Shown here in pieces: positions 1 through 64,000 of a DNA stretch of 64,000 nt. How positions within the stretch are numbered: the stretch's first letter is position 1; every line of letters begins with the position of its first letter. A model generated the notes under the pieces. The model saw nothing but the letters and a program-made list of their open reading frames with translations. It did no database searches and had not been told where the DNA came from. Source of the stretch: Rhyzopertha dominica. Its lineage: Eukaryota > Arthropoda > Insecta > Coleoptera > Bostrichidae. Made by a program: the position numbers and the translations under genes. Location: assembly GCA_025024175.1 (NCBI GenBank), contig QCXZ01000064.1:11904001-11968000 (forward strand). The letters are read 5' to 3'.

Positions 1-2420
1 TATGGGGTACTCATTGCTCACGAAACATGCAAGCCCGGCATTTAGCCCCTTTTCATTCCATTTGAAGAACACCATGTACAAGAAAGTATTTCTTCATATT
101 AAATGAAATGTACAGTTAGTAACAATCTTAGACAGGGAAAGGGGGATACGTGATTAAGCGTTTGACGCGTGTAGGTACTGATCGTGTTACAGAAAACGAT
201 CGCCCGCCATTTTATTGGTGTCACACAAAACTTGTCAACCACAACAGACAAACAACAAAAGCAGTGATGCAACATAGTTTTCTGTGCAGCTTGTAATTGT
301 AAAAGTGAGTGAAAAAAATTAGCGGTCACAGGAAATAATAGAATTTAATTTACGGCAAGCTTAGTGGAGTAGGTCCGTATTTTTGCTAGCTAAATATATG
401 CGCCACTGGTAATTGGTATGGTGTGCATTTTTTCCCTTTTCTGGGGGTAATTCCACAGAACAATTTCATATTATTATATGAATATGACGTTGGTGTTTGA
501 CATACCACCAATTGACAAATAATGTTGATTCAGTTTATTAAACTTTCGCATTACATAATTATTCACAAGAATGTATTATAGGAGTAGAAATCTATATAAC
601 TATATATCAAAGTGATATAAACAGTATCCTAGTAAATCTGTAGTTGTTGAACCGTGCTTATTAAGTACACAACCGGTGGAGTTCTGGAAATGTTCGCTAT
701 CACGAACTAAAAAAAAATAAAATACATGGATCAATAATAGTTGGTATAATACTAATAATGTATACTGAAATCAATAACTGCTAATGGCAATTACTAATAC
801 GCCGATGATACTTGGTTGCTTGTTAGATGTTTAGATATTAGTGGTATTAACGTAAAATACTATCCAGTTAAATCGTTCGGTAACCTAAAATACAGGTAAG
901 TTGCAAGACTTATTTCCTATAGGAAGGAATATTTACCTTACCGGTGCATACGTACATATCACGGTAGTTGATAGGAGGTATAAGCACGACGCCGTGTGGA
1001 ACGGGCCGATTTTGTAGCCAATCACGTTAGAGAGAGATAGAGAATAGTGGGAATCGCTCCGCTTTGCATAAGGCTACGCTGTGTTGATAATATCAATTTG
1101 ATTCCCAAAATTACCGAAGCGGATAGTGATGGTTCATTTATTATTCAAAAAGTGTGGAAATGGTAAGATTCTGTTGTTAATTGTGCAACAATTTTAAAAC
1201 AGATTTGCGTCAGATAATGAGAATCCGCTGCAAATTCAATCAATACTTCCAGATCAAGTTGTCAGCATGATATTTACGCTTTTATTTCTTATATTATACC
1301 ATCAATAATGAGGTTTTTAGCATTTTTTATCTCTAGACATTTTTTCTACGACAAACGGTTCTCGTGATATTAGCAAAAATTCATAAATTTGTAAAATCGT
1401 TTTTTCTAAATAACTCGAAAACTAAACAAAACAATTGCAAGAGTGCTTCTCGATCAGAAATTTAATTTTCTATATAAGAGCAAAATTTTAAAAAAGTTCT
1501 GTGGACAGGGTCCAAAATCATTATTCTTTAAATATTTCGAAAATGTCAAAATTTTGGAAACATTTTTAAAAACGTTTTGTGAGAAATTTTATTTCCTATC
1601 GGATGGTATTTTGATATTTGAATATAAAGTATTTTCTGACATTTGGCAAAAACAGTTTTTTTTAAATGTCCGTTTTTTCTTCTAAACAGTTTGCTGCACC
1701 GAAAATTTATAGGGACTCGCAATTATACTACTACACACATACTAAAAGGCAAAAAATAAAATTTTGCAAAAGGGTACTTATCCCACAATTTTAGAGAAGG
1801 GGACCCTATACCCTACTCAGCCCAAAAACATGTTGCTTTGGGTAGATGAGATTTATATGTATGCGAAATTTCAAGGTCATATATTGTCTTTCGAAGGTTA
1901 TCGCGTCCACACACAGACAGACATACAAACACGAAATTATTGCTCAAATTTTGTTTTTGGATGTTTTCCAGCATTTTAAAGCGATTCAGCAAATAAAAAA
2001 AATTGAATTTTTTTTTTCGCGATACAATACTTCCCATCCGTTGGATATAGAAGTAAAATTAAGTACAGAAATACGATTATTCTATATATTTCTTATATTA
2101 TGACGGTAATACTTATTTCACACTAAATTTCAGAAGTATGTCTAATAAGAGTGTTACGAAATAAAAAGTGGTGCTTCTGCAGTCAACGTTTATTAAAAAT
2201 ACACATACAAGATAATCTAAAAATTAAAAAAAAAACTGTAACTTAGATTCCTTCTTCTTTCTTGCACTTGATATATCAGTATCTCTGTCATTGTGCTTAT
2301 AGTACTATTTAATTCTCATTATAATATAACAATAAACAAAATGTTGAAAGTATTTCTGCTTCGCGTTCTTTACAAGGAAACGAAATAGAATATGTGTTTG
2401 AAAACAATTCATCCATTACA
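1..2420. other. Non-coding, no gene recognised
   Basis: AT-rich sequence with many homopolymer runs. The short open frames here have no recognisable protein motif and are broken up by T- and A-runs, so I treat them as chance. Around 1690-1960 the sequence has the look of an old dispersed repeat (a CA/GA-rich stretch of alternating cacacaga and acatacaaac words), but I cannot assign it to a family. I see no tRNA, terminal repeat or tandem array in the rest. Confidence 0.6.
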
Positions 2421-2914
2421 TTAGGCTTTTTAGAACACGTGACTTTTGAGCGACTGCCAGGGGGCAAATTTCAAAACGATGCAGCTTCTAGCGCGCTGTC
2501 ATAGAAACCCCATTACTTAATGCCAACGTCAGTCGCTAGAGTTGGGACATTCGATTAAATTCAAATCGTTCAGTCAATCGCGTAGATTCTGATCATTCAA
2601 GTCGTTCATAAGGATCGTGAATTGAAAGTGACAGCGGTGTCTCCTATCTCGCCACAGCATATAAATATGCTATCATGCTGTTTTCTCGTCGTGTGCTGTC
2701 GTCAGCCGTTAACCATGTACGACGCACGAACGACGCTGATTCATTAGCTGTGAGCCAAATCAAGGCATGAGTCATTCAATTTGAACGACTTGGTCATGAA
2801 GGACCCAACTCTATCAGCCACGCGTCCGTTTCCAGGGTTTCGCAGGCGCGTCCCATGCGTGCGCTTTTTGCCCCCTGGACGCCATATTGGATGACGTAAT
2901 CTTAAAAAGCCTAA
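2421..2914. mobile_element. MITE with TTAGGCTTTTTA termini, carrying a nested insertion
   Basis: The left end starts TTAGGCTTTTTAG and the right end finishes CTTAAAAAGCCTAA, so the ends are inverted repeats. The similarity continues inward to a shared CCAGGGGGCAAA word on each arm (near 2456 and, inverted, near 2870). The insertion site is compatible with a TA or TTA duplication, which a palindromic end makes ambiguous. No transposase is encoded. It is a non-autonomous DNA element, and about 280 bp of its interior is a second element (2537-2813). Confidence 0.6.
2537..2813. mobile_element. hAT-like MITE nested in the 2421-2914 element
   Basis: The ends are TAGAGTTGGG on the left and CCCAACTCTA on the right, followed inward by AAATCGTTC-like and inverted GAACGACTT-like words. 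The 8 bp outside each end, TCAGTCGC and TCAGCCAC, agree at six of eight positions. That is what an old 8-bp hAT target duplication would look like. The interior is non-coding. The hAT assignment rests on duplication length and end sequence only. Confidence 0.5.
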
Positions 2915-4166
2915 TTGTCAAAAACAACACTGTGAATATGTTTGGTTAAAATATTTTTTATTTTTTTAAACTGTGATGAAACTGTGTCTGATTTGGATGA
3001 TTTAGCCGCCTTCTGGATTTCAAATAGTAAGTGTAGATGAAGACCATTTGTATCAGAAACATTTATTTATATATTTATATACGTGAAGATGGTCCCTACA
3101 TGTGGACCATTTCGACGATTTAATTTTTTTTTTGCATATAAAGCTGTATCGGAAGAATTACTGTTAGAGTTCGGCACCACACAATACTATCCCATTTTTG
3201 TTATTTTAAAAAACTTCATACACATACTTCACCGAATGTATGGTTATGCATGCCACTGGCGAGCGCTTTTACCACTATATTGCATCTCTTACTAGACCTC
3301 TCTCTCCCACACTGACTACGAATCTGGGCCGCAGTTGCATACAGTTACCATACGGTCGTCCTTATACCTCTCTATCTACTACCGTTGTACATATTGTTGT
3401 ATATATCACATGTGTAGGTAAGATATGTAACAAGTTTAAAAAATCATCTAGATGTGATTTAAGTACGAGTAATACTAATAATATAATCGGTTAAGTCGAC
3501 CACCAAAATTTTCCGTAGTTTGTTTTCCAAGGTGGACGAATTCACGACAAAATTTCTGTTTCTCGGCATTAAATCAATTCCGCAACTGCGAATCTTTTAT
3601 TTTGATTTCAGGCTTTTTTCTCAAAACAGTCGTACATTCGCTCAGTGGCGTGCCCAGAAATTTTAGCTAGATGGGGAGAACAATACTACACGTCAACAGG
3701 AGGGAGAGAACACCCAATTTAATAGAACATGAAATTAAACAGATTTGTCGAGATATAAACTGTAGCATACAAAAAAGATCTAATTACTAAATCAACAAGT
3801 GTTCGGTCTTGCGCGGCGGGAAGGTGTTTCTAACCCGGACCCCCAAGGGTTTATTTGGTCGTTTATAAGAGACAATGACATGTTTTGACCATATACGGGA
3901 AAAAATAATTTTTAGCAAGCGCTTGCATGTACTAATATTTTTCTGAAGCAACATACGTTATAAGCGACTTGACGTACATTACATTACATTTATATTACAC
4001 GGAAACATACACGACTTGTTAGTTAACGCTTCTCGCCTACAGACATCTTTGATCTAGACGGATAAATCTTATGACATGCGAGATAAAATTTTGTGACGAT
4101 CAGTAAGTCGTGTCATGACATGTTGCTCGTTGTAGGATGGCAAGCCCGCGCGGTAACTAACAAAGT
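2915..4166. other. Non-coding, no gene recognised
   Basis: No coding frame with a recognisable motif. At about 3642 the words CAGTGGCGTGCCCAG occur, which resemble the end of a hAT-type non-autonomous element as also seen at 17346. I could not find a matching right end or a target duplication here. The rest is featureless AT-rich sequence. Confidence 0.5.
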
Positions 4167-4410
4167 AGTGCTGTCAATGGTTACAGTTAACCGGTTAGAA
4201 TGTTGCAATATTAACCGCAACAAGCAATCTTGGAATAACCAGTTAACCGGTTAGAAACCGTTTATGAACCGGTTAAAAACTAACCGATTGTGAATCCGGT
4301 TCAAAACTAACTGGTTGTAAAACAGGCTTAAAAACTAACTCGTTGTAAAACCGGCTTAAAAATAAGCGGTTATGAAGCCAGCTAAAAATTAACTAGTTAT
4401 GAATCACACA
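4167..4410 (+). repeat. Partial copy of the AACCGGTTA-rich element
   Basis: Begins AGTGCTGTCAATGGTTAC exactly like the complete element at 57035-57730, then runs through a series of diverged AACCGGTTA and AACTAACCGG words separated by about 20 bp. Similarity to the 57-kb copy fades near 4410 and I see no right terminus, so the copy appears truncated. It has no coding capacity. Confidence 0.6.
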
Positions 4411-6251
4411 ATCTTTACTGCGCTTGCGTCTGGCCCTTCATTCGCGAAGATCATTTAACACAAAATCTTACGATTGCTTTAAACTTCTAGGTAACTATAT
4501 GTCTCTGTGTTCTCACCATACTTACCTGAAAAGGAACTATGACTCCGTGCAACATACCAATTTATCGATTACTGAGGGCTGAAACTCTATATCAGTTGTC
4601 TGCGCAGTTCGGAAATTGAATCCGAAATGTTAAAAAGGTTAAAAACTCTGTTCATCTGAAATATCAACAATGATAACAATAAATGCAAAGTGTTTTTCAT
4701 AAAAGAAACTCCAAGATATATATACTGACTTAAGGTACATATGTCACTATAAAATAGATCTACATTTTTCTTATAATATAAGAAAGTACATGCCGTCTGT
4801 GCGGTGCACATAGCGGAAACTATAGTTCGTGCACCTATCGGTTACACTGAGAGAACTTCCTATAAATCACATCCCTGATACTTTTCCGGGAATGTAAACA
4901 AACTTAGTCGATAATCGTCGTGCCTTGAAACAGGGCATTCATCAAACCCACAGAGGGACGTTCTAGGCATCGTGGCTGACGGATCGCATCACATATTGGA
5001 GGAGACGTCCTGTTTGTATAATCTGTATCCTCCTTGAGGGTCGGCTGGATAACATGGGCCTAGAAGGATAACCCTTAGAATTATGCGGGGCTTATGCCCT
5101 AGGGATGGCAACGTAAAAAGTGTTTGAGGAGGATGTCCATTAAAGATTATTGTTATAGAAACGCGACTGGAATGGGATACATATGCAATTAATTAGTGTA
5201 GTGTAGGTAGTGATTAATTCGGTACACGTTATCGTTTTTTTACGCTTCATTAGAAATGGCAGTTTTCACTATCTCATACTGAGAGCCAGAACGAGATTCG
5301 GCTAACCAATATAAGAACTAGAGAATATGATGCGAGATAATTTTTATTAAATTCTTGCTCTGCTGCTGTTTGCTATTGTGCTGAAAAAATTCTTTGATCT
5401 AGGTACTACTGAAGATTTTTAAATTATTGTGGTAAGGGTTTTTCTCATATCATTTCATATATCAAAATATAATCAAATTTCTTCTGTTGGAATAAAATTG
5501 TCAGGCTCATTAGGAAATATCTGCGTCGGTGCAGTAGAGTGCCTGTGACGTGTGAAACATTCTAAATACCTATCTGCCGTAAGATTATCTTAAGGCTGGG
5601 TCCCTGGAAAGAAAGATATATTGGTGCTAACGATATAAAGAGAGCAACCTATTCTAACAAAACAGCACCACCTAAAGACAACTGAATATTTACTTATAAA
5701 TGATTGCTTATCTGAAAGATTTAGCTAGAGCCTAAGGTAATTCTGAAGCAAATATTTTTTGCTACAATAATTGCTAACTGCACATCTAGAGAGATTGTTT
5801 ATCGCTTGGTGCTGTTCTGTCATTAATCGTGTTAGAAAAAATGGAATGAGTCAGATATGTAATAATCGTCTGTGTTATAAGCATTATAACTGCAAAATTT
5901 ATTCTAGGTCCTTGTAGATCAGATACTATAGGTCTTAATGGATGCCCATCTTTGTGTATCCTTGAGTTACCATACATTACAATATTTAGTTTTGTTATCC
6001 CTAGCTTCTGTATTTTTTTCACTTTTTATTAAGGTAGTGACAAAGGCTTGTTTAATTTGTATAGCTTCAGTTGGATCTTTGTTAAGAGATCTTATAGGAT
6101 GTGGTATTGCTTAATATTTGAAGCATTTTTGTTTGATATACGCTATATTAGTGTTGACGTAGGTACCGGCCATTTTTCTGCGGTATGTCAAAGAACTGGA
6201 TCAAAACAAACCGAGTGGCCATAATGTGCTTAACGGAGCTTAGGTGCAATT
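4411..6251. other. Non-coding, no gene recognised
   Basis: AT-rich sequence. Between about 4860 and 5160 the composition is more balanced and a few short frames open, but none carries a motif I know. Nothing else stands out. Confidence 0.55.
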
Positions 6252-6586
6252 TTACTGTTATATGTGTATGTTTGAGCAGCTTACACTCCTTCGCTTTACT
6301 TAGCAAGTATTACAAACCGAAATTACATTTAGTTACAATGTATTGTTAAAAAGCGTAACCTACAATAAGTATGTAGGTATATAGAGCATTGCAATTTACA
6401 TGTTGTACAAGAGAATGGTAACGTATGTTCTTGTTATAACGCGAGAGAGACATGCAAACTAAGCAGTATTTATTTTAGATTATTATTCAACAATAGATTG
6501 AAACTAAATGTAATTTCGGTTTGTAATATTTAATTACTTACTTAATAATATGAGGGCATGAAAACCACTCAAATATACACAGTAAC
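6252..6586. mobile_element. Inverted-repeat MITE, copy 1
   Basis: The left arm (TTACTGTTATATGTGTATG, then cagcttacactccttcg and aagtattacaaaccgaaatt) returns inverted on the right (aatttcggtttgtaatatt, then ccactcaaatatacacagtaa). Each arm is about 85-90 bp with several mismatches and small gaps. No coding capacity. A sibling copy begins 44 bp downstream (6630-6953). A target duplication is not obvious. Confidence 0.65.
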
Positions 6587-6629
6587 AAAACATTGTTTTA
6601 AACTATAATTTTGCTCTGAACATTAAGTA

Positions 6630-6953
6630 TTACTGTATATATTTGAGTGGCATACATTCCTTCGTATTATTTAGGACGTACTACAAACCAAAATTACATC
6701 TAGTTGCAATATATTGTCGAAAGACAACCCAAAAGAAGTGCTGCAGAGATTATAAGTTTCTCTCTCATTACATCGAGAACATCCAGGAATTCAATATATT
6801 GCTATTTTCTGGTACTTGTAAATTGTAATGCTCTACACAGGCACTTAGTGTATGTTTAGCTTTCAACAATACTCTGTAACGAAATATTATTTCAGTTTAT
6901 AATACTTGCTGAGTAAAACGAAGTAGTGTAAACTACTCAAACATACACAGTAA
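6630..6953. mobile_element. Inverted-repeat MITE, copy 2
   Basis: Same family and orientation as 6252-6586. The left arm has ttactgtatatatttgagtgg and acaaaccaaaattacat, and the right arm ends aactactcaaacatacacagtaac. The two copies differ at many positions, so this is not a recent tandem duplication of the region. More likely it is two insertions, or an old duplication. Confidence 0.65.
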
Positions 6954-9950
6954 CACTATAAAATGTTCTTTTAAAAGTAAAAAGTTGTACCCAATAATAA
7001 ACTCCCTTACGCATGTTATGAATAAATGTTATACAAAAATGTTGTACTTACTATTAATTAAGAGAGTGCTCGATTAACTATTATATTTCTATATTTGTGC
7101 TGCTAATTTGCGACATCACAGATGCATCCCACTTGAATTTTTTAGGTTAGAGTTAGAGCATAAGGCTTCTGTTTTCCTGGCCTTTGCGCTTGCTAAACGC
7201 TCGCGCAAGTCGTTGTTGCGCATGTCATCGCTGGTGTAGTGTGTTTCCAGCTTGTCCCTATGAAACAAACCGTCTAATTGTGAGGTTTATTTGTCTATAC
7301 ATATAGCCAAAACCCAGCCGGTTATCTTTAAGTACTAACCCGTACGAACAGTGCCAACTGAAATAAATGCGCAAAGGTACCAACCATTCGACCCACATGC
7401 AAGCTAGAGACATGAGCAAAACGCCACCAATCTCCAACTGCAGGGATCTGCGAGGCTTCAAAAGAAATAATCTTCCCCAGAGGCGCGTAAATTTATGAGC
7501 ACGTGTTTTCAAGAAACGACTACATAAAAAGTATTTATGTGGAAGCTTTCAGTAAAATTCTTTATTTTTCATGAGTATAACATCTTCAACACAAAAACAA
7601 CATGCTAATCTTTGTTATAAAGTTGATCATAAAGCATAAGCCACATAAAACTGAAATATTTGACTTGTCTGATAATTTGCATCTATGTACAAACCTGTAT
7701 TCAGAGAGAAAATAACTTTATGGTTATGTTTTTTCTGTCGGTAACTGTCAGATTATCTAATTTATTTGATAGTGAAATTAATAAAAAAATAGATTATATC
7801 ACCTAATGCAAAACAAAAAAAACTTAAAAAGATGAGTGAAATGAAAAATGCACTAAACAGTTGGTTTAGACAACAAACGCTTTATGAGTTATATTTAGGT
7901 AGGTACACCTACATTCTACATTGCTATCTACAATAGAATTCTTTAAAAACTTCAGTTTGCTGGTGTGAGATTTTGTAATCATCAAGCTTCTGGTATACTG
8001 CTCGTTAAAAAATGAATTACCCCGCACGGTGTGTTTACGACGCACTAAAAGCAGAACTTGCCTTTACTGAAAGTCGGATTAACTTAATCCAGTAATTCTA
8101 AAATGGATTTTCATTTACAATGTCTTTGAAAGAAGCAAGACAGCAGTTCCCCACATTATTTTTCTCTAAATTCGAACGAAAAAATCTATTGTCTATGGGA
8201 TACTACTTTATTAGTTATACCTCCTTAATGAGTTAGATTACTCTCGAAGGTGACTGCTACCGTGCAAAGGCTCCTAAAAATAGCACCAACCGGCGGCCAC
8301 AAAAGAGTAATGAAAAATCGTCACGCAAAGGTTCCTACTTTTGAGACAAAATTGACTACACGAGCAATTTCATTATGAAAATAAATAGTCAGCAATTGTC
8401 TATATTACACGCTCTGGCGGTTTGCAAACATCCACACCCTAAAATGAATTATTAATGCCACGTGCGTTGGAATAATTAGTCGCAGTTATATCTTTTAGCA
8501 TAGGTAATTACGTCGTTAGGACCAAAGTTATATTGCCTTTCTAGGGCGAAACGTAAACGCGATTACATTAACTAAATTTTACGTTTTTTAGGTTGCTGGT
8601 GAAGAAGAGTTGTACGCGCTTTATTGAAGTCTCATGCCAAAACTTTTATTATCTTATCCTAACGCAAAACGTATGTAGTAGTTCTTTTTACAAATCATTG
8701 TTCAAGATAGTCAAATCAGTTTGCAGAAACGCTTACTTTTTCATTACCTATTCATGGTCCGTGGTATTTTGTGTAAGTAAATAAAATGATGACATGCAAA
8801 CATATAAATGTAAAAGGAGAAAGAAGTATTTATAGACAAACATACTGTCTCATTTTATTATCATGTTCATATTATGTTAATTGCATGCATGACAGTCAAA
8901 AATCCGTTATTTTTTATGTATCTTAATCATACAGTACGTGCCTATAGCCTTTCCGCTTTTTTACTTTTAACCATATTAAATGAGGAGGCGGAAAATACAA
9001 AAGGTTAAAGGATAAAGTAAAAAAACTTTTCACGTAAAAACTTATACGTGAGCTCACAAGAAAACCATATCGTTTATAAGAACCGTTTTAATAACGTTCT
9101 CATAATTTCACTGTAGCTTACTAATAATTACTGAGAATTTCTTTCTCCATTTCTTTTTGTTATTAAGATTTGAAGGTGGCATTGCCATAATGTTACATTT
9201 ATATGTAATTAGAACATCTGTTACATTTTGCGTAATCATTTTGTCAATGTTTATTACTTCAATTAAGTACAAGTACTTATATGTTGTAGTCTCATAATAA
9301 TTTCCTTAGGTTTATAAAAAATCTAGGCTTGGCGGATAATAATCAGAAAGTATCACTACAATAAATTAAACCACTAAATCGTTCTTGCAATACCTGGACA
9401 TTTCCAGTAATTTCACTATAAGATTGTAACATACGTATATTTATTCGACGTGGATTAATTTTGAAAACATCTACCGACGAACTTGATTTACTTGCAAATT
9501 TTTGCTTTTGGTAAAAATTTCATTTCGCTTTACACTGAAATTGCGAACGCAAGTATTTATAGCAAACAACGTAATAAATAAAGTGGTTGGTGTCTCTCCC
9601 TGATTGTGTTTTCTTTGGCCGAACCGTCGGAGGCAATCAGCGAAAAACGACAAAATCCCAGAGTCAGATAAACCCGAAAAAAGGTCGATATATCCCTGAG
9701 ATAATTAAGAAACGTGCTTGGCAGATTATTTGGGTAAAGAAAGCTCATTGACTTCTCTTTTATCAGCGTTACAACTTATACGAGAAAGTCTCTGGTGACT
9801 CTATCCTTGATAAATCCGTAAGTTTGACGTGGACACGTCAATCGTAAACACGTCGAGGTAGCTCGTTGCTAAAATGAATATAAAAAGAATCATTCAAAGA
9901 AATTTTATTTATTTTTCGCTTCTCTGTTCGTTGAACAATCAGCAATGTAA
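6954..9950. other. Non-coding, no gene recognised
   Basis: Three kilobases without a supportable gene. Near 7180-7240 the words gctaaacgctcg and cgttgttgcgcatg recur in diverged form at about 18765-18800, suggesting a shared dispersed repeat fragment. Open frames here are short, low in complexity and lack motifs. Confidence 0.5.
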
Positions 9951-10108
9951 GTCTCTGTACTCACGGACCGTACCAACCTACTTCGTAGAGCCACCGCTAG
10001 ATGACGCATTATTGATTTGACCAAATGACCAGGCAATCGTCACTTAGGCCTCTGTACTTAAAGACCGTACCTATGGCGTAGTTTGTAAAGACACCGCTAG
10101 ATGATTTA
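9951..10108. repeat. Diverged direct repeat of ~58 bp, two copies
   Basis: The first copy (9951-10008) runs from gtctctgtactcacggaccg to caccgctagatgacg. The second (10048-10108) runs from gcctctgtacttaaagaccg to caccgctagatgat. The copies start about 97 bp apart with unrelated sequence between. Function unknown. It may be the remains of a tandem repeat. Confidence 0.55.
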
Positions 10109-10477
10109 AACGAATTTAATCAAGACAAATTGTTAAAACGCCAATTCTCGAATTGCCTCGTTTGTTTGCGTTGATATAATTTTGGCACTTTGTTAACGAT
10201 GCCTGCGTTATTTTGCTTATTATAATATCTCTTTTCATTAATCTTCAGGTATTGATTTAAAAATTTAAATAAAAATCTAAGGGAGCAAAGTTGGGTGATC
10301 TTGTAGGGCACAATAATGATTGATTATCCATTATTTGGCTACTAAAAATGCTATTAAACAAAAAAAAATTGAAAACTGATCCATGTTTTCAAAGTTGAAT
10401 TATGATTAATGAACTCTTCTTAATAATTTGGAAAATTGTTGTTGAAAGCAATTTGGAGAATTACACACAATTCTTTT

Positions 10478-10972
10478 TCAAAAGCATTTAATGACTGGTA
10501 TTTTAAAAAGTCGATTAAAAAGTGTTTGATAAATGGCCATTTTGTGTGAATAAGGGTGTAAAGAAAAATAAGGAATAACATTGTCTGTACAAGTGGATTT
10601 TCTAAAAATTTCTAAAGAAAGGTAAAAAGAAATTTGGTCACGTATAATTAATAAATCTAAAAAAGAAATCTGATTATTAATTTTTGTTTCATTACTGAAA
10701 TTTATAGAAGCAGGTAATGAATTAATAAAAGTAAGGAAATTATTTAGTTCATCTGAATTACCTGTAAACAGACACAAAACATTATTCTCTATATAACGTA
10801 CCAGAATTTAATGTGAGAAGAGAAACAATATCTTTTTCTAAATTATTCTTAAAAAGTTCAGCTAGAAATGGACTAAGAGAAGAACCCATTGCTAAATCCT
10901 ACTTTTGTATAAAAATTTTATTGTTGAAACAGAAAAAATTTTGATTTAACTCTAACTCCGTTAATGTTTCTA
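10478..10972 (-). pseudogene. PLE reverse transcriptase, C-terminal relic
   Basis: Minus-strand frames spell reverse-transcriptase pieces in the right order for a Penelope-like protein. First come a G-L-A-M-G-S-S-L-S-P stretch (family: G-L-x-M-G-S-x-L-S-P) and an A-E-L-F-K-N-N-L-E helix. The catalytic Y-x-D-D place follows, here Y-I-E-N-N, so both catalytic aspartates are lost. Then come V-L-C-L-F-T-G, I-S-F-L-D-L, and HP-x2-H-K. Stop codons and at least one small indel split the frame, and the protein cannot be active. The open stretch that survives (10478-10777) covers the thumb-side part. PLEs are retroelements whose reverse transcriptase is normally fused to a GIY-YIG endonuclease. That domain is absent from this copy but present at 14300. 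Confidence 0.7.
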
Positions 10973-11032
10973 AAATATTTTGACTTTGTCAAACGGATTA
11001 TAAAAGCTTCTGTTTTCTTTATTTTTACCTTT

Positions 11033-11078
11033 GTTGTACTGAGGATGACTACCTTTGTAGTAGAAAGCGCTCTACAAT
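11033..11078 (+). ncRNA. Hammerhead ribozyme motif at PLE tail
   Basis: Hand fold: stem I GUUGUA (11033-11038) with UACAAU (11073-11078), core CUGAGGA (11039-11045), stem II ACUAC/GUAGU (11048-11052 with 11057-11061), GAAA (11063-11066), then GCGC and UC before the predicted cleavage after 11072. AGCGCU is a palindrome, so stem III would form between two RNA copies, as reported for PLE hammerheads with very short helix III. The base of stem II carries a G/A mismatch and there is an extra U after the core, so activity is uncertain. Confidence 0.6.
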
Positions 11079-11127
11079 AAAAGAATAAAGCGGATTACAC
11101 TTAAAGAATAATTTTCATAAAGAAGAA

Positions 11128-13220
11128 TTCATTTGCTAATAGATATCCTAGGCTTTCTCGCATAAATCGCGCGTTATTCAATTAGTTCTCAGGTATTATT
11201 TCGCTAATCATCTGAATGTTTTGATTTCGAAGAATTCGAAAAATTTGTGATCGATATTTTTGTTTCGTATAAAATGTTCCTAAAAATATGCTTCTTGAAA
11301 ACTGTGAAATTTTAATTTTAAATTTTAATCGTTTCTGCATAAGTTTGGGAACAACTGTTTAGTGAGTTTTTTAAGTAACATTCTAAAATATCATATTTCT
11401 ATATTTAAGAAGTGATAAGCGATTATTAGTATTCAACAGTCACGGCAAACTATTGACAGCATTTAACACCTTTTACACTTTGAGCATTAATAATGTTTGT
11501 TTTAGAAGATGGAGGGTAATGTTTCAAAGCTTAGCATGGAACTATATAGAACTATATAGAAACACTATTCAGCATTATCGAAACCATGTAAAGTGATGCA
11601 ACTTTGAAAAGCTTTGGATATTAAGTTAAGATGGCATCTACAAAAACTATTGCTAGCATAATTCTCAAACAAAGCACGAGTCGTTTTTGACACGCCATGC
11701 CATTGCAAGCTACATAAAAAGTGCCCTAGTGGGTTACGTTTTCAAAACTTCTTCCGGCTTCGTTGAAAAGCTGCGGGACAAAATTTATAATGCAGTTTTT
11801 CAGGTATTTTTAATTTTCCAGAACATGGTAATATAATTATAATAATAATCCGATTTTGAAATCCGACATGTTCCTCATAAAATTCTCTAAAACATCCTCC
11901 GAGATCTCGTGATATGAATCACCCATTTGGAACAGAATACATTGAAAAGAATGTCGCTAATTAAGTATAATAAAATATTAGTCATAGGCATTTGCTGCAT
12001 TTTGTGCTTGTAAGAATGCACATATAGAATCTTAGTGGATGTTTGCTAAGATTATTTATTTTGTGGTATTTTGTGTCGCTAAATACCGTACAGTGTATGG
12101 AAATTATTAGATTCTGGAGTCAAATTTATGTCATCTAAAGTGAGGCAGCAAAATAACTTTATCTTTCATTTAACTTTTGAACCTTCCTAAGCAATAAATT
12201 TCACCGAACTCCTTCCTAGACCTCATTTATTGCAAGGTGCAGTCTAACTATGCGCTAACACGAACGAATGTCCTAATTTTCTCGCCCCCACGTAGAAGCA
12301 CAGTACTCTAGAGCAGCTCTTAAGGCAGATAAATGAATTAATTACAGGAAGGACTTTGCACTCCCATGGCACACTCATGCAAGTAACTTACTTTTTATAC
12401 CGAATACTTTTATCGTAGCAATTTACAACATATCCTCAAGGGTCTAAAATTACTCCTACGTCGCACCCCCAGACTAATTGCACTCTCGCCTAATGGCTAC
12501 TTTAAATGATATACACCTGCCATAGCAATTTTATATTCAGCAAACAAGGCTCTTGAAGCGGCGCGAACTTAATTCCGAAACTTCGCAGCGTCGTTAGCAG
12601 TAATCCCAGAAATTTTAAATCCGCGAGGAGAAAATCGACAGAAAGTTTCATCCCCATCTCAGACCTCGACGGGCGAATTTTAATTTCAGGAACCTTTCCG
12701 AGTAATTTGGCAACTAATTTCAGACAAGAAAAAAAGCGGGGTGGGCAAAGTGTACGAATCTTTTATGGATGATTGTTCTGGCTTTAAATATAGATTTGAG
12801 AGAGGTATGGACAGATTACCATAGTGTACGTTTATGAATTCTATAATACGAGTATCTGTAGTCGCCTGCTGAATACTAATTGACATAAAGAGAAGAAAAA
12901 GCGAGAAACAATATATATTGACATTGTTTTATGTAATCATTCAACTGACCTATATTTCAGAGTTGGAATGGTTAGTGGGGAGCAGAATAGGCCGTACATG
13001 TATTTATTTAAACACACTCCAAAGCCAAATTTCATCATTTATACTGTTGTCATCAATTAGTATGAAGTGACTTAATTTCATTGTTGCCAGAGGTAGGGTT
13101 GCTAAAAAATGGCTAGTATCCATATTTTGTATCTTCGATACTTTTGCTTGCCAGTATCAATGGCGAACGACATCACGTCAAAAAATTTCGATACACGGAA
13201 TATTAGGGATATCGATATAA
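11128..13220. other. Non-coding, no gene recognised
   Basis: Two kilobases without a supportable gene. A locally GC-richer patch with many CG dinucleotides lies at about 12550-12680 inside very AT-rich sequence. It has no open frame with a motif and could be a conserved non-coding element, which cannot be judged from one genome. Confidence 0.5.
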
Positions 13221-14028
13221 AGGGTTCGCCACCTAAAACTCCCCAGGCTCACACTTTATTATTTTAGTTACAACCTTAAGTTATATGTCATAGCATAGTG
13301 AGTGTCCATTTTTTTGCCGATTATGATACCTATTTTGCAAATAAAGTTAATTTTTGTAAATATTTTTTACCTTACCCTGTATAATAAATATTGCTTCATA
13401 ATTGGATGCCGACTTTTGTCTTCCTCAATTTGTGTTATTACAATATACGCGTAATTTTTACTCCTTCTTAATGAAAAGCAAGAAAAACTCGTCGCCGCCA
13501 ATTCTGTTAATAGGGCTGTTCATATTTTTTTAAGTGTTAGTTTAACAGCTTATTACGGTACAAATTATGCCTTAGATACCCACTGCTGCACACAAAATCG
13601 CAAAATTTAGAGTAACTTAAATAAATCAAGTATAAAAGAGAAAACACGCACTAGCCTTATCGTAGGGTATCGTTTTCTAGCCTCTCTCTTTTTAGAACGA
13701 ACTTTGTACTTGATTTATTTAAAAGTTATTGTCAATTTTGGGGTTTTGTGTGCAACGATGGGTATGTAGGCATAATTTGTACCGTAATAAGCTATTAAAC
13801 TAACACTTAAAAAATTGTGAACAGCCCTACTAACAGAATATGGCGGTGACCAGTTTTCTTGTTTTTCATTAAGAAACAGTAAAAATTACGCATACGATGT
13901 AGTGACACAAATTGAAGAAGACAATAGTCGGCATCCAACTATGAAGCAATATTTATTGTACGGGGTAAAGTAAAAAAATATTTACAAAAATTAGCTAAGC
14001 CTAGGGAGTTTTAGGTGGCTGGCCCTGT
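13221..14028. mobile_element. Foldback-type element with ~370-bp inverted arms
   Basis: The left arm starts agggttcgccacctaaaac and the right arm ends with the inverse, gttttaggtggctggccct. The arms continue inward for several hundred bases with matching words in reverse order: tttgtaaatattttttac, ttgcttcataattggatgccgac, the gtaatttttact block, aacagctta and acaaattatgcct. A centre of roughly 60 bp (about 13630-13690) is not shared. The arms are diverged, at perhaps 85 percent. No protein is encoded. The terminal AGGG/CCCT and surrounding TA-rich sequence do not give a clear target duplication. Confidence 0.7.
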
Positions 14029-14284
14029 ATGATAAATATGGCATTAGACGGTGCGTACCAGGTACGTAAACAATGTTACTGTTTCTTACGTTTAATATAC
14101 TATTCTCGTGTAGACTGGTAGTGTTATAATCACTGTACATAAAGGAATGTTGAGTTACAATGGCAAAATGTTCGATTTACTTAAAAATTGAAAACTGATC
14201 CATCTTCTCGAAGTGGAGTAATTAATTAATTCTTCAAAAGAAAATATTCTTAATGTGAACTTCCACTTTATTTTTCAATTGTAT

Positions 14285-14316
14285 AGCGCTTTCGGCTAAA
14301 TGCTAGCCATCGTCAG
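14285..14316 (-). ncRNA. Hammerhead motif in left inverted arm (half stem I)
   Basis: On the minus strand: CUGACGA (14316-14310), stem II GGCUA/UAGCC, GAAA (14293-14290), palindromic AGCGCU (14290-14285). It is an inverted copy of the motif at 14809. The inverted repeat stops right at the core, so the 5' strand of stem I is replaced by PLE coding sequence and stem I cannot form well. Probably inactive. Confidence 0.6.
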
Positions 14317-14704
14317 TTTTGTCCGTAATAAAGACCAAATTTCAGTTTTAAATAATTCAGGCGTTTATAGTTTTTCCTGTAATGATTGCAATTCAGTTTA
14401 TATTGGACAAACCGGAAGATCCTTTTTAACTAGAGGTAAAGAACATTTGAAACAATTTGAAAAATATAAAAATACAGATATTGTTACAACAAATTCTTCG
14501 TTAGCTAACCATTTATTAGTAAATAAACACACTGCCACGCTAGACAATCTAAATTCATTACATTTGTGTACTAAATCATCTAAATTAAATTATTTGGAAA
14601 TTTTAGAGATTTATAAAATTATTAACGAACAAAATTTTACTATTCTAAATGATTTTTGTAATTTCAATTGTCCTATTCTAAATTCTTTGTTTGATCTAAA
14701 TTAA
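14300..14704 (+). pseudogene. PLE GIY-YIG endonuclease domain, truncated
   Basis: An open frame of 134 codons encodes the GIY-YIG nuclease module of a Penelope-like protein. GIY-YIG appears as G-V-Y-S-F-S-C (residues 21-27) and Y-I-G-Q-T-G-R (residues 35-41), with the conserved arginine after it, the R-G-K-E-H segment, and a C-x2-C zinc-type pair in S-C-N-D-C. In PLEs this domain lies C-terminal to the reverse transcriptase and nicks target DNA. All of the reverse transcriptase is missing. The first five or six codons of the open frame are translated from the inverted hammerhead repeat, so the ATG at 14300 is not the native start and true PLE coding begins near 14317. The natural stop TAA (14702-14704) is intact. 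Confidence 0.8.
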
Positions 14705-14808
14705 TGTTTCGTTTGAGTTACTGGCATGTGGGTTGCATTTTAGTTTGTAGTCAAGTTTGCTTGTTTCTGTTTTTTGACTTTGTCAAACTGTTAGTTTCCT
14801 TTTAATGT

Positions 14809-14851
14809 TTGTACTGACGATGGCTAGCATTTAGCCGAAAGCGCTATACAA
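14809..14851 (+). ncRNA. Hammerhead ribozyme motif at PLE 3' end
   Basis: Hand fold: stem I UUGUA (14809-14813) with UACAA (14847-14851), core CUGACGA (14814-14820), stem II GGCUA/UAGCC (14822-14826 with 14832-14836), GAAA (14837-14840), palindromic AGCGCU for a dimeric stem III, and cleavage expected after 14846 (triplet CUA). All invariant core bases are present. One extra U (14821) sits between core and stem II, as in the copies at 11033 and 52325, so it may be a family trait. PLE hammerheads of this dimeric kind are described in the literature. Confidence 0.72.
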
Positions 14852-14900
14852 TTGAAAAATAAAGTGGAAGTTCACATTAATAATATTTTCTTTTGAAGAA

Positions 14901-16760
14901 TTCGATTTACTTGTTAGACTGACCAAGCTTTTGAACAAATGGTCGAACGCAAGTGCAGAGTGGCTAGCCGTGTAGTGCCTTATATAGCGAATAATTGACA
15001 AAATGTTTAATTTATTTGTTAGATTGCTCGTGTTTCAACAAATGGTTGATTTATCTGATGAACGCAAGCGCACAGTAAAACTGATACACGTGCATTGCCT
15101 TGTATAGCGTATCAATGTAAACTGAACTTGCCAGGCCCTCTGGGCATAATGGCCACGTATCACCAAATGGTCGAATTGTTTGACGAACAGAAGTATCGAA
15201 GAGGGTGGGTTGATGTATTTTGCTTTGCGGAGAATATATTATTATCCTCAGAACAATAGTGTGGAAATCACCTTGCATAAAGGGATGCTGAGTTACAATG
15301 ACAAAATGTTCAATGTGTCTGTTATGTGGCAGTTCGCGGAGGCTAATTGTGTATATGAACACTCAAACAATCGCCCAAGCCTACTACTTTTCACTAATTT
15401 TAGCATTTTCACTCACCCGGTGCCTTCCGCCCTTATACGTCATTAGGTTGACCGGATAACGACGTCCTTCGTTAGGTGGTGTAAGGACACCGTAAAACGA
15501 ACACAAAAGAGACAGAAACAAGAAATGGAAATAGGTTCTAATTATCGCCAGGTAGAGCCGAGAATCATTGAGCATGCTCCACTTACCTTTGACTTAGTCA
15601 AGTCGGCTGCTAAACCTTGTGAGCCTCGGGGAGCGGTTGAACTCCGGTGGCGGACGCGAACACACACGCACTACTTAATTTAGAATAAGCCGGATTAAAT
15701 GAGGTTTAAATTTTTCTAACCACAAATATATTTACAAATTCCAAATGAATCGCATGCAATAACAAAAATATAAATAGTAATAATGGTGATAAATTGAGGC
15801 GAAATTACGGCGTGTATCGTCGTATGAACCGCCACTAAGACAACTTATGAAAATTTATATTCAAGTCTTTAGGTAACTCCGAAAAGCAATTGAGGCGCAA
15901 GTTGAGCACAAGATCGATTCATTTTGAATCATACTCAAGTCCTTAAATAAGCTCGGTATAAAATGTTCCAGAAAGTTTGAACGCTCCACTTTGATTGCTT
16001 ATTGGTAAGTTATTGCCGAGTATCTGTTACGGAACAAAACAGTGTACGATTTTGAATGACTTCTTCGAGTTTTTCTTTGTTAAATCACCTAAACCGAGTC
16101 AGGATGTTATAAACAAAAGTGACAATGCACAATAAAATTCGACAATGACCGTTCTATAATGTTCAAACACCTTCGCTTGTATAAGTTCGAAAAAAATATT
16201 GACCATGTCTAATCTGTTATCCATCTGCAAAATACTCATAAAAAATCGTTAAATTTTGCCCTAGGAACAACCCACGTGTTACAGTTATACCGATCAAGGG
16301 TTTCAATAAAAGTCGATCGGACAAACGCAAGTGCAGGAAAAAATGGTTAAACTTGTATTGCCTTGTATAGCGCATCACTGTAAACTGATGGCGCCAGACC
16401 TGTTAGGAACTAGGCGATGACAAGTTACACTGGCTAAAGGTATAACAAACTCGGCAATTTATCTGACGAACATAAGTGCTAAGGAGAGTATATGTTACTT
16501 TGTGGGAAATGTATTTGCATACTGACAGAGTTGAACCCATTGGACATAAAAGGATGTCGAGTTATATTGACAATTGGTCGATCAATCTGACGAACGCAAG
16601 TGCATCAGAAAGTGGCTAGGCGTGTATTGCCATGTATGTAGTATCACTGCGAACTGAGGCCTGTCAAGGAGATGCCAAAATTTTCGATGTCTCTGTTAGA
16701 TTGACTAAATGTTTCAACAAATTGTCGATTTATCTGACATGTAGCCAGCGCCTTGCCCGC
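14901..16760. repeat. Interrupted repeat units around GACGAACGCAAGTGC
   Basis: The word gacgaacgcaagtgc or a close variant recurs at 14944, 15057, 16321, 16465 and 16589. It is usually preceded by atttatctgac or atcaatctgac, and often followed about 20-40 bp later by tgtattgccttgtatagcg and a cactgtaaactga word. A second shared block (aaagga-tgttgagttacaatggcaaaatgttc) occurs at 14150, 15281 and 16542. The pattern is that of a decayed tandem or composite repeat. The PLE at 14183 landed inside one unit. About 15345-16310 lies between units and has no gene; a GC-richer patch at 15410-15680 contains no convincing exon. Confidence 0.55.
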
Positions 16761-16860
16761 GTAGATCATATCCCAAATATTAAATACACAAATAAAACTT
16801 CTTTGAAACATGCCAGACGTCAAATTTCTAACCAAATGCTTTGTATTTCACTTTTTAACT

Positions 16861-17105
16861 AAAAGCCTATATGTTTAAGTATTACTTTGAAAACAAACAA
16901 ACTCATCCCCTTTTCATCCGATCAGAGGTCTTTCCAAAAACAGTGAAATAGTGCATATATGTGTATTTTCTTACCAAAGGCCTATATATAAAATTGCATG
17001 TTTACTTATTGTTATCGCTTTGAAAACAACAGAAATTACATACGAATTTTCATTCCCCTTTTCATACCATTAGGGAAAGACTTAACAAACAGTTAAATAA
17101 GTGTG
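16861..17105. repeat. Tandem repeat of ~125 bp, left block
   Basis: Two diverged units, each running aaagcctatat ... aaaacaacagaaatt or similar ... catccccttttcat ... gaaagac/ggtcttt ... aacagtgaaatagtg. The same unit type resumes at 18480-18790 on the far side of a 1.1-kb inverted-repeat element. The ccccttttt word followed by a gggtagaattt word recalls a repeat common in insect DNA, but I cannot name it. Confidence 0.6.
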
Positions 17106-17345
17106 TATAGTTTGTGATTTGAAAGTTGAGCCTCACGTCATGATTTCGCAGAATCAAGCACCGACAACTAATTTTATTGTTGTGCCGTTCGTACTTACGT
17201 TGCTTATATGGAGTGGCATTTAGAACGTACGTCTCCTGCGCATTAGACATACGTGCCCGATTCTCTCTCTTTCTAATAGTAGCTGTCATGATGTAGATGG
17301 TGCGCTAACGTATGTCGCCAACTAATGTCATCATTGACATTTCAT

Positions 17346-18127
17346 CAGTGGCGTTGCATTATTATTTGTAGTGAGTGCCTCGCACTGATCTCTAATTAAC
17401 TGGATGTCGCATAAGTCATTCAAAACTGTGATCAGTAGCCACCATGCGGCTGGTACTCGTACTATCAATTTAACAGCGCGTTCAAATTTTAGGTTAGATC
17501 CTTAACTATATGATATGGTTATGAGTAAACGTTAACATCCAGTTTGTACGGTACATGTTTCTTACTCAAACACTACAACGATCATCTTTTGGAAATCTGC
17601 AGACAGATTTAAACCGTTAATCATTAACGTTATATTTACCACAGAAGCGAACCTTTGTCAAAATTTTAGTACAAGGACAAGCGGCTAGGCGTGTGGCGTA
17701 AATCTATCACAAATAATTTACATGCATTTTGGTATGTAAGCGACATCCAGTTATTTAGAGATCAGTGGTGCCTCGTGGTTTATCTTGCGATTTTGCAAAC
17801 TTTGTATTGAACCTTTAGTGAGTGTAGTTTATACCAAAAGAACTTGTGTAAGTTGGCGTACCTATAATATTAGTGTCTACTGTGTCACGAATTTATTTTA
17901 TTTTAGTGGTGCAACGCGATATTTGCTCTGATCTCTGGATCAGTGGATATTTGGACTTACGCTTTCCCACATTTAATTCGTAAGTAAATATTTCGTTTGC
18001 TTTTTATGCATAATTTTTTAAATAGTAGGAAGTTTTTCGAGTCTTATTTCATATTTGTCGATGTATGTAGTCTTTATGGAAGCGCACATTATGCACAATT
18101 TGTAGCCCGCTAAACAGCACGCCACTG
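17346..18127. mobile_element. Possible hAT-like element, CAGTGGCGT termini
   Basis: The left end is CAGTGGCGTTGC and the right end is the inverse, GCACGCCACTG, giving about 10 bp of terminal inverted repeat in the style of hAT non-autonomous elements. The 8 bp outside the two ends do not match, so the pairing could be fortuitous. Confidence 0.35.
17383..17767. mobile_element. MITE with 31-bp CACTGATCTC inverted ends
   Basis: The left arm, 17383-17413 (cactgatctctaattaactg...), and the right arm, 17737-17767 (...ttatttagagatcagtg), are inverted copies with about one or two mismatches. A loose third copy of the end (gatctctggatcagtgg) is at 17929. The interior is non-coding. Confidence 0.6.
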
Positions 18128-18479
18128 AAAAATCTGACAGAGGCTTTCAATCGATTTGAACCATACACTTTAGATTTATGACGTGAGGTTCAACTTTCAA
18201 ATCACAAACTATATTAATTTCTAAACTAAATGCAATGATGAACCGCATGGCCCCACACAAGCAGTAAAATGGGCTACTGTCAAAATGACAAATAAAAGTA
18301 GACTACCAGAGGAAAGCCAACAAGATGGCCGAAATGTCGTCACAAAATACATATGTAGTTTCTAATGGAACCAATTCCCGTAAGAGACAAAATATGCAGA
18401 CTAAATACAAAATTCAAGTTAATTACTCCGTAAATATAATCAACTTCTAAAAAAATGAGTATGCCTTATTTCACTCCCT

Positions 18480-18790
18480 CAGAGATGGAATTTAAAAGAC
18501 TGAAAAACGTATAAAATGGTTTCTAATTTAAAGCCTATATAGTAACGTTTCATGTTTTACACTTCAAAATTGACAGAAATCTATATAAACTCTCATCCCC
18601 TTTTTTCTCACCCTTAAAAGTGGAACTTTCAGAAACGCTGGAGCAATGTTTAATTATTCTTAGTCAAAAGCCTAAAAATAAAGTTTCATGCTTCTACCAT
18701 AAAATATAATAAATTTTCATCTCCTATTTCAGTCTTAGGGGTAGAATTTCCTTTCTTTAGCTATTGTTTACGTTAAACGCTCTGCTAAAT
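18480..18790. repeat. Tandem repeat of ~125 bp, right block
   Basis: Two to two and a half units like those at 16861-17105: aaagcctatatagtaacg ... catcccctttttt ... taaaagtggaactttc, then aaagcctaaaaataaag ... catctcctatttcag ... ggggtagaattt. Sequence 18214-18479 lies between this block and the inverted-repeat element and holds nothing I recognise. Confidence 0.55.
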
Positions 18791-20118
18791 CGTTGTTATA
18801 TGCAATTTGACCCATATCTAGGCTCTAGTTTGAGCAAATCTAAATTTATTTCTATTCCTTACGTCTAGTGATGATCTGCTAGGTACAATAGAGTATGTAC
18901 TTAACATACACCGGTGACCTAAAATACTTATTGCTCAATACTTTGTCATTTAGGGATTGTTTGAATATAGAAAATAATATGGGAAGTGGGAAACGTCCAG
19001 AATTTGCCCACCCCTTTATTTCTATTGCTTGTAAATTTTGTCTTAGTTTCCAGTTTCCTGAAAATTGTAGTATGCACTGTCTACTATAGTATTAAATTTC
19101 CCAGTTTACTTAAGCCGTAAGCTGTGCTGTTCTGAGACAGTGCGTGGTTTTCAAAATTATTCTACTAACCTAAGCATTTCCCTATCTACTCACTGTATAA
19201 TGCACAAATGAGTTTTCAGAGAAAGTTTAGCAACTGTAGCAATATTTTTTTGCCTGCGCTATCCTGGCGTAGCAAAAATTAATATTCACCGCAAGAGAGA
19301 GTCGGTGTAATTACCCTATATCAATTAGTATATTGCTCCCTGCACATTTTAACGTGGGCCACTGGGGAAATAAGTAACCACTCGCCGTTTTGTTGAATTC
19401 ATTAAGCGTTATCTCTAAGAATTAATCTTAGAGAGAACTCGCTGGCTACGAAAATTCTGGATAAAAATGAGGGTCAGAACGGTGTTTCAGCTCCTAACGA
19501 CATAGCGCATTTACGATGGTAGTAGAGGTTTTTAATTAACTTCGCAGTTACATTGCAGCATGGTCTGGTATAGCCGAATGTGAAAATAGGAACATCCTTG
19601 AATGGATGTGAATAAACACCATTCGTGCGAAAACGCTACCTTGTTAATTACGTTTCCAAAAAGTTGTACATTTTTAATTATAACGTTCTGTACTTTGAAC
19701 CAATTTTACTAGAAGATAACTACGAGTAGATATAATTTAATTTAGACAAAATCAAAAAATGGGTCGTGAGATTGTACGTAAAAATTATGCCATGATAGAA
19801 ATGTAGGTATAAATTAAAATCAATGTATATATCTGCTTCTTTTTCTACTCGTAATCGTATTTGAAAGAAACTAAATATTATTATTGAATAGTATTATTTA
19901 TATATTTTAATGTATTAATCATACTCAAGTCAAATCATTAGACATACCTAAGGACACTGTATACATGCAGTAGCGCCTTAGGTCCCTAATTCATAATGAA
20001 TTAAAGAGAAATACTTTTTTGGGACCCAATATGGCGGATGGTTTAAATGTCAACAAGGTGACAGCTGGCCTGAAAGTTTTGTTTGTGAAATAGTGCGATT
20101 TGACAGTGATGAGATCTA
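18791..20118. other. Non-coding, no gene recognised
   Basis: AT-rich sequence. No frame with a recognisable motif on either strand, and no terminal repeats detected. Confidence 0.55.
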
Positions 20119-20305
20119 CTGGTAGATACTTCCGGGTTAGTTGGTCGTGGTAGTGGCGGTTTTTTCTTCGCTGACGTTTCGCTCGGAGACAGCTAAGTCC
20201 ACGATGAACTTTGCTCTGAAAATTCTCATCACAGCAGTGGGCGAAACGTCAGCGAAGCGAAAATCGCCACGACAACGACCAACTAACTCGGCAGTATATA
20301 CCATT
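20119..20305. repeat. Inverted repeat, ~64-bp arms, hammerhead-like ends
   Basis: The left arm (20119-20182, ending cttcgctgacgtttcgc) returns inverted as the right arm (20241-20305, starting gcgaaacgtcagcgaag and continuing to gccgagttag-type words on the other strand). The 58-bp spacer is not shared. Outward-facing GAAACGUCAGCG words sit on each arm. The layout mirrors the bracketing inverted repeats of the PLE at 14183, so this is probably the inverted terminus of another PLE family whose coding part is gone. Confidence 0.65.
20209..20257 (+). ncRNA. Degenerate hammerhead ribozyme motif
   Basis: Hand fold: stem I CUUUGCU (20209-20215) pairs with AGCGAAG (20251-20257) over 7 bp, with one G-U. 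CUGA follows directly (20216-20219). A weak stem II CUCAU/GUGGG precedes GAAA (20243-20246). CG then UC gives the expected cleavage triplet GUC after 20250. The core reads CUGAAAA instead of CUGANGA, so the invariant G8 is lost and the motif is likely inactive. The exact stem I next to both core halves argues against chance. Confidence 0.45.
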
Positions 20306-23300
20306 TCCTGAAATAAAATTTTTGTTGCATGCTTACTTGTAGGAACAATATTCGCTAGGAAGAAGTGAGGATATTTACGACGTATTTTTGTGTATTGGGC
20401 ACTAATAAATATAATGTTGGTGTAAATAATATAAACACAAGGTAAATATGGATGACTGCGGTGAGTAAATTGGTCTTTAAGGCAATTAAAAAAATTGTGC
20501 GGGAAGTTATTTTCACAAATACATGAATTATCCTATACCGTACACAGTTCAACAAATTGTAGGCTCATTTCTCTGCAGACCAGTTTGAGAGCAATAAAGG
20601 TGATGGTAGGAAGTTATTAAAATGGAATGGTGTCCCAGAATTAGTAGGAAATACAGTATGCGACACAACTTACAACTTCAAGTATAACTGATACAGAAAA
20701 TGATGATCAGAGAAAATATTAAGGAAATACGTTTCTGTTACAAATATGGTATGATAGAACACGAATATATCAAAAAGTGTTAGATCATTTTGTAAAGTGC
20801 AGAATTTATCATTCAGTTAAAAATTTAAATAAATAAAAGTAGAAGTGTTGCAACGAAAGACCCTCTTAAATGTTACACAGTATGTCGAATAGTTTCCTTT
20901 TTTATGTCAGATAATTAGTGTAATATTTATTTTAGGCACAAACTTAAAAAAATTAAAATATTTTGCTTGATCAGTATTTTAAATGGATCGACCTTATAGT
21001 AACTGCAGATGTAAAGATTATATTGTTATACTTGCACTATAAATGAAATTCAAGCTATCGATTCTTTTATTTGATCAAAAAATAGTAATAATCATAGTTA
21101 ACAAAAATCATTCTTTAAATCCTATTTTTTATAAGTAATAAATCGTGCATAATAAATAACTATAAAATTCAAAGCTAACTAAATGGTAAGTTCTTAAAAA
21201 AATACCGCCATTGCAAACCTAAAATAATATCTATAACATTTAATATACATATAACATGTAAGGTTTGGAAATTAGAACAATATGACTTTCAAAATTGTAT
21301 TTTTCTTTTCATTTCAAACTGACGCAAAATAAAAAAAAATCCGAACAGTTGTTCTGGCCAATCAATTCAAATTTGGCGTCATGTTTGGGACTCAATAGGG
21401 CGGTTCAATTCGGTACTTTATCTATCTACGGACTTTACAAAAAGTTGCAATACTATGTTGGTTTAAAATAAATTCATAATCTATCATTGGTTTTCCCGGA
21501 GAACATCAATGAATCAAGTAAAAATGAATCATAATCTATGTTTACTTCTTAACAGATTTAGTTTAAACATTTTTTTTCTAGTCGCTATTACATATCTTTA
21601 AAACGCCATAACTCAACCATGGTATAGACGATTTCAAGGAGTGATTGCTAGTTTTAAAGTGGTTTTTATGGTTTTAAATTTAATCATAAATAACATATAA
21701 TTTATTGCGATTGTTTGACAACGGGATGCGTTATATGTTATATTTGCCCAAATATTAAAAAAAACTCAAATGCTATCCTACACACTTCTGGGGGGCTATT
21801 CCTTTTCGTCAAACAAAATTGGGCTATAATGGACAAAATGTCACACGTTTACTCGTAAATCACGACTTTTGAATTTTTTCTCCGGTGTGTCCAATTTTTG
21901 GTATTATTACTTACTGAAAGTAGCTGGCGATTAGGTATTAAATGGCTCATAACACTTAGCTGTAAATAGATTGTAAACATGACGACATATTGAATCAGCA
22001 GGATATTTCCGAAGATTAATCCTAATCAAACTGCAAAATTGTAAAAATTATTTTTCTCAAAAAGAGTGATACAATAAATAGTTATTTATAAGTGAACGTA
22101 TTCAATTTTACTACGTATTTGCTCAAAACATGCTAATCTTGTATATGAAATTGAAAATCTTTGAATATCTATCCACTATTTTTACAATAACTGCAAAACC
22201 AAAAAAGGTATGTACTTCTGGCTTTTATATATACCTTGCTATCATAAACAACGGAGAAATCTATGGGGATGCATGTAATACATCATTTGAAGTTACATTG
22301 AAAAACTTTGAAAACCACTTTAAAATGAGCCATTTTTCATTCTAGCAAGCTTAAAATATTCCACTTTAAATTGCCATTGCTATTAGACAAAAGGTGTTAA
22401 AATTAATATATAATGTTGTGTTTAGTTTTTTTTTGGGGGGGGGGTTATCAATTTTCTTGTAGGCTATATAAATTGGACTAGGGGGACGCAAAGTTATGTA
22501 TTTCATAATATTTTTAATAGAATCTGTGTGCCTTTGTTTAAAAATAAATTTACCGCATGATTCTAGCGATTAGTTTCTAAGATACAGCCGCTATCCAACC
22601 TCAACTGATCGCTGTATGTATACCTAGTCCCAAAATTAAAGCCCGAACACTCCTTTGCTAGACCTGGTTTAGGACTACTGAAAAACGACTTCTGTGATTA
22701 AATCTGGCTTGTCACAAACATCCTTCTAAGTCTTGGAACTTAATTAACTTTAAATTAATTTACATTTCAAATCCAAAGTGTGCGAAACTAATACCCAAGG
22801 ACTGTTTATTGTAGCTATAGGCGTCTGCAGTTTCAGGAACCGGCGATAGAGAGAAACGCACCAGCTGCTGAATACATTATATTAAAACAATTGATCATTG
22901 AAGCGTTACCCCGAATTCCGGGGGAGAACTTCACGTGGGGCGATACACCTTTCGACGGAGAGGTGGGTTCGCGAGTTCGCTGCTGGATTATTGACTCTGC
23001 TTTGAATTTATAATGAAGGTCGGAGACGTCTAAGGCGGCTGCTATTTCAGAAATTTATTTCGGAACGGGGCGACCTGCACCGTTTGACGCGATCATCGAG
23101 ATGTTTTATTATCCAGCGGGGATGGAACGCACTGATAAAATTTTTTCCACTTAACGCCTCATTTTTTATCCAGCTATAGTCTCTTAGATGTTTTAAATAC
23201 CTTTAAAAAACTACTAAAGTTGTGGTAATACAATAACAGAGATTGTATTGATGTAATCTAGACTAGATTAAGCAAATCAATTTTGATGATCGCATTACTC

Positions 23301-23894
23301 GACGCTCGTTTCGGTATTTACTGTGGTTCTCTAGAGCGTACAAACCCTTATAAAATCCAGAATCCAGATATATAGTTTGTTTAATTTCCAGATTGTTCTA
23401 AGATATTAAGATTTTGCTTTTTTCTTCTTCGCAGGTTGATTCTTGCCTAGTTTTGATCAAATGAGGTGCTGTTTCTGCTTTCTGATGTTGCATTTTTATA
23501 TAAGTTTGGCAAGATTGTTACTATACTTATTTTAATAGCTCGAGTGGCTTTTATCCTGTCTGAACAAATTGTGAAAATAAATGTCTGAAAATGTTATATC
23601 TTTATTTATAGAGTTTTTAGAGAATTTCAAGTCCACATTTTTAAGAAGTTGACCTTGACCAATGATGGATGCGTAGAATATGGAAAGCAAATTAAGCTAT
23701 TAGCTAGGTGTGAACTATGTAATATCACTCTGGTTTTTAATCGTAAATAATTTTCAAAACGCGACAAATGATAATTGAATTGTCTGATAAACGAAATATT
23801 ACTGGTTGCAAATTAACTACACGTATTGTATTTGATAAGAATCTGTTTAACATCGGTGTGACTAGCGCAACGCATCGGTGACAGATCAGTATTT
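20306..23894. other. Non-coding, no gene recognised
   Basis: No supportable gene. A T9G10 tract lies at 22426-22444. A GC-richer patch with frequent CG dinucleotides lies at about 22840-23110. It contains a short perfect palindrome, ccccgaattccgggg (near 22909), and no long open frame, so it could be a regulatory or conserved non-coding segment. Otherwise AT-rich. Confidence 0.5.
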
Positions 23895-24470
23895 GATATC
23901 ATAGTTTAGGTATCGCGGTGCATGTTCGTCATAGCCTTAAACTTAATTTCACTAATACCGTTATACTCAATAACGTTCAACGATATCCATGAAGCAAAAT
24001 AAAATTTTGCACCATTACATACCATGATGCATGCTCGTCGTAGCCTTAGATGTACCATCATGCTCAGAATGAAAATTACGTTGAATGTACTTACAGGGCA
24101 AAATCGAATATTTGGACCTTTAGATTGTCTCTCGTAATCTTAATCAAAAATTAACATACTCAACGCTAAAAATAACAATTAATGGCACCCATGAAGCAAA
24201 ATCGATTTTGTGCATTTTGGTACAATTCTCTGTATACGTCATAGTCTTAATCCGAATTTGACACGTATCACCATACACAGCACCAAAAACTACATTCAAC
24301 GACAATCGAACATTCGCACCTTTGGGTATCATGGTGCATGCCTGTCACAGTCTTTATATAAAGACATTGACATCACACGTTCACCGACACCCACGAAATA
24401 AGATTGATATTTTGCACCTTTAGGTACATATCATGGCGCATGTAACTACGTCACAATCTTAATGCAGGTT
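23895..24470. repeat. Degenerate tandem array, ~100-bp unit
   Basis: Five to six diverged units can be followed. Each runs roughly tttaggtatcatggtgcatg, then cgtcatagtcttaat, then a tacca/cataca stretch, then caacga-cacccatgaagc, then aaaatcgattttgcacc. Unit starts are near 23905, 24030, 24119, 24216, 24320 and 24419. One further stray unit lies at about 24882-24985. Units share perhaps 60-70 percent identity, so the array is old. It has no coding potential. Confidence 0.6.
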
Positions 24471-26663
24471 TCTATAACTGATTCATGCATCCAGGGGCTC
24501 ATGGAAATTATCGATAAAATCAATTTGCCGCCTCTCAGAAAAGTGAATATAACTATTGCTTTGACAGAAACTTGTCATCTGCCAATTATCGAATTATTTG
24601 ATATATTTTGGTATAAGAAATTGCGTGGGAGTGAGTATTTTTAATATATGCTGTAGTGTTTTGCGGGATAATTAACATGGGAGAAAGCTCAGGTTCTGGA
24701 GCCTATATAAAGTGACACAGTTTCGTATAACTTTTAGATTATGTTATTGGGAGGTTAGGACTACAACAGCAAGCCTGTGAAATTGTACTGTGATGAACTA
24801 AAAGATATTTTTAGGCTGCCACAATACAATACTCACAGTTAAGTGGCAGTGACGTTAGCTGCAGTATAGGGGCACCGGGTATTTCACCTTTAGGTTCTAT
24901 CATAGCCTTAATCATGCACCGTCATACTGCACATGAAAAATAATATTCCACGAAACTCTATGACGCTGTATATCCAATTTTGTATGAAAAATAGGCATTT
25001 TGACTCTAGGGCCAGCACCTCAAAAAGTTATTTGGGCACGCTTACAAACTAAGGTCAATTTGATGCTTAGGAGCCGAGATCTCACTATTCATGAACGAAT
25101 GATGGGTTGCAAAACTATAACTTGTTTTAGCATACCTACATTAAAGTTGTGCCAGGAGACTCGAGCAAACGTCAAATGCACCCTTCCTTGATTGTCAGTC
25201 GTGATTTTATTTGTTATTCTTGCAGGCATCTTAGCTAGACCTAAGCTTTAACTAGGGAATGAAAGATTTCTACACATGTTCTTTATTAGTTGTGCTCAGA
25301 AGTAGGAAGTAATTAGATACCATGTTGGCAATGCAAAGGATCTATTTTAAATTTTAGGAATTTGAAACATGTAATTATGCTTGTGAAGGAATAGGAAAAG
25401 ATAATTGATTCCATCTGGTTTGATATGCGAATGCAATTTAGTCATAATATTCACGTTTTGAAATTTACACAAAAATGCATTATCTACATTTTCTACGCGT
25501 GTAACGTTGAAATTTATTCTTTGGGCGTAAACGCCCATCACTGACGTGCCCAACATTATTGTATAGAAATGCATTTCCATAATGTTCAAGCTAGGCTTGG
25601 AGATGCATAATAGCGGATGTAATAAAAACTGAAAAAAATACTATTTCAACTGGTAATTTGTATTTTCTCTCCTACGATAAATTTTTACCATACACAATAT
25701 AATCTCCTTAACTCTGTTAGTCGCTCCAAATTAAAAACTGATCCCTTATTTTGAAATATTTTAGGCCGATCTGCAAGGTTTGCTTTCGATAGGGGGCAAT
25801 CATCGGGAAATTTTGTAATTCTCTTGGGATGAAGGGGTGGAGCGTTCTTTTGAAATTTTTACCTCGGAGCCGCACCGAACTCCTTAATAGGGCATCCACC
25901 CTACCGACTCCGAAAGGAAAGGTGCTAAAACACGTGTACGTCTTGAACTTTCTGAGAATATCAAACGAAACTAATTAAAGTGGAGGTGAAGTGACTGGAA
26001 TGAAATATACGTTCGTTGGAGAAGACGCAAAGGTGTTGTTTAAAGCAGGAAAGGATAGTTAGCATTCTTCCAATTTCATTATTTTGACATGAGTTTTCCA
26101 TCGAGAAATTAATCGACTCATTTCTACATCTATTTAATAAGATTCATACATTTTCTTAAATTATTGTTTAGAACCGTAATAATTATCCCACTTCATCTTA
26201 AAAGAATCTTTATATCATACGTAATGTTTTGGTTTAGTTAAATTAGCTTTATTATTTATTTTGCGAGATACATTTATCTCATTTTTACTCTTTCCCTTAA
26301 GTATTGACAACATATAATTAGCAATAACAAGTATCTATAAACATTTAGTTGTCTCAAATGGCATTGCACATTATTGAACTACACTATTTGGCATGTCTGT
26401 GGGTCGGTGTTTTAGATATTTTATGTTAGGTATGTGTTTATGACAAAGTGTAGGAACAAAATACGATACTTGGTTTAGTGGTTGAGTAAGGGTTTCCTGT
26501 CTAAAAACAGGCTCAGCTCTCACAGCAAGGTTCCTTTATAGTTAATTCAAAACATCTCATTTTCAAATTTAATAACTAAATTTTTTTCTATTCGTTGATC
26601 TTGCTTGAGTTTTCAAATCACTGGAAAGTTGTATTGCACTGCACCGTCTTGAAATATTTGGTT
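24471..26663. other. Non-coding, no gene recognised
   Basis: Contains one stray unit of the 23.9-kb array (about 24882-24985). The remainder is AT-rich with short frames lacking motifs. A 17-bp stretch near 25730 resembles the PLE left end but is too short to call. Confidence 0.5.
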
Positions 26664-27074
26664 CTATGACGTTTGTCGTAATGTGGTTTTATCTGTATGT
26701 TTGTTGATATTTTCGTATTCTAACTGTTGAAGTCGTTGTTTATAACACCTACATATATTGGACTTTACTACTAGGTTATTGGTAATTTTATGGAGCAAGC
26801 AGGATTGTTCATAAAAATGACGTATTTCTAAGTGCATTATATTAGAGTTCCTTTGAAGACTGTTGGTGTTAAGTATGGTAGTCCCTAGACAATATTCACT
26901 GCCGTGTTCTATGTATATTCGTTCCAAAGCCTGAAGGTAAGACTTTAACTCTCCGTCCCACACGTTGTTCAAGTAGGCTAGGTGTGAGTTAAAATGTGAA
27001 CTATAAATTTGTAATTTTATTTTTGTTATGGTAAGATTCTTAGCAGGCGATAAAACGCCCACTATTAGCTTCAC
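26664..27074 (-). pseudogene. Non-LTR retrotransposon ORF2, C-terminal relic
   Basis: An open minus-strand stretch of 136 codons matches the region after the reverse transcriptase in Jockey/CR1-like non-LTR proteins. It has a K-x-Q-I-Y-S-S-H-F-N-S-H-L-x-Y-L segment, then a tryptophan (N-V-W-D), then the L-Q-A-L-E-R helix and an I-R-H-F-Y-E-Q segment. It lies downstream, in the reading direction, of the reverse-transcriptase pieces at 27621-28370 and was probably part of the same element. No intact protein remains. The match is to a general family pattern recalled by eye, so the clade is open. Confidence 0.55.
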
Positions 27075-27620
27075 TTTGGCAATAAATTAATATATTTGAG
27101 CTCTCCAGGGTAGCCTGTTAGTTATGACTAGGTAATCCCAATAAATACCTATTTTTTGTTCTTTGCAGTTGTTTCATTCCTATTCGTTTTTCTTTTACCT
27201 ATTCATTCCGTCATCTCCTCAAACTCCCATCTCTAATTTGTTCCACCCACCTCTTTTCAAACCACCCCCTACACACCGTTAACATCTGCTGCTTTGAGCG
27301 AAAAAGGGTCTCCGCGTTTTCAAAAATTATTATTACGTCTTCGTCCACCGTCTAAGTGTGTCTTAGTGCGACGGTTATGCTGAAAGGCTATGGTAGCCAA
27401 TAAAGAAGACCCAGCAAATATACACCTACTCATTGGAAGATAATACTCGCCATCCACAGAGATATCTACACCTACTCGTCGAAGACAATACTCGCCACCC
27501 TCCGATATTATGCACACCATGCAGCCCTCAAGATGCGATATTCGTCATTCACTCGTATTATATAATTATCTTTCATAATATTTGCCTTGTATATATGTTT
27601 GTTAATATAATTGCTCAATA
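27075..27620. other. Intervening sequence inside the non-LTR relic
   Basis: No reverse-transcriptase similarity is visible. Between about 27421 and 27560 a short motif (atctacacctactcg-tcgaagacaatactcgcca) is repeated two to three times with variation, forming a small minisatellite. It is either an insertion into the relic or highly diverged element sequence. Confidence 0.45.
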
Positions 27621-28370
27621 TTATCGTGTTTCCTTATTTACCGTCATAAATCGTCTGAGTACAATGTTATAATTCAACCCGCGTCGTGTTTGCGACAGCA
27701 GTATAATATTAACAATCCTGATGACAATATTTCTACGTATTGTTCCTATGTTTAAAATTATGTAGTTATCAGGGTAAATGGATTTACCCGTAGCCATTAA
27801 TTTTTGTGTCATATCAGCACTGATATTCTCAGAAATATCCTCTCGTGGTCCTCCATATATCATGTATGTGTCGTCTCCATAACTGAAGATTGTTGTTCCA
27901 TGTAGACATTGACGTAGCAAGTCATTGATGTTGATGAAGAAAAGTGTTTGTCCTAGGATCTGCCTTATGGTATGTCGCAAGTAACTTGATCGACTTATTA
28001 TTTATTACATCGGTCACTGCTGACGTGGCGCCCTGTAGGACACTGCTTTATTGTTATTTTTTCAAGAACATTTAAAACTACCGACAGAACTAATGCAGGT
28101 CTGTAGTTTTGGGGTTCGTCAGCATTGCCGCCTTTGAAAATTGCTTTTATTAACGCTGTTTTCATTTCATGCTGTCTGGAAAGATGCTTTTCTCCAAACA
28201 AAAGTTGAAGTCTGCCAATGCAAGGGTTTTCTGAGATATAGATTGAATATTCTTAGTAATTTTGTTGAGACACCATTAGGTTCAACACTTGAAATACTAC
28301 TTGAAAGCATGAGGTACTTCAGACACTGGAGCATGAAATCGACAGTTGGTAGAGCGAATCGAATGTGAAA
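27621..28370 (-). pseudogene. Non-LTR reverse transcriptase relic
   Basis: Minus-strand pieces carry non-LTR reverse-transcriptase landmarks in order. In 27998-28370 these are an L-I-K-A-I-F-K-G-G-N segment, a P-Q-N-Y-R-P-A motif and a V-L-E-K-I segment. In 27621-27980 they are an I-L-G-Q-T-L-F-F-I-N-I-N-D-L-L segment and the catalytic box as Y-G-D-D-T. Sequence between the two pieces that should hold the palm strands with the first aspartate is missing or scrambled. Several frameshifts are visible around 28160-28200. The element is dead, and whether it is Jockey-, CR1- or R1-like cannot be settled from these scraps. Confidence 0.7.
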
Positions 28371-29385
28371 AAACAGTCGAACCGAATGTCTTCGGCTATA
28401 GGTTGAAAATGCAAACCATAAGGCAATAAAAAACGCATAAAAACCAATGTCTGCGACAAATCTGCGTCTCTGGAGTATTCAGTCCCATAAGTCCCATCAA
28501 GATATCCTAAAATCTCTTTAGAGGCGTAGGGCGTTGTTTAAATCATGAAATCATGTCATATATTATAACTCCTGTATATAGTAATTAAATGATAGCTGAT
28601 AATGCTTTTGCAGGCAAATATAAATGGAATAATTTAGCTTTGGGTGAGATAGTTTCTCGGCTGAACCACTAAACACACTTCCTACAAAATGCACACGATT
28701 AAACTCTCCTAGTAACAAGGAACAGTAGATGAGGGTAACGATTTGGTTAGAAAACTAACGGTTTTTGAAGATTAATTTTCACCAAGCGCTTCTAAAGTAT
28801 ATACACAGTGCCTTTATTCATTGTTAACTACTGAACACGTTAAGCTGGAATGGTAACGTTTGTTACAAAATTAAAGTTGCTGCTACAGTCATTACCAGCT
28901 CCAAAAATTTTAAATAGCAAGGTTATGTTCAACCTCATTTTACAGCTATTTTCGTTATCTACATAGTCGCGTTCAGTAAATTAAAATGGGATAATCTATT
29001 ATCAAGTTCTTTACAAACGCTTCAGTGTAACCCTCATAGATTAACCTAGATTAACACGTTCAAAAGATAGGATGGGAGGAGGGCATTAATGTGTGCAGAT
29101 AAGTTGCTATTTATTATTTATGAGCTAGTAGAGATTTTTGTGCCACTTTGAATTTAAAAAATAATATATCACCGTTGGAGCCAGAAGTAATGTGTAAAGC
29201 CCTAGATAGATAAAGTACTGCAACGGGTTTGTGCTTGTGACGCCAAAATGGTGGATACATGGTGACTTTTTAAGAAATTTGGTTTTTACTCTAACCTCTC
29301 AACACACCACAAATACTCAGTCAACATCTTATAGATACTAAATTCTCACTTCTCAGTCACCATATGCCCGCCATTCAAGCGCCAC
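28371..29385. other. Non-coding, no gene recognised
   Basis: About 1 kb of AT-rich sequence up to the gypsy insertion. No motif-bearing frame or repeat structure seen. The target site of the gypsy element is GACG at 29386-29389. Confidence 0.55.
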
Positions 29386-29389
29386 GACG

Positions 29390-30870
29390 TATTACGGCGT
29401 TCTTTACATTCAACATAGCTTAGCTTAAAACCTAAATGAATCCGGTAGGTGCTGCCATCAATTTATCTTATCGAAACTCGGTTTGCGCGTTTTTGCCAAA
29501 AACGGTTTTGCCCACAAAAATACTATCACTATCACTTTGAACCTGCAAGATTCACCTAGTAAATTTCGCTAAACAGCTGCCTTTAAAATTGGATTTTGAT
29601 TTATCGAGTGTGTGAAACGCAATTAGATATTTGTATTGGATCTGAAAGGCGCTGTTATTATCATAATTGATTGCCTAATTGGGGATTTGAAAAGCGAATC
29701 GCTAGTCCTTGCAGAAGAGGGTCGAAGAGCAGACGTAAGTTCTTTTTATTCAATAGTACAGTGGTTTCACCATGCGTTTTCATTATTGCAGCCTTTCTTA
29801 CTTTCTTGCTTCTTACTTCTTCATCCTCCGGTTGTTACTTCGCTAAATCCACGTGCATAAGGGCTAATTGGTAGGAAAAATACTCCGGGAAGCTAATTGA
29901 CAGCTAGGATAGCAGCTGAAGGCCCATTTGGACCAGTAGGACTCCCAGAGGACCATCTTACCTTACGGTCAGACACTTTTATTTTTTTACGTTATCTATA
30001 ACTTGGACATTCTTGCCGTTCCGAAAGCACGTAGAAGCGGTTTTCCGTGGATCGTCGTTCGTCGTTTCCCTGAAATAAAGAAGAGTTAACGTTTCAACAT
30101 TTACAATTTACAATTTGATATTAGAATTTACAATTTGATCTCTACATTATGCAATTTGTTATTTTCTCAAAAATTTAATCGATACTCACCTGTATAGCGT
30201 CGGTTTATAGTAGTTTTTGTTTCCTTTCTGTTAGATTGTTCTAAAAATAACTTACCTTGATAAAGATAGGAATTTCGTTGACTGTTCAAACTAGAATAGC
30301 TTGTTATTTTTGTAAATAGCGGTTTGCGAGTCGCAGCGGCGTTTTGCCTATAGCTACGGGGATAATGTGAATTTATTGTGTATTCGGGAAGGTATTGGCC
30401 AATACTCCACCCCCGGGTGTCGATAATTAAGTAATACGTTCACTACTCACGAAATACAGTGATACGGTTTGACCGTTCTTCCCTCGCGCCACGACGCTCG
30501 CTTGCTAGACCGTTGCAGGGTCTTAGGGTAGTTATCACATTAATTTGAATTATAATCATTAACCTTGTTACATTAACTTTATATTTTTAATGCATATTAA
30601 ATTTTTGTAAATAAACACGGGCATATAAATTATTTCGCAATTTTATTTGGCTCTTTGTTTCGCTGTTGGCTTTTTTTTCAAATTGCGTGGCGCCCATTAT
30701 TTCTTTTTTTCATCTGTGAACCCAGCCCGTCTCCACTGAGTAAGCTGAGGCCAGCGAAACCCTCTTGAATATCGCCGTGGTTTATTAGATTTATTGTGAA
30801 GGTAAGATCTGTGGTTATAATATTTGTTGTTTGGTGGCTAATAAAGCCTTTGTGGTATCGTCACGTAATA
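29390..30870 (+). repeat. 5' LTR of the gypsy element
   Basis: The LTR is 1481 bp, long for an insect gypsy element. Termini are TATTACG and CGTAATA, a 7-bp inverted repeat, instead of the usual TG...CA ends. It carries possible polyadenylation signals (aataaa near 30073 and 30612). Two short open frames inside, repeated in the 3' LTR, lack motifs and are not proposed as genes. Its start and end are fixed by comparison with the 3' LTR and by the GACG duplication. Confidence 0.95.
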
Positions 30871-30876
30871 AAAAAA

Positions 30877-30894
30877 TGGCGCCCAACGTGGGGC
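30877..30894 (+). other. Primer-binding site, tRNA-Lys type
   Basis: The 18 bases TGGCGCCCAACGTGGGGC lie 6 nt after the 5' LTR. From memory they are the complement of the 3' end (including CCA) of insect tRNA-Lys. This primes minus-strand DNA synthesis. The sequence resembles the Lys primer sites of several retroviruses and gypsy-like elements, but I could not check it against a tRNA database. Confidence 0.85.
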
Positions 30895-31042
30895 AGCTTT
30901 GAACATTTTTTTCCATTTTTTGAGGTGTTTGTATAATATTTCGGGGCATTAGTTCTTATTGCTAGGAACGCGATCACGATTTCTTGTTCGGCCGAGAGGC
31001 ATAAAGATTATTTCGCGCTGAGTTTATTTAACATTTAGGAAT

Positions 31043-32434
31043 ATGGATAAATCATATTATAGATTGTCTGTTGATCGGTTATCTAAGGATGAATTGGAAT
31101 ATGAATTATCGATTAGGGGTGTTGTAGGTAGCGGGACGGTAGAGGAGATGCGCAAGGATTTGCGTCAAATTATGAAGTTAGAAAAAGAAGGTAAACCGTT
31201 GCAGTATCCTCCGTATTCGCGTGATGTACGAATAGAATTTGCTATCGTGCAAAAGAAACTAGACGAGGCTAAAATATTAATTCAAGATTTTGCCGGTGAT
31301 AAGCAGTCTTCAGAATTTATTAAAATACAAACCAAATTGCATCATCTGCTGAATCGCGTAAATAGAATAGAATCTGGGGACGCGAAAGTTCTTCAAGAGC
31401 GTGGAAATTCAATAGTACTGATTTTACGTGCATTGTCGTCATTAAATAAGAAAGCTGAACCAGAAAATGATAGCGACGAATCATCTGCGGAAGAACAAAT
31501 AGGCGTTAGCGTTATTGATGCGAATTCAGATAGAGGTAATGTTGTTAATATTGCTCATTCAACACCTTTACATAGAATTAATAATTTATCGCGCGTAGGG
31601 GTGGACCATGGTGTTAAGTCAGTTCCGGTTTTGAAATGGGGTATTCATTTTAGCGGGGAGAGTCGAGATCTTTCGGTAAATGCATTCCTGGAACGCGTCG
31701 AAGAGCTGCGGGTCGCTCGCAACGTATCGGAAGCCCAGCTGTTCCTATCAGCATTAGATTTGTTTACGGGAAAGGCTTTGAATTGGTATCGGTCAATTAA
31801 GAGATCGGTTGATAGTTGGTCCGCGTTAAAAGTTAAATTACGGGAACAATTTTTGCCGTATGATTATGAGGACAGGCTTTGGGAAGAGATCCGTCGTCGA
31901 ACACAAGGTCCAGATGAATCTCTAGGTATTTATGTCGCGGTAATGGATAATATGTTTTCGAGATTAACAATACCCCCTAATAGAGAAGAGCGTTTGCGAG
32001 TTGTTTTGAAAAATCTGGCACCATTCTACCAGGAGCGTTTAAGTCTTGTTGATGTAACGTCAGAAGAGAAGTTGTTGGAACTTGGTCGACAAATAGAAAA
32101 AAGTAAACGGTTTGTTGAAGCTTATAAACCACCGCATAGGTCTAAAGCAGATGTAGAACCTGATCTAGCGTACGTAGAAGTCGCGTCGGCAAGTACGTCT
32201 TTAAGTTATGAAGCACATGAGAGTCTTAGTAGGCGTGAACGCGTTGATGTTAATACGGCAAGTACTTCCAATACTAAATTGAATAACTGTTGGAATTGTG
32301 GTAGGAACGGGCATAGAGCTCAAGATTGTCGTGCACCATTTCGGAAACATTGTTATAAATGTGGAAATCCTGGATTTACTAAAAACGATTGTCCAAAATG
32401 TAGTTCGGGAAACGGAGAAACTCGTCCTTGTTGA
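31043..32434 (+). CDS. gag: Gag capsid/nucleocapsid protein
   Basis: 463 residues, the structural protein that packages element RNA in cytoplasmic particles. Residues about 12-45 resemble a SAP-like helix-loop-helix seen in some insect gypsy Gags. Residues 140-152 are acidic and serine-rich. Residues about 205-330 fit the retrotransposon Gag (capsid) domain, with the typical A-L-N-W-Y-R at 245-250 and an E-Q-F-L-P near 268-272. The C-terminus holds two zinc knuckles. The first (416-429) is a regular CX2CX4HX4C with C416, C419, H424 and C429. The second (437-450) has phenylalanine at the histidine place (F445), so it is CX2CX4FX4C. The start is the first ATG after the leader. The frame ends in TGA at 32432, overlapping pol. 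Confidence 0.93.
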   Translation: MDKSYYRLSVDRLSKDELEYELSIRGVVGSGTVEEMRKDLRQIMKLEKEGKPLQYPPYSRDVRIEFAIVQKKLDEAKILIQDFAGDKQSSEFIKIQTKLHHLLNRVNRIESGDAKVLQERGNSIVLILRALSSLNKKAEPENDSDESSAEEQIGVSVIDANSDRGNVVNIAHSTPLHRINNLSRVGVDHGVKSVPVLKWGIHFSGESRDLSVNAFLERVEELRVARNVSEAQLFLSALDLFTGKALNWYRSIKRSVDSWSALKVKLREQFLPYDYEDRLWEEIRRRTQGPDESLGIYVAVMDNMFSRLTIPPNREERLRVVLKNLAPFYQERLSLVDVTSEEKLLELGRQIEKSKRFVEAYKPPHRSKADVEPDLAYVEVASASTSLSYEAHESLSRRERVDVNTASTSNTKLNNCWNCGRNGHRAQDCRAPFRKHCYKCGNPGFTKNDCPKCSSGNGETRPC

Positions 32435-35400
32435 GTCGTGAGGATAAAGAGTTAGTTTTAGGAAAACCGGCTCATTCAGTGGATCATAAAAACAAAATTA
32501 TTTTAGACTACTTATTAAGTTCGGTGAACTCGGATGCAAGGGGATATTTGGAAGTTGACATTTTGGGGCACAAATTTTTGGGACTTCTCGATTCTGGAGC
32601 AAACAGCACAATTATTAGTGGCAATTGCTTTAGCATTTTAGAACGGTTAGGAATTCATTCGAATAAATCCTCTCAGCCTATTTGCCTTTTGGCTAACGGT
32701 TCTAAAGCCGAAATTTTGGGTACAGTTTCACTGCCGATTAAGTTGCAAGATAAAGTAGGAGTGATTGATGCGTACATTATGCCAACTTTACAACCATCAA
32801 TATTATTAGGGATAGATTTCTGGCGCATAATGGGTATTCTTCCAAATTTTAAAACTATGGAGTGGCATTTTGCTGATTCACCAAAGGTAGAACTGTTTTC
32901 TGTGTCTGATCAGGGAGAATTACATTCGGATCAACTTAAAAGTTTAAATGAAGTAGTCAGTAAGTACTTAGGTAGCGATAATGGAAAGCTAGGTTGCACA
33001 AAACTAGTTCAGCACGTGATTCGCACAACGTCAGCGCCAATCAAGCAGCGTAGTTATCGTATGAATCCAATAATGCAAAAGTATATTGATGCGGAACTTA
33101 AAAATATGTTGGAGGCGGGAATAATAGAACCGTCTAACTCTCCTTGGTCCTCTCCAGTACTTCTTGTTCCGAAGAAGGATGGCTCGTTTAGATTTTGTGT
33201 AGATTTCCGTAAATTAAATCAAGTAAGTCTGAGAGACTCTTACCCCTTACCGTATATGTCTGCTATTCTAGAGAGCTTGAGGGATGCACGTTTTTTATCG
33301 TCCATTGATATTAAATCTGCTTACTGGCAAATTGAGTTGGAAGAAAATAGTAAACAGTACACAGCTTTTAGTATTCCTGGGCGCGGACTGTTCCATTTTA
33401 AAAGAATGCCCTATGGGTTGCATAACGGACCAGCTACTTGGCAAAGATTTGTTGACAAGGTTTTAGGACCTGAGTTAGAGCCCTATTGTTTTGTATATTT
33501 AGATGACGTCATTATTGCCACGCCAGATTTCGATACGCATTTAAAAACTTTGCGTGAGGTTCTAGAGCGCCTAACAAATGCGGGTCTAACTCTTAATAAA
33601 GAAAAATGCCAACTTTGTCTTCCAGAACTTCGTTATTTAGGATATATTGTAAATAGGCAGGGACTGAGTGTTGATCCTGAAAAAGTAAATGCAATTTTGC
33701 GGATTAAAGCTCCCGCTACAGTTAAACAAGTGCGTAGCTTACTAGGTCTTATCGGTTGGTATCGGAGGTTTATACCTAATTTTGCGGAATTGGTAGCACC
33801 TTTGTCCAGTTTACTTAAGAAGAATCGTCGATTTGAATGGACTGAGGAGTGCTCCAAATCATTTGAGGCTGTTCGTAACTTGTTAGTTAGTGCACCAATC
33901 TTGTCATGTCCTAATTTTGACAAACCATTTATGGTTCAGACCGATGCATCAGCTTATGGCTTAGGGGCGGTTTTGTCTCAAAAATGTGAAGATGGAGATC
34001 GTGTTATATCGTATTTGTCGAGAGCTCTAACGCGTCAAGAGCAGAATTATTCAACAACCGAGCGTGAATGCTTAGCGGTAATATGGGCGGTTGAAAAACT
34101 AAGACCTTATTTGGAAGGGCAAAAATTTACCGTGGTAACCGATCATCACTCTTTAGTGTGGCTACAAAATCTCAAGGACCCGGTAGGGCGACTTGCGCGT
34201 TGGGCACTTCGGCTCCAAAGTTACGATTATGAAATCATTCACCGCAAAGGCAAAGAACATATTGTTCCTGACTTTCTGTCGCGTACTATTCCGGAAGTAA
34301 ATGAGGCGGTAGTGCAGCAAGAAAATAACAATTCTGTTGTTAACGATCCTTGGTATACAAAAATGATGTCTTTGGTCGAAAAGTATCCATTGCGTTATCC
34401 GGCTTTTAGAATTTGTAATGGTCGGTTGTTTAAACATATTCGAGATACCCATACGAATTTTGATGTTAAAGAAAATATATGGAAAGAAGTATTGCCTAAA
34501 GATAAACGTCTGCAACAAATGCGCCAAGCTCACGATAATCCAACATCGGGTCATTGCGGTGTTTTCAAAACTTTTCGTCGACTTCGTGAATTTTATTTTT
34601 GGCCGAAGATGAAAAGCGATGTAGTTAATTATGTGAAGCGTTGTCATGTATGTGCGCGTTACAAACCTCAACAAAATAAACCCGGTGGTGAAATGTCCAC
34701 TCGTCCTTTCGCGAAATCTCCTTGGCAGGTGGTGTGTATGGATATTGTGGGACCCTTACCTCGTTCACACGGTTATGCATATATTTTGGTTATATCGTGT
34801 TGTTTCTCAAAATTTCCCTTGATTTTTCCTATGCGCGAAGCAACCGGTAAAATTATAGCCCGATTGGTTGAAGAAAACTTATTTTTATTGTTCGGTGTTC
34901 CAGCGGCTATTATCACGGATAATGGATCTCAATTTCGGGGCGGAGAATTTCGAAAACTTTGCGAAGGATACAACGTAGAGCTTTGGTTTACTGCATTATA
35001 TCACCCGCAGGCAAATCCTGCTGAGCGTACCAATAGAATACTGAAAACTATGTTAGCGTCTTACGTTAAAGACAACCACAAATCTTGGAGTGTGTACTTG
35101 CATAAAGTGGCGTGCGCGATGCGTACTGCTGTGCACGAGGTCACTAACTGCACACCCTATTTTATAAATTTTGGACGCGAACACATAATTTCGGGTAAAC
35201 TTCATGAGCAGATTAGTGAAAATAAAACACATTGTGTAGATGATTTTATTGGGCATCGTTCGAAAGCATTTCAGACTCTGTATCAAGAAATACGCGAACG
35301 TATAAGAAAAGCGCATTTGCGTAGCAAACAGCGTTATGATCTTCGTCGGAGACCTACGAATTTTCAGGTAAATGATTTGGTTTATGTTAAGAATCACGTT

Positions 35401-35577
35401 CTATCGGACGCAAGTCGAAATATCAGCGCCAAACTGTCACCAAAATACCAAGGGCCATTCAAAATTAAGCGAAAGGTGTCCTATTTGACTTATGAATTAG
35501 ATGATAACGGAAAGGTAAAGGGTATATATCATGTTCAAGATTTAAAGCCTGCAACATGTGAAAATTTGGTAGAATGA
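32404..35577 (+). CDS. pol: Pol polyprotein: protease, RT, RNase H, integrase
   Basis: About 1050 residues made as a Gag-Pol fusion by -1 frameshift. There is no ATG at the start; the frame opens after a TAG at 32401, so 32404 is only the left limit. Numbering from the TTG at 32428: aspartic protease with D-S-G-A at 55-58; reverse transcriptase about 200-420 with D294 and the catalytic Y-L-D-D at 357-360; RNase H about 500-620 with D506, E547 and D572. Integrase follows, with zinc ligands H702, H709, C739 and C742, catalytic D772, D831 and E866 (35 residues between the last two), and a GPF motif near 1009 followed by the C-terminal tail. All catalytic residues are present and no stop interrupts. 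It ends with TGA at 35575-35577. The enzyme set makes and inserts the DNA copy. Confidence 0.95.
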   Translation, partial: FGKRRNSSLLSREDKELVLGKPAHSVDHKNKIILDYLLSSVNSDARGYLEVDILGHKFLGLLDSGANSTIISGNCFSILERLGIHSNKSSQPICLLANGSKAEILGTVSLPIKLQDKVGVIDAYIMPTLQPSILLGIDFWRIMGILPNFKTMEWHFADSPKVELFSVSDQGELHSDQLKSLNEVVSKYLGSDNGKLGCTKLVQHVIRTTSAPIKQRSYRMNPIMQKYIDAELKNMLEAGIIEPSNSPWSSPVLLVPKKDGSFRFCVDFRKLNQVSLRDSYPLPYMSAILESLRDARFLSSIDIKSAYWQIELEENSKQYTAFSIPGRGLFHFKRMPYGLHNGPATWQRFVDKVLGPELEPYCFVYLDDVIIATPDFDTHLKTLREVLERLTNAGLTLNKEKCQLCLPELRYLGYIVNRQGLSVDPEKVNAILRIKAPATVKQVRSLLGLIGWYRRFIPNFAELVAPLSSLLKKNRRFEWTEECSKSFEAVRNLLVSAPILSCPNFDKPFMVQTDASAYGLGAVLSQKCEDGDRVISYLSRALTRQEQNYSTTERECLAVIWAVEKLRPYLEGQKFTVVTDHHSLVWLQNLKDPVGRLARWALRLQSYDYEIIHRKGKEHIVPDFLSRTIPEVNEAVVQQENNNSVVNDPWYTKMMSLVEKYPLRYPAFRICNGRLFKHIRDTHTNFDVKENIWKEVLPKDKRLQQMRQAHDNPTSGHCGVFKTFRRLREFYFWPKMKSDVVNYVKRCHVCARYKPQQNKPGGEMSTRPFAKSPWQVVCMDIVGPLPRSHGYAYILVISCCFSKFPLIFPMREATGKIIARLVEENLFLLFGVPAAIITDNGSQFRGGEFRKLCEGYNVELWFTALYHPQANPAERTNRILKTMLASYVKDNHKSWSVYLHKVACAMRTAVHEVTNCTPYFINFGREHIISGKLHEQISENKTHCVDDFIGHRSKAFQTLYQEIRERIRKAHLRSKQRYDLRRRPTNFQVNDLVYVKNHVLSDASRNISAKLSPKYQGPFKIKRKVSYLTYELDDNGKVKGIYHVQDLKPATCENLVE
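32407..32413 (+). promoter_or_regulatory. GGGAAAC -1 frameshift slippery heptamer
   Basis: Gag and pol are open together only from 32404 to 32434, with pol in the -1 frame. In this 31-nt window the heptamer reads G GGA AAC in gag frame, a classic X-XXY-YYZ slip site. Slipping back one base enters pol. Downstream, ACUC (32420-32423) can pair with GAGU (32432-32435), and the UCCU in its loop can pair with AGGA (32441-32444), giving a small possible pseudoknot. The pseudoknot is weak and uncertain; the heptamer is clear. Confidence 0.8.
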
Positions 35578-35592
35578 AATTTTCATCGGAAT

Positions 35593-35603
35593 AGGGGGGG
35601 AGT
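35593..35603 (+). other. Polypurine tract
   Basis: A run of purines, aggggggg followed by ag, ends immediately before the 3' LTR (35604). It primes plus-strand DNA synthesis. The exact RNase H cut cannot be read from sequence; the tract is interrupted by one T just before the LTR. Confidence 0.75.
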
Positions 35604-37084
35604 TATTACGGCGTTCTTTACATTCAACATAGCTTAGCTTAAAACCTAAATGAATCCGGTAGGTGCTGCCATCAATTTATCTTATCGAAACTCGGTTTGC
35701 GCGTTTTTGCCAAAAACGGTTTTGCCCACAAAAATACTATCACTATCACTTTGAACCTGCAAGATTCACCTAGTAAATTTCGCTAAACAGCTGCCTTTAA
35801 AATTGGATTTTGATTTATCGAGTGTGTGAAACGCAATTAGATATTTGTATTGGATCTGAAAGGCGCTGTTATTATCATAATTGATTGCCTAATTGGGGAT
35901 TTGAAAAGCGAATCGCTAGTCCTTGCAGAAGAGGGTCGAAGAGCAGACGTAAGTTCTTTTTATTCAATAGTACAGTGGTTTCACCATGCGTTTTCATTAT
36001 TGCAGCCTTTCTTACTTTCTTGCTTCTTACTTCTTCATCCTCCGGTTGTTACTTCGCTAAATCCACGTGCATAAGGGCTAATTGGTAGGAAAAATACTCC
36101 GGGAAGCTAATTGACAGCTAGGATAGCAGCTGAAGGCCCATTTGGACCAGTAGGACTCCCAGAGGACCATCTTACCTTACGGTCAGACACTTTTATTTTT
36201 TTACGTTATCTATAACTTGGACATTCTTGCCGTTCCGAAAGCACGTAGAAGCGGTTTTCCGTGGATCGTCGTTCGTCGTTTCCCTGAAATAAAGAAGAGT
36301 TAACGTTTCAACATTTACAATTTACAATTTGATATTAGAATTTACAATTTGATCTCTACATTATGCAATTTGTTATTTTCTCAAAAATTTAATCGATACT
36401 CACCTGTATAGCGTCGGTTTATAGTAGTTTTTGTTTCCTTTCTGTTAGATTGTTCTAAAAATAACTTACCTTGATAAAGATAGGAATTTCGTTGACTGTT
36501 CAAACTAGAATAGCTTGTTATTTTTGTAAATAGCGGTTTGCGAGTCGCAGCGGCGTTTTGCCTATAGCTACGGGGATAATGTGAATTTATTGTGTATTCG
36601 GGAAGGTATTGGCCAATACTCCACCCCCGGGTGTCGATAATTAAGTAATACGTTCACTACTCACGAAATACAGTGATACGGTTTGACCGTTCTTCCCTCG
36701 CGCCACGACGCTCGCTTGCTAGACCGTTGCAGGGTCTTAGGGTAGTTATCACATTAATTTGAATTATAATCATTAACCTTGTTACATTAACTTTATATTT
36801 TTAATGCATATTAAATTTTTGTAAATAAACACGGGCATATAAATTATTTCGCAATTTTATTTGGCTCTTTGTTTCGCTGTTGGCTTTTTTTTCAAATTGC
36901 GTGGCGCCCATTATTTCTTTTTTTCATCTGTGAACCCAGCCCGTCTCCACTGAGTAAGCTGAGGCCAGCGAAACCCTCTTGAATATCGCCGTGGTTTATT
37001 AGATTTATTGTGAAGGTAAGATCTGTGGTTATAATATTTGTTGTTTGGTGGCTAATAAAGCCTTTGTGGTATCGTCACGTAATA
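35604..37084 (+). repeat. 3' LTR of the gypsy element
   Basis: 1481 bp, the same length and apparently the same sequence as the 5' LTR, offset by 6214 bp. It begins TATTACGGCG, ends CACGTAATA, and is followed by the target duplication GACG. Because LTRs are identical at insertion, lack of differences implies little time since then. Confidence 0.95.
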
Positions 37085-37088
37085 GACG

Positions 37089-37496
37089 GCAAATTTATCT
37101 ATCTAGGGACTAATAATGTGTAGTGCTCCTGAATAGAGAGGGTATCGTCATTGTCACCATATACATAGTCTCCAAAAAATTGGAGAGAAATTAGTTTAAT
37201 TTGTCATTTAGACCTAACTTCACAAGTGGCTGCTCTAAGATCCAAATCGCTTCTTTTTAACATCAGGACCCATGCTTTTCTTTACTCCTAATTTTTTGGC
37301 AAACAAAATAATCTAAAACCAGTCACAGATCGGTTATTACAGTTGAGAACGCAATCTTTAACATGGCATTTTAATAACCACACGCAATACGGTTTCCACT
37401 TACTAGGTAACATACAATGACAGTTTGACTGTACCCGGTATATACAGGAACACTAATAATGTGGACGATGCAATGCCATCTATAGGCAGACATTCC
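37089..37496. other. Non-coding, no gene recognised
   Basis: Flanking sequence between the gypsy target duplication and the tandem ribozyme repeat. Nothing recognised. Confidence 0.55.
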
Positions 37497-37532
37497 CCGA
37501 AGTGTCAAATATGCTGTGTTGTGCGCCTGCAT

Positions 37533-37578
37533 CAAAATGAACAGCTGTTTCGGCTTATTATGCCTTATCAGCATGGTT
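37533..37578 (-). ncRNA. Hammerhead motif, repeat copy 1 (decayed core)
   Basis: Minus strand: core CUGAUAA (37571-37565, invariant G8 changed to A), stem II GGCAU/AAGCC with one mismatch, GAAA (37551-37548), palindromic CAGCUG (37547-37542) suited to a dimeric stem III, then UU and predicted cleavage before 37539. Stem I pairs only 3 bp firmly (AUG/CAU). Probably inactive, but it shows the ancestral palindrome. Confidence 0.5.
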
Positions 37579-37876
37579 ATAGTCCCAATGCAATGCAGAC
37601 AACACAAGACGAGAACACGGCGCTTATCTGGCTTCCCTCATATACGCCAAGGTGGGCGATGTTCCTGGGAGCAAGAGATGATATGGGTGAAACATTGCCA
37701 TGTATAGACATTGGCACCCAACATGTATTTAGTGGAGATCGTTACCTGCTATCGATAGCTTGCCCGCTAGCAATCACTTAAACCAATAGAGATTAGAGAT
37801 CCCCAGCAACGTTTTTTGCCAAAGCGCAGTTCCATTTGAATGACGAATATGCCTGTGCCGTGTTGCCTGCATCAGA

Positions 37877-37926
37877 ACAACTGTGGACAACTGTTTCGGC
37901 TTATTAAGCCTCATCAGCACGGTTAT
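37877..37926 (-). ncRNA. Hammerhead ribozyme, repeat copy 2 (canonical core)
   Basis: Minus strand hand fold. Stem I AUAACCGUG (37926-37918) pairs with CACAGUUGU (37885-37877) over nine positions, with one C/A mismatch and one G-U. The core CUGAUGA (37917-37911) is canonical. Stem II GGCUU/AAGCC has five pairs and a 3-nt loop, with the conserved G-C at its base. GAAA spans 37897-37894. The very short stem III CAGUUG (37893-37888) can self-pair between two molecules with two G-U pairs. The cleavage triplet is GUC, cut between 37886 and 37885. All invariant bases are present. Activity may need the dimer, as described for other short-stem-III hammerheads. Confidence 0.7.
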
Positions 37927-38110
37927 AGTCCCGATGCAGACTACATGGCAGAGATTTGGCTTCCCTTATATGCTCCAGGGTGGGTGATGTTCATGGAAGC
38001 AAGAGATGAAGTGGCTGACACAATCCCACCAATAGGCACTGGCATCTAACATGTTGTTATCGATTACCGTTACTTAACGGCATCCCGCCTCGCAGCAGAC
38101 ATTTAAACCG

Positions 38111-41100
38111 ATATAGTCATGTTTGTCATATTTGCAAATACAACTGGTAGAAGTCATCCGGTAGAATAAGCCTTGATGTCCTGACTTGGAACAGGAAATC
38201 ATTGTAACGATTTCTTAGATATCTTCGGATATGGGACGATGACTTTTTAGAAAGAGTCGATGCCACAAACGCTAGACATCAGTTAGTGTATTGAGGGGAA
38301 AGATTCCCGTTAATGCTGGACTTAATCTAGGCATCAAAAAGTAGTTGAATATAAGGTCCGTGCCTTGTTTTTCGTATTAATTACAGAAAGAGAAAATTTG
38401 GGGGTCACTGTTGGCTTCGGATCCTTACGACCTCTAGCGGATATAACCAGCGACAAGTCCATTCATTCAAGTTCATTATATATAACTAGATAGTAGTTGT
38501 TTCATTAAATCTGTTTTATTAGCCTATTAGATGATTGATTTGGCGTAATGAATCTCATAAACACTAAAGTTAACATTAGCATTAGATTTGATACATTTGT
38601 TGATTAATGAATTTATAGTTAAAAAACTTTTTTCTTATAGATTCAAAATAAAAATCGTATTACATTTGGAAGCCTGACAGGTTGATCGTCTTTAAATCTT
38701 GTTTTCAAGCTTGTACTCTTCTCTACTATAATGAACAGATCGAAGTGTGTCGCCTATGAAGATGTCGTGAAAGCAATTAATATCGTACAAAATAATTTCG
38801 AAAATATTAGCATTTACCGTAACAGCTTGTACACCGTTCCTGCTTGAAGAGATACTGCAGGCCCAGTAGTTACAAAGTTCATCGGAGCCCTTAGAGCCTT
38901 TGCGCTTACAAGGCGTTTCTTAATGCCTGCCAGTTCCCTAGCGTTTAAAAATTCATCATCGCATCTCCAGCACATACTTCCTTTGGGAAATATCGCATAA
39001 AATATTTTAGCCTCGTAATCACCGATGATGGCGTACTCTGTTCGTATTAGATACAAACTCGCGGATACTGCTTATAATACGCTAGAGGCGATATAGGTTA
39101 GTGACTTTCCATGATGAAACATTCCATCCGCCGCGCTGCTTGGAATAAACAATTACATGGTAATAATTTTAGGCTATAATGACGTGTTCTGCAGCTCGAA
39201 CAGTGGATGCTGAAGCAGTATATAAGTAAGAATATTAATTTAACTTTTAACCGACCCTATATACATGTTTATAACTTTAGCATAAAAATGTTAGTATAGT
39301 AATATCCAAGAAAATGTAAAATTGGTAACCGAGTTTTTCATACATTTTCCATCATGTATGTTGTATTCTAGATAAACTTGACAAAAATGGTTGTTGTCTG
39401 CGTTTGTATAAACTAGCATTAGAAAAGGTATAGCGATAGTTGTATGATGGTTTTTTTTAAACAAAGATTTAGGAAGCTTCCGTAATACTAAATTTCATTA
39501 TAAAAGAAAGCAAATATATAACCAGAAATGGAAAATATAGCCAATATGTAGATCTTCCAATTGAAAAACTTGATTGGTTTAAAGTTTAAACTCGACACAA
39601 AATGTTTCAATATATATCGTCTGCAAACGATCCAGAATGCATCAAGTTCTACAAAAATTAGTCTTGTAAAGGATTCGGTGAGTTTAACTGTTTATTTCAT
39701 CTCAGGTCTAGGTCGTGTTCCTACTTTGCATTGCGTCAACTGCATTACTGTGTTTTTCTCTCACTTACCTATTACTATGTACTCTTCAACTGTTGTAGAC
39801 TTCTTCTTACTGTTGTAGATTTCTTCTTTGTTTTTCTGTGAGGACCAATTAAATAATAATTTGCATCCAATATTTTACTTGAAATAATGGGTGGTTCACT
39901 AATTAACGTCACTGTTAGGAAATGTTTAGAATAACAACAACAACAACAGCAGCAACGGCAACAGCGGTAACGGTAGTGGTAGTAGTAGTAGTCGTAGAGT
40001 AGGAGTAGCAGCAGTATTCGTATCAGTATCGATATTTAATCCAATAACCTTAGATTAATTAATTAATTAATAACTTTAAGATATCAGCTTTGTCAGTGAG
40101 AACACAACTAATTTCGTATCTAAAGGTAGTTTTGCTAAATTCGACAAGATTCTAATTTGTCGCAAGAGTATATAAATAATCAATAACTACCCTATATTTA
40201 GATCTAATATTAAACATTTTCAGCGTGCTCTATGCCCCTGTCCGTGGGTCGCCACCCCGAATATAATGCTCACAGTAGGCCATCATCTCATTAACAACAG
40301 CAACATTGATGTTTGTTACAACTTTATAGAGCTTACGTGTTTCTCTTCTGTGAGATCTTACATATTTTTTTCAGGGAATTATTTCTGCTATATCGTTGAT
40401 TTTAAGGCATCCGTTAACTTCAAATTCGGAAGTTGCTAAATCTTGAAGTTTTTGGGCTAGCTAGTTAAAAAGTTATCCTTAACATCAACATGGTCCGAGT
40501 ACAGAAAGGCCTCAGTTCCAGCATCAAAACTCAAACGAATCATCCCATAAAAAGGAATTTATCAGTCCCAGGTAATAATACAATTTAAATGATTGAATAG
40601 TTATGTAGTTGGAAGTGAAGTTACTTGTTTTTATAAACTATCCCCAAAAATAAAAAAATGTTACCTCCAAATTTAATAGTTTTATAAAACTTCCATAACT
40701 GGTTACTTCGCTTCAAAGTAAGTAGTTGAATAAATACAATTTCTCTTTATCAATTTGAAAAAGCTCTTAGAGCAAATTTCTAGCTTGACGGACAGCTCTT
40801 AACGTGGTGTTTGCTGATAAAGTATCACCGGAGTAAAACTTTCGGTTGATCTTTTCACCTCACCCGCTTACATTTACTCACGCGGCGAAACTGTAGAACA
40901 CGGAATGTAACTTTTAGTTGTGGCATAAACGCGCCGTTAATGCTTGTCCCGAGTTCCTCATCTGCCACGACCAGGCGCTCAACTTATGCGGGAACTCGCA
41001 AAGGAGGCCCCGCAAAACAGAAAACACTTCGTTAGGCGGGCCAACTTTTATAGCCAGACACGGCGGAGCGTAATTCAATTTTTGTTCAAGTTTTAATTAC

Positions 41101-43146
41101 ATTTTAAAACACGTAGAGAATATGCAGATAACTCGGCTAATTCGATAAATTCGCAGCCCGATCATGTATTCCAGCGTGGTCCAGAATTAGGTCAGATGCA
41201 TTAAGGGAAATTGATTTTAGCCTGTTGTATAATTTAGACTTCGCCGGCAAGCTCCGCTATGACCCGCGCTAACCAAGGTGACGGGCTCGGTGCCATCTGC
41301 CATTTAGTATGCGGTACATCCATTTATGTTTCCGACCATACGTGTTGGTGATGATTGACTTATACAGCGCGCGACAATATATGAGTTCCCGGAATATCAC
41401 TATAGATTCTGATTATATGCATAGTGGAAACAGCGATACAATATCTCACTCAGCCAATTAGAAATCACAGATGGCTTGTTGTGAGTAGCGTCAATGTCAG
41501 GATTCTGCTTTCCAACTAATTAGACCAAAAAAAAGATAATCTAGACAATGAGATAATCTAGGAAGACAGATGATAATATTTAAATTATTCTCACAAATAT
41601 TTATTTAAATATTATATTAAGAAGGCCGCCTTGATATTGTCGCGCCCTGAAGTTTAGGGTACAAACTGCTACGCTACCGAATATTGGAATCTAAAACAGA
41701 ACTTAAGCATTAGTGATGTGACTTGGGTCGCATTGACAAGTAATGTATTATGTAGGTAAAGAAATCTGTGTATCAAACGTACCATAATCTTAAAACATCT
41801 AGAAAGAAATATAAAAAACTTAAATAGTTGTTTTGCGAATCATATTTTGGGCCTAAAGGACGACTTTAGAGATGGTTGGATGAATATCTTAATAGGAGTG
41901 GTAAGGAGGTGTGTTTGTGTTTCAAACTGATAACTGGAGTATCCGGGAGAAAACAGTTCTTCTTAGCCACCGGTCAATTAAACTAATCCCGTGACGTGAG
42001 TATGGTAGAAGTTGTAGATGGCGATGTATGCCTTTTAGAATCTTGTAAACTTAGTGTTTGAACAGCAATTATGGTGTAGTGCCTGTTTATGTTTACCTCA
42101 CGCAGGTTTATATTCTATATGTGACACAGGGCTTTATATTCCAAGCGATATTATGTGAGTATAGATCATAGGGCTTTATATTATATTTGTCACAGAGCTT
42201 TATATTTTTAATGTGAGTGATTTATCGAGCAGGTGGTTCTTTATTGTTTAAATGCCAAGTGGTGAATTTACCTCACGCAGCTTTATATGTTTTATATTTT
42301 TATGTAATTTGAGTGGTAGGCTTACTGTGCGTGACTGACATCTTGAAGCTCTAATTTCTAATTTTCTGCAGCAAAGCTTTGTTACTATAACCTTATATAT
42401 AAATTTAGAAAGTTCATAATACTATGAGCAAGTTACTATATAAATGTGATCGTCTAGTTCTTTAGTAGGAACCAAAAATTACGTTATGTTTGAATTAGTT
42501 CGATATCAAGCTCTATTTTTATATCATTCAATAGGCAATAAAAAATGAACATTTTTTTGTAATACAACCCTATGTCAAATCCTAACACATTCGGAGTTAT
42601 TTGCCAAAAACTCGTGTCAAGAAAAAGAAAAGACTTTTAAGATTGAAAAGTTTGACAGTAAATTGTGGACATCTTTTAATAAGACGGATTATTAATAATT
42701 AATTAACAAAGATGTTAGACTTTATACAATACATTCCCAATACTAATTATATTAAACAAGCATTATTTGATTTGTTATTAAATTTTAAAACAAGAGGTGC
42801 AAAACCGATTTTTTTTCATTCTTTTGCGGTTATTTCTAAACACATTTGAACAAAAATATGGGAATATGTAAAAAAACCAAAAAAGTAACCCACTGCACAC
42901 TAAAAAATATATCTTCCAACACCCTGTATAAACAAATATATTTTTTGAAATGCGTTATGTGATATAATACAAGCTCACAAAATATTAAAATTCAAACTTA
43001 AGTAATAACTGAGCTACAGAAAACGGGAGCTGAGATGAAGGACCCTGTATATACATAATATATTTTGCACCGAAAAACTGCGGAGTGCTTACAATTACTG
43101 GAGAAAAACCGCAGGAAAAGCTCCAGTCTTTGCATAGTAATTATAT
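38111..43146. other. Non-coding, no gene recognised
   Basis: Five kilobases without a supportable gene. It holds a compound trinucleotide repeat at 39931-40012 (listed separately), a loose inverted repeat at about 40610-40725, and a GC-richer, CG-containing patch at about 40850-41300. At about 42110-42310 a word like agggctttatatt recurs four times. At 42930 and 43045 the word accctgtata, common at ends of insect DNA elements, appears in direct orientation. None forms a complete element that I can bound. Confidence 0.5.
39931..40012. repeat. Compound trinucleotide microsatellite
   Basis: Runs of AAC, AGC/GCA, GGTAGT, then AGT and GTC/GTA triplets in succession, with interruptions. It has an impure, drifting repeat unit and no coding context. 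Confidence 0.85.
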
Positions 43147-43555
43147 TGTTACGAATAAGAATTTCGAAAACTGCTGATTTTTAACTTGCTTTCATTCAAA
43201 ACACTAAGTTTAAACACAACTAGTTCAAAACACCACTGTTTTAACACTTCTAATTCACTAAACTACTATACTGCACACACCAACACTAAAAACACTCGCT
43301 TCCTAAGCTTTTAGCTCGTTGATAACCGCTATTCGATTTCAGAACTTCATATTCAAACTTCCAACTTCCATCATGCGTCAGCCCGCGCTTAATATAGATA
43401 GCTTCAGCCTACGTCATCTTTCTAGATGTTTCTAGGAGTACATTCCATCGACATTCCCGCCCTCTAGCTGTTGCTAGGATAACTACTTGCAGTGTCCTAT
43501 TATACCGCATCTACATGCCTGCAACTCCGGTCTACAGATGGCCCAGCACGTAACA
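43147..43555. mobile_element. Solo LTR, 409 bp, TSD ATAT
   Basis: Begins TGTTACG and ends CGTAACA, and is flanked by ATAT on both sides (43143-43146 and 43556-43559). Inverted TG...CA ends and a 4-bp duplication fit a gypsy-type LTR. There is no internal region, so it is a solo LTR left by recombination. Its 7-bp end resembles that of the intact gypsy element (TATTACG/CGTAATA) apart from the second base. Strand cannot be decided. Confidence 0.75.
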
Positions 43556-43559
43556 ATAT

Positions 43560-45304
43560 GTTATATTTAACTGTTAAGTACATTTGTATGATAGCTAATC
43601 AGGCTAGACCTGAATTAAGGAGGCTCCTCAAAAGGTCAGGTATGCAGCAGAGACCTGAATGTGTTTCCTGAGAAAAAACAGAATTGTTTAAGTGGTGGTC
43701 ACTGGCAGAACCACATTGACCAATAATGTTTGTTCTTGCTGTAAAGAAATTGTAGAATTGAGTCGTAGATAAATTATTAAGCATCTAAAATAAATGATAA
43801 GACAGATATTTGCGTAAACTATACATCACTAGGCGAAAAAGACAAAATATCAAACCAACACAAGAACACAAACAAAACACGAAGAGTAAAATACACACAC
43901 ATAATACAAGGCGGGGTATACGTACAATAAAGACAGCCTTGCATGACTTATTCGTATTGCTTCTTGCAGGCAATAACCTAGAGCTAAGATCCCATATCCC
44001 GGAGTAAATGATGTCTCGGCATTTTGTACGTAGAGACGCTATGCTGCCATCGCACTGCCTTGTGTTCGAAGAAGATCATCATCACTGTCTCTCAGAGGAA
44101 GCCTTTTTGAGCTTCGTGAGCACCCACGTTGTAGGACATTCTTGGTAGCCTAACAGGCTTTGATCTCTGCTAAAGGCATGGAAAACAAGAAGTCACGCCA
44201 AATAAAGCCTGCAGTGGCCCAATACATAATAAGTTCGATACCGTTAGGTGAAACAGGCGGTATGTGAGTAGGGTGATTTGCATAAGTCACATTAATGACA
44301 GTTAATTAATTCAGACAACAAATACACATAAAACTAGCATAAATATTTGGGTGGCGAAACTGGCGGTATTAAAAAGATATTATTAAAATGCTATATACGA
44401 AGATTTTTATGAGGTCTCTGTTACCTAGTGTTTCTATCGGTCTTCCGTATGATGGGAGCGAACGGCACGCTTCATTTTAGTGGGGTGATCAGCTACATTT
44501 GCGGAGCGCTGCCTTCGTGGTGACGTTGACGGAACGGTGACCTCGATGCTAACTGGTAAGATGCGGATAGGTGCTTTCCAGAGGTCAGCTAGTCCACGGA
44601 AGACTTTGGCGTCAGCAATGGGGCACCCAGGTTTGAACTAGGATAGGTAGTTTCTCCAGGCGTTACCTAGTCCACGGAGGACTTGGCGTCACCAATGGGA
44701 CGGAGCACCTGGCGTCATCAACGGGGGTTACCAAAGGGGTACGAGCTCGGTTTCGGATTGGACTGCCACAGGGTCACCTGATCCATAGAGGACGTAGCGT
44801 CAGCAAGTGACAGTTACAAAACGTTACTTAACTCGGAAAATTCGAGCTTCGCTTCGTTTAAATCTACCTCAGGGTCACCTAGTCTACAAGACACAGCGTC
44901 AGGAGGTAATAGACTCAAACGTTCCTTAGCTCACAAAGCCGGGAAAGCAATAACTACAATACGACAGAGAAGACAGAGAAGTGATCGAAACCTGAAACAC
45001 ATCTCCAGTGCCGTCGTTGTCCTAGCGCCGCTGTTTTTTATACGGTTCTCGCGGTCCAGATTAGAGGGGGCACGCGCAATCGTTGGGAGCCTCAGGCAAA
45101 AGCGTGATTGTACGCAAAATAATAATAAAAAGTAGCACCTAGGGGTGGTATGCTTCAGCTTAATGTTTTATTTGTTAAGCTAGTAGCTCTTCTACTGGAC
45201 GTTTCCAGTTCAGTAGGCCCAATAGGGGCCATATCAAGTAAAGCTTGATGTTTTACTTATTACTTCTACTGGATGTCTTCTGTAAACCCAATGGGGGCGG
45301 TATT
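43560..45304. other. Non-coding; minisatellite-like block at 44580-44915
   Basis: No gene recognised. Composition becomes GC-richer from about 44440 to 45110. Within it a unit of about 42 bp occurs four times: near 44582, 44660, 44772 and 44872. Each reads roughly ggtcacctagtccacagagg followed by acttggcgtcagcaatggg. Spacing is irregular (78-112 bp). This resembles the internally repetitive region of an LTR or leader, but no LTR pair is seen. Confidence 0.5.
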
Positions 45305-45308
45305 AAAT

Positions 45309-47851
45309 GAGTTGCCCAATTCCAAAGTGAGCTTTGTCCGCTTAACCAAATTCTGAGTAAATGAACAAAACGTGTTCTGAATTGATTTTCTTCTTAAAAC
45401 ACATTCTGCTTTTGCCAGATTCTTTAGTTTTATGTCCATTTTCATTCTTTTGTAACCATAATAAGCAATTTTAAATGCAAATCATGAAAAAATTTGTTTT
45501 AATTTGGACATTACTAGTTTTGGAAGTCACTACAGGACAAAGCTTGTTTTGTAATCAAACTAAAGGACAATGATGCTTTTGAAACTAATTTTATTGAAAG
45601 AAAACGAACTATTTTACATGTTCACATTAATATAAAATATGTTGCATTTTAAACACGAATATAAGAAGTTTCGTCCATGGGAAAGTCCTCTTCTTCAGCC
45701 AGATTTTCTTTATTATTATCAATCCGTTCATTATTTTCAATTATTTCCTTATAATAAGTCAGCTCTTCCATTTTTTGCCAGTCAGAACCAAAGTGTTTTT
45801 TCAACGGACTATCTACATCACAAAGTTTTTTTCGGATTTATTTTAACACCAAGGTTTACTGTAGCAGGTTCTATTTGACCCACAGATTTTCCCTTTTTAC
45901 AAACACTTTTGGGTGTTGTAAGGTCACTCCTATAAAAGGCTTCTCCCTGAATCAGAATTCCTCCTTTAGGTGCCCGTTTGATAATAAAACGTTTGGCCTC
46001 CGTAAATTTGAAATGTTTGTTTAAAAACAGATGATATGGCAGATTTCCAATCCAAAACTGGATAATCGCGGCCTGGTCGAAAAACAGTACCGTGTTGTTC
46101 AAAAATTGAAATGTACTCTTCTGGATTTATGATCGTACTTTTTTCTTAACAACTCGTTCGATACATCCAAAGATTCTGTCTGGTGGAATATAGGAGTGGC
46201 CTGCAACTGGAAAAACTAGTAATACTTCCTTCATTGTTGGGGGAGCATCGTCATAAAGCCACTTTGATACCATCCCTATCATGGTGGTGTTTTTGTTTTG
46301 TCCACCGCAACCATCTGCGATCAAACGAACACTGTGACAGTCACTAAAACCCATATTTTGCAAACGGTGGTAAACTGCTGATGCTATTTGGTTGGATCCT
46401 TTACTACTTTCTACCTCAATCCATGCATAAATAAAAGTGTTTTTTATATGCTGCCTGGTCTATGAAGTACCTTCACATATTGTGAAGTTGTATGTGTATA
46501 GCTGTCTGCTGTAGTAAGCAGCCTGGTCCGGTACCTTGGGCATGACCATATTTTTTTGACAATCATAGGATATAGTCGCTTCATTCTCGGCTTCATTTCT
46601 TGAAATGCATTAGCTCGCATCTTGTGAACCCTTTTCTCAGTAATAAATTTTTGTTTTTCCTTTTCACTTTTCGCAAATTTCAATCGCTGCGTTAATTCGA
46701 TACACCGCGAACATGCATCGGTGGAAGGTGATCCAAAGCTAACGTTGTATTCTTCCACAAATATTTTGCGAAAGTACTCATACTTCACTTTTTCGATAAA
46801 CAGTTTCACAGCATTTTTTTTATTTTGATAATGACGTGACCTGGAGTCTCCGCCGCGATTCTCCTTTGGTGCTGTATCATTTATAAAATGAGCTTTGCAA
46901 ACACTTTGGATCCTACTTTAGTCACAGCCAGTATAGACATAAAAGTTTTTTGGCACACGGGTACAACTTTTAACCCTGTTTCCTGTCTAAGTCATGGCAT
47001 AAAATATCTAATGAAAATCGTATTCGAAGTAACGTTTTTTCTAGAACGTTTGCGTTTAGGTGATTCCGTCGTTGTGTACTTTAAAATAAACGAATCTTGC
47101 TCGATTTTGTTTTTTGAAGAATAAAATCCTTCGTGAAAACGTCTCACATCTTGCATGTTTAAGTTACCACATTGGAAAACGTTCTTATTTTTATGTATGC
47201 AGGTGGGTAGGCGAGGCAATGTTTTTGCAGAGTATCTGTAATATTAGTTTTAAGTACCTACGCAGATATTTAACTTTCAATCGTACCTGATACGTTTCCT
47301 CTTATTCTTTTCCCACTGTGTGGGTTCAGAAATTCTCCTCCTTCCTTTTCTGGTTTCCGATGGCACAATGTTTTTCAAACTTTGGTCTCCTGACTTTTCC
47401 ATTCTTATACAGCTACCTTACAAATTAACTTTTACTAAGCACGTTGTTAAAATCAACTAATAATTGCACTATAATAATACTGCTCACTGCTGTCACGCTA
47501 CACTGCCATTAAAATAATGTGCACAACACACAAAATTTACCTACAACTAACAAATGTACAAAGCATAATTTGGAAACAATATTGATATCGTCTACAAAAG
47601 CGACTATGCTCACTTTGCTGAAATTGCAGACAGACATGATCGGACATGATTCTGTATGGAACTAAAAATATACCGACTAAGCTGGATTTGGAACCAACTC
47701 TTAGTTTCGAAGTCAATTTTAAACGGACAAAACCATTTTTGAAACAAAATCTTTGTTGCTAGAGCTAACTTTTGGGTTTTAGACACAGATGGCGCAAAAT
47801 GTCCGTTTTTTTAATTTAATGGACATTGCTCGTTTTGGAATTGCACAACTC
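45309..47851 (-). mobile_element. DNA transposon with 31-bp TIRs and TSD AAAT
   Basis: Left TIR 45309-45339 and right TIR 47821-47851 are inverted copies matching at 25 of 31 positions. The ends are GAGTTG and CAACTC. Both are flanked by AAAT (45305-45308 and 47852-47855), a 4-bp target duplication. Subterminal sequence on both sides is rich in ggacaa and ttttggaa/ttttgaaa words that could be transposase sites. The interior holds a decayed minus-strand gene filling the element. A 4-bp duplication and GAG...CTC ends recall the Sola superfamily as I remember it, but I cannot verify that here. Confidence 0.72.
45649..47402 (-). pseudogene. Decayed transposase-like gene (D-G-C-G-G-Q-N-K-N family)
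   Basis: Frames on the minus strand, joined in order, recall a multicopy insect protein family. The N-terminus is basic (R-K-G-R-R-R, then K-N-K-R-K-R). Next comes a cysteine-containing segment with Q-D-V-R-R-F-H, then V-C-Q-K-T-F, A-P-K-E-N-R-G-G-D, and a C-S-R-C pair in S-T-D-A-C-S-R-C. After these come S-Y-D-C-Q-K-N, K-V-P-D-Q-A-A-Y-Y-S-R-Q-L-Y, A-D-G-C-G-G-Q-N-K-N and P-P-D-R-I-F-G-C-I-E-R. The acidic residues in S-Y-D-C, A-D-G-C and the last segment are candidate DDE/D residues (inference). A 51-nt GT-AG intron is likely at 47236-47286, because read-through hits a stop. Damage: a TGA near 46994, frameshifts near 46875, 46600, 46130 and 45835 (several at A-runs), and a TAG after E-G-T-S near 46463. 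Not functional. Confidence 0.7.
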
Positions 47852-47855
47852 AAAT

Positions 47856-49410
47856 AATGCTTGATGATTACTTCTGGAGTTGGAGTTCTTATACAGGCTG
47901 GGATACAGTGAGCCTTGTGAGGCGATATCAGTGTGTGAGATTGATATTAGTCTTGTCTTATGCGACTTTATCAGTGTCATCCAGAAGAATATAAAGCTGA
48001 TGCGTCTTTTTTTTTACATTTATAGAAGAGAGCGAGTGTGGAGAGTAAGCCTTTATCCTGGGTGGATAGAGGGTCACCGTCCGCTTGAGTGTTCTAACGT
48101 CACGGTAATCGTCTACCACCACTGACCTACAATTAACATTTATACATGCGAGTCAACTTTGTAGATAGTTTCAATAGATAGTAAAAACTTTGGCTGATTC
48201 TGATTTATTTACCCTACACCTGACAAAAAAATAGTGCCTATAATATTTAGCTCAGTGAGTGTTTAAGTTTGTTGTTTTAATTTTGGGATTTTACATTTTC
48301 GTTTATATAGTTTCATTGTTAATTAATCTAATCTATATGCTTACACTATAGAAATCTAAATCAGTATTTTATTGTTTTTATTTAGGAACGTCGCTGTATT
48401 TACGCCATCCAATCGCTAACGCATGTTGCTTTCATTCTCAGGCATTCTCAGGCCCGAATGCTTGAAATCTTACCACTTCCGTCAAGCATTTGGAAATTGC
48501 GACNCAAGAATCCAATATAAATCAAAGACAGCAGTTTGTGAAAGTTAACTTGTGTGCTGTAGGCTAGAAGAATGCCTTTAATTAACGTTTTCTCCATACC
48601 GGTCAGTTTAAATTCTTATTAAGGTTCCTTTATTTTAGTATCTCGACATCAAAAACTGAGTGAGTATATAAATATCCATTTATTAGTAANTTAAAATTCG
48701 CTGTGTAAGAATGAGTACCAGCGAAACCATTAATGAAGGCAACGAAAGAAGCCTTTTTTCTGTTAAATACTATAACAAAAATTAATCAGGTTGACTTTAC
48801 TTACAAAGGTCATGTATGCAGTTTTTACATAAATTGACCAATGTATTGGTAGCTGATAAAATGTGACAAATATTTTTACTTTTGTGAGTATAAATGGTTC
48901 ATTTAGTAAGAAATGTCTTTAACACACTAACAGCAGTTAGGTAAATCCGAGGCATATTAGGTAAAACTAGACAGGGTATAATATAAATGAACGACTTTTA
49001 AAGTTAGCTAACATAAAAGTACATAAACATAATGTAGACATTACTTCCGTTGTATATCTGGCTTAAAAGATTTGTAGTGCCCCATAAAGGTGTCGTAATC
49101 ACTGCAAGCTTTAACAGGGCTGGATCCTTCAATAAATTATATTTAGCGGTAACTGCCTAATTCGCAGTCGAAACAATCCTCCAAGTCCCATAAATGTTAA
49201 TTTATTGGTTTGCTGTTCGAACGCGTACAGCATTGGATTGCGACCAAGCGACAGAATCAACGGCAAGTTGTCAATTTAAAAGTGGATAAGTAACAACCGA
49301 AGTTAGGGAAGCATTACAAGAAAGCCAACTGCAAAGCATTAATTTAGAATAGCAGGTCTGAATATGTAATAATACGTATCTGGTAAAACTTGCAGTGCAA
49401 TTTTATCCAG
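47856..49410. other. Non-coding, no gene recognised; two ambiguous bases
   Basis: Contains undetermined bases at 48504 and 48690. At 48435-48455 cattctcaggcattctcaggc is a short tandem duplication. No motif-bearing frame or bounded element is visible. Confidence 0.5.
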
Positions 49411-49420
49411 CTATAAGAAA

Positions 49421-50309
49421 TAGGGTTACCGCCGGAGTTTTGTGTTACCGCCCCCCTGTGAATTCCCTAACCCTGATTTAAAAAAAAGCCTATATCGTAT
49501 TGTCCATTATTAATGCGGAATACAATAAAAGGACCATTTTCAGTAAAATAAAACTTTATAAGAAAAAATGCTTTTGTTGTTCGACTACTTATTTTTTGCA
49601 ATAACAGAATCTGAGAAAATAAAACGTAAATGTTGCTTTTGCAACAGTCACTTTTCAGCCTCATTTGTATATCTTGTAAAAAAACGAATCAATATTTCTG
49701 GAATTTCACAGAGCCTCTAGATGTTTCTTATATTTTTCTGATTTGGCAAGCTTTTTAAACTCATTCTCATCACAATGTGGGACTTGACAAAACGTCATTT
49801 CAGAATTTATTCCAGCAGCTATCCAAGAATAAAGCTTCGTCATTTATTATACATTAATGGAATGGCAATTATCTCAATGCCATGCACTTTCTTATTTTTT
49901 CAATATTTTGGAAGGCCTATTGGATGGTTCGCCTAAATCTTGGGACATTTTTAGCGTTGCCGTACTACGGACCACCTGATTTACGAGTAATTTGTTGTAA
50001 TTCTGTTGCATTCGCGCATCTGACGTTGGTCGTATTATTTATTATACATCGCACACTTTCCGACACAAGCCATTCTAAAAACATGTGAATGACAAGTGCC
50101 GGTGCCGATCCCGATGCCGGTGGTCTCGCTAGAGGGGAACACACACATAAACAAATAATATACTGATAATTTCAGTTTGGCAAGTAGCGCAGATGTCGTT
50201 AGGAAATTTGAAAATAAAAACTGGACATTTAGGACCTTCGTCGGGACGTGGAACATTTTAATGAAAATCGGTACTGTCCCACCAAAATCAGGACGTCTGG
50301 CAAACCCTA
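49421..50309. mobile_element. Element with TAGGGTT ends and 10-bp TSD
   Basis: The left end is TAGGGTTACCGCC and the right end is the inverse of TAGGGTTTGCC. The 10 bp outside are CTATAAGAAA (49411-49420) and CTGTAAGAAA (50310-50319), a 10-bp duplication with one mismatch. The interior has no transposase I can recognise. Ten-base duplications are more like Mutator-type elements than hAT (8 bp), whereas the TAGGGTT end looks hAT-like, so the superfamily is unclear. Confidence 0.5.
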
Positions 50310-50319
50310 CTGTAAGAAA

Positions 50320-51820
50320 TGAGCCAATGATTGAAATATAAGAATTCGGCGTAACAAATGTGGTGGTGTGGGATTACACTTTAATTGGATTAAATGCTTC
50401 TAAAAACTGCAGAATTGCTTGAACCATGTATGATCTAGCGTTATCTATTTGTAGTATCAATTTTCAGTGGATTATAGCTGGTCTGAAGACTCACGTTTTA
50501 CCATACTCATGCAACTAAGTTGAGGCATTTTTTCTACTATATTGGAGTAACATCACTCTGAAAGCGTATGGAATGAATCTGAGTAAAACCAGTGGCGTGT
50601 AACAATTAATTTTCCAAAAACATTTCCATTTCAATCTGGCAGCATAGTTCATCGTCTTCTGTATGGTATCCCTACTCCGACACTAAGGTCATAATTGATA
50701 ACGCTGCCATATGAAACATTTGAGGTGTTAAATCCGTGCGATCAGCAGCTCACTGACTGCAAGTAAGGTTTGCTACTCTTTATTTAAACACCTAACTACA
50801 ATTATATTAGGCCAACCAACACCTAAGGTATGAGTAATCTATTTATATAATTCAATAGCTAATTTACCGTCGTGGATTTAAGGCCTTTACGGCATCATTA
50901 CCACTATTTTATCGTCATCGCTGTCACCATTTTGTTGTTTGATTTTTCGTCATAAGTAATCTTCGTTTTTCCAATTTTGGAGTACCATTGCGACATATCC
51001 TACAAGATCCACGTATCAGCCACGAAGACCGTAGACTACCTTGTTTAGAATCTGGGAGAGCTATCAGGAATAATCTTTGGGCAGGTCGATTCATTAATAG
51101 CCGCCCTATCATTGCATCCCAGGGGATACCTACAAGAATAAAGTAAAAACAGATAAGCTATACTGTGCTAATAACTTAAGTAATCCAATTAAAAATTTAT
51201 ATTTTAAGTCATACTTACCGTTCGTTGCTATCACATCCAATTTCAGAAGACTAATTATTCATTAAACTTGTACTTTTAAAGATATTTTGTTTTCTCTTAA
51301 ATTTTAACTTATGTGCTTTGCTATTTTGGGAATTTAAGTTACGTTTTCACAAATTAGCTGGCGCCCTATTTCAATTATTGTTTGTTCTTTTACAACCTGA
51401 ACCCACCCCTTATTGCCATCGCAAAAAAAGGAGCTGCCGTACGCAATAGTAAAGGTAGGTAAAACTACGTCACAGGCGGATCCTTATGATAGGCAATGTA
51501 GCCTCCGATTACATTGTAATTTTAATTAGAAACGCAAATTAGCTCTTAAACAGCTTCATTTCATTTTTTTCATTTTGATTTTTTATCAGTATTTATCATA
51601 AAAATCGAATCCCATATCGTTCGCAAATTTGGAACCGTCCTGTTGGCGCGCGTATTTATATTTTATAATATAAATAATAATAATCACCAACTGGTTAAAT
51701 TATATTCCCCATCCCTAGATCCTTTCAAATTTACAATTAATTTATCAAACAGTAAACCGGTACCTGAAACCAACGGGTCACGGGTTGCGAACTAACAGGG
51801 AAATAAATTCCAAATTTTTT
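50320..51820. other. Non-coding, no gene recognised
   Basis: No supportable gene. CAGTGGCGTG at 50591 resembles other hAT-type ends in the window but has no visible partner. The rest is AT-rich. Confidence 0.5.
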
Positions 51821-51825
51821 TTCAA

Positions 51826-52165
51826 CGACGTTTCGACATCTATGAGGCATCTTCTTGGACACGTTGTTGTTTTATTCAGTTATTAAATTGCATTGGTCAA
51901 ACTAAACCATATATCAAAAACAGGAATTGCACAATATAAAAGGGATTGTGGGATCAATAACATGAATAAAAAAGAAAAAGCGACCCCCACCCTTCACCAT
52001 TTCGAGACAGGACATAAATATAAATTACCAGAAAACTAAACTTCTAGACAGAAGAAAATGCAAGAAAAAGATACTTATGTTAAATGATTCGCATTCAAAC
52101 TAATAATACAGTTAATTACAAGATTGACACTAACAACCTTAGCATTGCCTATGCTACCATAATTT
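51826..52165 (+). pseudogene. PLE GIY-YIG C-terminal relic with inverted terminus
   Basis: From about 51985 the plus strand spells the C-terminal part of a Penelope-like endonuclease. An H-F-E-T-G-H-K segment is followed, after a frameshift and stops, by N-A-R-K-R-Y-L and then by D-T-N-N-L-S-I-A-Y before the stop near 52163. This pattern closes PLE proteins: (T)GH, then a KR helix, then N-L-S near the end. The reverse transcriptase and most of the nuclease are missing. At 51826-51858 the minus strand carries a GAAACGUCG word preceded by a possible stem and AAGAAGA, a decayed hammerhead-like terminus placed like the left arm of the 14183 PLE. The family differs from the AGCGCU type. Confidence 0.55.
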
Positions 52166-52324
52166 AGAATTTTATAAAATCAGTAATACTGTGAAAGTCA
52201 TGAGACATTGCAACATTGCATAGTGGGGTTTGTACATCGTGGCCACATTCTGCATCAGATACCTTATATGTGATTTTACCTAATTGTTTTAATAACATTG
52301 TACTTTTGTTTTTTGTAAGTAGTA

Positions 52325-52369
52325 CTAGTATAGCGCTTTCGGCTAACAAATAGCCATCGTCAGCACCAT
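52325..52369 (-). ncRNA. Hammerhead ribozyme motif, PLE type
   Basis: Minus strand: stem I UGGUG (52368-52364) with UACUA (52330-52326), including two G-U pairs; core CUGACGA (52363-52357); extra U (52356); stem II GGCUA/UAGCC, perfect, with a 5-nt loop unlike that of the 14809 copy; GAAA (52340-52337); palindromic AGCGCU (52337-52332); cleavage expected after the UA at 52332-52331. Conserved stem II with a changed loop is what selection on structure, or shared ancestry with loop drift, would give. No PLE protein could be tied to it on this strand. Confidence 0.62.
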
Positions 52370-52379
52370 AAATTACAAA

Positions 52380-53412
52380 AAAAAGAGGAAGTCATGTTTG
52401 TATGTTTCCCNTTTTTCTTTTTTCCTGGTAATTTGTGGTACTGGCCATTTGTTAGGCGAAGAAATGTGATATAAGTTCGTTTTATTGTAATTTTTACTAT
52501 TGTTTAAATTTGACTCAACAGCTTTAGTTGAAAATGCACTCCTACTACCAGAATCTGTTTTGAATTGCTATTTTTTTGTACTGAAATGGAAAACCATTTG
52601 TTACAAGGCTTCCGAATTCCGATATGAAAGCTTCTTCAACAGCAAGTGGCGATACATTGTTAGCATCTAATCTAGGCGGATTTCTCTCATCATTCATACA
52701 GCAAAGTCCACCTTCCCCAAACAATGAATATTAATTAACGAGGAGTAAGAATCAATCCGTTGTTCTAGGGCTGTAGTGCACTCAACGGCCAGACGTCCGA
52801 CCCCCAGCGTAGGGGCTGAAAGGACCAGGGACGGCGCCGGCTGTATTGTTTTACTAAAAAGCGGGGAAACTTTTTTAATCGAGCCTGGGTATCAAGAGGC
52901 TGCCTCCTCTTTGAAGAACTATTGATTCCGACGAGTGTTTACCGAATGAGGAGGTCCACGTGCTCGCCGGAGTGAACCGTTTTGAAAAATGATCTGCCTC
53001 CTCGCAGTTCATTAGCAAACGAAAGCGCACTGCCAGGTCCCTTTGTCTGCTGCAGAATAAGGGATACGTCAAGATACAGATACTGTTTGTTGCTAGGTTG
53101 CGGGACAACAACATTGTGGGAGTGGGATGCGGTTTCCTGGAAAATTCTTTGGCAAAACTGTGTAGTCAGCGTAAAGAAATTACCAAATTACTTGATTTTA
53201 TACAGATAAATCCAATTGGTACACAACTTATGTGTGGCGAGAAAACATATGTACTTTTAATTGCGCAATTACATGTACAGTAGTTGATGCAGCGGTATCC
53301 GTTAATCATTTGGAATGTGTTCTTGCGATATTCAGTAGGTGGCTCTAGCGCCTAGTATTTTGTTAGCCTAACTAACACATACCATTTAATGGATGATGTA
53401 TGGGTGGGGATA
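52380..53412. other. Non-coding, no gene recognised; one ambiguous base
   Basis: An undetermined base lies at 52411. A GC-richer stretch at about 52770-53110 opens short frames on both strands without recognisable motifs. Confidence 0.5.
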
Positions 53413-53414
53413 TA

Positions 53415-54497
53415 CCTGTTGGACAAAAGTTTACGCCCATCGTCGATTTTCAGTGTTCTGGATTTTTGAAAACTTAATGTTAAACTGTTATTGACATGTG
53501 ATTTGGCATACGGAAAAACCTATGCTCCTATGTTTTTATGAAAAAACAATTGATATTTCACATTTTTAGACATTTTTATTGCATGTTTTACTTGGACAAA
53601 AGTTTACGCCCACTTCGCATTTTTGTTGACTTTAAGGCGGCTATGTTAATGTAATGTAATGTGTCAGTTGTTATACGTATCTGTCAACATGGGAAAAGGA
53701 AAGAGTCTTTCTGATCCCACGCTTTTTTTCTAGGCGTAACTTTGGCGGTGGTACTTCTATGGTGTGGGGTGCATTCTCGGCACTTGGCACGCTAAGAATT
53801 GCTTTTACCTCACCTCGTATGGATAGCGCAGAGTACATTGATGTTTTACAGACAAATCTGTTGCCGTTCCTTTGTCGATTTCGCTGTTTAAAGTTGGTTT
53901 ATCAGCAAGATAACGCGCCTATTCATCGAAGTAATGTGACTATGCAGTGGTTTCGACAACGACGTGTGGAATTACTCGAATGCCCTGCGCGTTCTCCGGA
54001 CTGTAATCCCATGGCAAACGTTTGGGCTATACTCGTCCGTCGAGTTTATGCAATAACATGCAGTATGGGACCGTAGACGAACTGAAAGCCGCGATCAGAC
54101 AAGTCTGGGATGAACTCGAGCCAAACATCTTGAACAACCTCATTTTGTCTACGAAAAAACGCATGATTGCGCTATTGAAATGTAACGGTGGCGTTATAAA
54201 TTATTAATGTTTCAAATTATTATTAATTATTATAATTAATGTTTAAAATTAAATTAGTTTTGGCTTTTAAATAAAAAAATATCGTTAAAAAATGCAAAGT
54301 GGGCGTAAACTTTTGTCTAGGTCATAAATGCAAAAATGTCTATAAAAACGTGAAATATCAATCGTTTTTCATAAAAACATAGGACACAGGTTTTTCCGTA
54401 TGCCAAATCATTTGTCAATAACAGTTTAAGGTTAAGCGTTTTCAAATGTCCAGAACACCGAAAATCAACGGTGGGCGTAAACTTTTGTCCAACAGTG
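53415..54497 (+). mobile_element. Tc1-like transposon, internally deleted, IR/DR type
   Basis: Inverted ends of about 210 bp (53415-53625 and 54287-54497) flanked by TA on both sides (53413-53414, 54498-54499). Each arm contains two copies of ttggacaaaagtttacgccca, an outer and an inner (53419 and 53592; 54472 and 54300 inverted). This is the IR/DR arrangement of some Tc1-like elements. The left end lacks one base relative to the right. The element is 1083 bp, short for Tc1, because part of the transposase gene is deleted. Confidence 0.88.
53689..54207 (+). pseudogene. Tc1-like transposase, deleted and mutated
   Basis: The ATG at 53689 starts M-G-K-G-K-S-L-S-D, a normal Tc1-type N-terminus, but the next codons run into the DDE domain after a large internal deletion removing the DNA-binding helix-turn-helix region and the first catalytic aspartate region. 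From 53759 the frame has M-V-W-G-A-F-S-A, then Q-Q-D-N-A-P-I-H with the second catalytic aspartate, then P-A-R-S-P-D-C-N-P. The following P-M-A-N-V-W has alanine at the place of the third catalytic acid (normally glutamate). A frameshift near 54045 moves the C-terminus into another frame (54022-54207). Transposition in cis is impossible; mobilisation in trans could still use the ends. Confidence 0.85.
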
Positions 54498-54499
54498 TA

Positions 54500-55059
54500 C
54501 CAATATTGCCTCTAGCATAGTTCGACAATCATGAAATACGGCAGAAAAACACAGGCATACCCTTTCCATCACCACCACAAAAAAATAATTTGCATATTTT
54601 TCGGTAAGCCATTTTGCTATTATGGAAGAATGTAAATTTGGTTCTTACATACAAATTCTTCAGAAGAATTCGTTTACTTGGTACAACAAATGCTCTAGAA
54701 TGAAATCTCGGTCATTTTGGGTTGTACGTTTTGCATCAGTAGGAGAAGAATATGGCACAAACTTAACCCGACAACCACATCTAACAGAACCAAATCCTAA
54801 AGAAGAGAGATTCTCGGAGAGTGCGATTGCACCTGCTTTTATGCACGAGGTGGAGATGGTTAGACGAAAGGGGTAAGAGATTATAGAGGTGGGGTTGTAT
54901 GCCCGGATTCCGGATTCTGGATAATAGCAATCTTTACGGTTCAGGTTTTTCGGGTGTTTACAAATATCAGCGGCTTCTCGGAATTTGCGAGTGGTGAAGA
55001 AAGGGACGCACTTTGAGATATCAAGTACAATATTGAGACCCGTTTCACACTGATGTCTG
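54500..55059. other. Non-coding, no gene recognised
   Basis: Nothing recognised. An 84-codon open frame at 54622 has no motif. Confidence 0.5.
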
Positions 55060-56130
55060 CAAAAGCTTACGTTCCTACAGTATTTTATGAATCGTGCGCT
55101 TAGGATTCATTAAGTCAACCTGTAAGTGTGAGACCTGTGACTGAGATGACAATGGGTGTATAAAGACTTTCTATTTTCCACATCGATTTAATATCATCTG
55201 CAAGATCTGTATATTTCCTTATCTTTTCTGCGAATGTTTTCTGTATGTTATGATCCAGAGGATCTGCAATATTTATTAAAGTTTAAAGTTGTGATTTTAA
55301 TTATTTCATCTATTATTAGGTCTGGTCTGTTATTCAGTATTGTTTTATCTGTTATAATTGTTCTGTTCCAATATACTTAGTATTGATGGTTTTCTATTAC
55401 TGATTCGGGTGTGTATTTTTAATATGGATCCTCTATTTTGGTTATGTTATATTTTTGTATAAGTATTTGTGGAGAATTTTTGCAGTGAGGTTGTCTCTTT
55501 GAATGCTCCATATTCCGGCATATATCGGGTACCCTGTTACATGTTGTATTGTTTCTGTGTTGTTTTACAGATTCTACAGCTGTCATTTTCAATGTGGTCG
55601 TTTGATATATACTTTTGGTAATTTCTTGTGGGTATCAGTTGGTCCTGAATGGCGCGGATAAAACCTTCTGTTTCTATATAATATAGTTATCCTAGTTCCA
55701 TCCATTTCCTAGGTAGTTGGTATTGCTTCTTGAGATCATTCTTAAACCTGTTGTGTAGTTGTTTACACTCGCATACCTGTTATGTGTTTTCTTGTCTGTC
55801 TGTTGCATCTGAACGTGGGTATACATTTTGTCTGCTTGTTTCATCACTGCATGTAGTTGTGAATGTGGTGCCTTGCTATTGATATATGTTTGTAGACTGA
55901 ACTTGTACCTATGTTGTGTGTTGCCTCTATGTTAATTAGGCCACGTCCGCCTTGATTTCTAGCTAGATATAATCTTTCGATGGCTGAATTTGGATATAAT
56001 GCTCTGTTGTTTATGAGCGTTCCTCTTGTTAATCTGTCAAGTGCTGTATATCTGTTGTAGTCCACTGTATGACTCCAAATTAGTATGTTAAGATAGGTAT
56101 TGCCTACGCGTTTATACATTTAATTTTGTT
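55060..56130 (-). pseudogene. Non-LTR retrotransposon C-terminal relic
   Basis: Minus-strand frames carry, in order from 56130 downward, an E-R-L-Y-L-A-R-N-Q-G-G-R-G-L segment. Near 55680 comes T-E-G-F-I-R-A-I-Q-D-Q, then a C-R-I-C zinc-type pair. Near 55350 is Y-W-N-R-T-I-I-T-D-K-T with N-R-P-D-L, and near 55200 the L-A-D-D-I-K-x-M-W-K helix. These recur together after the reverse transcriptase in a group of animal non-LTR proteins. Many stops and frameshifts are present. Sequence above 56130 (to about 56460, and perhaps 58150-58430) may be more of the same element but is too degraded to claim. Clade not assigned. Confidence 0.6.
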
Positions 56131-57024
56131 CTTGGCATTAAGTTGTGTGAGCATGATTTTGTTACTTTTTTTTCCATTTCTTTCGTGTTGTGTGCGTTTC
56201 TTTTATTCCTAGATATATATGTCTCGTTGCCTTCGGTTTTTATTGTATATGGTACCATGGGTTCTACTGTCTCACTTCCTCTCTTCTTCTTCTTCTTTTT
56301 CTTCTTCTTTTATCCACCCACTTCTTTTGTTATGTTCTACTGGGGTTAACCATAGTGATTTCCAGTACTCTTTTTTTCTTCGCTGGTTTTGTGTTGCTGG
56401 TTTCTTTCTCTGCTTTTTCAGGTTCTTGGTAAAACATTTTCTCGTTTGTTGCAAAGTTTATGTTGGCTTGTCTTCTTTGATGCTTTTTCTCTTGTGTTCG
56501 CATTGCTTTTTTTGTTTTGTTTTGTTTTGTTTTTTGTCGTTATTTCTTACTCCCAATGTTTCTGCTGTTGAAATGACTGTGATTTCTCTGAGATCTTCTA
56601 TAGTTCGAATACAGTTTAAATATTTTTTATGTAGTTATTATATAATTGTACTGTGGTTTTGGTTTTCCGGTTATATAAATAAAACCTTTGGTAGGCTTTC
56701 TCTACAGTTGTGGTGACTTTCTTAGAAAAGGATCCCGTTTCTATTAATATTTTACCTATTTTTAATAATTTTAATTCTAATTCTAATAGCTGTTGTAGAT
56801 TGGTTTATCGCATACCCCGTGATGGATGAGTGTCCCAAAGAATAGTGGCACTGGGTTGGCTTAGAGTAGATGATGATTATAGGCACGAGTATAGTTTGTC
56901 AGTATTTTTCTTTAATATTTTGGTAACCTCCTCACCTCCATACCTTCGAGGCAAGTTTCACTTTAGATCTGACATAAATGTTAATGTAGGGAATCTATCT
57001 TCACTATCAGGTCCTAGATATCGT
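56131..57024. other. Low-complexity T/C-rich stretch, no gene
   Basis: Contains a pyrimidine-rich CTT-repeat run (about 56280-56310) and long T/G-rich sequence. Overlapping open frames in all three plus-strand phases are products of this low complexity. It may contain diverged upstream parts of the non-LTR relic. Confidence 0.45.
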
Positions 57025-57034
57025 ACTACTTTGT

Positions 57035-57730
57035 AGTGCTGTCAATGGTTACGGTTAACCGGTTAGGATATTGCTATATTAACCGTAATAAGCAAACCTG
57101 GAATAACCGGTTAAAGATGAACCGGTTATAGACCGGCTAAAAATTGACCGGTTATGAATCGGTTAAAAATCGACCGGTTACGTTAAAAATTATCCGATTA
57201 TGAAACCTGTTCAAAAATAACTAAATAAATTAGAAATGCAAGAATGCGCAGAATAAGACGCTCAGGCTTAGACTTGAAAACTATAACGTGAGCTAAGCGA
57301 GCCCCGCTAACTAAAACGGCAGAACACACACCCCTACAGCCAAATACCTTAAAAAATTATGAACAAAAATTTGAATGTTAAATCAGAGTGTTAAAGGTTA
57401 GTTTGTTTAATAAATTAACACTTTAAAATTGGTTCACAATTACGTACGTTCCGAGGTATGTTCATCGCGTTAGGTTAAACGATAAGCTGGTTCAAATTAA
57501 AATATCCATTAAAACGGTTATAATAGGCGGTTTTCTCGTTTCCATGTAAACAGTTTTTTCCTAATGCTTAAATTATTTGTATTATTTATTGAATTATTAG
57601 AACTGGTTAACCGGTTAACATATATGTCGGTTAACCGGTTAAGTAAACCGTTTAATCGACGGTTTGATCATTTTCATGAAAACCGGTTGTAACCGCCAAA
57701 CCGGATACGGCGATCACTGTTGACACCACT
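57035..57730. mobile_element. AACCGGTTA-rich element with 10-bp TSD
   Basis: The left end is AGTGCTGTCAATGG and the right end is the inverse of AGTGGTGTCAACAG. Flanks are ACTACTTTGT (57025-57034) and ACTACCTTGT (57731-57740), a 10-bp duplication with one mismatch. The interior has many AACCGGTTA words, including palindromic AACCGGTT, spaced irregularly at both ends. No protein. A truncated relative is at 4167. Duplication length suggests a Mutator-like non-autonomous element; the ends also resemble hAT. Confidence 0.65.
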
Positions 57731-58076
57731 ACTACCTTGTTTCGCAGGTCATTTTCGTATAACTGTGTTATACAGCAGTCTGCCTCAAAATCTAAAAATG
57801 CTTTCATTACGCCAATTGCGAAAGCAGTTGAGGAAAATTTTGTTACTTTCGCAGTAATTTATATGCCTAGGTTAGTTTGCTATTGTTATTTGATATAAAT
57901 AAGTTTAGTATAAGCTATGTAGCTCGTATATGTGGATTGTTCGAAAGATTGTTCCATTACCATGTGCAACTACTGCTTGTTATTGTTCCTATTGTTACAA
58001 TTTGATTGTTGATTATGTCTTGTAGTAATGCAAAGAGGTTGAGTAGCCTTTGGGTAGACTTCGCCTTAATAGAGAC

Positions 58077-58077
<1 letters not shown>

Positions 58078-58126
<49 letters not shown>

Positions 58127-58127
58127 T
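58078..58127. repeat. (ATT)n microsatellite
   Basis: About sixteen uninterrupted ATT/TAT triplets. Confidence 0.95.
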
Positions 58128-58639
58128 ATCATTTCTGGATCTTCTGTTTGGTTATTGAATGTTTGTGTATCTTCTTATGCTATTTATGTTTTGTTGTATG
58201 ATTAGTTGCTTGTTTATAAGTTTATTTCTGTTTCAGTGGGTGTTTGGGACGGTTGGATATTTAAGCTGCTGTGTTCTTTCTACATTATTTCCCTCGATTT
58301 CTAACGGTATCTGTTCTTTGATGGTTTCGATTTCTGTTTTTGTAAGGTATGCTTTTTTTCTCGATTGCTCTTTTCTGTCACAAATGTTTTGTTCAGTGCA
58401 TTCGGACTCTGGGTAGATGATCTTCATTCAGCTAAAAAGTTCTTGATATATCCCGGTGTTTGCGTTTCGAAGTGTGTACTATAAAAGGCTTTGAAAATGT
58501 CTATTAATTTTTGCTACATTTTAGCCTTTGTGCCTTTTTCTTCAGAGGAGCAAGTTGTAACTAGCCTAATCCATAAGTAGATAGAGCTGATGTTTCGAGG
58601 TCATTAAGTTGTCAACTGTATTAGTCGGTTGGCTGTGTG
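58128..58639. other. Non-coding, no certain gene
   Basis: A short minus-strand frame at 58233-58427 might be an upstream scrap of the non-LTR relic at 55060-56130, but I see no decisive motif. Nothing else recognised. Confidence 0.4.
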
Positions 58640-59035
58640 AAATTTTAATGATTTATGTACTCCCAAATGCTTTTTAAATAAGTCAGTTTCTATTTCAGGT
58701 TTGTATCTGATAACGGAGAGAGCTACAAGAAGATGCGTATTTAAAGAGCAGTTACTCAGTTTGTTGCCCTTTAGTTCTGTCCAAGGAAATTACCTGGTCC
58801 AGTTTTTCTTAGGTATCAAACATTTGGGTGTAAGCTTGCCCTACAATGTAGGTACCTGAAAAAATAATGATCTGCCAACCTGTTACCTCTGTCCCGCGGA
58901 TGTTCGTATTACAGAAAACAACAAAAAAAATATCCCAATATGACAGTCCTAGCATGCGAAGGTCTTTTTATTTATGGATAACAAAAAGTTGAAGCGGTTA
59001 CCACTGTTCTAGTCTTGAACCACCTTCCCCGCATT
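58640..59035 (+). repeat. Direct repeat, copy 1 (flanks gypsy relic)
   Basis: About 340 bp shared with 60866-61225: aattttaatg, actcccaaatgctttt, ggagagagctacaagaagatg, ctcagtttgttgcccta, gtccaaggaaat, aggtacctgaaaaaataa, cgaaggtctttttatttat and, after a 55-bp gap in the second copy, cattggagaaga. Identity is perhaps 80-85 percent. The repeat itself has no coding potential. Confidence 0.7.
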
Positions 59036-59039
59036 GGAG

Positions 59040-60396
59040 AAGACTAGAGTAGAATTCAAGATGGTTACGGACTGCAACGCTTTAAGAATGGCTTTCTTAA
59101 AGAAGGACATGATACCGAGAATAGCACGATGGTGGCTAGAAGTGCAGGATTCTAACTTCGAAGTTAAGTATCGGCCCGGTGCAAAAATGGTGCACGTAGA
59201 CGCCTTGAGCCGCAATCCAGTTAGCGAAAAGATTGTTGTCAATCAAGTGGACGTAACTGAGAGGAATTGGATACTCCCCGCACAGCTTAAGGACGACCAG
59301 ATTTCGATCATACGAGATATTATGTCGACGCAACCTAAGAGGGGAGCCGCCAAGCAATATAAACGAGACTACGAACTGAAAGATGGAAGAGTGTATAGAA
59401 AATTGGGACTCGAGAAGATTGTATGGGTGGTACCCAAGGCATGCAGTGGCAAATTTGCAAATTATACATGATGACATGGGTCATTTTGGTGTGGCTAAAA
59501 AAACGTTGAAGAAGATGCAAGAAAAAAATACAAGCAAGCCTGTGGAAGGAAGGCAAGCTTCACCCGATCGAAAAGGCCGGAGGACCATCTTGGACCGTTT
59601 GTGACCAGCAGTAAAGGAAACAAATGCTTGCTGGTGGTGGTCGATGCTTTTACAAAATTTGTCATCATCGAGGCTGTAAAAGACACGGGCACGAAACATG
59701 AAGTGAAGTCGTTGATGGACATAATGTAACTATTTGGGCTTTCAGTGAGTCTCGTCTCCGATCGTGGCACTGCATTCACGTCTAAAGGTTTCAAGATGTT
59801 CTTAGTCAATTACGGCATCAAACACGTCCTAAATGCAGTCGCAACACCGCGTGCGAATGGACAATGCGAACGATATAACCAAACGATCCTGAATTCGTTA
59901 GCTACCAGTGCGGCAAGAAGTACAGAAACCAAGTGGGACACATTTGTAAAGCAACACAAAGTGCATTAAATTGCTTAAGCAATGGGGTCACTGGAGTGTC
60001 GCCATTGGAAGCCCTAGCGGGATACAAACCCCTCCACATGGCTGAGTCGCGAATACTGAGTGACGTGCAGATCGGCGTAGACCGGGTGGACCTAAAAGCC
60101 TTGAGAGGGGACAATACGAAGCGGATGACGATGGAGCAAGAGAAACAAGAGGCTAGATTTGACAAGACCGGAGCCGAAGCAAAAGTCTATGGTAAAGGTG
60201 ACTTGGTAATGGTTTTAAAGACAGACAATCCGGCAACAGGAATTAGTAGAAAATTGAAGGTAAAATTTAAAGGGTGACGCAGGTGCTGCCCGATGATCGT
60301 TACGAGGTTACCGATCTGCGAGAAACAGGACGAAGGTTTACGACCGTGGTGGCGGTAGAAAAAATGAAACTATGGGTATTGTTGCGAGGTGCGTAA
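59040..60396 (+). pseudogene. Broken Ty3/gypsy pol (RNase H to integrase)
   Basis: A different gypsy lineage from the element at 29390. It starts abruptly inside RNase H with V-T-D-C-N-A-L, P-R-I-A-R-W-W-L and the H-V-D-A-L-S-R-N-P end. Integrase pieces follow: H-D-D-M-G-H-F-G-V-A-K (zinc domain), D-H-L-G-P-F at 59583, V-S-D-R-G-T-A-F near 59760, and a glutamate in N-G-Q-C-E-R-Y-N near 59865. All three catalytic acids can therefore be read, but a deletion near 59525 removes the second half of the zinc domain. A TAA interrupts at 59727, and a frameshift near 59940 displaces the C-terminal part, which ends near 60396. Gag, protease, reverse transcriptase and the 5' LTR are absent. Confidence 0.82.
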
Positions 60397-60865
60397 TCAA
60401 GGTTAGCTGTGGTTAGCGAGAGTTTGAGATGCTGACGACTGGTCGGCTGAGTAAGATAGCTAGCTGCGGTTAGCGTCTATAAGGAATGCTGACGACTGTT
60501 TGGCACGAGTAAGTAGGTAAAGCTAGATAAGGTTACGTGTTGTTCCAGATGAATCCTAGTGCGAGGACGATCTAGATCAGGATGGCCGAATGTGGTGAAT
60601 CCGATGAGCTATGATAAGAAATGTGTTACGTTAAGGGGTGACGGGGAACAAACAAAAGGGGTATCGGCCCGACAGTGCGGGCAGTACGTGCACAGGCGTC
60701 GACCAGGAGGGTTGTGAGTTACATTTGTTAATTGCTAATTAGTGTAAAATTATTAGTGCAAATAAATGTCCGTACAAAACTATTTTTAAGCCCATGACAT
60801 TTCTTATGACGATTCTGCATTATTTACATTGAGCAGAATAGTTTGGCATAAACAATTTTATTGGA
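60397..60865. other. 3' part of gypsy relic, possible LTR remnant
   Basis: Follows the broken pol. It holds a ~58-bp imperfect tandem duplication (60401-60513: tagctgtggttagcg ... atgctgacgactg ... gagtaag, twice) and purine-rich stretches (aaggggtgacggggaac near 60636). It also has an aataaa-containing segment near 60760 that could be LTR sequence. No LTR boundaries can be fixed because the other LTR is missing. Confidence 0.4.
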
Positions 60866-61225
60866 ATTTTAATGTTGTATATACTCCCAAATGCTTTCTA
60901 AGTAAGTCAATTTCTATTTCAGTTTTGTCATGGAGAGAGCTACAAGAAGATGCATATCTAAAGAGCAGAAACTCAGTTTGTTGCCCTATAGTCCTGTCCA
61001 AGGAAATGACCTGGTCCAGTTGACCTTAGGTATCAAACACCTGGTGTAAGCTTACCTATGATGTAGGTACCTGAAAAAATAAGTGTTCTGCCAGCCTGCT
61101 AACTCTGTCCTGCGGATGTTTGTATTATAGACAACAAAAAAAAATATGCTAATATAGCAGTCTTAACAGGCGAAGGTCTTTTTATTTATAGATAACAATC
61201 CGTATTGGAGAAGAGAGGAGAATCC
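60866..61225 (+). repeat. Direct repeat, copy 2
   Basis: Partner of 58640-59035, same orientation, 2.2 kb downstream. The shared sequence runs past the point where the gypsy relic begins in copy 1 (both have a version of attggagaaga), so the relic lies between two copies rather than inside one. Confidence 0.7.
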
Positions 61226-64000
61226 GTAGCAAAAAAATATGCGTCTCGCAATTAAAAAGGTTAAAAGCTGAAAAGATATATACTTCTTAAAAGACGACTT
61301 GCCTCTGAAGCAATAAAAACGACCTACAAGTGCATACTCCACATAGGGACCATGAAAACCTACGCAATATGTAAATTAACTAGTACCGGTGATCATTGGG
61401 TTTAATATTATCTGGTGATAGCCTAAGCTGTAAAGAAAAAGAATAAAGACACAATCAATGTTTGATTTCTGTATACTCGATAATTGTTATCATGTATTTC
61501 ATAAACATTACACATACACTTCGCAAATTATTTGTTTTCTGTAGAGCATATTGTGCACTACATTTATAGATGATGTGTATGAAATACATAGACATATAAA
61601 CACCCAGAATAATCACCTAATGTATAAAACAGAGGCTAGTGTAGCCAAGCTTCCTTTCACCCGACGTGCCCTTCTGCTGCTAATGTTCTTCTTTAATCGT
61701 CTGCATATTAAACTAATTAATAAGTAATCTACTAGCAAACTGAAGTGGATTAGCTTAAGCCGCTATTCGAGTTAAAGCTTTGGTTTTGGACTACCTCAAA
61801 AGCGAAAAGCATTTTGGTTTTATCCTTCACCAAACTTTGGTTACTGTTATAACTGAATAAACTTATACCGTAGGTAAACGACTTCAAATAAATGTTCTTC
61901 GTCACAAGACAGCGCTGTTAAGATGTAGCAATAGGGATGTTGACTGTATTCAAATAAAAACATAATTTGAATGTAAAGTGGTAGTGTCTATGATGTAAAT
62001 ACTGAAAATGACAATAGTTTTCTTTATTTTTACGTAATTTTATTAATATTTTACAAACAAAATGTAATTAAATCACTCTCAGGTCACGTGACAATGAACA
62101 CCAATAAGAGTGCATGACGTCACTTGTTCCTATCCATTAAAGTTGGGTAGTCCGGGATTCGCAGATTGCGGACCCGATCCGTCGGACCCGTTCCAGTGAA
62201 ACGACGTGTAACAAATTACATGTTGAGCACAGATTCTTCAGTGGACCAATGCAGTGGATCCGAAAGGGGTAGACTTAGTTGGGCTTTAGTATTAAACAGG
62301 TCAATACTTTATGACTGCATCCTACTGCAATTTCATTTGTTCACATTGCTTTACTTACTTTAATCATATTACACACAACTATAAAAAGATCCCAGTTTAT
62401 ATGAACCTGAGTTGAAATGAAATGCCAAATGTATTTATAAAAACTAGATTTTTGAAAATTTCATATCGTTCAGTGCGTTGTAAATTTTGAATCCGATTTT
62501 TTAATATGTAGGTATGTAAAAAGACAATATAAAATCACTGAAAAGTATTTTTAATGTAGTTGTATGCACTTAAATATAAATATAAATTCTTTATAAATGT
62601 AAAAAGGTTTAATGCGCGTGCCTATACAAAAGGAAACATTTTTACGCGTTACATTTTTATTTAAAGACTAAATACTTTCAAAAAATGAAGTATACATTCG
62701 AAAGGGACAAATAAAATAAACCACGCAAGTAAATCTCACGGCTTAAACTCGGAGTCAGTCATTCCAGTATACACGGTTCACATCATCGAGGTGTCTGGAG
62801 TCGGTTGTTTACATTTTCAAGTGAAGCCAACATAATAGTCACATTCTAAGGTGGAATTGGGGGAAAACAGAAACGTACAGTTGACCAGAGCAATACTCAA
62901 TGCATCGTGCGACTGCCCGTCTTCAGGCGCATTTGATGGTCCACTGTACTACTAGTGTTTAGAATGTTCTGTATCTGTCGAGTAGTGTGGTGTAAATTTT
63001 TGGTTAAAAAGAGCGTATTGTGAGCTGTGTAAGGACAAGGAGTATAAAAAATTAATCTAGGCATTAGTGCGGATGTGTCAAGTATACAAAAAGGTGAGCT
63101 CTAAGGAGAAAACCGTATCATTTCACCGGTAAGCATTGTTTAGGTTATGTTTATATTTGTTGTCATAGGCGTCGTCTGATAAATTTAGCGAAATTAGTTA
63201 CTTTATAGAGAAATAGTTTTATAAAATGTAATGAAGTTGATAGTGAAGGATTAATACATATGGAAAATGATTACTGTTAGTGGTAGACGTTTTAAAAATA
63301 AATATTTGTAGGTAGGAGAAGAGACCCGGTGTGTTCGGAGTAAGTACTTCAGTGATGATGATTTTACGTATTTTTTTTATTTGACAACAAATTTCATTTT
63401 CGCAGTTTCTGAATTTTTTTCCCTTATATTTCTATGTGAAGAATGTCGAGCGTTTTCTCGTTAAGTGTTGATTAATGAATACTAATGCTAGAACTGTGTT
63501 GATGCTTTCATTCGGCTAAAACTTTTTTCCCGCTTGTAACGAAATTAAATTAGTGTTTGTTGTACAAAGATGTTTCTTTGCTTTAACTGAAAGATTGTTC
63601 GAAATATTGTTGATGTACGCTCCGCTTTTGTTTTTAGTTGGAAGTTAAATTATCTCACTGTTGACCCTTTTATAATATAGTACGGCAATGTACTTGGAGG
63701 AAAACTGTATCTCCCCCTCGTACCCGCGCTCCCCTCACCCTTATTAGTCTTGGCATCAGTTCCAACCGTATTTATGAATAGGATGTCGTGTCCATCTAAT
63801 AATATGTCAATGGTTTTCATCACGGACCGATGCGGATTCGGATCCGTGGAACGAATCCAAACGGACTGAAACATCTCTACTATACATCGTTTACGCTGTC
63901 AATAGGCTGCACGCTGCATTGTTTAAATAAAATAATTTTGTAATAATCAATAATTTCTTCCAGATTTGCTTTGAAAACGTTTGAACCTGGAAGGGTAGCG
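61226..64000. other. Non-coding, no gene recognised
   Basis: No supportable gene. A GC-richer stretch with gtccgggattcg and ccgatccgtcggaccc words at 62145-62200 has a loosely inverted relative at 63820-63880 (cggattcggatccg, ggactgaaacatctctac). These could be the ends of a 1.7-kb DNA element, but the arms match poorly and I do not call it. The rest is AT-rich. Confidence 0.45.

Follow-up and report, generated by a model that had tools for sequence, protein, structure and literature searches.

A decayed hammerhead retrozyme copy in Rhyzopertha dominica and the insertion anatomy of its family

The window copy and its surroundings

The window analyzed here is a stretch of 64,000 nucleotides from the beetle Rhyzopertha dominica (contig QCXZ01000064.1, positions 11,904,001 to 11,968,000 of the forward strand). 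The features to which the text refers are the following:

14228 to 14902, plus strand: Penelope-like remnant between inverted arms (14228-14317 and 14813-14902), not part of the retrozyme
37503 to 38116, minus strand: retrozyme-type insertion of about 1.8 head-to-tail units, from self-alignment and mapping, read from 38116 down to 37503
37502 to 37642, minus strand: hammerhead module of copy 1 (alignment A1, row L117:1506-1646)
37540 to 37571, minus strand: hammerhead of copy 1, with core CTGATAA and a GUU triplet, predicted inactive
37540 to 37885, minus strand: interval between the cleavage points, 346 nt, 46% GC
37846 to 37970, minus strand: hammerhead module of copy 2, comprising TATAAG box, outer stem I, hammerhead, outer stem I (alignment A1, row L117:1850-1974)
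37886 to 37917, minus strand: hammerhead of copy 2 from CTGATGA to C17, a descriptor match, sub-threshold in Rfam (26.2 bits)
37965 to 37970, minus strand: box of copy 2, TATAAG, which reads TATGAG in copy 1 (alignment A1)

The original prediction had described two diverged head-to-tail copies on the minus strand, which was borne out by a self-alignment in which 37841-38116 and 37503-37791 had 69% identity with gaps, while a 55-nt core piece had 89% identity between the two copies at a spacing of 346 nt. The predicted distance between the cleavage points was also recovered, with C17 of copy 2 at 37886 and U17 of copy 1 at 37540, exactly 346 nt apart. In minus-strand orientation, copy 2 has the sequence CTGATGA / GGCTT-AAT-AAGCC / GAAACAGTTGTC. 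The hammerhead parts that had been claimed for it are present: stem II is 5 bp long and closed by a loop of 3 nt, GAA follows, stem III has 3 bp and a loop of 2 nt, and GTC comes next. The cut site is predicted to lie between 37886 and 37885. Stem I had been given as nine positions, and these can be read by eye in copy 2 with one C-A mismatch and one G-U pair, but the fold shows a much longer stem I. A full hammerhead descriptor (core, stem II of at least 4 bp, stem III of at least 2 bp, NUH, and stem I of at least 3 bp) matched copy 2 alone in the window, and only 1 of 300 dinucleotide-shuffled strands.

Copy 1 reads CTGATAA ... GAAACAGCTGTT on the minus strand, and its core is broken, with G8 changed to A and a GUU triplet instead of GUC. 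In a dimer ribozyme, each core is paired with the cleavage site of the other copy, so that with only the core of copy 2 intact, one of the two cuts would be served by an intact core in either the monomer or the dimer mode. Since G8 is the proposed general acid of the hammerhead (PMC6155905, accessible text), copy 1, which has lost it, should be inactive, and judging from this known role of G8 the window locus should not excise a 346-nt unit or circle. The idea of a canonical dimer giving small circular RNAs is not supported at this locus, where copy 1 is core-broken and the Rfam score is sub-threshold.

The window insertion ends at its 3′ side 37 nt beyond the cleavage point of copy 1, near the 3′ end of the family, and its 5′ start (TATCGGTTTAAAT) is common to the independent locus L120. 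A comparison of the flanks found no target duplication at its ends, and unlike the family it has no inverted 5′ copy with target duplications. No third copy was found beside the array, as six local alignments to 37085-37502, 38117-38520, and 38521-39500 all scored lower than the highest-scoring of 200 shuffles; a pair of these flank alignments, those of copy 2 with 37085-37502 and 38117-38520, exceeded the 95% shuffle mark and were not counted as a third copy. The window copy is an old, decayed insertion, a fossil of little interest alone, and the interesting part is the insertion anatomy of its family.

In the vicinity, a young Ty3-type LTR retrotransposon occupies 29390-37084, with identical LTRs (29390-30870 and 35604-37084), ends of the form TATTACG...CGTAATA, flanks sharing the 4 bp GACG, and ORFs for gag (31022-32434) and pol (32404-35577). 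A link between it and the retrozyme copy was considered and rejected: none was seen, the two are 418 bp apart, and the LTR element has a flank match of its own. A Pfam scan covering 19 of the 33 window ORFs of at least 95 aa, and one shorter ORF, gave further traces of mobile elements or of uncharacterized kind, DDE_3 at 53660-54073 (1.7e-9), as well as DUF7869 at 46130-46459 (4.1e-5) and RT_RNaseH at 59019-59468 (0.0094), both below the cut-off. The two longest ORFs across the unit yielded 0 Pfam families. Among the 40 ORFs of at least 50 aa in 37085-44000, no ORF with reverse transcriptase (RT) and GIY-YIG was recognized by eye, nor by Pfam in the two that were scanned. Neither the Pfam results across the unit nor the 423 core sites described below gave any sign that the unit is part of a protein-coding element.

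The family and its insertion anatomy

When up to 3 mismatches were allowed, a 35-nt core pattern was found at 423 sites in the window's own genome (479 Mb), 4 of them exact, whereas the reversed pattern, used as a control, was found at 0 sites in the same genome. Searching with the 614-bp query returned at least 53 matches in this genome, 40 of 875 candidates having been scored. Alignment A1 comprises 38 modules from 29 loci, after six of 44 extracted rows had been dropped, five because they matched the self-complementary hairpin on the opposite strand and one (L140) because it resembled another hammerhead family. The core was parsed in 34 of the 38 rows and reads CTGAGGA in 21, CTGATGA in 6, and CTGAAGA in 3, with 4 singletons. 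Subfamily A, which includes the window copy, mostly has CTGATGA after CCGTG; the majority belongs to subfamily B, in which CTGAGGA occurs with CTGTG/CACAG and the core carries U7G. Position 7 is a tolerant position of the hammerhead.

Unit lengths are 346 nt in the window, 323 nt for the B unit, and 312 in L141, and common family traits are a palindromic stem III, a 22-bp outer stem I, and the lack of coding capacity. The B unit served as the reference for coordinates, with u1 as the first base after the cleavage site. A TATATAAGG box near u237, upstream of the hairpin, is kept family-wide in most A1 rows. We class the family as a short, non-coding retroelement with a type I hammerhead, of the animal retrozyme kind. 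At L119, a chemosensory-receptor-like ORF was also noted (7tm_6, E 0.0016, below the cut-off), in keeping with an insect genome.

For the anatomy of the insertions, 90 locus records (40 + 50) were mapped, leaving out the repeat places L121, L147, L148, and L160-L162. These records are a non-random set, drawn from similarity to the window unit, from the core pattern, and from places picked off the pattern list. After sequence-based removal of repeat places they contained 80 element clusters (the second cluster of L187/L195 was probably counted twice), 55 of which were B-like at 85% identity or more over at least 90 nt. In 42 of these 55 well-conserved clusters, an outer end lies at u38-50, and in 31 the outer end is an inverted u205-225; both fixed ends occur together, corresponding to an inverted 5′ arm, in 23. 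A typical two-ended copy thus begins with the flank duplication and an inverted arm, which runs backwards from about u217 and stops at a variable point. The direct arm follows, with a variable start and an end at about u47 in the next unit, and the second flank duplication closes the copy.

Exact flank matches of at least 8 nt (8-12 nt) were present in 11 of the 23 two-ended copies, compared with 1.4% of 506 mispaired 5′/3′ flanks, although two of the 11 are doubtful, that of L150 not being adjacent to the end and that of L182 being of low complexity. L122 has an 11-nt match at its ends that lies outside the flank-search window and was not counted. These matches indicate that the inverted and the direct arm come from one event, at least in many copies. 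In subfamily B, derived changes were common to copies in 45 of 147 cases within a locus and in 624 of 8229 between loci, which as a total agrees with a single event, although some arm pairs of one locus have zero derived changes in common.

Since the arms that end at u38-50 cross the cleavage site, the copied RNA was uncut or resealed, and not a cut monomer ending at the ribozyme. The inverted arms of L136, L145, L150, and L168 cross the cleavage site themselves. Taken together, the two arms span approximately one unit in L146 (u45-370), L139 (u43-370), L134 (u37-367), and L191 (u20-370), and approximately two units in L207 (u26-682) and L208 (u16-688). Such near-whole-unit spans would be the trace of a circle or of a ribozyme-made multimer, and the data fit both.

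The tandem form that had been predicted is present in the window and in some copies (tandems are found, for example, in L141, L202, L207, and L208), but 31 of the 55 well-conserved copies have an inverted outer arm, and a direct-order two-unit form was seen in only some of the copies read. Longer arrays did not appear in the loci read, which make up less than half of the 423 sites and contained single, short tandem, or inverted copies alone. Where the prediction had left the choice between retrozyme and satellite, the retrozyme-type reading is upheld by the 423 core sites, and the satellite alternative is not supported by the loci read, which lack a long array. Spread of a hammerhead satellite DNA by unequal exchange could account for the two tandem units in the window and for the other tandems, yet it is very improbable for copies that are dispersed and in many cases flanked by target duplications.

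According to the accessible text of PMC7229834, animal non-LTR retrozymes have type I hammerheads and tandem copies, as found here, with units of 150-450 bp (here 323 and 346), a GC content below 50% (here 46%), and no ORF (none seen here). The same text reports a weak palindromic stem III for axolotl retrozymes and the presence of Penelope-like genes in the same genome for animal retrozymes, both of which apply to this family, and target duplications of more than 4 bp when present, which the family has and the window copy has not. Further defining traits of animal non-LTR retrozymes are self-cleavage, expression as linear and circular RNA of unit length, and the lack of LTR, primer binding site, and polypurine tract. 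There are three differences. The larger subfamily has a U7G core, unlike the animal non-LTR retrozymes, and a TATA-like box is present in most rows here, whereas metazoan retrozymes seem promoter-less according to the part of a review consulted (PMC7761336). The inverted outer arm seen in 31 of 55 copies is undescribed in the accessible text of PMC7229834, and no mention of a retrozyme insertion with an inverted arm was found among the titles and abstract openings of the mostly open-access literature searched.

Penelope-like elements as candidate helpers

The route and the enzyme by which animal retrozymes integrate constitute a question that the insertion anatomy of this family addresses. Cervera and de la Pena regarded Penelope elements as a strong helper candidate for animal retrozymes, on the basis of a common ribozyme type, the tandem habit, and co-existence (PMC7229834, accessible text). 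The ends, target duplications, and head-to-head GIY-YIG order described here form a separate, structural argument beside that 2020 proposal, and about u47, about u217, and the cleavage seam provide exact sites for testing.

In the portion of PMC3846280 consulted, Penelope-like elements with GIY-YIG are reported to have an inverted 5′ copy and 8-10 bp target duplications, along with a TATA box, palindromes at the inverted junction, and partial tandems, all of which recur in the present family. The anatomy of the retrozyme insertions, with its inverted 5′ copy and target duplications, is that of Penelope-like elements, and by this analogy Penelope enzymes may paste in these retrozymes. The same source describes a case of mobilisation in trans, and for the Penelope inversions its authors favored self-priming on an antisense template. 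Unlike Penelope-like elements, the retrozyme unit is without RT or endonuclease, and its two outer ends are drawn from separate places within it (about u217 and about u47), whereas those of Penelope consist of the pLTR and an optional tail (PMC3846280, portion consulted).

With 150 of 2081 candidates scored, the number of GIY-YIG matches in the genome is at least 144. Among the 21 neighboring pairs within 6 kb, 20 are in minus,plus order, one is minus,minus, and none is plus,minus, a head-to-head order that looks like that of the retrozyme arms. One GIY-YIG ORF (L213) is open over 864 aa, of which 600 aa were read. Relatives of this 600-aa piece number 831, and the 120 listed include many with PF00078 (RVT_1) and some with PF01541 (GIY-YIG), besides others with neighboring Pfam families (precomputed annotation); those named come from insects (Coccinella, Microplitis, Eurosta, Temnothorax, and others). 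When the piece itself was scanned with Pfam, 0 families were returned, despite its GIY-YIG score in the genome search.

In the window, the remnant at 14228-14902 is a candidate example of the helper class, with a GIY-YIG piece at 14300-14701 that scores 20.2 bits, just below the Pfam cut-off of 22.6, and that had no relatives at E ≤ 0.001 among 40 candidates scored. Its 90-nt arm contains a hammerhead-like CTGACGATGGCTAGCATTTAGCCGAAAGCGC, as read by eye. An RT-like piece at 10860-11129 (E 0.028) is a weak trace of a second Penelope-like relic, and the DNA beside it is 76% like the arm 14813-14902.

We consider it likely that 37503-38116 is a decayed, non-autonomous insertion of the retrozyme kind, made via a Penelope-like enzyme from sealed or multimeric RNA. 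To account for the directly observed sequence, copy number, fixed ends, inverted arms, target duplications, and head-to-head GIY-YIG pairs, we infer cleavage, a circle, a Penelope enzyme, and two-site priming. In the source copies, a long stem I hairpin would have been capped by a type I hammerhead, and the RNA transcribed from tandem copies would have been cut to units by the hammerheads and sealed by a host ligase. Sealed or uncut multimeric RNA would then be reverse-transcribed at a chromosomal DNA break by a Penelope-like enzyme. Synthesis would start at a fixed site immediately outside the hairpin, about 45 nt beyond the sealed cleavage site, and priming by the opposite DNA end at a second fixed site (about u217) would give the inverted 5′ arm. 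The point of junction between the two cDNAs would vary. Tandem copies such as that of the window could result if the enzyme went round more than once or copied a multimer. Several results count against this model: no Penelope element carrying the retrozyme's own ends was found, a listed GIY-YIG match is close to only 1 of 95 hammerhead places checked (see below), the 600-aa piece of L213 gave 0 Pfam families, some arm pairs have no derived change in common, the window copy has no target duplication at its ends, and the Rfam and covariation scores are low.

The narrower version, a two-primer Penelope reaction on sealed circular RNA that is primed at about u47 and about u217 and copied as two arcs, one of them inverted, is put forward tentatively, as it may well be wrong in this form. 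If it were true, the ribozyme hairpin would also be the landing site of the enzyme, and the self-complementary hairpins would be the joining sites of the two cDNAs.

Alternatively, a LINE could mobilise the retrozyme, with ordinary twin priming as the source of the inverted arms. Target-primed reverse transcription of the LINE type would likewise be consistent with 5′ inversions, AT-rich 3′ tails, and duplications of 8-12 nt, but random internal priming would not give an inverted arm with a fixed outer end (31 of 55 at u205-225), and the head-to-head order is also seen in the genome's GIY-YIG matches, the set used for comparison. We therefore regard this explanation as unlikely.

Somewhat less probable still is that the unit represents the pseudo-LTR of an autonomous Penelope-like element, with the ORF-less copies as solo or tandem pLTR remnants. 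The anatomy does resemble that of Penelope pLTR insertions, and Penelope-like pieces adjoin the unit in L180, L155, and weakly in L131. However, the unit in L180 sits beside a relic that has a different hammerhead-like motif of its own, the GIY-YIG piece in L155, which lies against an atypical end, is most plausibly target DNA, and a listed GIY-YIG match lay within 5 kb at only 1 of 95 hammerhead places checked (of the 423 sites). The L180 relic is Penelope-like RT by motif, with Pfam RVT_1 at E 0.093 only, and its hammerhead-like motif reads CTGAGGAAGAACCGACATGCGTGTCGAAACGC.

The minimal hammerheads of Penelope pLTRs reportedly described by Cervera and de la Pena in 2014 and Lunse in 2017 are said to have a very short stem III. 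The very short stem III is common to the present family and suggests dimer action, whereas stem I is here extended into the 22-bp outer helix, unlike in those minimal hammerheads.

Fold, Rfam scores and related hammerheads

The expected Rfam hammerhead match on the minus strand did not reach the threshold, and no Rfam family attained its gathering score in the window. The best match was Hammerhead_3 at 26.2 bits against a cut-off of 48.5 (E 0.0056 for 1.3 kb and 0.28 for the whole window). Better genome copies were also sub-threshold, as Hammerhead_3 scored 24-32 bits in 8 of 13 other loci against the same cut-off, and no hammerhead was found by Rfam at E ≤ 1 in the remaining 5.

The fold of copy 2 (37855-37955) has a z of -5.2, with 0 of 200 shuffles as stable, and that of copy 1 (37511-37615) a z of -2.7, with 4 of 200 shuffles as stable. 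For the 346-nt unit as a circle, z is -3.3 when the ribozyme strand is folded and -1.2 for the opposite strand; as a line it is -3.2, compared with a lowest value of -3.16 among up to 40 random window stretches. The value for the whole unit is thus high without standing alone in the window. The module consensus of subfamily B forms a long hairpin with, when folded as a hammerhead, a 22-bp outer helix at -45.0 kcal/mol, while its free fold (-58.6 kcal/mol) pairs part of the core otherwise.

In the 38 rows, 90% of 1296 cells pair in the named structure, versus 22-46% with the partner slid. Cells changed on both sides numbered 15 against 7.5 in shuffles (0 of 500 reached 15), but 17 at slide +2, and pairs changed on both sides numbered 7, which 40 of 500 shuffles reached and which all slid versions exceeded (8-10). 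The covariation score was equalled by 85 of 500 shuffles. Compensating changes are therefore weak evidence. Once one gap had been shifted manually to bring stem I into register, 19 cells were obtained versus 8.8 (0 of 1000 shuffles). RNAalifold found no consensus structure on alignment A1, and shifting one gap gave no more than a trivial structure, perhaps because many copies are decayed. Chance hammerhead likeness in a repeat of another role, which the sub-threshold Rfam scores and the blank RNAalifold result might invite, can hardly be credited given the single match among 300 shuffled strands and the hundreds of sites that retain the core, GAAA, GUC, and the palindromic stem III.

Another ribozyme model, the RAGATH-1-hammerhead (RF03152), resembles the retrozyme hammerhead in having GACTATAA before the core and differs in its distal pairing. 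Membership was rejected, as the window scored 23.4 bits, far below the gathering score of 56.3. The pattern GACTATAAN{3,8}CTGATGAG matched 116 viral stretches, 7 of which had GAAAC at a fitting distance. Three IMG/VR contigs (L003, L037, and L049) carry RAGATH-1-like hammerheads with GACTATAA upstream that look real by eye. Near retrozyme copies, another hammerhead-like family was observed on the minus strand at L126:3091 and L140:446, with CTGATGAG...CGAAATAG and TAGACCTA upstream.
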